27,805 nt of DNA from a virus: IMG/VR virus record IMGVR_UViG_3300024336_000041, positions 1 through 27,805 of that record. One strand, 5' to 3'. Positions 1-27,805 of the stretch are shown here, piece after piece. Below the pieces are notes generated by a model. The model was not told where the DNA came from, did no database searches, and saw nothing but the letters and a program-made list of their open reading frames with translations. A program made the translations under genes and the position numbers. Positions within the stretch are counted from its first letter, which is position 1, and the number at the start of each line of letters is the position of its first letter.

Positions 1-1265
1 ACAATAAAGTTAGCACCACCACGAAGTGTTTTCTGATGGATTGCATTAGAAACACTCTGTAGTTTGTTACCTAATGTCTGGAACCAAGTTCCCTTGGTGT
101 ATGCAGATGCATTAGCTGAGGACTCTGCGAACAACTTAGTTGTCGAATTGTACTCATAAGCAGGGCGAGCAGACCAGTACTCTGTCTTTGCTGAAGCGTT
201 AACTTTAAGCATGTCAAGAATTTCAAGGTCGATTTCCATCGTGATATACTCTGACAACATAGCAGTCAATTCAGCCTCGGCGTCTACTGAGTGATATGCG
301 TTTAAATCTTGAGCAAGTTCAGGTGTCCAAACAGCTTTCAATTTACGAGTTTTAGCAACGATAGGGATGCTCTTCATTTTGATGTCGATTTCAGGAATAT
401 CAACATCGTCTGCACTGTTAGGTGAAGGTACGGTGAAGGTAGTCTGTTCGAAATCACCACGAGTAATGTCCGTAGGCAACTTGTGGTATTTAAGTGTTAA
501 TGAACCGGAGAATGCGCCTGAGCCTGCAGGGTCTACGATAAATGAAGCACTTGTTGCAGTTACGCTTGTGTACGCTGGGTACATAGCTGTAACCTGTGTT
601 GCAGTAGCACCGACAAGACCTGAACCTGAAATTACGAAAGCTCTTACGCCATCCCAATCAGCATCAGATGTTTGTCCTCTACCAAAGGAAACCTTGAAAA
701 GGTTGCTAAGGCTTGAAGATAGTGCGGCGTCAAATTCAACATCTTCCCAAACAACGGAAGCAGATGACCAGCTACCATCGGCGATAGTGTCAGTTGTGTC
801 ATTGATGGTATATCCAAATTTACCTGCGCCGTAAAGACCGCCTGTAGCATCACCCGAAGATGAAGTGTTACCATAAATGTCAGTGTTAGTTGTGAATCCA
901 GCCTGTGCAGTTCCATACTTGAAATCCAAGTAGAAAATAAGACCTGAAGGCAGGTTCATTGGTTGTACAGAAACGAATTCCTGTGCGGCAAGTTCGCCGA
1001 AAATACGACGTACAAGCGGTAATGCTACACCACTCCACTCTTCCGAGTTTGATGCTGTACCAGTTTTTGAAGATTCATCAATAAGCTGACGTGCTTGGTT
1101 CTCAAGCAAGACGGCCATATTGTTAACGGCATTATCAGATGCCAAACCTTCAAGAAGTCCAGTTGGTTCCCATTTCCCAACAAGAGCTTTAGATTCCTCT
1201 AAGCGTCTGCGTTGTGGGGAATAGCCTTCCATTAGACTTTCAATTGTGTTCATTGAATTACTCAT
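1..1265 (-). CDS. 23: Major capsid protein, T4 gp23-like (C-terminus outside window)
   Basis: This gene builds the hexamers of the head shell. About 421 codons are visible, open to the window edge, so the C-terminus is missing. The middle reads like T4-type gp23: TRKLKAVWTPELAQDL, then HSVDAEAELTAMLSEYI and MEIDLEILDM. The N-terminal region has KWEPTGLLEGLASDN and NMAVLLENQARQLI, as in T4-like marine phages. LLE39 before G40 fits the gp21 cleavage rule and could be where the N-terminal arm is removed (LME13 before G14 is an alternative). The start is ATG at 1265, preceded by AGGAGAACTTAA. It lies 14 bases downstream of the scaffold gene, the usual gene 22-23 order. No in-frame TGA occurs in the visible part. 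Identity rests on remembered family motifs; I am confident of it. Confidence 0.95.
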   Translation of the reverse strand, partial: MSNSMNTIESLMEGYSPQRRRLEESKALVGKWEPTGLLEGLASDNAVNNMAVLLENQARQLIDESSKTGTASNSEEWSGVALPLVRRIFGELAAQEFVSVQPMNLPSGLIFYLDFKYGTAQAGFTTNTDIYGNTSSSGDATGGLYGAGKFGYTINDTTDTIADGSWSSASVVWEDVEFDAALSSSLSNLFKVSFGRGQTSDADWDGVRAFVISGSGLVGATATQVTAMYPAYTSVTATSASFIVDPAGSGAFSGSLTLKYHKLPTDITRGDFEQTTFTVPSPNSADDVDIPEIDIKMKSIPIVAKTRKLKAVWTPELAQDLNAYHSVDAEAELTAMLSEYITMEIDLEILDMLKVNASAKTEYWSARPAYEYNSTTKLFAESSANASAYTKGTWFQTLGNKLQSVSNAIHQKTLRGGANFI

Positions 1266-1279
1266 TTAAGTTCTCCTAA

Positions 1280-2431
1280 TTACTTTTTAATGTTAGCTAA
1301 CCGTTGGTAGCGTGCCTTAAGGTCAACATTTTCCTCTAAGATATCAGTCTTAGGTTTTGTAGATGTGACAGGCTTTGAAGAGCTACTTTGTGGTTTTCTA
1401 ACTGCTTTTGTTTCAACGATTTTTTTAGCTTTTGCGCCAAAGGACTCTGCGATTGTTGAGAAAATTAATTTCACTTCACGTAGATTCTTTGCACGGTCAA
1501 AAGTTTCAACAACTTTATATTTCTTCTCATTGTCAAGTTCAAAGGAACGGAACAATTTGTTAGTATAAAGAAGTTTTGAGTTAAGAAGGTTGACTTCATT
1601 GATTTTGCTACGCAAGAATTTGATAACTTTGATATGCTCTTCAAGGTCGGCTTTCAATTGAACATTTTCCAGTTCAAATTCAGCTTCTTCTTCGTCAGCT
1701 TCTTCATCTTCATAGTCATCATCTTCACCGATTAACTGGTTGATAAGTTCCTGAAGGTCAACATCTTCGTCCATGTCATCTTCGTCGTAGTCATCTTCTT
1801 CTTTTAATTTAGCTTTACCAACTGTGCCGATGCCGGAACTCTGATTGGCCTTTCCAGGCTGTTTGTTATCAGATTTTCCAATATCAGATGAAACGTCATT
1901 TTCGTCAATTTCTTCGTCATCGTCAACATCAAAGTCTAATTCTTCGTCGTCTTCTTCGTCAAGGTCTTCAGATTCCTCAAAATCTACTTCCTCTTCGTCG
2001 TCGTCTTCTAAATCAGCTTCAAGCTCTTTAATGGTTGCTTCTAAATCCAATTCGTCTTCCTCTTCTTCGTCTTCAGCTTCAAATTCGTCTGCGGCTCCGT
2101 CGAATGCACCTTCGTCATCTTCAAGGTCTTCTTCACCTTCTTCAAACTCGATTTCTTCTTCATCATCACCAGCAAATTCATCTTCACCTTCTTCGGGTTC
2201 GACTGCGATATCTTCCTCGCCGCCTTCTTCGTCCTCAAAAGCTTCTTCCTCTTCGTCTTCTTCAAAGTCATCATCTTCATCAATCTCGGACTGAATCTGT
2301 TTTGCTAACATTGCTTTAACGTGTGGATTGAAGGCTTCCTCAAGGGCGATTTTTGCATTTTCAAGTGCGGTCTCACGGACTGCTCGTGCGTCTGCAATGG
2401 CTTCCTTTAATAGGTCGTCTTTTACTTCCAT
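1280..2431 (-). CDS. 22: Prohead core scaffold protein, T4 gp22-like, with a very acidic middle
   Basis: Probable main scaffold of the prohead core, around which the capsid protein assembles and which the prohead protease later degrades. The 383-residue product begins MEVKDDLLKEAIADARAV, then an ALEEAFNPHVKAMLA helix typical of T4-like scaffolds. Residues about 50-250 are almost entirely Glu and Asp with few hydrophobics. The C-terminal third is a helical, likely coiled-coil region (FLRSKINEVNLLNSKLLYTN) similar to marine T4-like gp22, then a Ser/Lys/Thr-rich linker and basic tail. The start has GGAGAAACACA before ATG and the stop is TAA. It lies directly upstream of the capsid gene. The acidic centre is much longer than in T4 gp22 (about 270 residues). 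The Ser-rich frame on the other strand is a shadow of the acidic codons. Confidence 0.88.
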   Translation of the reverse strand: MEVKDDLLKEAIADARAVRETALENAKIALEEAFNPHVKAMLAKQIQSEIDEDDDFEEDEEEEAFEDEEGGEEDIAVEPEEGEDEFAGDDEEEIEFEEGEEDLEDDEGAFDGAADEFEAEDEEEEDELDLEATIKELEADLEDDDEEEVDFEESEDLDEEDDEELDFDVDDDEEIDENDVSSDIGKSDNKQPGKANQSSGIGTVGKAKLKEEDDYDEDDMDEDVDLQELINQLIGEDDDYEDEEADEEEAEFELENVQLKADLEEHIKVIKFLRSKINEVNLLNSKLLYTNKLFRSFELDNEKKYKVVETFDRAKNLREVKLIFSTIAESFGAKAKKIVETKAVRKPQSSSSKPVTSTKPKTDILEENVDLKARYQRLANIKK

Positions 2432-2505
2432 TGTGTTTCTCCAATTTTTATTGGTTTTGGAATTAACTAAAGTTATTAGGAACTTTAATAGAATTATGTT
2501 TTGAT

Positions 2506-2542
2506 TACGCTATATGAAGTGGTCGGTATGACCGATAGCGTA
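2506..2542 (-). promoter_or_regulatory. Inverted repeats in the leader of the scaffold/capsid operon
   Basis: A perfect 8-base inverted repeat (tacgctat at 2506-2513, atagcgta at 2535-2542) encloses a second one (cggt 2524-2527, accg 2531-2534). A further repeat, aaagtt/aacttt, lies at 2469-2486. All fall between the probable promoter at 2549-2560 and the scaffold start at 2431, so they would be folded structures in a leader of roughly 100 nt in front of the two most abundant head proteins. No known riboswitch class was recognised. A role in mRNA stability or translation is inference. Confidence 0.45.
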
Positions 2543-2548
2543 TTTTGT

Positions 2549-2560
2549 ATATATAAATAT
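2549..2560 (-). promoter_or_regulatory. Probable promoter of the scaffold/capsid operon
   Basis: ATATTTATATAT on the minus strand, set in a longer AT-rich run. The same 12 bases occur at 14811-14822 and 20102-20113, each in one of the few intergenic gaps and each upstream of a minus-strand gene run. Here it lies just past the terminator at 2571-2596 and 118 bases before the scaffold start, where a promoter is expected. The opposite strand reads TATAAATA, the T4 late consensus, but pointing away from the genes, so orientation and sigma-factor class are uncertain. Confidence 0.5.
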
Positions 2561-2570
2561 ATACTTGTGA

Positions 2571-2596
2571 AATAAAAAATGCCCTTTCGGGCATTT
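2571..2596 (-). terminator. Intrinsic terminator after the internal-protein island
   Basis: An 8-base-pair stem (aaatgccc 2577-2584, gggcattt 2589-2596) with a TTTC loop. Read on the minus strand, a T-rich run follows it (TTTTTATT), the form of a rho-independent terminator. The plus strand is also T-rich after the stem, so it could work in both directions. It separates the internal-protein genes from the scaffold/capsid unit. Confidence 0.85.
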
Positions 2597-2667
2597 ATTT
2601 TAATTTATTTGTGTTTACTCGCCCCTTTTACCGTGTCTTTAATCAAACCAGTGGAATCAGTTTCAAT

Positions 2668-3003
2668 TTATTTATAAGTATTTGCAGGTTTTATGTACTT
2701 TTTGTACTTTTTGAATCAATTATCAACATCTTCTTTGGTTTTTCCATTGAAATATGTCGCACCCGTCTCATAATCATATGACCCATATGATACTGCAATA
2801 TCTTGATGTCGGTGGTTCTTGTCAAGATGTTCATATGTCTTATAGCTCATTGCCATTGGCTTTGGTGTCATTCTATACGACCCATTGCGTAATGTAACTG
2901 TGAGCTTGATTGGAAATTTATCTTTAATTCCCCAAGACGCTTCACCCTCATTCAAGCGTTGAATCTCTTCCCTAATTATTTGTCGCAATTCTGATTTCTT
3001 CAA
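2668..3003 (-). CDS. Probable internal head protein with capsid-targeting N-terminus
   Basis: Function of the body is unknown. It begins MKKSELRQIIREEIQRLNE followed by GEAS; LNE19 before G fits the T4 gp21 cleavage rule, so I infer packaging into the prohead and removal of the first 19 residues. The mature part is small, with strand-like stretches (IKLTVTLRNGSYRM) and a Tyr/Gly-rich region. The codon at 2716-2718 is TGA. Read as Trp, the frame continues as VDNWFKKYKKYIKP to TAA at 2668, giving 111 residues, and the added tail has normal coding character. It is the last gene of the island before the terminator. The packaging role is inference from the N-terminus and the context. Confidence 0.8.
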
Positions 3004-3088
3004 TGTTATTTATCCTATTTTTTATTTGAGTTATCCAGCATATTTGGGCCTGCTTCATCTTCCGTTATTTTGTTATATTTGTGATTTT

Positions 3089-3400
3089 TTAGAATTTTTG
3101 AACACCCTTAGCAAATTTTTTCATATGGCTAACTTTAATACCACTATCAGTATCAGTAAATGCGAGTTTGATATTCTTTACAGACTTATCATTGTAATTT
3201 TTAACCGATATTCGCCTTTCCAATGCTTTAATAATATCCGTGGACGATTTACCATAATACTTTGTAAGTTTTAAAACGTCGGGGTGCGTTTCCAATTCTT
3301 TATTAAACAACCCCAAAGCATCTGGTGGGGCATCTACCTTTGCTTCATTCAATCTCTGGAGTTCTTCCCTAATAATCTGTCTTAATTCTGATTTTTTCAT
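3089..3400 (-). CDS. Probable internal head protein with capsid-targeting N-terminus
   Basis: Starts MKKSELRQIIREELQRLNE followed by AKVDAPP; LNE19 before A is a canonical gp21-type cleavage site. The 103-residue product would mature to about 84 residues. It has a predicted helical centre (LGLFNKELETHPDVLKLTKY) and a basic C-terminus ending FAKGVQKF. I chose the ATG at 3400, where the shared motif begins, over an upstream start four codons earlier that would overlap the preceding gene. The preceding gene ends at 3402, so the two are adjacent. No known domain was recognised. Confidence 0.8.
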   Translation of the reverse strand: MKKSELRQIIREELQRLNEAKVDAPPDALGLFNKELETHPDVLKLTKYYGKSSTDIIKALERRISVKNYNDKSVKNIKLAFTDTDSGIKVSHMKKFAKGVQKF

Positions 3401-3401
3401 A

Positions 3402-4157
3402 TTATTTCCCATGCTTTTTGAACAGTACCCATGTCATATTGACAAGTGGCGCCAATTTCAATTTATTCATATGCTGTTTATTCTTATCCGAAATTGCGTC
3501 GTATAGCGCAACAACATGCTGTGCTGTAAATGCATCAACCAATTGTCCACCAATTTTTTTTGCTTGGTGTCTATCAACAATATCACGCATTTGAGTTATT
3601 ATTTTGGACTCTTCGATTTCTTCAGTGATAGATTCATTTAATTTTAATACGCCCATTTTGATTAACTCATCTCTTGCAAACTCTCGGTCTACAGAATCAC
3701 CATCAAACCTATGTTTTGGTCGCTTGCTTAACACTTTAACAACCGCCTGTTGAACTTGCAATTGGGTGAGGTCTTTTTTCTTTAAATTTGGATATGTTCC
3801 TTTTTTACCATAGAACATATTCATATACTCGGTAAAATCCTTGAAATCTTCGGTAATGATTGCTTCACCAAGAGCTTTACGCCCCTTTGAGGTTGCCATG
3901 TCACTCATTTGTTTTGCATTTGCAAAGTCTTTCCATGATTCCTGCCAATTTGAATGTGGTCTGGGATTTTCCTTCGTGGCATATTTAACCCACCATTTTC
4001 GTACCATTTCAATCTTCTTATAGTCACTCTTTCCGATAAGAGTAGCAATAGTTCCGGAAGATAAATCGTAAATTTCACGTTCAATTTCTTTAGTGGATAG
4101 CTTCTTTTCGGTTATCAATTCTTCTCTAATGATTTGTCTCAATTCTGATTTTTTCAT
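3402..4157 (-). CDS. Large internal head protein, two modules behind a targeting peptide
   Basis: A 251-residue protein, one of the largest of the family. The N-terminus MKKSELRQIIREELITE is followed by K, so the first likely cut is ITE17. A second site-like stretch, VLKLNE followed by SITEE, lies near residue 175. After it comes a compact helical module (ITQMRDIVDRHQAKKIGG, then LVDAFTAQHVVALYDAIS) that resembles a short C-terminal module I recall from other phage virion-associated proteins. The first module is Trp-rich (RKWWVKYATKE, NWQESWKDF) and unrecognised. The stop is TAA, and the start overlaps the TAA of nothing else but abuts the stop of the gene starting at 4399 (TAATG at 4157 in the other direction). 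The module resemblance is from memory and should be taken as moderate. Confidence 0.78.
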   Translation of the reverse strand: MKKSELRQIIREELITEKKLSTKEIEREIYDLSSGTIATLIGKSDYKKIEMVRKWWVKYATKENPRPHSNWQESWKDFANAKQMSDMATSKGRKALGEAIITEDFKDFTEYMNMFYGKKGTYPNLKKKDLTQLQVQQAVVKVLSKRPKHRFDGDSVDREFARDELIKMGVLKLNESITEEIEESKIITQMRDIVDRHQAKKIGGQLVDAFTAQHVVALYDAISDKNKQHMNKLKLAPLVNMTWVLFKKHGK

Positions 4158-4399
4158 TATTTCTCAACCTTTCCAAGTACGGTTAAAAGTTCACCAATAG
4201 CCAATTCGTCGTTTTCTACTCGAACAACTGCCTTGGTAACTCGGTCAGCGATTGAAGATGCATACGCACGTAATTTTTTATTTTTAGAATATTTGGTTAT
4301 AACATCTTGAATTTCTGCGTATAATTTAACGCTTAAATCTTTGCTTGCCTCGTTCAGCAATTCTTCTTTAATCATCTGTTTCAATTCTGATTTTTTCAT
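4157..4399 (-). CDS. Small probable internal head protein
   Basis: An 80-residue product that starts MKKSELKQMIKEELLNE followed by ASKD; LNE17 before A fits the cleavage rule. The mature part is about 63 residues, mostly helical and charged (VKLYAEIQDVITKYSKN, then RVTKAVVRVENDELAIG). The stop TAA shares a base with the ATG of the next gene (TAATG), suggesting coupled translation. The start at 4399 places the shared motif at the N-terminus; AGGG upstream is a weak ribosome binding site. No known domain was recognised. Confidence 0.8.
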   Translation of the reverse strand: MKKSELKQMIKEELLNEASKDLSVKLYAEIQDVITKYSKNKKLRAYASSIADRVTKAVVRVENDELAIGELLTVLGKVEK

Positions 4400-4401
4400 A
4401 T

Positions 4402-4656
4402 TTATCACCCTATGGTTATACTACCGCTGTTGTCAACGCCCAGCCATCTGAATTCTTTATGCTTCATCAATGTAGCCAATTCTTTTTTATCAAATCTATT
4501 TGCAAAGCCCTTATCACCACCGATTATTAATCCATGGACGCCTTTAAACGCATATTTAGGCTTTAATCCAATAATTTTCAAAATTTTTAATTTATCTGAC
4601 GGGACTTCCGACAACTTTATTTCATCCGCCTCGTTAAGCTCACCTCGATTCGCCAA
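4402..4656 (-). CDS. Internal-protein gene with its targeting start lost (possible chimera)
   Basis: The body (GELNE followed by ADEIKLSEV, then KILKIIGLKPKYAFKGV) is a typical family member and keeps the LNE-before-A site. The frame upstream still encodes PRQIIREEL (to about 4680), so the second half of the targeting peptide is present, but the MKKSEL part and its ATG are missing. The same DNA is instead the 3' end of the preceding gene, which stops inside it at 4668. A TTG at 4656 is the only usual start and would make a protein without the peptide. At the 3' end, TGA then TAA follow Gly; with TGA = Trp the protein ends in ITIGW. Either a defective gene or one made from an unusual upstream start. 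Confidence 0.6.
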
Positions 4657-4667
4657 CTCTTCTCTAA

Positions 4668-4862
4668 TTATTTGCCTTGGTCATGTAAATAGTTTGTACT
4701 TCCGGCGTCTTTCAGAAATTTAATACGAGCATCCATAGCTGTTTTAGTTTTTGCTATCAAATCAGTATATGATTTTTTAACAGTCTTAGCCCACGCAGAT
4801 TGCTCCTCAGTTACTGCTTGGATTTCCTCCCTAACAATTTCACGTAATTCTGATTTTTTCAT
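4668..4862 (-). CDS. Small internal-protein gene, 3' end fused into the next gene
   Basis: A 64-residue product that starts MKKSELREIVREEIQAVTE followed by EQSAWAKTV. The targeting region is conserved, but the site would be VTE, not I/L-x-E, so cleavage is less certain. Its C-terminal part (TAMDARIKFLKDAGSTNYL) is a clear paralogue of the gene at 11360-11572 (KAMDARIKQLSNAGNSDYS). That paralogue continues for about ten more residues, whereas this one ends abruptly (HDQGK, TAA) inside the relic targeting sequence of the next gene. This suggests truncation by recombination. The start at 4862 has GGAGAATAAG in front of ATG. Confidence 0.72.
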   Translation of the reverse strand: MKKSELREIVREEIQAVTEEQSAWAKTVKKSYTDLIAKTKTAMDARIKFLKDAGSTNYLHDQGK

Positions 4863-4872
4863 CTTATTCTCC

Positions 4873-5181
4873 CTATCCTCCAAACCTACTATTAGCTCAT
4901 ATCAAATCATGTAATTTATGATACTCGCGTTGTTGTTTCGCTGATATTTTTACAGTTTTTAACGGACTGAATATTTTCATGCTGTCACTATTCTGTTTAA
5001 ATAAATTCATCATTTTCTTTTCATTTTTATCAACGGCAATTACTTTTTTCAAGTCGCGTGATACTATTATCCAATAACCAGATTTTCTCATATCTTGCGC
5101 CTTTTCAATTGATATAATTTCACGTTCATTCAAAGTCTGAATTTCTTCACGTATGATTTGACGTAATTCTGATTTTTTCAT
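4873..5181 (-). CDS. Probable internal head protein with targeting peptide
   Basis: Starts MKKSELRQIIREEIQTLNE followed by REIIS; LNE19 is in place, though Arg follows instead of the usual small residue. The 102-residue product has a short alternating segment (SGYWIIVSRDLKKVIAVDKN) and a basic helical tail. The frame has a TGA after HDLI; read as Trp it continues WANSRFGG to TAG at 4873, just before the ribosome binding site of the next gene. Spacing to both neighbours is tight. The function of the body is unknown. Confidence 0.78.
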
Positions 5182-5190
5182 CGTATTTTC

Positions 5191-5382
5191 CTATCGTTTT
5201 ACAATCATTGCGTTGATACCGTCTTTTTCAACGGATTTTTTAAAATCTTTGGCGTCCTTTTCGTCTTTATATTCGGCTGAAGCTGGCTTCTCACCTTTCT
5301 TTCCAAAGATAACAACTCACTTGACTTCATTCAGTGCCTTGATTTCCTCACGTATAATTGCTCGTAATTCTGATTTCTTCAT
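5191..5382 (-). CDS. Small internal head protein, visible only with TGA = Trp
   Basis: A 63-residue product starting MKKSELRAIIREEIKALNE followed by VK, then TGA (5317-5319, codon 22), then VVIFGKKGEKPASAEYKD and ending NAMIVKR, TAG. Read as Trp, the segment KWVVIFGKK is a sensible start of a small alpha/beta domain. With the standard code only 21 residues would be made. The motif, the tight fit between the neighbouring genes and the terminal TAG all support one intact gene. The function of the mature peptide of about 44 residues is unknown. Confidence 0.82.
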
Positions 5383-5396
5383 AGTTAGTGCATCAC

Positions 5397-5591
5397 CTAC
5401 TTTCCTATATCGGCTGTGCGATATTTTTCACGAAGGCGGGCAATTGCTCTTGCTTTGCGTCGCTGTTCGGATGGTTTTGTGTATTGCTCACGTTCTCTCA
5501 ATTCAATAAATATCCCTTGGTCTTTCATTTGACGTTTGAGTATCTGAATTGCTTTTTCGATGTTGCCGTTAATCACTTTTACTTTTACCAT
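5397..5591 (-). CDS. rpsU: Ribosomal protein bS21
   Basis: A phage copy of the small-subunit protein bS21, which sits near the mRNA exit site and the anti-Shine-Dalgarno region and affects initiation. The 64-residue product starts MVKVKVINGNIEKAIQILKR and continues with the family's basic helical part (IELREREQYTKPSEQRRKAR, then AIARLREKYR). Length and the Arg/Lys-rich pattern with the Tyr-x-Lys-Pro signature fit bS21 (about 58-71 residues). The start at 5591 is set by GAGGTAAAC just upstream; a longer frame from 5669 overlaps the preceding gene and adds non-homologous residues. It has no targeting peptide although it lies inside the internal-protein island. bS21 genes are known in large phages. 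Here it may help phage mRNAs compete for ribosomes (inference). Confidence 0.92.
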   Translation of the reverse strand: MVKVKVINGNIEKAIQILKRQMKDQGIFIELREREQYTKPSEQRRKARAIARLREKYRTADIGK

Positions 5592-5619
5592 GTTTACCTC
5601 TTTTGTTTGTGTTGGTTTA

Positions 5620-5883
5620 CTAATTATTAATATATGTATTCGAGTAATTTGCCCAATCCTCAAATGCATTTAAGATGTCCGCTACACCAGATTCCGTAGA
5701 ATCCGAATATTTATCATTCAATTTTTTGATTTCTTTTTTTCCTCAGTTTTTAATTGGACCCTTAGATTTATATTGCTGTACCAAATCCTTTTTATATTTC
5801 TCTGCATCTTTTTTAGCGGATGCAAGTGTCGATTCTTTCAGCAACTCTTCTCTAATAATTTGTCTTAATTCTGATTTTTTCAT
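5620..5883 (-). CDS. Probable internal head protein, one in-frame TGA
   Basis: An 87-residue product starting MKKSELRQIIREELLKE followed by STLAS; LKE17 before S fits the cleavage rule. The body is helical and charged (AKKDAEKYKKDLVQQYKSKG), then IKN, TGA (5743-5745, codon 47), GKKEIKKLNDKYSDSTESG, and a C-terminal stretch with a normally encoded Trp (NAFEDWANYSN) ending in TAG. Without recoding the gene would stop half way. Its ATG overlaps the TAA of the upstream gene (TAATG). No known domain was recognised. Confidence 0.82.
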
Positions 5884-6677
5884 TATCTGTTCCCTAAATG
5901 AGACTTCTTGCTACTGAAGTCGATATTGATTACATATACTTCCCGCTTCTGATTTCCTGGAAGCTCTACTTTTATGACCTTCATTTCGTCCTGCGTATTT
6001 ATTGGTTCCACCAATTTAACAAGCTGTCTTTTCTTAATCCACTGTGCTTTAGGAAAGTGCTTCTTAAGACTTTTTGGAGTTGGGTCTACAGCTATCCAAT
6101 CATGTTGTTTTGCTGTCATCTCCGTTATCATCTCTCGGATGATTTGTCTGACGATACTCTCCTGTAAATTTTTTGATTCCAAGTGTTCGATATATTTTTC
6201 AGCATATCGCTGTTCACGTTTGTAGGATGCATTTTCGCTTTTCTTCTTAAGAGATTTTGGCATCTCTCGACACTCTTCTTCGGACAGCCCGTGGTTGTTT
6301 ACGAAATATGAAATTCTGCGGGAGTCCACAGAATAATTCTTCCTCCACTTGTTTTCAGGAAGTCTCTTGAACCATGAATTTACTTCTTTTACTGTTGTAC
6401 GCTTGCCCTTCATGCTATTCTCCTGTCATGCCGCCTTTAAATCATTTTTGTAATTCAACCAATATGCCGGTCTCAAATCTTCCTCAGAAAGTTCATAAAT
6501 TTTATGATTTTCCTCTGACTTAACTTTTACTATACCGAATTGCGGTCGCCCCAATATTTTGAATGGTGCCATAGCAACTTCCTTGGACATTTTCAATTTA
6601 CGCATAAATGCCTTCTTGAATTTGTCTTTGATTTTAATCAATGACCCAAGTTGTAGTTTTTCATCAAGTGATTGCAT
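5883..6677 (-). CDS. Unknown protein with an internal targeting-like segment; joined across a TGA
   Basis: With TGA (6426-6428) read as Trp, two frames join into one 264-residue protein: residues 1-83 (MQSLDEKLQLGSLIKIKDKF onward) and a second part starting after AAWQENS with MKGKRTTVKEVNSWFKRL. The second part contains, mid-protein, ESIVRQIIREMITE followed by MTAKQHDW, a close copy of the targeting/cleavage motif of the neighbours, and ends with a strand-rich module (EVYVINIDFSSKK). A GGAG lies six bases before the ATG at 6413, so the second part could also start separately. I favour the joined form because no gene here shows a proven TGA stop, but the choice is open. The internal motif could be a second cleavage site or a trace of a gene fusion. 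Confidence 0.62.
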
Positions 6678-6680
6678 TTA

Positions 6681-6929
6681 CTATCCTAAATATGGTTCCA
6701 CGAACCCAAGCTTTTCCACAGTTTTCATGTACGCATCTAAAGCCTTTTCCATCTTTTTGGCATGTGCATCATGTTTTTTATCCCATTTTTCAGATTTTTT
6801 CATTTTCTTAATAAACTTCTCAAATAGCGAGTATGTCTTGGTATAATAATCATCCAAATCTAAGCCCGCATCTGACCGTTCCTTTAAAAGCTCTTCTTTA
6901 ATCATTTGTCTTAATTCTGATTTTTTCAT
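6681..6929 (-). CDS. Small helical probable internal head protein
   Basis: An 82-residue product starting MKKSELRQMIKEELLKE followed by RSDAG. LKE17 keeps the I/L-x-E core, with Arg after it. The mature part is one long Lys-rich helical stretch (KTYSLFEKFIKKMKKSEKW, HDAHAKKMEKALDAYMKTV), suggesting a DNA-binding or condensing role like other basic internal head proteins (inference). The ATG at 6929 overlaps the TAA of the upstream gene (TAATG); the stop is TAG. Confidence 0.8.
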   Translation of the reverse strand: MKKSELRQMIKEELLKERSDAGLDLDDYYTKTYSLFEKFIKKMKKSEKWDKKHDAHAKKMEKALDAYMKTVEKLGFVEPYLG

Positions 6930-7138
6930 TAGTCGTCCCATCCGCCTTTTTCGGCCATTTTAACCAATTTGTCCCATTCTCCACCCATGGACTTTTTAAC
7001 TTTTTTCCATGCTGTTTTGTCGGTGCGTTCGATGGTTCTAAAATACTTATATAGCTGTTCCCAATTAGGTTCCAAATTTATGGTTTTAAATTCTGAAATG
7101 ACCTCTTTAATTACTTGTCTTAATTCTGATTTTTTCAT
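6929..7138 (-). CDS. Small basic probable internal head protein
   Basis: A 69-residue product starting MKKSELRQVIKEVISE followed by FKTINLEP. ISE16 fits I/L-x-E, but Phe follows, so the exact cut is uncertain. The body is rich in Lys and Trp (EQLYKYFRTIERTDKTAWKK, then WDKLVKMAEKGGWDD). Both ends overlap the neighbours as TAATG, which suggests coupled translation through 7138 and 6929. No known domain was recognised. Confidence 0.78.
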   Translation of the reverse strand: MKKSELRQVIKEVISEFKTINLEPNWEQLYKYFRTIERTDKTAWKKVKKSMGGEWDKLVKMAEKGGWDD

Positions 7139-7992
7139 TATATGATTCCATTCTCTTTGAATTCATCGGTTAGCTTAAATTTTTTCGCCACTTTTTCAAA
7201 ATGCATTTGGGCGTCAAGTACTTCTTGCCAACTCATGGATTTATTTGAAAATTCATGTTGCCAATCCATTGCTTGGTCGCTTGCCTCACCTGCCGTTTTT
7301 GGCATCTTCAATTTTGCCTCTTTAATCATCCGTGGCAATTTGGACTCATTTTTAGCTGAATAGTTCTTATCAATATAATTGTAGAATGCTTTTTTCTTGT
7401 CGTCATCCAAGTCATCTGGGGAACTAACACCAAATTTCTTCATAGCTGATTTGAAAAATGCTTGATACTTACCATCATTCTCTTTGACCTTTTCTTTGCT
7501 GATATCATCCTTTTCAAAGAATGCACCCTCTTCATTCAATTCATTAATGTCATAGTACCGGTTTAATATGTGTCCCATATCTTCAAATACTGATTCCATG
7601 CGCTGTTGTAATGAGGTTGCCTCATTGGCAATTTTTGAAAATTCTTTGGCATGGTTGCCCAAGGATTTCATATTTTTATTAACAGTAATTTTGTCAAAAT
7701 TATTCTCGGTTTCACGCAATGTGTGGTCCCGTGCAATTTCCGCCATCTTTGACAGCTTCTCTGCGATTTCACTCAAGTCAGTTTCACGATAAATTGATTT
7801 GCCAATTTCGTTATATCTACCGACTTCATTCACGAACTCTTTCATATCATATTTTGGCGCATCGTCTTCTTTGTAGAAATCTTCTGCTACAAGGTCTGAT
7901 AGTTTGCTTGTGCGGAATTTACCGAACGCTTGTGTTGGGGCGAATCCACCAGCAATTGTCATCTCGTCTAATCTATTTTTCTTTTTACTCAT
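7138..7992 (-). CDS. Large virion-core candidate with a KKFGVxSPxxL module
   Basis: A 284-residue protein starting MSKKKNRLDE followed by MTIAGGFAPTQAF. It lacks the MKKSEL sequence, but LDE10 could be a cleavage site. Residues about 150-215 form an acidic/basic helical module (YQAFFKSAMKKFGVSSPDDL, then KKAFYNYIDKNYS) of a type I recall from virion structural proteins of large T4-like phages. It is preceded by INELNE followed by EGAF, another possible cut. The remainder is helical with heptad-like patterns. The stop is TAA overlapping the next ATG. It sits among the internal-protein genes, so a core or internal head role is likely, but the function is not recognised. Confidence 0.72.
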   Translation of the reverse strand: MSKKKNRLDEMTIAGGFAPTQAFGKFRTSKLSDLVAEDFYKEDDAPKYDMKEFVNEVGRYNEIGKSIYRETDLSEIAEKLSKMAEIARDHTLRETENNFDKITVNKNMKSLGNHAKEFSKIANEATSLQQRMESVFEDMGHILNRYYDINELNEEGAFFEKDDISKEKVKENDGKYQAFFKSAMKKFGVSSPDDLDDDKKKAFYNYIDKNYSAKNESKLPRMIKEAKLKMPKTAGEASDQAMDWQHEFSNKSMSWQEVLDAQMHFEKVAKKFKLTDEFKENGII

Positions 7993-7995
7993 GGT

Positions 7996-8310
7996 TTATC
8001 TCCCGTATTGTGCATCTATTAATAATTTACTTGCAGATTCTAAAAGCTTTATGGCAGATTTAATGCCCTTCATTGCCTTTGCGGCTCTTGCCTTTTCTTT
8101 AGTATCATCGTCATTATCCCACCCTTTACTTACATGTGGTTTAATTTTTTTTAATCTGGCAATCATCTCTGGTATAGTGGCCTCACCAAAATCCTCAACA
8201 GCCCAACCGTCTTCCGGTTTAAATATGTCTTCGCTCACTGTCTGTCTGATTTCAGTCAATCTCCAGTCACGGAACTTTTTGTTCATTTTCATTATGTCTG
8301 TGTTTTTCAT
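7996..8310 (-). CDS. Unknown small protein of the internal-protein island
   Basis: A 104-residue product starting MKNTDIMKMNKKFRDWRLTE. The start at 8310 is set by AGGAGATGATT in front of ATG; an ATG two codons upstream has poorer spacing. LTE followed by IRQTVSED is the nearest match to a cleavage site. The rest is acidic/helical (EDFGEATIPEMIARLKKIKP, then GIKSAIKLLESASKLLID). The stop is TAA. It lies in tandem with genes for probable head proteins, and no independent function is visible. Confidence 0.68.
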   Translation of the reverse strand: MKNTDIMKMNKKFRDWRLTEIRQTVSEDIFKPEDGWAVEDFGEATIPEMIARLKKIKPHVSKGWDNDDDTKEKARAAKAMKGIKSAIKLLESASKLLIDAQYGR

Positions 8311-8319
8311 AATCATCTC

Positions 8320-9789
8320 CTATGACATGTAATGACCACGCATGTGCGCTCTTGGTGGTAGGTCTATTTCGTTTTTAGCGGTCTTCCAATAATGGTCTGC
8401 CGCTTTTTTAATTTGTTTCTTTGCAGATGATGACAATTTCTTGTCATAATATTTAATTTCATGCTTGTTGTAATGTGCACTTATATGGGCTACCTTCTTG
8501 TAGTCCCCGTGCTCTTCACGGCTTCTATCAAATACGGTTATTCCGTTTCCAAGATGTCCAAAGCCCAAATCTTCACCTTCCAAAAATACAGCCTCGGATT
8601 TGCGACCGAACAACATCTTTTTGACTGCACGGATTGCATCCATGGGTCGCTTGAACATTTTTGGAGCCTGATTCAATTTTTCACCGGTATCTGCTACCGC
8701 ATAATATATTTTAACATTATTGTACGGCATTGATGCGAGCTTTATATTGAAATCTCTAAATTTTACAGTGTCCACAATCTTTTCGCCTTTGAAATTCCAA
8801 TCCCATGCTATTGAGGCTTCATTAACGCTCTCGTTCTTTGGAGTATATGTTTTATAATACATGGTATCATTCACAAGTTTATAATCTCCAGTTTTCAAAA
8901 GTTTATTTACAACACCATCAATAGATTTCTTGACATTCTTAAGTCCTTCACTATCTAAAAAAGAAGCAAGGTCTTTCAGGGACACGCCTGTATATGCTTT
9001 ATTATGAATTAAATTTGAAGCTTTCCACGAATACGCATCTTTACCAAATTTACCAAATTTTGCACCCTCATTGGTTTCTTTCTTCAACCGGCTCTTTTCT
9101 TTACGACTGCGGTTCTTATTTTCGGATTCGAATCCAACTATTTTTCCACCTTTATGAGAAGCGTCTTTTTTGTCCCCGTTGCCGTATGTACCCTTGTCAC
9201 GGTTGTATTGATTTAGCTCAGCACGATATTTTTTAGCTTTGGTGGACGATTGATATTTTTCGTAGTAATCACCCTTTCGTGCTTGATATTCTTTTGCGTA
9301 ATCCCTGTCTTTAGCCTCATCTACTGATTCGCCCCAGTAACCAGGAGAAACATCCATTCTACCGGATGGCTCAGTCCACGTAAACCCAGTTATGGTTTTT
9401 CTAAAATTGGGAACTTTCTTTTTAACAGCGTGCGCTCACTGGTCAAGTGTAGATTGACTCAAATTAGTTTTCATTACCAATTTATTGTCATATATTTTAT
9501 AGCCATTCTTCAAGCGCAGTGTTTTTGCAAACTTGTCCACAATTTTATCGTATTTATCGGCTTTACCCTCAGACATAATCTCATTATGAATCAACGCACG
9601 GACAATTTCTTCCTTGCTAACTTTATCCGGCAACCCCTTTGTGCTGGTTGATGCCATATCAGTAGCATCATCATCAGAAATGTTGTTTGCTATATCTTTA
9701 ACTTTTTGGTCAACTTTATCGTTCTTGCCATCCTTGTAGGCTTTGACAATTGCGAATAATTTCTGTTGTTTTTTACTGACTGCTGGCAT
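8320..9789 (-). CDS. Multi-module probable virion protein, joined across a TGA
   Basis: With TGA at 9436-9438 read as Trp, one protein of 489 residues results. It begins MPAVSKKQQKLFAIVKAYKD, a short helical start shared with many phage proteins (DUF3008-like). The join reads STLDQWAHAVKKKVPNFRK, and the ATG that would start the second half alone (9357) has no ribosome binding site. Further on come a Lys/Tyr/Arg-rich low-complexity part (about 180-260), a small domain after NESVNE followed by ASIAW, and, after AVFLE followed by GEDLG, a C-terminal module (GNGITVFDRSREEHGDYKKV) of a kind I recall from other phage proteins. The repeated (V/L)-x-E junctions suggest it may be cut into several peptides. 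The stop is TAG. Confidence 0.75.
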
Positions 9790-9803
9790 TTATTTTTCCT
9801 TAT

Positions 9804-10241
9804 CTAATTAAAGCTTCTATATCCTATTTCATCCTCTAACATTGGAAATGCTTTTTTACTTTTAAACTGAAATGAATCTTCTGGGTCACCAGATTTACTT
9901 GCTAAGTCTGTATATGAAACGGTAAAAAATGGTTTCAATATTGCTTTCAACTTTGCAGTTTGTTTGGGGTCACTAATTACATCCAAATACAGTTTACTAT
10001 CACTATTTTCAATGCTCGCATCCAAATCTACCCCTTTTAATTTTTGACCTTTTTTTGCGGCGGCTATTGCGTTTTTAAATTCTGGAATTTCCTTTTGAAG
10101 TTTCGCCAATTTTTTTACTTCATCTTCCGTTTCTTTCAAATCGCTCAAAACGTTTGCAAAATTGGTTTCATTTAATGGCCGTTTCCCCTTGGAAAATCGT
10201 CCCCAGTTTTTGTCTATTGATTCGTATAATTCTCTTTTCAT
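9804..10241 (-). CDS. Probable internal head protein, second N-terminal class (ELYESIDKNW)
   Basis: A 145-residue product starting MKRELYESIDKNWGRFSKG, then RPLNE followed by TNFANVL. The start at 10241 is set by AAGGAG six bases upstream. The first 13 residues are paralogous to the gene at 11577-12152 (MNKELYESIEKN-TGA). Here the aligned Trp is TGG, which makes this gene the internal control for reading TGA as Trp. PLNE may be the cleavage site. The body has a Lys-rich helix and an acidic, strand-rich C-terminal half (LYLDVISDPKQTAKLKAIL). The stop is TAG. Function unknown. Confidence 0.78.
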   Translation of the reverse strand: MKRELYESIDKNWGRFSKGKRPLNETNFANVLSDLKETEDEVKKLAKLQKEIPEFKNAIAAAKKGQKLKGVDLDASIENSDSKLYLDVISDPKQTAKLKAILKPFFTVSYTDLASKSGDPEDSFQFKSKKAFPMLEDEIGYRSFN

Positions 10242-10251
10242 GTTAAACTCC

Positions 10252-10569
10252 TTATTGGTCATGTATTTCTATTGTTATTTCATAAAGTACGTCAGAACCG
10301 TGGCCGTCATCAGCATATACTTCAAGTTTGCTTGTACCGTTTCGTCCAGAATATTCATTTTCCAACGCATCTTTGCCTCAGATTTTTGTTGCCATTTTTA
10401 CTATACCGTTATGAAGCTTTTCAGCATCGGTGCTTCAAGGATATTTACGCTCTTGAAGAGTTTTATTAGCATGAGCCGCTGTTACGTCTGTAATGGTCGC
10501 CAATGGTTGTCCAAACTCATGGTCTCATGCGTGCTCACTTAATAAATCTTTTAATTTTGTCTTTTTCAT
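10252..10569 (-). CDS. Probable internal head protein with three in-frame TGA codons
   Basis: Found only when TGA is read as Trp. The 105-residue frame starts MKKTKLKDLLSE followed by HAWDHEFGQPLATI (first TGA at codon 15, 10525-10527). It continues ERKYPWSTDAEKLHNG (codon 45) and MATKIWGKDALENEYSG (codon 64), and ends EVYADDGHGSDVLYEITIEI, TAA. The N-terminus is a variant of the MKKSEL peptide with LSE12 as a possible cut. AGGAG precedes the ATGs (10572 or 10569); I chose 10569 for better spacing. It fills the gap between two neighbours exactly. The C-terminal half looks like a small beta-rich domain; no family was recognised. Confidence 0.8.
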
Positions 10570-10578
10570 CATGGTCTC

Positions 10579-11088
10579 CTAAAAGTTGGTGGTCAATTCA
10601 ATAGAGGTTTTGGCGTTTCCCCAAAATCCACGTTGGCGTGTTAATTTATATCGTTTAACCATTTGCTTAACATATTTTTTAGCATCCGGCTCGTCATCAA
10701 AAGATTTACGTTCAAGCGTTTCATCTTTGGCGTTCTGGGAATATTTCCCAGCTACCTTTTCAATTGTAACAGTAAATTTGGCTTTAGCTTCTCCAAGTCG
10801 AGGCGGCGATGATTTCCAATTATAGTGTTTATCTACCCAACCGTATACATCATCTTCGGAGACTTTTTTGCCTGCCTTACGTTCAAGCTGTTTCCAGTAT
10901 TTAACCAGTTGAGCTTTTCGCTTGCGAACGTGTGATGCCGAAGCCTCTCCATCTTGGTGCAAATTCTCGGGTTCAAGTGCCATTAGCGTCCCAACAAACA
11001 ATTCTTTGAGCTTATCTGAAATATCTTTAGCTTCTAATATTTTAGTTATCTCTTCTCTAATAGTCTGACGTAATTCTGATTTTTTCAT
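10579..11088 (-). CDS. Two-module internal head protein with targeting peptide
   Basis: A 169-residue product starting MKKSELRQTIREEITKILE followed by AKDIS; ILE19 before A fits the rule. The first module (to about residue 105) is helical and basic (VRKRKAQLVKYWKQLERKAG, then DDVYGWVDKHYNW). A second possible site, PRLGE followed by AKAKF, precedes a strand-rich module (FTVTIEKVAGKYSQNAKD, then KTSIELTTNF). This layout suggests one precursor giving two packaged peptides (inference). The stop is TAG, directly in front of the AGGAG of the next gene. No enzyme motif is visible. Confidence 0.8.
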   Translation of the reverse strand: MKKSELRQTIREEITKILEAKDISDKLKELFVGTLMALEPENLHQDGEASASHVRKRKAQLVKYWKQLERKAGKKVSEDDVYGWVDKHYNWKSSPPRLGEAKAKFTVTIEKVAGKYSQNAKDETLERKSFDDEPDAKKYVKQMVKRYKLTRQRGFWGNAKTSIELTTNF

Positions 11089-11090
11089 CT

Positions 11091-11360
11091 CTATCTGCCA
11101 TACTTTGTTTTCATAATTGTGTCATTAATCAATCGGTCGATTTCAGACCATGCGCTTTCCCATGTATCTTCCATATCTTCAATTGGAAGTTTTGCTCGGA
11201 CTTTATCTTCAATTTCTTGTTGATTAGCATATGGTGAGTCTTTCATCACTTTGGCCACGGTTTTTTTAATCATATTTTTGTATTTGACGCCGATGGTACG
11301 GGCTTCATTCAATGACTTAATTTCTTCCCTAACTATTTGTCTTAATTCTGATTTCTTCAT
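11091..11360 (-). CDS. Small probable internal head protein
   Basis: An 89-residue product starting MKKSELRQIVREEIKSLNE followed by ARTIG; LNE19 before A is canonical. The mature part of about 70 residues is helical (VKYKNMIKKTVAKVMKDSP, then EDTWESAWSEIDRLINDTI). The start at 11360 overlaps the TAA of the upstream gene (TAATG) and matches the shared motif; a longer frame to 11408 only runs into that gene. The stop is TAG. Confidence 0.82.
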   Translation of the reverse strand: MKKSELRQIVREEIKSLNEARTIGVKYKNMIKKTVAKVMKDSPYANQQEIEDKVRAKLPIEDMEDTWESAWSEIDRLINDTIMKTKYGR

Positions 11361-11572
11361 TATTTCCCTTTCGACGCATCTTGTTCTAACAATGCCAATT
11401 TGCGCCACATTGAATCAGATGAATAGTCGGAATTTCCAGCGTTTGATAATTGTTTAATACGAGCATCCATTGCCTTTATAATCGCATCGGCTGTCGCTTT
11501 GCTATCTTTTTTGTCATATGTAGCTTCGTTAAGCTCTTCTCTTATCATTTGTCTTAATTCTGATTTTTTCAT
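11360..11572 (-). CDS. Small probable internal head protein, paralogue of the gene at 4668
   Basis: A 70-residue product starting MKKSELRQMIREELNE followed by ATYDK; the peptide is shorter than in most copies, with LNE16 before A. The C-terminal half (IIKAMDARIKQLSNAGNSDY, ending LLEQDASKGK) is the full-length form of what is cut short at 4668-4862. The stop TAA overlaps the next ATG. Function unknown. The paralogy shows that genes of the island arise by duplication of both peptide and body. Confidence 0.82.
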   Translation of the reverse strand: MKKSELRQMIREELNEATYDKKDSKATADAIIKAMDARIKQLSNAGNSDYSSDSMWRKLALLEQDASKGK

Positions 11573-11576
11573 TATA

Positions 11577-12152
11577 CTAATCCTTATCTACTATTTTTAT
11601 TTTTGGTAATATACCAGAGAAAAATCCTCGCTTTGGCATGGGTTTTGAAAATCATTTTATAGCTTCTTGTTTATATTTTTTAAGACTGCCCTCTACTGCA
11701 TTTTTTAATTTAAGTCTTTGGACTCCTATTTCATGTTTATCGCTTTCTCCATATCCGCTTTCCAAAGAAAATGTTTTATCTTTCCATGGCTTAGTTTGGG
11801 ACATATCAGGACTTTTTTTGCGTAAATAATCTATAAAGATTTTTGACGGTGCCTTTGGCTCCAATCACGCATGGATGTCAAGTGAATTGCGCAGTCCGCT
11901 TTTTAGCCTGATAGTAAATGCCACAATCAACATTTTGTTCCCAATATCATATTTTGCAAACACGGAACGGTCCGTGTTAGGACTGTATTTATAAATTTTC
12001 GTGGTGAATCCTTGCTTTATGGCATTTTTATTCGTCAACTCCGTATAATTGTCCAAAACGTCCCGAATGTTGGTTAGCTCGCTCAATACAGTGGCCTCAT
12101 TAACAAACTCTGCTCAATTCTTTTCGATTGATTCGTATAATTCTTTATTCAT
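11577..12152 (-). CDS. Probable internal head protein with three in-frame TGA codons
   Basis: A 191-residue frame seen only with TGA = Trp. It starts MNKELYESIEKN, TGA (codon 13, 12114-12116), AEFVNE followed by ATVLSEL. The paralogous N-terminus at 10241 has Trp (TGG) at exactly this position. Further TGA codons are at codon 96 (11865-11867, SLDIHA-W-LEPKAPSK) and codon 167 (11652-11654, QEAIK-W-FSKPMPKRG). It ends LPKIKIVDKD, TAG. VNE18 before A resembles a cleavage site. The middle is strand-rich (MLIVAFTIRLKSG). With the standard code this would look like two short frames. It lies just downstream of the protease that would process it. Confidence 0.85.
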
Positions 12153-12155
12153 TGA

Positions 12156-12767
12156 CTATCCCCTGATAATATCGTTAATAAGTGATTCTACTTTACACCA
12201 CTTGCCACATGTTCTATCTTCAACCTCATGCTCCACGCCCTCTTTCATTGGGTGTAAAAATGCACCGTGGGTGGATGGGTTGCTTACAAAATCAAATGCA
12301 ATCAACTCAAAATCATCCTGAACCTCTTGTGCATCACCATTGGCTTCACTTTGTTGTACAGAACCGAGACCTCTTGATGAAATGCCCAATTTAATTCCGG
12401 CTTCAAATAACTTGCGCAATATGTTTCCGGACGGGGTTTCAAGTATCTCAACTGTTCCAACCAAGCTGTCACCCTCAAAGTGCATCTCGGTAATATTATG
12501 TGATACGTTCTGCAGGTTGACTACTGAGCTATCGGGGTGGTCTAATTCACCCATGGCACGTTTCTGTGCAATGAAGTTTTTGTGGTAATTTTTTGATTCA
12601 CGAGCCAAAATATTCATTGGATAGACTCTACCATTTTGATTTTTGGAGTCCGCCCTTTGAAGTACGCCCTGAACCAGCAATCGTCCGCCGTGCTCTTTTT
12701 TAGATTCGTTAATTTGTTTTTGGGTAAACTCGAATGGTAGGCAATCTACTATAAGTTTTCTATCCAT
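12156..12767 (-). CDS. 21: Prohead core protease, T4 gp21-like
   Basis: Serine protease of the prohead that cleaves scaffold, capsid protein and internal proteins at I/L-x-E sites. The 203-residue product carries MGELDHPDSSVVNLQNVSH with the probable catalytic His (about residue 77), and GIKLGISSRGLGSV with the probable catalytic Ser (about 130-131), then FELIAFDFVSNPSTHGA. These match the T4 gp21 / herpesvirus-assemblin-like prohead protease family, and the length is near T4 gp21 (212). The start is ATG at 12767 with AGGAG eight bases upstream; it overlaps the end of the upstream core gene. The stop is TAG. Its substrates are presumably the many LNE-bearing proteins encoded immediately downstream. 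Confidence 0.94.
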   Translation of the reverse strand: MDRKLIVDCLPFEFTQKQINESKKEHGGRLLVQGVLQRADSKNQNGRVYPMNILARESKNYHKNFIAQKRAMGELDHPDSSVVNLQNVSHNITEMHFEGDSLVGTVEILETPSGNILRKLFEAGIKLGISSRGLGSVQQSEANGDAQEVQDDFELIAFDFVSNPSTHGAFLHPMKEGVEHEVEDRTCGKWCKVESLINDIIRG

Positions 12768-13290
12768 GAACGCTCTCCTTTTCAAAATCTTGTGCGTATT
12801 TGAGTGCTAATTTCGCTCGCTCTTTTTTTGGAAACATTATATTCCACTGTCCGCTGTTCTGTTTTGCATATCGAATTGCACCTTGTTCAACAAAATACAA
12901 AAATGGTTTTAATGCGTGTGATAATGTAAATTTTCCTTTATCCACCATCCCATAAAGTTGTTTGATAATCGGCAATTTGATAGCTTTTCTCATTTGAGCG
13001 TTATCATCAATAAATGCTTTTAAATCTTGCAAGTCATCTGATAGCGCAATGTCTGCTTCGTATAATTTTGCTATATGTTTACTGTTCTTTTTAACTTTTT
13101 TATAGTCAAACACCTCTGGGTCTTTATGACCATTGGCATGACCTGTTTTTTCTCGTTTTTTATTTGAGCCAAATGCGTGTGGAGTTTGATACTGACCCTC
13201 GCCGCCGTCAATGTTGCCGGTTGCGTTGGCTTCCTCTATCTCGGATTGAATTACACTCCGTACAAGACGACGTAATGCCTTATTGTCCAC
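12760..13290 (-). CDS. Probable prohead core protein upstream of the protease
   Basis: A 176-residue product, starting at GTG (13290) with GAGGGG upstream: MDNKALRRLVRSVIQSEIEE followed by ANATG. This N-terminal helix ending in IEE before A is another likely core-targeting/cleavage sequence. A Gly/Lys/Asn-rich linker follows, then a helical C-terminal half (KAFIDDNAQMRKAIKLPIIK, then ALKPFLYFVEQGAIRYAKQN). Its place just before the protease gene corresponds to the small core genes (67, 68) of T4, but I cannot equate it with either. It overlaps both neighbours by a few bases. The stop is TAG. Confidence 0.65.
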   Translation of the reverse strand: MDNKALRRLVRSVIQSEIEEANATGNIDGGEGQYQTPHAFGSNKKREKTGHANGHKDPEVFDYKKVKKNSKHIAKLYEADIALSDDLQDLKAFIDDNAQMRKAIKLPIIKQLYGMVDKGKFTLSHALKPFLYFVEQGAIRYAKQNSGQWNIMFPKKERAKLALKYAQDFEKESVHG

Positions 13291-14170
13291 ATGAATTCCC
13301 CTCTTTCAGGACGGTATTTATCTCACGGGTCAACTGATAATGTCTCATCAATTTGACAACGTGCTCATCTTTAACAATACTACCTTCGGTAAGGGTGTCT
13401 ATCTGAGTTATTACCTCATCCAGTTTAATTTTTGTAATTGGGTCATCCACTCTACCATGAAGCTTTTTGAGTACACCCTTTACACGGGATACTTCACTCG
13501 TAATGAATTCTTTTAAATGATTTGTATTTGAGATATTGTTAATGTACTCACGCAGTAGTTTTTTCTGACATGAATTCAAGCTGTTGTTATATTTTGAATT
13601 GAATTTTTCAACCAACATTTTGTATGATAGCAGGCGAAGGTCTTTCTCTTCTTTCCTGAAATCATCAAGTAATGTAGCCTTTGCACGGGCTTTGATTGGA
13701 GTCTTTATGATATGCTCAATCACATTAAAGCGATTATCCATAGACTCCGTTAAACTAAATACTCCGTTTGCGGATTCTGCCAAAAATAATTTATAAATTG
13801 AAGCATAAACTTTAAATTCTGGTATTCGGGCGTTGAAAAAATCAGCAATATTATAATGCTCTTTAATCTCTTTGATTAGGTTGTATTTTTCACGTTTTAA
13901 GTCTGCGTTGCGCAGTCGCTGTCTTGATACAATTACAGCATCCACGAGCTTATCCGCTCGGGCTTCTGATGTGTATTTTTCCGTTGTTAAAATTTTATAC
14001 AACTGTACCTCTTTACCAAGTGCTGTGTTGGCACTAAAAAACTTTTTAATAAGCGGAATTGCTATAGAATCCTTTTTATTATTCAGCACATCTACCGTAA
14101 TTTGCCTCGAAAGCAACTCAAACAATAGCCCCGAATTCTTAATTTTGCTGTGTCGTAAGTTCTTACCCAT
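13280..14170 (-). CDS. Conserved protein of the portal-protease interval (head-core region)
   Basis: A 296-residue helical protein starting MGKNLRHSKIKNSGLLFELL, followed by SRQITVDVLNN, then KREKYNLIKEIKEHYNIADF and KVYASIYKLFLAES. I recall very similar proteins, of unknown function, next to portal and protease genes in marine T4-like phages. No enzyme motif is visible; a structural or assembly role in the head is inferred from position. The start at 14170 has GGAG nine bases upstream and overlaps the stop of the endonuclease-like gene. The stop is TAA. Confidence 0.72.
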   Translation of the reverse strand: MGKNLRHSKIKNSGLLFELLSRQITVDVLNNKKDSIAIPLIKKFFSANTALGKEVQLYKILTTEKYTSEARADKLVDAVIVSRQRLRNADLKREKYNLIKEIKEHYNIADFFNARIPEFKVYASIYKLFLAESANGVFSLTESMDNRFNVIEHIIKTPIKARAKATLLDDFRKEEKDLRLLSYKMLVEKFNSKYNNSLNSCQKKLLREYINNISNTNHLKEFITSEVSRVKGVLKKLHGRVDDPITKIKLDEVITQIDTLTEGSIVKDEHVVKLMRHYQLTREINTVLKEGNSCGQ

Positions 14171-14777
14171 AATATAAATCTCCGTTATTACGTTCATATA
14201 TAATTATAAATTCACAGCCTAATAATTCCGTTATTTCACGCTGTCGTTGTAAATCTTTGGATTGTTTTGACATATGACATGGTTCATAATATTCAATTAC
14301 CACATTTTTTTCTGAGTCATACCCATCCACTCAATATCCCAATTCCTTAATATGAAACTCGCCGCCAGTTTCAGCATGTTGGAAATTATATCCGTAGTCT
14401 TTACCATACTTGTCTATCAATTGACACGCAGTTGGGTTGTAGTTTGGTGCCATTTGACCGTGAAGCTTCTCTTTATATGAAATCATAGCTAATCTATTTT
14501 TCTGTCTAATTTCCGGCGTCCGTTCATATGATGAATCAAACTTAAACCCCAAAGTTTTACCAGTGTTTGAACATGAACAACATACTTTATTATCACGCAT
14601 TGAATAAATAAATGTATATTTATTTGAATATGACATTAGCTCATTGCACGTCGGACATGCCTTTTCATATGGCGCAATTACATCTTTATATTTACCCCAA
14701 CTGGCATATCCAGTTTTGTTTTTGTTTCAAGGAGTCATTCCTTTTACAAAACATCCTGAATTCACTTGTTTATCCAT
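14163..14777 (-). CDS. Homing-endonuclease-like protein (zinc finger, NUMOD3-like start, Vsr-type nuclease end)
   Basis: Read with TGA = Trp, 204 residues. Residues 14-27 (MTPWNKNKTGYASW, TGA at codon 17) match the PWNKGKTG motif found in phage homing endonucleases. CPTC (41-44) and CCSC (66-69) form a zinc finger. The C-terminus (GYWVDGYDSEKNVVIEYYEP from about 147, TGA at codon 149, then RQREITELLGCEFIIIYE) has the acidic VDGYD...E layout of the very-short-patch-repair-like nuclease fold of phage free-standing homing enzymes. Such enzymes cut a cognate site in related genomes and spread their gene. It sits alone between portal and core genes, a typical insertion point. GGAG precedes the start; TAA overlaps the next ATG. 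Cleavage activity is inferred. Confidence 0.82.
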
Positions 14778-14810
14778 TTATTTACTCCGTTTTATATTAT
14801 ATTCAGTCTT

Positions 14811-14822
14811 ATATATAAATAT
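14811..14822 (-). promoter_or_regulatory. Probable promoter upstream of the endonuclease/core/protease run
   Basis: Minus-strand ATATTTATATAT in the 64-base gap after the portal stop, 34 bases before the ATG at 14777. The wider 16-base context (14811-14826) is repeated exactly at 20102-20117. It is one of three copies, all in intergenic gaps; see 2549-2560 for the orientation problem. Confidence 0.5.
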
Positions 14823-14841
14823 TAAATTATTGTAAAATGTG

Positions 14842-16692
14842 TTATTCTGCAGGTGAATCATTTTGTAAATCCTCTTTATATTCTGCCTCAATATCCTGTG
14901 CCTCTGACAATATTTTTTTATTTGTATCTACGAATTTCTTGCCAAGCTGAGCTACCAACCCATCATAATTGGCAACCTGTAATGGCTTACCAAATTTAGG
15001 GGAACTCATTCCCGCTTTTCTCTTTTCGTGTGCTCCAAGTGGGTCTCGCCCGTTAATTGAACTGTCCTTACCATATTTAGGACCTTCTTTTGGACGACCA
15101 GAACCTGGCCACCCGCCTTTTGGCATTTCCTCACCCTCTTCTTGGAATTCGCTTCCATCCCTATCGGAATTTTCATCTGCATCCAACATAGCACCCTGTG
15201 TACCGATTGCTTCATTTGATTTCAATGGGTCATTACCCTCGTCCTCAATCTGTTGCCATCTGAACGCACGTTTCTTGTCTTTCAACTGTTGCAGGCGAAT
15301 TTCATTTTTTTCTTCAGTTGTGAATTTGAAAATATTGTCGTACAGCCATTCAGATGGCAATAAATTGTCCTGCAATGCCGAACTTGCGGCTGACAATTTA
15401 TTGACAAGCAATTCAATCTTCTCTTCTTCATATATTGTGGATGGGTTTGTCAACTCTAATTCGAATGACAATAATTTTTCATCAGTATATCCTTGAGTGA
15501 ATAGATGGACAACACCAATCTTTTTCAATTCTGCCACGATTGTACGCTGAATTCTCTCAATGGTACGAGCAAACCTTACATCTTCTGCGGCCAATGTTGC
15601 TTTACTGTTCAAAGCATCATCATAACCAAGGAAAGCCTTCGGCACTTTAAGAGCCGCAAGCATTTTATTTTTAAGATACTCAAGGTCATCGGTCATTTGA
15701 TATTCCAATCCACCAAGCGTATCAATTTCTGTTCCACTATCTCCACCACGAACGGGTAGGAAAAAGTCTTCAGTAAGATTTTGCATATTATAGCGTAAAT
15801 TGTAATCGCCGGTCTGTTGGTCCATAATCGGTGTCTTTTTCATTTTAGACATCATGGACTTCATGAACGGTTCAACCTCATGTGGTGATAGCGAGCCAAT
15901 ATCAACCTTGAAAATTCTCTTCTCAGGAGCACGCATGATTCTGTGAATCAACATAGCATCTTCCATCAAGGTCAACTGCTTCCAAACTTTACGGGCACCC
16001 TCAATCATTGATTTGCCGTATGGCAAGTAATTGGAATCAGCATTTAGTCTAAAGTGTGCGATTTCGTATTCTTGAAGCTGTTCGACATTCTCACCCTTGA
16101 TTGAGCCAAGTGTTTCGCCCTGTCCCAATTGGAAAGTTACTTCATTTGGCTTGGTTGGGTCGATGCCCTCCAAACGAACTACATCATAGACGGAAAGCGG
16201 TATGATATTATATACACCATAGCCTTCCTTCAACATCATGTGTAAAAAGAAATCGCCGTATTTACAAAGGTTGCGAACTCATGGCCACAGATTGAACTCT
16301 ATGTTCATAATTTCATAAAATAGGTTATACAGGATTTCCTTGACTTCCTCATCATCTGATATGATAGTCAAAACGTCTCCGTATTCAGATTTCAAAGTTG
16401 ATTCGTCTGCATAGATATCCAATGCCGATGCTAAAATCGCATCAGAATCCATTTGCTCGTAGTCTTTGAACAAAGCCATACGCTGACCTGCCTGATAGAA
16501 TTGCATCGCTTTACCGGTGCTTCCTGCCATCGAGGAGTACATTCTACTGTATCTATCCAAGTAATTCTTTGCTGATTTGGATTGAAGCTGATTTGTATCA
16601 ATTACTTTTAGTTTACGTCCACCTTTGTGCCGGATTATTACCTGTCCACCAAATAGTCGTTTTAACTCGCCTCTAAAATTTCGTTCTGCCAT
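14842..16692 (-). CDS. 20: Portal protein, T4 gp20-like
   Basis: Forms the dodecameric ring at the capsid vertex through which DNA is packaged. The 616-residue product is split in the standard code by a TGA at 16279-16281. Read as Trp, the sequence is EFNLWPWVRNLCKYGDFFLH, matching the conserved WPW-like segment of T4-like portals. Other family stretches are FDYEQMDSDAILASALDIYA-like wording (KDYEQMDSDAILASALDIY), RAPEKRIFKVDIGSL and LKVPKAFLGYDDALNSKATL. It is longer than T4 gp20 (524), with a Gly/Lys/Arg-rich C-terminal extension (GGWPGSGRPKEGP). The start ATG follows AGAGGTAATATAG, and the stop is TAA. It directly follows the terminase gene. Confidence 0.95.
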
Positions 16693-16709
16693 CTATATTA
16701 CCTCTTTCT

Positions 16710-18287
16710 TTATTTTAATCATGTCAAACTTTCGGGGTTGCCGTTAACGTCCCATGACCAACCCTCTGGAATCGCATTATCGTCCTGCGTATATACTCCG
16801 GAGTGTTGTAGGGTCTGGCCAAGAATTTGTTTTTGTAATTCTCTGCCGTCGGTTCTCAATTTAAGTGCTGTGTCCCGCACCCATAGTGCAATTGCCAAAC
16901 TCATCACCAAATCATCATTATAGCCTTTTGCCGCACCTGTACGATTTCCATCATATATGAAAACGAATAATTCATTGATTAGTCGTTTTGAATGTATCGT
17001 CACTGAGCGGTCTCTAAAATATTCATCCAGCTTGGCGATGATTAATGGTCGTGTTTTTGATGTGGTTGTAAATCCTGGCAACATTTTGCGGTCTTGCGCA
17101 TTGTGCTTATTTGTCAAATGTTGCTTTACATCAATATATTGAAAATCCTTGGTTGAATAAAATAAATTTTTGTAATCTCTCTGAATTACCTGTTGCAATG
17201 TTGCCCATCCAAGTGTATTATTCTCTACTATAAGTAGCGCATCATTATATTCTGTTGAAATATTCACTAATAAATCACCGAACATCTTGGTATCAATTTT
17301 GCCCTTATACTCAGCAACCTGTTCCATTGTATCAATGTTGAATATATGGAATGCTGAAAAGTCCTTTGCATCACCACGAGCAACATCAGCACTTACTACA
17401 TAAGATGCTTCAGGCTCTGGGTGTTTCCATATCCAAGTGTTGGTGTCCATACCACGGGTTTCAATTGGGTCGTGCACATGCTTTTCGTTATATTCTTCGA
17501 TTACGGCACCAGGGATTACAGTACGACCTGAACTGATAAAGTCACAGTCATTTTCCTGTGCGGCCAAATCTGGGTCACCGAGTCTACGCTCTTCACCATC
17601 ACGCCACTCTTGGTCACGGTCTGGGTGAACGTCTCATTTTAAAAATATGGGGTTAAAATCGTTTTCGTGGGTTTCCGCTTTGGCCCATGTGGAATGGAAC
17701 CAGTTACCAATACCGTTTGGTGTACTTAATGCAATACAGTCTCCACCAGTCGATAGAGTTGGTTGTGCGGCGGCTCAGATAGTGTCAACACTCGGGATGA
17801 ATGCGGCCTCATCAAGAATAAGCAGTGACAAACCTTCAGAACGTGCGGCATCATCCGAAGATGTTTCAGCTACGACCTGTGAACCATTTTTATATCTAAG
17901 GGAAAGTTTATTGTCTTCAATACATGTGGATTTTAATCATGTAGGAAGGTTGGCGTGCATAACTCGGACTTTGGTTACCAAGTTACGAGCCTTTGATTGT
18001 TTTGTTGCAATTACTAAAATATTTTTATCTGTGTGGAAGGTCATCAATCATAAAGAGTATCCGGCGACAAGCGTGGATAGCCCAAGCTGTCTTGCTTTCA
18101 AAATGATGTTGTAGCGGTTTGACATGAAATCCTTAATCGCATCCGACTGGAAATCATACAGACTAAACTGAATTTTTCCTTTTATCGGGTGCTGAATAAT
18201 ACAATATTTCTTCATGAAATATTCCGGACTTAATCCACATTTCACTCACTCGCTTTTTATCATTTCCTTATAATTGTTGTTACTCAT
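16710..18287 (-). CDS. 17: Terminase large subunit, T4 gp17-like, with six in-frame TGA codons
   Basis: The packaging motor ATPase and headful nuclease, 525 residues when TGA is Trp. ATPase: KARQLGLST (about 64-72, Walker A region) and LLILDEAAF (Walker B, D159-E160), then LSTPNGIGNWFHSTW. Nuclease: VVSADVARG (D301), LLIVENNTLGW (E355) and GYNDDLVMS (about D458). TGA codons are 14, 80, 117, 171, 218 and 523. At codons 117 (LPT-W-LKS), 171 (DTI-W-AAAQPTLSTGG) and 218 (FLK-W-DVHPDRDQEW), T4-like terminases as I remember them have a conserved Trp. The last one extends the C-terminus by three residues to TAA. The start at 18287 overlaps the upstream stop as TAATG. No small-terminase gene is evident in the window. 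Confidence 0.96.
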
Positions 18288-18667
18288 TATTTCACCAATC
18301 CCACTATATATGCGGCTATGACAATAATTGCCATTCCTTCAGCACGGAAAAATTCCGGTGAGGTGTACCACTTTCGTTTTTTGGATTCTGAGTCTTTGCG
18401 GTAAATTTCCACCCTGTCCTCAAGGATTAATATATGCTCATCTTTGTATTCCAATAGCAAGGAATCAATATTCGCTTGATATTCAAATTTTCCAATCAAT
18501 TCTGACTGTTGCATAATTATTACCTTTTGCAGGGAATCGGTTACTACAAGCTCATTATATTTGGCAAGCTTTTCTTGAAAAATCGCCACCTCGTCTGCGG
18601 TAAATGTATATTGCCCCTCAGCGATTGAGAATAGCAAAAATAATATGACCAATAATCGCTTAACCAT
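18287..18667 (-). CDS. Small membrane protein with signal-like start and C-terminal anchor
   Basis: A 126-residue product starting MVKRLLVILFLLFSIAEG, a signal-peptide or anchor-like segment, then a helical, charged middle (VAIFQEKLAKYNELVVTDSL, then LILEDRVEIYRKDSESKKRK). A C-terminal hydrophobic segment (AEGMAIIVIAAYIVGLV) is preceded by KWYTSPEFFR. Such a layout, next to another membrane coiled-coil gene, would suit a lysis accessory (spanin-like) or an inner-membrane protein; neither is proven. The start at 18667 is favoured by AAGGG nine bases upstream, but ATG at 18676 is possible. It overlaps both neighbours; TAA. Confidence 0.65.
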   Translation of the reverse strand: MVKRLLVILFLLFSIAEGQYTFTADEVAIFQEKLAKYNELVVTDSLQKVIIMQQSELIGKFEYQANIDSLLLEYKDEHILILEDRVEIYRKDSESKKRKWYTSPEFFRAEGMAIIVIAAYIVGLVK

Positions 18668-18996
18668 TTTGTTCATCCCTTGCAAATTTCTTCAATCACG
18701 CATACGCCTCGTCAGCATCGACCGGCGTTTTGGATTTTTCCAAGTTTTCTAATTCAGCTTGAGTTTTTTCTAATTCTTTTTTGAGGTCATCTATCTCTTG
18801 CTTGTTTTCGGTCTTTTTGTGTTTCAAGTCTTCAATTTTCCCTTTCACTTTGGCTTCAGCTTTTTTGCTGGCTTCTATCTGCACCTCAAGAGGGTCATCC
18901 TTCTTTTTTGGTGGCATCAGAACCATAAAAATAAAACCTGCAATCGCCATCACTACAGCGAAAATTTTAGAAACTCATTTACCTATTTTACTCATC
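18660..18996 (-). CDS. Small membrane/coiled-coil protein with an apparent frameshift near 18960
   Basis: The best ribosome binding site (GGAG, six bases upstream) serves ATG at 18996, giving MSKIGK, TGA (Trp), VSKIF. The frame must then skip one base (TTTTCCGCT near 18958-18965) to continue AVVMAIAGFIFMVLMPPKKK, which completes a membrane segment. The rest is a charged coiled coil (KKTENKQEIDDLKKELEKTQ) rich in Glu and Lys, ending DADEAYA, TGA (Trp), LKKFARDEQNG, TAA at 18660. With no frameshift the gene would start at GTG 18953 or ATG 18950 without a ribosome binding site. A single-base assembly error, a real lesion or a +1 shift are all possible. Probably a membrane protein; function unknown. 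Confidence 0.6.
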
Positions 18997-19200
18997 TTTG
19001 GCTCCTTCTCGCATCTGCTTAAGTTCTTCCTTAATCGTTCTGCGTACTTCACCGTCTTTTGTTACACTCTCACCCATGCTTGCCGAATTAATTGCGGCCA
19101 TCACCTGTGGATTGGTTGCTAAAAACTGCAACAATTTCATCACCCCTGGAACGGCAGTGGGCTTGATATTAAATTTTTTAAATAGCTGTCGTGCGTTCAT
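18988..19200 (-). CDS. Small unknown protein
   Basis: A 70-residue product starting MNARQLFKKFNIKPTAVPGV, then MKLLQFLATNPQVMAAINSA and a charged C-terminus (EVRRTIKEELKQMREGAKDE) that resembles the targeting helix of the neighbours but lies at the wrong end. Its start overlaps the upstream TAA (TAATG) and its stop overlaps the next ATG region. Its place between membrane genes and internal-protein genes does not fix a function. Confidence 0.62.
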   Translation of the reverse strand: MNARQLFKKFNIKPTAVPGVMKLLQFLATNPQVMAAINSASMGESVTKDGEVRRTIKEELKQMREGAKDE

Positions 19201-19616
19201 TATGGCGTATATGTCTTCATGCGCTTTTGCACAAATTTTTCTATATCCTTTGGGTCAAGGTCAGAAAACTTTTCATCAACATACAAAAAGCCTTTAGCCT
19301 TTTCATAATTAGCTGGCACGTCGTCGTCCATGTTATCAAATTCATTTGGCAAATACGATACCAATATTGTATATCCGGTGTCTTTCCACTGAACTTTACC
19401 ACGACCTGAAATTTTGAAGGCTCGTATCATTAGTCCGAAGCCTCGACCAGGATTATCATATCGCCTAAACCACCCGTCCGTCTCTAACCGATACCACGCA
19501 TTCTTTGCATCAAAGTTCCTATCGAGCGTCATCCTAATATTAGCATGGTGCCCATCAGTTGGCTTATTGAGTGCAGATTTTACGCCTCCCTCAGTTATCA
19601 GTGATGTCAATTTCAT
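19200..19616 (-). CDS. Probable packaged protein, N-terminus MKLTSLITE
   Basis: A 138-residue product starting MKLTSLITE followed by GGVKSAL; ITE9 before G fits the gp21 rule, and the short hydrophobic peptide belongs to the MLKLxxLLxE-like class seen on genes at 24840, 26296 and 27646. The body is a mixed domain with many aromatic residues (AWYRLETDGWFRRYDNPGRG, then TGYTILVSYLPNEFDN). Both ends are TAATG overlaps with neighbours. No known domain was recognised; packaging is inferred from the N-terminus. Confidence 0.72.
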   Translation of the reverse strand: MKLTSLITEGGVKSALNKPTDGHHANIRMTLDRNFDAKNAWYRLETDGWFRRYDNPGRGFGLMIRAFKISGRGKVQWKDTGYTILVSYLPNEFDNMDDDVPANYEKAKGFLYVDEKFSDLDPKDIEKFVQKRMKTYTP

Positions 19617-20038
19617 TATAATTGACCCTTATCTTTTTTATACGCCTGTTTTGTCAGCAAAATTGCCGCTTTAATTAATGTTTTTGGGTCTTTTTGGGCA
19701 GAAGTTTTAAATGATATTGGCTTTTCCCACTGACGCTGTATGGTAAACGATATATTACCATTTTTCATAAACCAAGTGTATTCTCCAAAAAAGTCGTGGG
19801 TCGATTCATGACCTTCGTACTTATAATGTGCATACACTGCCATGACGTGCCCATCTTTACCATTGGCCGCTTCCGTGTCAACCTGTGGTGGCTCGGGATT
19901 CCAATGCAATCTCAAAAATTGGGTATGAAATGCATCCTCTATCTTTTCTAAATCTGGAACACTTTCTATATTTGTAAATTTTGGTGCCTCGTTTAGAATT
20001 TCTTCACGAACCATTTGTCTTAGCTCCGATTTTTTCAT
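19616..20038 (-). CDS. Probable internal head protein with MKKSEL targeting peptide, outside the main island
   Basis: A 140-residue product starting MKKSELRQMVREEILNE followed by APKFT; LNE17 before A is canonical. This copy lies upstream of the terminase, about 7 kb from the main island, so the peptide is used across the genome. The body is rich in His, Trp and Tyr with beta-like stretches (GHVMAVYAHYKYEGHESTHD, then NGNISFTIQRQWEKPISF) and ends in a Lys-rich helix. A probable promoter lies in the gap at 20102-20113. The stop TAA overlaps the next ATG. Function unknown. Confidence 0.8.
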   Translation of the reverse strand: MKKSELRQMVREEILNEAPKFTNIESVPDLEKIEDAFHTQFLRLHWNPEPPQVDTEAANGKDGHVMAVYAHYKYEGHESTHDFFGEYTWFMKNGNISFTIQRQWEKPISFKTSAQKDPKTLIKAAILLTKQAYKKDKGQL

Positions 20039-20101
20039 TATGATTGTCCTCTCGCATTACGGTTTAATATACACATTATTCGCACTTAAGCAAATATATT
20101 C

Positions 20102-20113
20102 ATATATAAATAT
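20102..20113 (-). promoter_or_regulatory. Probable promoter upstream of the 20038-18287 gene run
   Basis: Third copy of minus-strand ATATTTATATAT, with a 16-base match (20102-20117) to 14811-14826. It begins at the stop codon of the zinc-ribbon gene and lies 64 bases before the ATG at 20038, in a 74-base gap. No hairpin or other signal was seen in that gap. Confidence 0.5.
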
Positions 20114-20673
20114 TAAACTTCCAATAATTCTGCCGTAACTGCCTCAAGTTGTGCTTTAAATTCGTTAATTGCTTCAGCGGCCTTTTCAGCGATGTTTCCG
20201 GTGTTAATATCCCACTTTTCTTCAACAATATTATGGCCATCTGGGGTGATTTGATTAAAAAACGTTAAGCTATGCTCCTTTGTATATTCCTCAATCTGGG
20301 TGATTTGCTCCAGCAACCAACTGCGCTTATTTTCCAACATAATACGCTTTTCATACGCCTCATATGTACCGGCTATGCGCATTTGGGTCTCATCCTTTAC
20401 CGTACACTCAAAACATTTTCTCCGACGATTTCAGAACTTGGTATCTAATTTATTATTCATGATGTAATCACATTCAGGACAGAACATGGGCATTCGTAAC
20501 TCACGCAACATTGCATTGCGCTCTTCTTGCTCTTCTTTTTCTTTGGCTTTTTGCTTTCTGTATTCTACTATTACGGGGTCTTTATCATCTCACGCAAATG
20601 ATTGTATTTTCTTATCAGGGTTTTTGCCCTGTAGAATATTTTTTAGTGCTTTATCTTCGTTTCCATGTGCCAT
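20113..20673 (-). CDS. Zinc-ribbon protein with two in-frame TGA codons
   Basis: 186 residues when TGA is Trp (codons 28 and 81). It begins MAHGNEDKALKNILQGKNPD, has a Glu/Lys helix, then CPEC (65-68) and, 19 residues later, CFEC (87-90). That four-cysteine zinc ribbon is interrupted by LDTKF-W(TGA)-NRRR. A helical stretch follows (AGTYEAYEKRIMLENKRSWL) and an acidic C-terminus. I recall proteins of this pattern, without known function, in T4-like marine phages. Only residues 98-186 are open in the standard code. The start has GGAG and good spacing; the stop is TAA. The ribbon could bind nucleic acid or a protein partner. Confidence 0.78.
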
Positions 20674-20688
20674 TATAACTTCTCCTTT

Positions 20689-22008
20689 TTAAACATTAAA
20701 CTCGTCTTTCAATTCTTTTATCTTAGTATCACCGAGTACAAAATGCAATATGTTGATATACACATCGTCCCAATTTTTTGTGCTTAGGTCGGTTTTTATG
20801 CGATAATGCATATCAAATTCTCGTGAAATTGCGCTATCGGTTACCAATATTACACTATCTCCCAATCCATCGGTACTTGTGGCAAGCCACTTAGCATTGA
20901 TTGCATCTAATTTCATCCTATACTCAGCAAGTACCAAATCCATCATATCAAGCGTTTTAGACACGGATTGGGATATCCGATTTTCGTCAATCATATCATC
21001 AACAATTACTTGCAGAACATCATTGATACCCTTATATGTATAAGTAGCATCTAATTGAGATTTCATAAAAAAATTGTCCCTCGCCTTTTCAACGACCTTT
21101 GAGAAATTTTTCAAAATGTCGGCATTTCCGAAGATTTGCTCCTTAATTTGTTTGAGCACACTACGATGTAGATTTTTAATCTGCTGTGAAACTTTATGCT
21201 GTTCCATATTAGCACCGGTGAACCCATCTTTGTCAACGATTTTGACTATGAGATTATTTGTTGGGTCTCGAACTATCAGACCTTCGGGTGTGATATTGCC
21301 AAACATGGACGTTCGCCCGACCAATAATTCAGAAATAAATTGAGCCTTGATATTATTCATGACAGTCTGAATTGCAGATTTTGCTTTCAGCTTGAGTTCC
21401 TTATCAATCTTTTTTCGGGACACCAAAATGTCAGAATATTTGTCATACAGCCTCTTCAAAAGATTGAGATGCCTGACCTCAAATGCGTCAATCTCTATGA
21501 TAGGTTTTGGGTATACCTGCCAGTACCCCGACCCCCTCAGTCCGAAACACATTGATAGGATATCTAACATATCTGTTACGGATTTACCATCAACTTTAAC
21601 ATCAAAAATTACAGCGGCACCATGACTACCAATCCAACCATCAGCATATCGCAGTGTATTGGTCTGGGCGGTTGGTAGCAATTCTGCAAATACTTGTACA
21701 TGGGAACATTTCATTGCGTCTTTATATGTTTTATATACTTCCATCCTCTCGCTGATTCCAGTATGAAATCGTTTGATGCCCTGCATGAATGGAATATCAC
21801 CATAGAAGTCAATATCATATACCGGCTTGGACTTTTTGGTTTTGGTGAAAAACGTATCGGTGTCATCGGTGCCAAATGAAATATTTTGGCCATCAATTTT
21901 TTCAGAAATTTCAAGAAGATTCGGGTCCTTGAATGCGTCCACAAACGATATGAAATCCTGTGGCTTCAGTTCATCCATGTGTATGATTTTATCCATTGCA
22001 ACTGTCAT
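20689..22008 (-). CDS. ATP-dependent RNA/DNA ligase-like protein
   Basis: A 439-residue protein with the adenylyltransferase motifs of ligases: EKIDG (K37 would carry AMP), FAELLPTAQTNTLRY (motif III region, about 108-121), EGLIVRDP (motif IV, 242-249) and VKIVDKDGF (motif V, about 255-263). Family knowledge: such enzymes seal nicks in RNA or DNA through a ligase-AMP intermediate. The C-terminal part (270-439) is helical and unrecognised. Substrate choice cannot be read from the motifs. Neighbouring CCA-adding and other nucleotidyltransferase genes make RNA repair a reasonable guess. Start and upstream stop overlap as TAATG; the stop is TAA. No in-frame TGA. Confidence 0.82.
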   Translation of the reverse strand: MTVAMDKIIHMDELKPQDFISFVDAFKDPNLLEISEKIDGQNISFGTDDTDTFFTKTKKSKPVYDIDFYGDIPFMQGIKRFHTGISERMEVYKTYKDAMKCSHVQVFAELLPTAQTNTLRYADGWIGSHGAAVIFDVKVDGKSVTDMLDILSMCFGLRGSGYWQVYPKPIIEIDAFEVRHLNLLKRLYDKYSDILVSRKKIDKELKLKAKSAIQTVMNNIKAQFISELLVGRTSMFGNITPEGLIVRDPTNNLIVKIVDKDGFTGANMEQHKVSQQIKNLHRSVLKQIKEQIFGNADILKNFSKVVEKARDNFFMKSQLDATYTYKGINDVLQVIVDDMIDENRISQSVSKTLDMMDLVLAEYRMKLDAINAKWLATSTDGLGDSVILVTDSAISREFDMHYRIKTDLSTKNWDDVYINILHFVLGDTKIKELKDEFNV

Positions 22009-23069
22009 TATAACCTACCTTTTAATGTGGGGAGCTTCCCAATAATTTTCTGCTCAAGCTCATCGCTCCAGAAGTTTTTCGCCTTCTTAAACGATAGCTC
22101 GTGCTTATACCCTTTGAAGATGTGTACCAGTGTTTTCTCGCTGAGATTGGCCTCCGAAAGAACATCCAATACACCATCAAAGGTTTGTACTCTAAATTGT
22201 ATATCGTCTTCAGAAAGTCCCAAACCCGCACTTAAAATTGCAGTCCATTCTTGGCCTGATAAATCAACCTCATCAAATGCTAACCCTCGAAGTACGTCAA
22301 TTGGGTGGCCGGTGTGCCTCCCAATTTGATAGCGGTTTTTGATATATCCAGTGTCAACATCAATCAATAATTTTTTTAGCCATGTCATAGTTTTATATTT
22401 TGAAAGAGTGTTAACCAAAGACTGAGTGCCCCGTTTGTATTTGGGCTTCCTCATGCGATTTACCTTCTTCTGTAGTGCGGCAACCAAGCCATCCACGGTT
22501 TCGTATTTTCCGTTCCATTTAAACGCTTTGAATCCTTGATTAGCCATACTTAGCCCGACGCCCCGAACGACATATCTAATCAAGTCGGTTCGATGCAGTC
22601 CTTTAATCAAAAGCGTTGCATTTTCATCGTATACCTCACCTGAATAAAATTTCAAATCTCGCAAGTATGAAAATGAAGTATTGCTCGCCGTTGGAATAGC
22701 AATCATAAGGTCTATTTGTGCATTGGAATCCATGTACTCTGAGGGAAATGATATTGAAACTATATTGCCGAAAAACGACTTTGCCTTGTAATCTTCCGCT
22801 TTAAAAAATTTGACCAATCCTCTGGTGATGTCAATTATGTCATCGTCGGCACTGTTCGACAATACAAGCAAATCCAAATCTCCGGCCATTGGCTTTGCAT
22901 TCGGCGAATTTCCCAATATTTGACGTGTAGAACCCAATCCAACGACGCTCGATACATCAATGAGGCTTGACCCTCTCAATACCGTTAAGTAGTCTTCATA
23001 TACCCTTGGTGCGATTTCTTTGGGGATTCCCGATACGTCATCAAATGCTTTTTTGATTTCAGTTGTGAT
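22008..23069 (-). CDS. Pol-beta-type nucleotidyltransferase, possible ATC start
   Basis: The core VVGLGSTRQILG, then AGDLDLLVLS has the GS...DxD layout of the Pol-beta-like nucleotidyltransferase fold, with a possible third acid in NAQIDLMIAI. The remaining helical part is unrecognised. The first ordinary start is TTG at 22979, but the frame is open 30 codons further and reads well (TTEIKKAFDDVSGIPKEIAP, then RVYEDYLTVL). The only well-placed start after AGAGG is ATC at 23069, so translation may begin there (353 residues); no ATG, GTG or TTG exists in between. Its TAA overlaps the ligase ATG, so the pair is probably co-translated. Acceptor substrate unknown. Confidence 0.7.
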   Translation of the reverse strand: MTTEIKKAFDDVSGIPKEIAPRVYEDYLTVLRGSSLIDVSSVVGLGSTRQILGNSPNAKPMAGDLDLLVLSNSADDDIIDITRGLVKFFKAEDYKAKSFFGNIVSISFPSEYMDSNAQIDLMIAIPTASNTSFSYLRDLKFYSGEVYDENATLLIKGLHRTDLIRYVVRGVGLSMANQGFKAFKWNGKYETVDGLVAALQKKVNRMRKPKYKRGTQSLVNTLSKYKTMTWLKKLLIDVDTGYIKNRYQIGRHTGHPIDVLRGLAFDEVDLSGQEWTAILSAGLGLSEDDIQFRVQTFDGVLDVLSEANLSEKTLVHIFKGYKHELSFKKAKNFWSDELEQKIIGKLPTLKGRL

Positions 23070-23087
23070 TTGTAACCTCTTTTTCTG

Positions 23088-24359
23088 TTAGTCCTCGAAT
23101 AACTCTTCAAACCAACGGTCAGTATTTTGAATTTCTTTATCAGCACCTGCAGGAATTGGAGCCTCAACATCCACACCTGTTGTGGTTTTGCCAATAATAC
23201 CCATCCACTTAATAATTTCCCAACCAAGTTCACGGTTGATTTCCTGTTGACGGGTTTTATACTTTTCTATTGGATTTGCGTAACCTTCTCCATCGCCGGT
23301 CTTTCCATATGCGACTGCAGGAACGATTCCATAGGATAGCGTATAATCAAGCTCTGGGTCAATTGCATCCTTTGATAATATATAATTGACAACCTTCCAA
23401 CCGGTCTTTTCAAACATGGAATCAAGCCACTTCGTGGATACGTTCTGATATTCAGTAAACGTCTTATAAAAAATTGGTGGGCCATCATCCGTTGGTGAAT
23501 TTATCGTGTACGTGCTTTCTGTCAATATTTTAGACACGTCATTATCTGTTAAAAATCGGACGATATCCTGCGTTGATATATTGAACGATTCCTTCAACGA
23601 AATAAATTGCTCGACATTCACAAGCAGAGTAGTATCTTCCAATTTCATTTTGGCCTGCTCCATGGTCACCCACTTGTGCTTAATATGTTCATCGGATAAT
23701 ATAACATCAGTTGTGTGCGATTCCCCCATAAAATATACAAAAGTTTTGTTATTCATTTCAGTGATGGATTTGAACTCCAACTCTATCTTAAGTTTCAGCC
23801 CAGTTTCTTCATATGTTTCCCTGAGAGCCGCCTGAGATACCTCTTCGTTATCATCAATTTTGCCTTTAGGGAACTCCCATTTTTTATTATTACGCTTCAA
23901 GATTAAAAATTTATAGATATCGTTTTCTACAATATATGGTATAGTTCCTGCAACCGTATTCAATTGTGATTCGACCACCAATATTGGAGAGATTATAGCC
24001 TCAGTTAATTTGCTTGTCCCTTGAGGGACATATCCGGTTGATAAAAAATCATAGCCTGTTGCATCGAAGCCGGAAGTTTTGTCTTTATTTTTCTTCTTCT
24101 TTTTGGTCTTCACGTCACGCTTTTTTTGCTTGTTCATTTTTTTCTTTTCTTCAACCTTTTCCAACCTGTCGTAATAATCCGGAAGCTCATTCAAGTGCGC
24201 CATGGCGATTTTCATGAGGTCGCCCACATTATTGACCACATCAAGCTCTGACCCATCATCATGTTCCTTTTCAACTTTCATTCCTTTGATAAGTTGTTTG
24301 GGGTCATATTTGGATATGTCCAATTTGTATTTATCTGCTATTTTTTGAAGCTTTGACAA
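23088..24359 (-). CDS. Three-part protein with a Nudix hydrolase domain
   Basis: Residues about 1-70 resemble the DUF5661 type (KGMKVEKEHDDGSELD, MAHLNELPDYYDRL). A very Lys-rich linker follows, then a Nudix domain with a complete box, GX5EX7REXXEEXG, at about 166-187 (GKIDDNEEVSQAALRETYEE). The C-terminal 140 residues form another module (PIFYKTFTEYQNVSTKWLDS) that I do not recognise. SKLTE followed by AIIS (site 120) precedes the Nudix part and SKILTE followed by STYT precedes the third, so the protein may be cut into three by the prohead protease (inference). Nudix enzymes hydrolyse nucleoside diphosphate derivatives; the substrate is unknown. The start is TTG at 24359, after GGAGAGGTATA; the stop is TAA. 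Confidence 0.78.
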   Translation of the reverse strand: MSKLQKIADKYKLDISKYDPKQLIKGMKVEKEHDDGSELDVVNNVGDLMKIAMAHLNELPDYYDRLEKVEEKKKMNKQKKRDVKTKKKKKNKDKTSGFDATGYDFLSTGYVPQGTSKLTEAIISPILVVESQLNTVAGTIPYIVENDIYKFLILKRNNKKWEFPKGKIDDNEEVSQAALRETYEETGLKLKIELEFKSITEMNNKTFVYFMGESHTTDVILSDEHIKHKWVTMEQAKMKLEDTTLLVNVEQFISLKESFNISTQDIVRFLTDNDVSKILTESTYTINSPTDDGPPIFYKTFTEYQNVSTKWLDSMFEKTGWKVVNYILSKDAIDPELDYTLSYGIVPAVAYGKTGDGEGYANPIEKYKTRQQEINRELGWEIIKWMGIIGKTTTGVDVEAPIPAGADKEIQNTDRWFEELFED

Positions 24360-24369
24360 TATACCTCTC

Positions 24370-24840
24370 CTATTTCCACCGACCCATAGTTTGCATATGT
24401 GCTTTCGTATCATCTTTGCCAGCCTGAATCATTTCATTGGTGCCCCTTTGAACATTTTCCATATCCAATTTTTGCTGGGCTTTTTTTGGAATATTATATA
24501 CTTTAAAATATGTTTGCATGGCAGACATCAAAGCATCAAAAGCCTTCCTATGCTTGTCTTTGCTTTTTTGCACACGAGCCACCATTAGACTGGCATTGAT
24601 GCGAATTAATCTCTCATAGGCGTAGTTAATATTTTCGCTATGTGACATTTCTTCAAACTTCTCATCAGTATAAAAATCATGTCTGGCTCTTTCACGGGCA
24701 TATGCTGGGTTGTCCATCCCGATTGGCCACGAAACATTTCTTGGAGGATTCTGATAAAATAGAAGCTCTTTATTAAGAACTTTAAGAGTAGACGAATTTA
24801 AAGATTTTGCTTCAACTAATGCCATCAATTTTATCAACAT
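24370..24840 (-). CDS. Unknown protein with targeting-like N-terminus MLIKLMALVE
   Basis: A 156-residue product starting MLIKLMALVE followed by AKSLNSS; LVE10 before A fits the cleavage rule and the peptide resembles those of the next two upstream genes. The body is helical and rich in Arg, Met and Gln (MDNPAYARERARHDFYTDEK, then FDALMSAMQTYFKVYNIPKK). AGGAGAGGT precedes the ATG. The stop TAG sits inside the ribosome binding site of the Nudix gene, so the two are likely coupled. No known domain was recognised. Confidence 0.72.
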   Translation of the reverse strand: MLIKLMALVEAKSLNSSTLKVLNKELLFYQNPPRNVSWPIGMDNPAYARERARHDFYTDEKFEEMSHSENINYAYERLIRINASLMVARVQKSKDKHRKAFDALMSAMQTYFKVYNIPKKAQQKLDMENVQRGTNEMIQAGKDDTKAHMQTMGRWK

Positions 24841-24847
24841 ACCTCTC

Positions 24848-26296
24848 CTATTTCAATTTCTTGTATAATTTATCAGTGATTGCAAATGCTTCTTTTGTAG
24901 TCAAATTTGGCTTTTCAAACATAACCTCTTCAACTGCTTTCTTTAAAGCCCCAATCAATCGACCATCAAGCTTTTTATCCAATTTATAGCGTTTGATAAT
25001 GTGATTCCCATCAATCGGCGTCATTAGTTTTCCGCCAGAACCCATATCCAAAAATTTTAAACGAGTTTTAATCCCGCCGATTTGGTTTGGTAGGTTGTAC
25101 GCATCTGCGTGACTCTCATTGTCAGCATGGATTACATTCAGAGTATCTTCCAAGTGCTTGCCCAAATCTTTCTTCAATTTGCGCAGTGCTTTATCAGAAA
25201 TAATTTCTCCCTCGGAACCCGCAGGCTTCAATCTCATATGGTTTCCAATTGCAGTCTTAACCGCTTTGATAATTGCATTATCGTATGAAAGCCGCTTCAT
25301 AATAGAACCGGCGATATCTGCGGAAATCAACTCATGCTTATAAAAATGGATTTCACCGTCTATAATAGTCTGAGCGTCGGCCTTGCCGATATCGTGCATC
25401 AGCCCTGCAAGTCTGGTAATAACGGATGGTTTGGTTTTACTCAACACCTCAAGGGTGTGACCCATCACGTCCCATTTGTGATATTTATTTTGCTTCAATC
25501 CGTTCAATATTTCCAATTCAGGCATAACGTGCTTAATTAAACCAGTGGCTTGCATGATTCGGATTGCTTGTTTTGGCCTTTTACTCACAAGCATCTTATT
25601 CAATTCATCTCGGATGCGCTCGTTTGAAATTGTTGGAAGCATGTTCGCATTGCGCTTCATTGCCTTAATCATGAACATAGGCAAATCCCAACCGTATTTA
25701 ACCGTGAACCTGACTGCTCGCAACATGCGGAGTGGGTCATCGGAAAAAATAACATCTGGGTTTAATGGGGTTTGGACAACACCCCGTGCGATATCTTTAT
25801 GCCCCATGCCGGTTAAATCGAGGATTTCTCCAGTCGTTAAATCTTTCAAAAGACTATTAACCGTGAAATCTCTTCGTTCAACATCCTGTGCAAGCGTTCC
25901 GGCTTTCACCTTTGGCTTGCGGGAACCCCGTTCGTATTCCTCTGAGCGAGTCATAACCGCTTCAAATTCAAGCTCGGAAATATCCAAGCCTTTATGAACA
26001 ACCCTATATAGTTGAAATTTTGCTGTTCCAAATTTTGGATAGATAACAGGATTTGAGCCTTTTTTGTAAACGCCCACTTTCTTGCAAATCCATTCTGCGA
26101 ATTTGATTCCGCCGTCTGGCAGTTCCACAACAAGGTCAATATCTTTTGGATTGAGTCCCATTACTTGGTCACGAACATACCCACCGGCAATATACACCTT
26201 ACCCTTGAATGGTGATTTTTTCACCATCATGGATAGATAGTCCTCAGCCGCCTTTTCAAGCCTGCCCTCTAATAATAATTCAGTCAATTTAAGCAT
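24848..26296 (-). CDS. CCA-adding-type tRNA nucleotidyltransferase with HD domain, behind a targeting-like peptide
   Basis: A 482-residue protein of the bacterial poly(A) polymerase/CCA-adding class: GGYVRDQVMGLNPKDIDLVV (38-57, the G-G and DxD active site), RRDFTVNSLL (141-150), SDDPLRMLRAVRF (185-197), NERIRDELNKML (225-236) and an HD domain (AGLMHDIGKA, H301-D302, with H280). Such enzymes restore the CCA end of tRNAs or, in other members, add A tails. The N-terminus MLKLTELLLE followed by GRLEKAA is unlike a cellular enzyme start and fits a peptide cut at LLE10 before G, so the enzyme may be packaged and injected (inference). No TGA interrupts it. The stop TAG precedes the next ribosome binding site. 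The enzyme class is clear; CCA versus poly(A) specificity is not. Confidence 0.88.
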   Translation of the reverse strand: MLKLTELLLEGRLEKAAEDYLSMMVKKSPFKGKVYIAGGYVRDQVMGLNPKDIDLVVELPDGGIKFAEWICKKVGVYKKGSNPVIYPKFGTAKFQLYRVVHKGLDISELEFEAVMTRSEEYERGSRKPKVKAGTLAQDVERRDFTVNSLLKDLTTGEILDLTGMGHKDIARGVVQTPLNPDVIFSDDPLRMLRAVRFTVKYGWDLPMFMIKAMKRNANMLPTISNERIRDELNKMLVSKRPKQAIRIMQATGLIKHVMPELEILNGLKQNKYHKWDVMGHTLEVLSKTKPSVITRLAGLMHDIGKADAQTIIDGEIHFYKHELISADIAGSIMKRLSYDNAIIKAVKTAIGNHMRLKPAGSEGEIISDKALRKLKKDLGKHLEDTLNVIHADNESHADAYNLPNQIGGIKTRLKFLDMGSGGKLMTPIDGNHIIKRYKLDKKLDGRLIGALKKAVEEVMFEKPNLTTKEAFAITDKLYKKLK

Positions 26297-26347
26297 TCCT
26301 TATTCTATTCCCTTGCAATATACACACATTTTACTTAAATACAATGA

Positions 26348-27646
26348 CTATTTTCAATGCGCTTGTGGATAATTTTTCTTACCATACTTGGTTCAAACAG
26401 CCTTAACTTTCTTCATCTGTTTGGTGGTTAAGTCATCTTTATACCCTTCCAAAAAATCATCAATGATAGAATCCATAGTCGTCTTTTTGGTTTTTGCTTT
26501 GGTGAAGAACCCTGCCATAAATGCGGGCTTTTCAACCCTGTGCAATAAATATTCCATTGGCGGTAAATCTGACGTTCCCTTCCGAGTGGTAGGCTTCTTT
26601 CGCATAATGTGTTGCGTGACATGCTCTATCTCATGTCGCACCGCTTCTTTTACTTCGGCTACAAAATCGTTCCAAGTCTCATCGGTAAATAGCAAAGTAT
26701 TTATAGCAATTTGTAACCCGAGTTCTAAGTATCTACCAAACGTAAAATTGAGTCTGGCAGTTTCCCCTTGAATTGCAAATGGCAATGCCGCCTTTTTCGT
26801 CTTGGTATATTTTATGAAAACTTCTAATGTAACATCATGCCCGAGAATATCAAGGTCTTTATCAAATCCTTTTTTCTTTTTCTTTACAGCGGAAATAATA
26901 ACTTTGGTTAAATCGGAAACTTGTTTGTCATACCGACCCTCAACCAACTCTGAAAATTTATATTTTGTTGACATGGCTTTTTGCTTTGCTGATAATCCCT
27001 TTTTTATCTTGCTGGACTTATTTTTAACCTTTTTCTTTAATAGCGGGGATGCGGTGTGCTGTTGATAAGCATCACTATCAAATTCGTGAGCCTTGCCCGA
27101 ATATTCTTTTATCGGTATCAACCAACCACGAACCTCAATCAACCAATCATCGGTAACTTTTCCAAGCTTTTTTTCTCTCATTGCTTTATTCAATGGAACG
27201 ATATATTTTTTCAAATCGCTCTTACTTGGGGTGGTTCAAAATGAAATCACTTTGGGTTTTATCCATATACGACCCGAATCTTTGGTTCAATCACCCACCG
27301 TAGAATTGCCCATTATGTTTCTTAAATCCACATGAGACCCCTTACCAACATATACCATATCATGTCGCTTAACAAATGAATATGCACTGGGAGAATATGC
27401 GTGCAATCTTTTCTTTTCAAACTCTATCTTATCTGGGGATTCCGTCAAATTCTCATCAAAAATATTGACCTGTTTGATAGTCCTGAAGTTGGTCATTTTT
27501 TTACCATTAATAATAAGCTGTCCATTGCTGTCAACACTCATCGTTTTTACAACGGTCTTTTTATTGCGAAATTTTCCCGTGAGAATGGTGTCACCAATCT
27601 CAACATCCAGTTCTACTTTTTCAACCAATGGTAGTAATTTAAGCAT
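26348..27646 (-). CDS. HExxH metallopeptidase-like protein, joined across four TGA codons
   Basis: With TGA as Trp (codons 120, 137, 418 and 431) two frames join into 432 residues ending in TAG. Residues 1-9 (MLKLLPLVE followed by K) form a targeting-like start. The first part contains RHDMVYVGKGSHVDLRNIMG and the join reads STVGDWTKDSGRIWIKPKV. After a Lys-rich linker, MSTKYKFSELVE followed by GRYDKQ (225-241) looks like a second targeting/cleavage site heading a C-terminal domain with AVRHEIEHVTQH (HEIEH at 338-342), the zinc-binding motif of metallopeptidases. The tail is KAV-W-TKYGKKNYPQAH-W-K. Two proteins would be released if the inner site is cut (inference). Peptidase substrate unknown. 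Confidence 0.78.
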
Positions 27647-27805
27647 TTCGTGAGTTTCCTATTGCGTCCCCATATGCCAACGTCAATGGCAGTAGTGTTT
27701 TAATTGGTAGGTCAATAACCAACGCATTTACCGACCCCTTTGGGTCAAGCAATATGCTTGATAGATATCTATGGTGGCCATCTATAATATAATTGTCCGA
27801 GCTAA
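27639..27805 (-). CDS. ParB-like domain protein (N-terminus outside window)
   Basis: Only the C-terminal 54 or so residues are visible: SDNYIIDGHHRYLSSILLDP, then VNALVIDLPIKTLLPLTLAY and GDAIGNSRNA, TAA. The DGHHR signature and the following helix-strand order fit the ParB/sulfiredoxin-like fold. I recall proteins of this kind, of uncertain role, in T4-like marine phages, so chromosome partition should not be assumed. The stop overlaps the start of the downstream metallopeptidase-like gene. The 5' part and any targeting peptide lie outside the window. Confidence 0.7.
   Translation of the reverse strand, partial: SSDNYIIDGHHRYLSSILLDPKGSVNALVIDLPIKTLLPLTLAYGDAIGNSRNA

What the first reader, a model, noticed from the sequence alone, without database searches (positions are those of the whole stretch)
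2668..12152. A 9.5-kb island of proteins sharing a capsid-targeting peptide inserted in the T4 head operon
Seen: 13 genes in this interval (plus one at 20038) begin MKKSEL, usually extended to RQIIREE and followed within 20 residues by L-N-E or similar with A/G/S after it. Known: T4 internal proteins carry N-terminal targeting peptides cut by gp21 at (I/L)-x-E before A/G/S, and genes 21, 22 and 23 normally lie close together. Here the island sits exactly between protease and scaffold. Inference: a large, diversified set of internal proteins, packaged and probably injected, of which the mature bodies are mostly novel. They are candidates for anti-defence or host-takeover effectors, or DNA-packing proteins.
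Basis: partly seen in the sequence, partly recalled or inferred. Interest (0 to 1): 0.9.

Follow-up and report, generated by a model that had tools for sequence, protein, structure and literature searches.

The report
Shared head-targeting tag on phage cargo
A T4-like phage carries a block of 13 small, mostly unknown proteins that share one short N-terminal tag ending in a head-protease cutting site, which makes them very probably cargo loaded into the virus head, as in phage T4 but with a new tag, many more bodies, and bodies that swap tags and positions exactly at the cutting site.

Summary
In detail: 13 genes in the interval and one at 20038 begin (M/L)KKSEL, all 13 between an S77 prohead protease and the scaffold/capsid genes. 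It is not chance: tag codons are under protein-level purifying selection (pN/pS 0.145), and the tag recurs on 120 non-redundant proteins in 108 body families, replicated in 71 further loci (90 proteins, 81 families). After the tag only a Glu is conserved; [LIVM]xE starts at residues 13-22 in 108/118 proteins, about 10% elsewhere. The capsid protein carries the same I-x-E|[AS] site. Tagged bodies reappear behind unrelated tags or inside longer proteins with the junction at such a site (32/39 contexts, 22% expected). One lineage's prohead-core protein has this tag itself. Best reading: a capsid-targeting peptide for a large, modular internal-protein repertoire cut by the gp21-type protease. Packaging, cleavage and injection are inferred, not shown; effector versus DNA packing is open. 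Corrections: relatives fill the same slot with other tags, so it is an expanded standing slot, not a unique insertion; and this lineage reads TGA as Trp, so several genes are longer. New variant of the T4 internal-protein/CTS system.

The parts
3..1265 (-). major capsid protein (gp23-like, cut by contig end); predicted cleavage LIDE64|S65
   Evidence: PDB match to T4 gp23 E 4e-14; conserved LI[DKQTRS]E|[AS] at residue 60-66 in the MCPs compared, T4 site E65|A66
1280..2431 (-). gp22-like acidic scaffold; many (L/I)xE sites (MEVKDDLLKE|A...)
   Evidence: position between island and MCP, acidic composition; site density 1.76 per 100 aa in scaffolds versus 0.35 in tagged bodies
2668..3003 (-). tagged gene, TTG start, LKKSELRQIIREEIQRLNE|GE, 111 aa with TGA=Trp
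3089..3400 (-). tagged gene MKKSELRQIIREELQRLNE|AK, 103 aa
3402..4157 (-). tagged three-module gene MKKSELRQIIREELITE|KK, 251 aa; modules 2 and 3 recur in other proteins after (I/L)xE
4157..4399 (-). tagged gene MKKSELKQMIKEELLNE|AS, 80 aa
4402..4680 (-). decayed tag copy, PRQIIREELANRGELNE|AD; start codon uncertain (TTG 4656)
4668..4862 (-). tagged gene MKKSELREIVREEIQAVTE|EQ, 64 aa
4873..5181 (-). tagged gene MKKSELRQIIREEIQTLNE|RE, 102 aa (TGA=Trp)
5191..5382 (-). tagged gene MKKSELRAIIREEIKALNE|VKW, 63 aa (reads through TGA)
5397..5591 (-). phage bS21 ribosomal protein inside the island
   Evidence: PF01165 E 5e-13
5620..5883 (-). tagged gene MKKSELRQIIREELLKE|ST, 87 aa (TGA=Trp)
5883..6677 (-). 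two-part gene (TGA=Trp) with an internal tag-like stretch VRQIIREMITE|MT
   Evidence: (TGA aligns to W in 11/11)
6681..6929 (-). tagged gene MKKSELRQMIKEELLKE|RS, 82 aa
6929..7138 (-). tagged gene MKKSELRQVIKEVISE|FK, 69 aa; body recurs as an internal module in L029/L030
7138..7992 (-). conserved head-island protein of the group; C-terminal module after LPRMIKE|AKLKM is a stand-alone tagged protein in L086
7996..8316 (-). gene with tag type C (MNKKFRDWRLTE|I)
8320..9789 (-). 489-aa multi-module gene (DUF3008 plus further modules; TGA=Trp); sites E74, E158, E324, E404 all in predicted low-confidence linkers
9804..10262 (-). gene with tag type C (KRELYESIDKNWGRFSKGKRPLNE|T)
10252..10572 (-). gene with tag type B (MMKKTKLKDLLSE|H), three in-frame TGA
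10579..11088 (-). tagged gene MKKSELRQTIREEITKILE|AK, 169 aa
11091..11360 (-). tagged gene MKKSELRQIVREEIKSLNE|AR, 89 aa
11360..11572 (-). tagged gene MKKSELRQMIREELNE|AT, 70 aa
11577..12152 (-). gene with tag type C (MNKELYESIEKNWAEFVNE|ATV), 191 aa with three TGA=Trp
12156..12785 (-). prohead (head maturation) protease, gp21-like
   Evidence: PF03420 E 3e-27; 335 relatives in IMG/VR
12760..13290 (-). prohead-core-type protein (T4 67/68 position), LRRLVRSVIQSEIEE|ANATG...TPHAF
   Evidence: position and conserved N-terminus; homologue in L197 carries the MKKSEL tag itself
19200..19616 (-). gene with tag type B (MKLTSLITE|GG)
19616..20038 (-). outlying tagged gene MKKSELRQMVREEILNE|AP, 140 aa

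Best explanation
MKKSELRQIIREE...(L/I)xE is a capsid-targeting propeptide. Step 1 (inferred): the 16-20-residue, predicted-helical tag docks each protein onto the prohead core, by the same contact that the N-terminus of the group's own core protein uses. Step 2 (inferred, strong sequence support): during head maturation the S77 protease encoded next door cuts after the (L/I)xE Glu, freeing the mature body inside the head, as it cuts the capsid protein at I-x-E|[AS]. Step 3 (inferred): the freed bodies, mostly small and in this lineage very basic, stay with the packaged DNA, and some or all enter the next host with it. The repertoire evolves by swapping bodies and modules between tags, with the protease site as the joint. 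Which bodies are anti-defence or take-over effectors and which are DNA-packing proteins is not known.
For: Tag with unrelated bodies: 120 non-redundant proteins, 108 body families; in the first alignment the only conserved columns are the tag and E19. Replication in loci not used before: 90 proteins, 81 families, [LIVM]xE start at 13-22 in 72/85 versus 6-12 in later windows. In the main set 108/118 versus 9-15/118; P1' is A/G/S in 47% versus 19% background. Protein-level selection on the tag: pN/pS 0.145 with pS 0.65, upstream DNA only 33% identical. Same site type in the capsid protein at the T4-equivalent position. Tagged bodies in other contexts have the site at the mapped junction in 32/39 (22% expected, p 3e-15; 11 of 13 bodies). 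The prohead-core protein of L197, two genes upstream of the protease, begins MKKSELKQIIKEELKKALQKE|MSTTG, and core proteins of the group often begin with an LRxLIRxE..EE|[AV]ST pattern. In a 140-kb relative the tags lie only in the first 40 kb, with the structural genes. Internal sites are at background density in tagged bodies (0.35 per 100 aa, control 0.33) but abundant in scaffold (1.76), so bodies should survive the protease. Bodies pI 9.4 versus 5.2 control, p 3e-11. Precedent: T4 propeptides MKTYQEFIAE|A (ipIII), a 19-aa one ending TITE|A (ipI), MAKINELLRE|S (gp24); the first 10 residues of IPIII suffice for incorporation into the head (PMC9026906).
Against: No virion proteomics or N-terminal sequencing for any member was found; packaging, cleavage and injection are all inferred. 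P1' is A/G/S in only about half. Tag A does not align with T4 CTS sequences by eye. High pI is not seen in the second set (median 6.9), so basic bodies may be lineage-specific. No body has a recognised anti-defence function.
Confidence: 0.85

Rival explanations
1. The tagged proteins are extra prohead-core (scaffold-like) parts: they dock through the tag, help shape the core, and are then chopped up and leave, so no mature cargo remains.
For: The core protein's own N-terminus has the tag or its pattern; genes sit between protease and scaffold; T4 gp67, gp68 and gp22 are degraded by gp21 (PMC5694885).
Against: 91 of 118 bodies have no strict internal site and the density equals that of unrelated proteins, against a five-fold excess in scaffold; core parts would be expected to be conserved, but 120 bodies fall in 108 families.
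Confidence: 0.1
2. The tag is kept for recombination or expression (a shared 5' end that eases gene swapping or translation) and has no protein-level role.
For: T-even internal-protein genes are highly diverse around a conserved CTS (PMC3012670); many start codons overlap or abut preceding stops in a tightly packed operon.
Against: Synonymous sites are near saturation while residues are kept, and upstream DNA is not conserved; junction swaps keep a Glu at P1 behind unrelated tag sequences.
Confidence: 0.03
3. The bodies are packaged but are DNA-condensing internal proteins only, not injected effectors (a rival on function, compatible with the targeting reading).
For: Very basic bodies in this lineage; T4 internal-protein lysines contact DNA phosphates (PMC3012670).
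Against: Packing alone does not call for about one new body per protein; diversity of this kind is what IPI/IPIII-type counter-defence predicts (PMC3012670, PMC9391042); the second set is not basic.
Confidence: 0.3

Closest known systems
T4 internal proteins IPI, IPII, IPIII and Alt with capsid-targeting sequences (Mullaney and Black; reviewed in PMC9026906)
   Same: short N-terminal propeptide ending (L/I)xE, shared by unrelated bodies, S77 protease in the same phage, small and (in this lineage) basic bodies; tag length 16-20 is close to ipI's 19 residues
   Different: different tag sequence, 14 copies in one 28-kb stretch, located between genes 21 and 22 where T4 has nothing, near one body family per protein, and exchange of modules at the cleavage site
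T4 gp24 propeptide MAKINELLRE|S
   Same: tag type B of this phage group (MAKLKDLLKE, MIKLKDLLxE, MKLTSLITE|G) has about the same length and pattern
   Different: tag B sits on many unrelated proteins, not on a vertex protein
Long propeptides and ejection proteins of SPN3US and phiKZ (PMC5694885)
   Same: head-protease processed inner-head proteins; two paralogues (gp53, gp54) with identical first 15 residues but 34% identity overall
   Different: propeptides there are mostly over 100 residues and few proteins share one

Membership tests
T4 internal-protein / capsid-targeting-sequence (CTS) system | N-terminal propeptide of about 10-20 residues ending in (L/I)xE | tested here: met
   [LIVM]xE start at residues 13-22 in 108/118 and 72/85 proteins, about 10% elsewhere
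T4 internal-protein / capsid-targeting-sequence (CTS) system | same propeptide on proteins with unrelated mature bodies | tested here: met
   120 proteins, 108 families; replication 90/81
T4 internal-protein / capsid-targeting-sequence (CTS) system | gp21-type S77 prohead protease in the same phage, with the capsid protein bearing the same site | tested here: met
   PF03420 E 3e-27; MCP site conserved
T4 internal-protein / capsid-targeting-sequence (CTS) system | propeptide homologous in sequence to a T4 CTS | tested here: inconclusive
   tag B resembles gp24/ipIII propeptides by eye; tag A does not; sequences too short for a statistical test
T4 internal-protein / capsid-targeting-sequence (CTS) system | cleavage after the Glu in vivo | not testable with these tools
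   only indirect: conserved Glu and junction mapping
T4 internal-protein / capsid-targeting-sequence (CTS) system | mature protein found inside the virion and injected | not testable with these tools
   no proteomics for any tagged phage was found
T4 internal-protein / capsid-targeting-sequence (CTS) system | small basic bodies | tested here: inconclusive
   met in the window's lineage: 13 of 14 window bodies at pI 8.8 or more, lineage median 9.4 versus 5.2 control; not seen in the second set of tagged proteins, median 6.9
T4-like head operon | gene order terminase, portal, core protein, protease, scaffold, capsid | tested here: met
   terminase and portal by tblastn from Mel-JY01 and immuto

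The most novel reading that the evidence does not exclude
The group builds its virion cargo as shuffled modules, single or strung together, whose joints are prohead-protease sites: the maturation protease turns tagged single-module and multi-module precursors into an array of small proteins inside the head, and phages exchange bodies at those joints behind at least three interchangeable tags, one of which is the core protein's own N-terminus.
Probability: 0.5. Interest if true: 0.82.

Novelty: new variant of a known kind. Interest (0 to 1): 0.72.

Why it matters
It would give a direct route to new counter-defence proteins and a new cargo-loading peptide, and it would show how a T4-type phage diversifies cargo by exchanging bodies at protease sites.

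Tried and rejected
Near-DNA match to cultured phages: none. Tag as tblastn query in cultured phages: none, too short; only one tag-like start in Flavobacterium phage immuto, none in Microcystis phage Mel-JY01. Pfam, PADLOC and PHROGs scans of the tagged proteins: only DUF5661 and DUF7678 are clear Pfam matches, scattered weak PADLOC matches, no named function. IMG/VR searches for relatives of three window bodies: none for two, one identical copy for the third. Fold search of two models: no significant PDB match; VIA-align Z under 5, a weak PUR/dsRBD-like resemblance of one domain is not relied on; BFVD's single match below E 0.001 is an uncharacterised phage protein. The truncated-peptide reading of the 5382 gene was rejected after finding TGA=Trp. 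Amphipathic-moment test of the tag helix: not better than shuffles (p 0.10). Host from MAG binning: only Flavobacteriales and Pelagibacter MAG contigs with 46-70% identical proteases; not conclusive. No held paper contains MKKSELRQ or MKKSELKQ.
Full report
1. Observation. The 27.8-kb window is a fragment of an uncultured virus. All genes of interest are on the minus strand, in the order terminase, portal, a conserved gene, a prohead-core-type gene, S77 protease, island, gp22-like scaffold, gp23-like capsid protein. Thirteen genes between protease and scaffold and one at 20038 begin (M/L)KKSEL, as reported. In T4 the interval between genes 21 and 22 is about 30 bp; here it is 9.7 kb.

2. Gene models. 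Three observations showed that TGA is read as tryptophan: an ORF at 10572-10252 with in-frame TGA where relatives have W or F, the split portal (NLWP-TGA-VRNLCKYGD against NLWPWIRNLCKYGD in Mel-JY01), and the apparently truncated tagged ORF at 5382. Aligned to relatives, TGA positions face W 411 times, far more than any other residue; of the 29 aligned columns 11 have W as the majority, and several of the others are upstream of the real start or poorly aligned. In terminase, portal and capsid genes no in-frame TAA or TAG occurs in any locus; in-frame TGA occurs only in a subset that includes the window, and there mostly at W. Under this code all complete window genes end in TAA or TAG, though that call treats TGA as sense by construction. 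The island then has about 22 genes.

3. Is the tag real? Among the 14 window tags pS is 0.65 and pN 0.094 over the first 13 codons, and the 30 bases upstream are 33% identical: the peptide is kept, the DNA is not. The back-translated pattern has no match in 84,980 cellular genomes, 46 stretches in viral contigs for one spelling and at least 119 for another, where the scan stopped. With the right code, 120 non-redundant tagged proteins fall into 108 body families. In the first alignment of 103 proteins the columns conserved at 90% or more are K3, S4, L6, I10, E13 and E19, with M1, K2 and E12 invariant. E19 is the putative P1 residue.

4. The site. [LIVM]xE starts at residue 13-22 in 108 of 118 proteins and in 9-15 of 118 in later ten-residue windows; P1' is A/G/S in 47% against 19% background. 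With standard-code translations the strict [LIVM]xE[AGS] was in 47 of 118, against 10.5 for shuffles. Loci fetched afterwards, and not used to set up the test, give 72 of 85 against 6-12. The capsid protein of the same phages has L-(I/V)-x-E|[AS] at residue 60-66, where T4 gp23 is cut (the mature chain is 65 residues shorter than the full one).

5. Junction test. If the Glu is a real joint, a tagged body found elsewhere should follow another such site. For 13 tagged bodies there are 39 distinct contexts without the tag; 32 have [LIVMF]xE ending within three residues of the mapped boundary, against 22% of positions in the same proteins (p 3e-15). Caveat: 22 contexts come from one module (GRYHDWRND...), where every context has E at P1; counted by body, 11 of 13 agree. 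Examples: EIKILLNE|GTRS against an unrelated tag in NDYILTE|GTRS; EIQKLTE|GQVKIWKS against internal KEGLTE|GQVKIWKS; RLNE|AKLK against internal PRMIKE|AKLK in the window's own 7138-7992 gene. AlphaFold2 models agree: in the 489-aa protein 8320-9789 all four strict sites (E74, E158, E324, E404) lie in segments with pLDDT under 50 that join better-predicted domains; in 3402-4157 the tag is a helix (residues 3-18) ending at the site. Both models have modest overall confidence (mean pLDDT 62 and 67).

6. Link to the core. In locus L197 the core-type protein begins MKKSELKQIIKEELKKALQKE|MSTTGDVAGFETPNAF; the next gene (131 aa, MKLSKYVKRLSE|NSF) looks like the relative of window 7138-7992, and then comes the protease; two further tagged genes stand upstream. 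Elsewhere the core-type protein often begins with LRxLIRxELxE|[AV]STT-like sequence, the pattern of the tag. This suggests, but does not prove, that the tag copies the core protein's docking segment.

7. Fate of the bodies. Strict sites occur in bodies at 0.35 per 100 residues, like unrelated proteins (0.33), and in scaffolds at 1.76. So bodies should survive a protease that shreds the scaffold. Bodies in the TGA-recoded lineage have median pI 9.4 against 5.2 for other proteins of a 140-kb relative (p 3e-11); the second set has median 6.9. In that 140-kb contig tags occur only in the first 40 kb, with the structural genes.

8. Relatives. Phages at 65-75% protease identity mostly lack MKKSEL but have 3-9 kb between protease and capsid gene, with a 10-residue tag M(I/A)KLKDLLxE and an NKxW tag. 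The strict site starts in residues 5-24 of 35% of these island proteins against 7% of control proteins. So the slot and its logic are probably older than this tag.

9. What is known. T4 internal proteins carry 10-19-residue CTS propeptides; ten residues of IPIII suffice for incorporation, and gp21 removes the propeptide (PMC9026906). T-even internal proteins are a diverse defence set around a conserved CTS (PMC3012670); IPI blocks a restriction enzyme and IPIII is needed on one wild E. coli strain (PMC9391042). The present system works like that one. It differs in tag, number, place and modularity. I file it as a new variant; membership in the strict sense (demonstrated packaging and cleavage) could not be tested.

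10. Confidence. Targeting/processing tag on internal proteins: 0.85. Bodies persist in the virion: about 0.75. At least some are injected effectors: about 0.55, resting on analogy and diversity only.

Noticed in passing
window 16281, 17636-18050, 10380, 6428 and others; 140-kb relative (L141-L148), L007, L026-L028, L087, L090, L093, L112: This T4-like lineage reads TGA as Trp (code 4) throughout a 140-kb relative. ARAGORN finds no tRNA-Trp(UCA) there, which hints at a host that itself reads TGA as Trp or at an undetected tRNA. Many but not all MKKSEL contigs are recoded.
   Followed up: partly
window 5397-5591: Phage-encoded ribosomal protein bS21 inside the head island; in relatives it stands just before the scaffold gene.
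   Followed up: no
window 24848-26296, 24370-24840: A CCA-adding/poly(A) polymerase-like enzyme (PF01743, PF12627, HD) starts MLKLTELLLE|GR and a neighbour MLIKLMALVE|AK: type B tag-like N-termini, one on a recognisable enzyme.
   Followed up: partly
window 23088-24413: NUDIX domain fused to DUF5661; DUF5661 also matches one tagged protein elsewhere.
   Followed up: no
window about 9070-9325 (within 8320-9789); many relatives: A very conserved basic module (SSTKAKKYRAELNxYNRxKGTYGNGDxxDxSHxGGKIVGFE) is shuffled between otherwise different island proteins.
   Followed up: partly
L088, L061, L074 and about 20 other loci: Module GRYHDWRND...PKQKIGRSM follows many unrelated sequences, always directly after a Glu.
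   Followed up: partly
L223 (on a 292,723-bp contig) and other L156-L226 loci: The tag also occurs on a contig of jumbo-phage size, so it is not limited to the window's lineage.
   Followed up: no

Follow-up and report, generated by a model that had tools for sequence, protein, structure and literature searches.

An opal-recoded lineage of T4-like phages with UGA enriched in late genes

Phages that reassign the opal codon UGA (genetic code table 4) are already known among some Crassvirales and in other groups, an example in the available portions of two reports being the zeta crAss-like phage Lera (PMC12386605, PMC11210395). According to the same portions, Lera-type phages place UGA at Trp positions of structural genes, a link of this usage to late genes has been proposed, and the Lera genome encodes a tRNA nucleotidyltransferase; each of these features recurs in the lineage described here, the nucleotidyltransferase in the window itself (PMC12386605, PMC11210395). 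The part of one survey at hand counts a tRNA(UCA) in 11 of 73 table 4 phages (PMC11210395), excerpts of another state that some such phages encode release factor 1 or a tryptophanyl-tRNA synthetase (TrpRS) (PMC10746230), and both relay the proposal of late-gene regulation through recoding. Phages of Mycoplasma and Spiroplasma also read UGA as Trp, as the present lineage does, and may merely follow the code of their hosts, as the accessible text has it (PMC11210395); the present lineage differs from them in that UGA is a minority Trp codon with a late-gene bias. Recoded viruses of marine cold seeps offer a further likeness, as a non-gut set in which stop codons including opal are reassigned, and differ in that the available part of that report gives only three opal events, most being of other stops, and places recoded genes mostly in replication, recombination, and repair (PMC10504277).

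We analyzed a stretch of 27,805 bases (the window), an entire IMG/VR contig whose gene content lies on the minus strand and includes a T4-like gene set in the order gp17, gp20, gp21, gp23. The window is a member of a genuine opal-recoded lineage of T4-like phages, a new family within an already known kind. Unlike Lera-type phages, this lineage is T4-like (gp17/gp20/gp21/gp23) and uses UGA sparingly, and no tRNA(UCA) was found in its fragments. The nearest isolates by terminase, Flavobacterium phage immuto (50.8% identity) and Microcystis phage Mel-JY01 (52.8%), are both T4-like; immuto reads as standard code, its coding density being unchanged under table 4, and in this it is unlike the window lineage.

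The terminase gene (Pfam Terminase_6N, 2.4e-10; PHROG terminase, 1.4e-46) first drew attention to the recoding. The original prediction, made from the window's letters, gave its coordinates and the codon numbers of six in-frame TGAs correctly and left unsaid that the frame lies on the minus strand; the plus strand of 16710-18287 is not open. TGA stands at codons 14, 80, 117, 171, 218, and 523, with no TAA or TAG inside the frame. As had been claimed, three TGAs occupy the Trp of T4-type terminase motifs, visible in the translation as LPTW (codon 117), TIWAAAQ (171), and KWDVHPDRD (218), and TGG is used in parallel, at nine codons.

16710..18287, minus strand: terminase large subunit (gp17-like), 525 amino acids under table 4, then TAA; six in-frame TGA
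18246..18248, minus strand: TGA codon 14; relatives have Tyr (56) or Phe (19)
18048..18050, minus strand: TGA codon 80; relatives have Trp (61) or Tyr (15)
17937..17939, minus strand: TGA codon 117; relatives have Trp (76/76)
17775..17777, minus strand: TGA codon 171; relatives have Trp (55) or Phe (21)
17634..17636, minus strand: TGA codon 218; relatives have Trp (76/76)
16719..16721, minus strand: TGA codon 523; relatives have Trp (35/35)

When the TGA sites were checked for residues other than Trp, codon 14 alone was without Trp in the relatives, which have Tyr or Phe there. The chance that at least five of six random codons would fall on the 12 Trp-majority columns is 1.4e-8, a figure that ignores the ease of TGG-to-TGA mutation. 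A scan of IMG/VR with the window terminase returned 80 relatives, four of them with in-frame TGA (L001, L002, L003, L036); over the stretch matching the window gene, TGA is absent from the remaining 76, and L073 has one beyond that stretch. Sequencing error as the source of the TGAs is ruled out by L001, which comes from a different metagenome and is identical in nucleotide sequence across the whole terminase gene, and by L036, which has the same two TGAs as the window within its part of the gene.

Other genes of the window vary widely in their TGA content.

3..1265, minus strand: major capsid protein gp23, cut by the contig end; no TGA, eight TGG
10252..10572, minus strand: gene with three TGA and no TGG, unreadable under table 11
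11577..12152, minus strand: gene with three TGA, one at the Trp of an N-terminal ELYESI-KNW peptide
12156..12785, minus strand: prohead protease gp21 (Peptidase_S77); no TGA
14842..16692, minus strand: portal (gp20-like); one TGA, codon 138 (16279-16281), Trp in 70/70 relatives
20113..20673, minus strand: conserved gene; TGA codons 28 (no conserved residue) and 81 (Trp 25, Tyr 13)
20689..22008, minus strand: RNA-ligase-like protein (PHROG 548, 4.1e-5); no TGA
24848..26296, minus strand: tRNA nucleotidyltransferase (CCA-adding type); no TGA
26348..27646, minus strand: gene of unknown function; four TGA, four TGG

The Trp of the ELYESI-KNW peptide, spelled with TGA in 11577..12152, is spelled with TGG in the neighboring gene 9804-10262. 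This peptide, found in those two genes, is the second N-terminal type of the window; the first, MKKSELRQIIREEI, is nearly identical in about eleven genes and may, as we suppose, resemble the capsid-targeting peptide of internal head proteins.

2668-3003, 3089-3412, 3402-4157, 4157-4408, 4668-4910, 4873-5181: genes with MKKSELRQIIREEI
5620-5883, 6681-6941, 10579-11088, 11091-11408, 19616-20038: further genes with MKKSELRQIIREEI

All 37 complete genes of the window end in TAA (23) or TAG (14), by construction, the genes having been listed under table 4; in gene 4402-4656 a TGA immediately precedes the TAA. Shifting the starts of six genes by eye, where upstream TGAs or overlaps were doubtful, lowered the window's TGA count from 35 to 29.

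Membership of the recoded group was assigned by several in-frame TGAs in terminase or portal. At least one TGA occurs in the aligned stretch of 55 of 220 loci, of which 16 were taken as recoded, two of these being overlapping duplicates; the remaining 39 have one or two, mostly in gene 13280-14197, and these were presumed to be natural stops. A portal scan enlarged the set by another group of recoded contigs, which includes G001, the 140,003-base contig of L093. In a 34-row terminase tree built with the TGA codons masked, all recoded rows joined (SH-aLRT 98), nested among standard-code rows; because the loci had been chosen by TGA, the masking makes this a test independent of the TGA-based grouping. 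The rows form sub-lineage A (the window, L001, L002, L003) and sub-lineage B (L083, L093, L118, L123, L125, L130). Helicase scans added contigs of the replication region to B (L253-L261, L282, L288) and to A (L281, which is G016, and L396), the latter two placed by resemblance, without a linked terminase, G016 also sharing a metagenome with L003. No end repeat was found in G001, none of the lineage contigs is shown to be complete, and a scan upstream of the window for an extension returned one contig, already known.

Several features of these contigs are recorded as side observations. The portal gene of B1 (L225:8088-11264, which is G001; L118, L130, L139) contains an intein (Pfam Intein_splicing, 8.5e-13), about 430 residues long and itself bearing TGA codons, and the portal match is split in L118, L130, and L139. 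G001 76548-77645, considered as a primase, is by Pfam a class II ribonucleotide reductase with an intein. G001 also carries, in tandem, three Mom-family DNA-modification genes (88698-91035; L229:8698-11035) and a DruA-domain protein (82022-83242).

Comparison across relatives bears directly on the meaning of UGA. In 13 of the 15 Trp columns of the terminase, at least one of the 14 recoded loci has TGA where another has TGG, and the other 134 loci have no TGA in the aligned terminase, partly by selection, since the grouping used TGA content. On the coding strand of G001, TGA sites with many homologs face Trp in 120/120, 131/131, 141/141, 83/83, and 103/118; the exceptions are one site facing Tyr (46), Phe (3), and Trp (1) and several sites with few homologs, which are mixed. 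We profiled 165 open reading frames of six contigs against 288 standard-code loci, with L289 excluded as doubtful. The residues facing 60 TGA columns were Trp (0.57), Phe (0.08), and Tyr (0.08), followed by Thr, Leu, and stops (0.03-0.05), a profile nearly equal to that of 382 TGG columns (Trp 0.65, Phe 0.09, Tyr 0.09); misfits are codon 28 of gene 20113-20673 and sites facing Lys, Leu, Glu, or Thr in few homologs. Coding density rises from table 11 to table 4 in the window (.639 to.758) and in G001 (.611 to.724 over 140 kb), while three standard-code controls go from.891 to.900, from.900 to.821, and from.791 to.796. Both gains reach the rise of 5-10% or more quoted as a sign of recoding (PMC10879173). 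The window and L002 terminases differ at 103 codons synonymously and at 13 nonsynonymously, pointing to purifying selection rather than decay. Given the homologous columns, the exchange of TGA and TGG, the purifying selection, and the coding density, UGA is almost certainly read as Trp in the window phage, and the claim of genetic code 4 is borne out.

That claim had been worded for the late genes, and here the enrichment stands whereas the exclusivity does not: UvsX, gp32, and ribonucleotide reductase genes also bear TGA, and the idea that the code is confined to late genes is rejected. In the refined gene set of the window, 29 of 123 Trp codons are TGA, where comparable two-codon pairs take A as the last base in 63% of cases (p 4e-18), and the spread of TGA over the genes is uneven (permutation p.0037). 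The TGA share of Trp codons by contig is 21-27% in A and 8-13% in B, hence 8-27% overall, against 67-77% of AAR/GAR/CAR codons ending in A. In both sub-lineages the late genes for structure and packaging use TGA more than the replication genes do (A, 47/171 versus 4/50, p.004; B, 51/263 versus 4/125, p 4e-6), in counts that are not independent because related contigs share descent. With one locus per gene, late low-copy genes again exceed replication genes in A (35/107 versus 3/38, p.0024), B1 (21/145 versus 2/63, p.016), and B2 (28/84 versus 2/62, p 3e-6), or 33, 14, and 33% against 8, 3, and 3%, and the capsid, sheath, and tube genes stand at 8, 5, and 8% (abundant virion genes pooled, 4/59), all in classes set from homology and position, some late genes being without known function. 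A capsid gene (G006) has TGA at an invariant Trp column. The UvsX genes of G001, G016, and G017 each have one TGA, with the same facing residues (Trp 11, Phe 39) in all three, apparently a single position that they have in common, whereas TGA sites elsewhere mostly come and go. The late-gene pattern fits the proposal of late-gene regulation by recoding, for which Borges 2022 is reportedly the original paper, and the bias could stem from slow UGA decoding instead of timing.

For infection of a standard-code host, the original prediction had called for a Trp suppressor tRNA and an adjustment of host release factor 2 (RF2). Neither a tRNA(UCA) nor a release factor was found in the lineage contigs, all of them fragments: ARAGORN, Rfam, a regular-expression search for the anticodon arm, and a twin-arm covariance model returned no tRNA(UCA), and the five records searched for release factor (PF00472) and TrpRS (PF00579) domains (G000, G001, G002, G006, G014) had none. 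Because all the contigs are fragments, the absence of the tRNA, of a release factor, and of TrpRS is weak evidence. One twin-arm model match, at G001 61661-61755 (E.001-.005), was rejected because of its position within a tail gene and the failure of its UCA arm to pair. The B contigs have tRNA-Gly-like genes (anticodons UCC and ACC) in tandem sets of two or three, three in G001, whose tRNA genes are of this kind only. Two of these genes (L229 1817-1889 and L337 1501-1572) share an anticodon loop of six bases, as read from the sequence by eye, and a T stem with two U-U mismatches, and they are conserved between B1 and B2. The nucleotidyltransferase and RNA-ligase-like genes of the window, together with a polynucleotide kinase-phosphatase gene in G001, fit tRNA upkeep; a tie of the nucleotidyltransferase, as a tRNA upkeep gene, to recoding is one that we infer. 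TGA and TGG codons do not differ in the base that follows them (83 and 547 codons, p.94), which leaves no trace of RF2 competition and tells to some degree against the model favored below.

A looser search of viral contigs for a UCA anticodon arm gave 118 stretches, from which 79 new loci and L252 were examined; ARAGORN called a tRNA(UCA) in 27 of these 80 among the matches listed. One of them, L506, is T4-like, 8,488 bases long, and has TGA in its sheath (four) and tube (one) genes, with coding density going from.36 to.73 under table 4. Its tube TGA column faces Trp (6) and Phe (2); the sheath columns face Phe (6) and Trp (4); Phe (6), Trp (1), Tyr (1), and Ala (2); and Gly (7), Asn (1), and His (1), with one unconserved. 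These alignments suggest a code with UGA as Trp on thinner evidence than for the window lineage. A grouping of L506 with the recoded family was rejected by the sheath tree (AU p.017; tube, p.057). The L506 tRNA has 95 bases, an A-U first pair, and G73, the latter two being features of Trp tRNAs, and after the UCA arm comes a second hairpin with the loop TCCAAA. The same second arm is present in 17 of the 21 tRNA(UCA) of at least 90 bases among the matches listed, or 18 with L454, whose loop is TTCCAAC; the other three we take to resemble selenocysteine tRNAs. This twin-arm structure, a UCA anticodon arm followed by a variable-region arm with the Trp anticodon CCA, is labeled tRNA-SeC by ARAGORN. 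An alignment of 18 sequences gives the second arm covariation support: 89% of its cells are paired, and at four of five pairs both sides change.

L432, L438, L441, L443, L448, L453, L454, L459, L472: loci of twin-arm tRNAs
L473, L476, L478, L481, L484, L487, L490, L498, L506: further loci of twin-arm tRNAs

No description of such a tRNA was found in the literature searched, outside which lay Borges 2022 and most subscription papers. Given the L506 tRNA(UCA), a phage-borne decoder appears feasible in a T4-like phage. That opal-recoded phages, T4-like ones included, use the twin-arm tRNA as tRNA-Trp, with the CCA arm as bait for host TrpRS and the window lineage's own copy unassembled, is a speculative and rather doubtful extension.

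The model that we favor, and consider probable by a modest degree, is that infection imposes the reading of UGA on a host whose own code is standard; it is better supported than a host with code 4. The host would use the standard code, and early genes would avoid UGA because RF2 first terminates there. A later factor, most likely a tRNA-Trp(UCA) from an unassembled part of the phage genome, would then read UGA as Trp, and this decoding would allow full-length terminase, portal, and tail proteins to be made.

The strongest competitor, to which we give about a one-in-four standing, is a host that reads UGA as Trp on its own, with the phage following that code, as Mycoplasma and Spiroplasma phages do. 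It would account for the lack of any UGA-reading tRNA, release factor, or TrpRS in the lineage fragments, for strong termination contexts after UGA not being avoided, and for UGA in the UvsX, gp32, and ribonucleotide reductase genes. Free reading, however, gives no cause for the scarcity of UGA in replication and abundant virion genes and no reason for UGA at just 8-27% of Trp codons; a native code 4 host would lead one to expect UGA to be preferred everywhere, and it makes up only that share overall and 3-8% in replication genes. The available portion of a survey of 46,384 bacterial species also places UGA as Trp only in Mycoplasmatales/Entomoplasmatales and insect endosymbionts (PMC8629427). 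Our own search of GTDB contigs with a tRNA-Trp(UCA) pattern gave 38 stretches, 35 of them named Mollicutes, which is weak evidence as the pattern was strict.

Improbable, in our judgment, is that host tRNA-Trp(CCA) simply reads through UGA, yielding mostly truncated products and little full-length late protein. The scarcity of UGA in high-output genes and the lack of a decoder in the lineage contigs suit this reading, yet six UGAs in the essential terminase would leave almost no full-length product, ordinary readthrough rates being too low for that, and the G006 capsid gene with UGA at an invariant Trp column stands against it as well. Decay of the terminase by nonsense mutation has next to no chance: TGG to TGA is one transition, so decay too would strike Trp codons, and the L002 terminase (96% identical and otherwise open) has a single in-frame TAA at codon 98, which counts against our observation; against this, 525 codons stay open in the window with six TGAs and no TAA or TAG, the same TGAs recur in independent metagenomes, the synonymous excess over L002 is large, TGA and TGG swap over 13 Trp columns, and the density and column pattern is genome-wide, all in keeping with the earlier judgment that the gene is not decayed. 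A reading of UGA as glycine (table 25) or selenocysteine is just as remote and is refuted for the lineage in general, though it may differ at single sites, for Gly and Cys are absent from the six commonest residues facing TGA columns, despite the tRNA-Gly-like genes of G001, with their UCC and ACC anticodons, and the accessible report of UGA being read as Gly in Gracilibacteria and in some phages of theirs (PMC10746230).

Translation signals bear on the identity of the host. Shine-Dalgarno motifs lie upstream of 47-67% of genes in recoded contigs, against 4 of 124 (3%) in immuto, 8% in G014, and 45% in G015. Compared with immuto, this frequency makes a Bacteroidota host unlikely, and the window host is probably not of the immuto-host type. 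Among the GTDB tRNA(UCA) matches, L367 was discarded as a host, being, by a reading of its genes, a mitochondrial contig binned with Flavobacterium, and L361 is another match. A contig of a Paceibacterota metagenome-assembled genome, L359, has a coding density that rises from.37 with table 11 to.84 with table 4 and carries a Trp-like tRNA(UCA), and an RF-1 domain was not found in its genome record; it is possible that L359 is a bacterium outside Mollicutes with UGA as Trp, or a misbinned contig.

Standard annotation fragments genes such as the window terminase and portal. With this lineage, the groups of phages that reassign UGA are joined by a family of T4-like phages that is represented by a 140-kb contig and has many close relatives with the standard code, so that the gain of a recoded stop can be studied in phages whose type of virion is understood best. 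In three sub-lineages UGA is common in late low-copy genes and rare in replication or high-output genes, and this split opens to testing the idea that late translation is timed by recoding.
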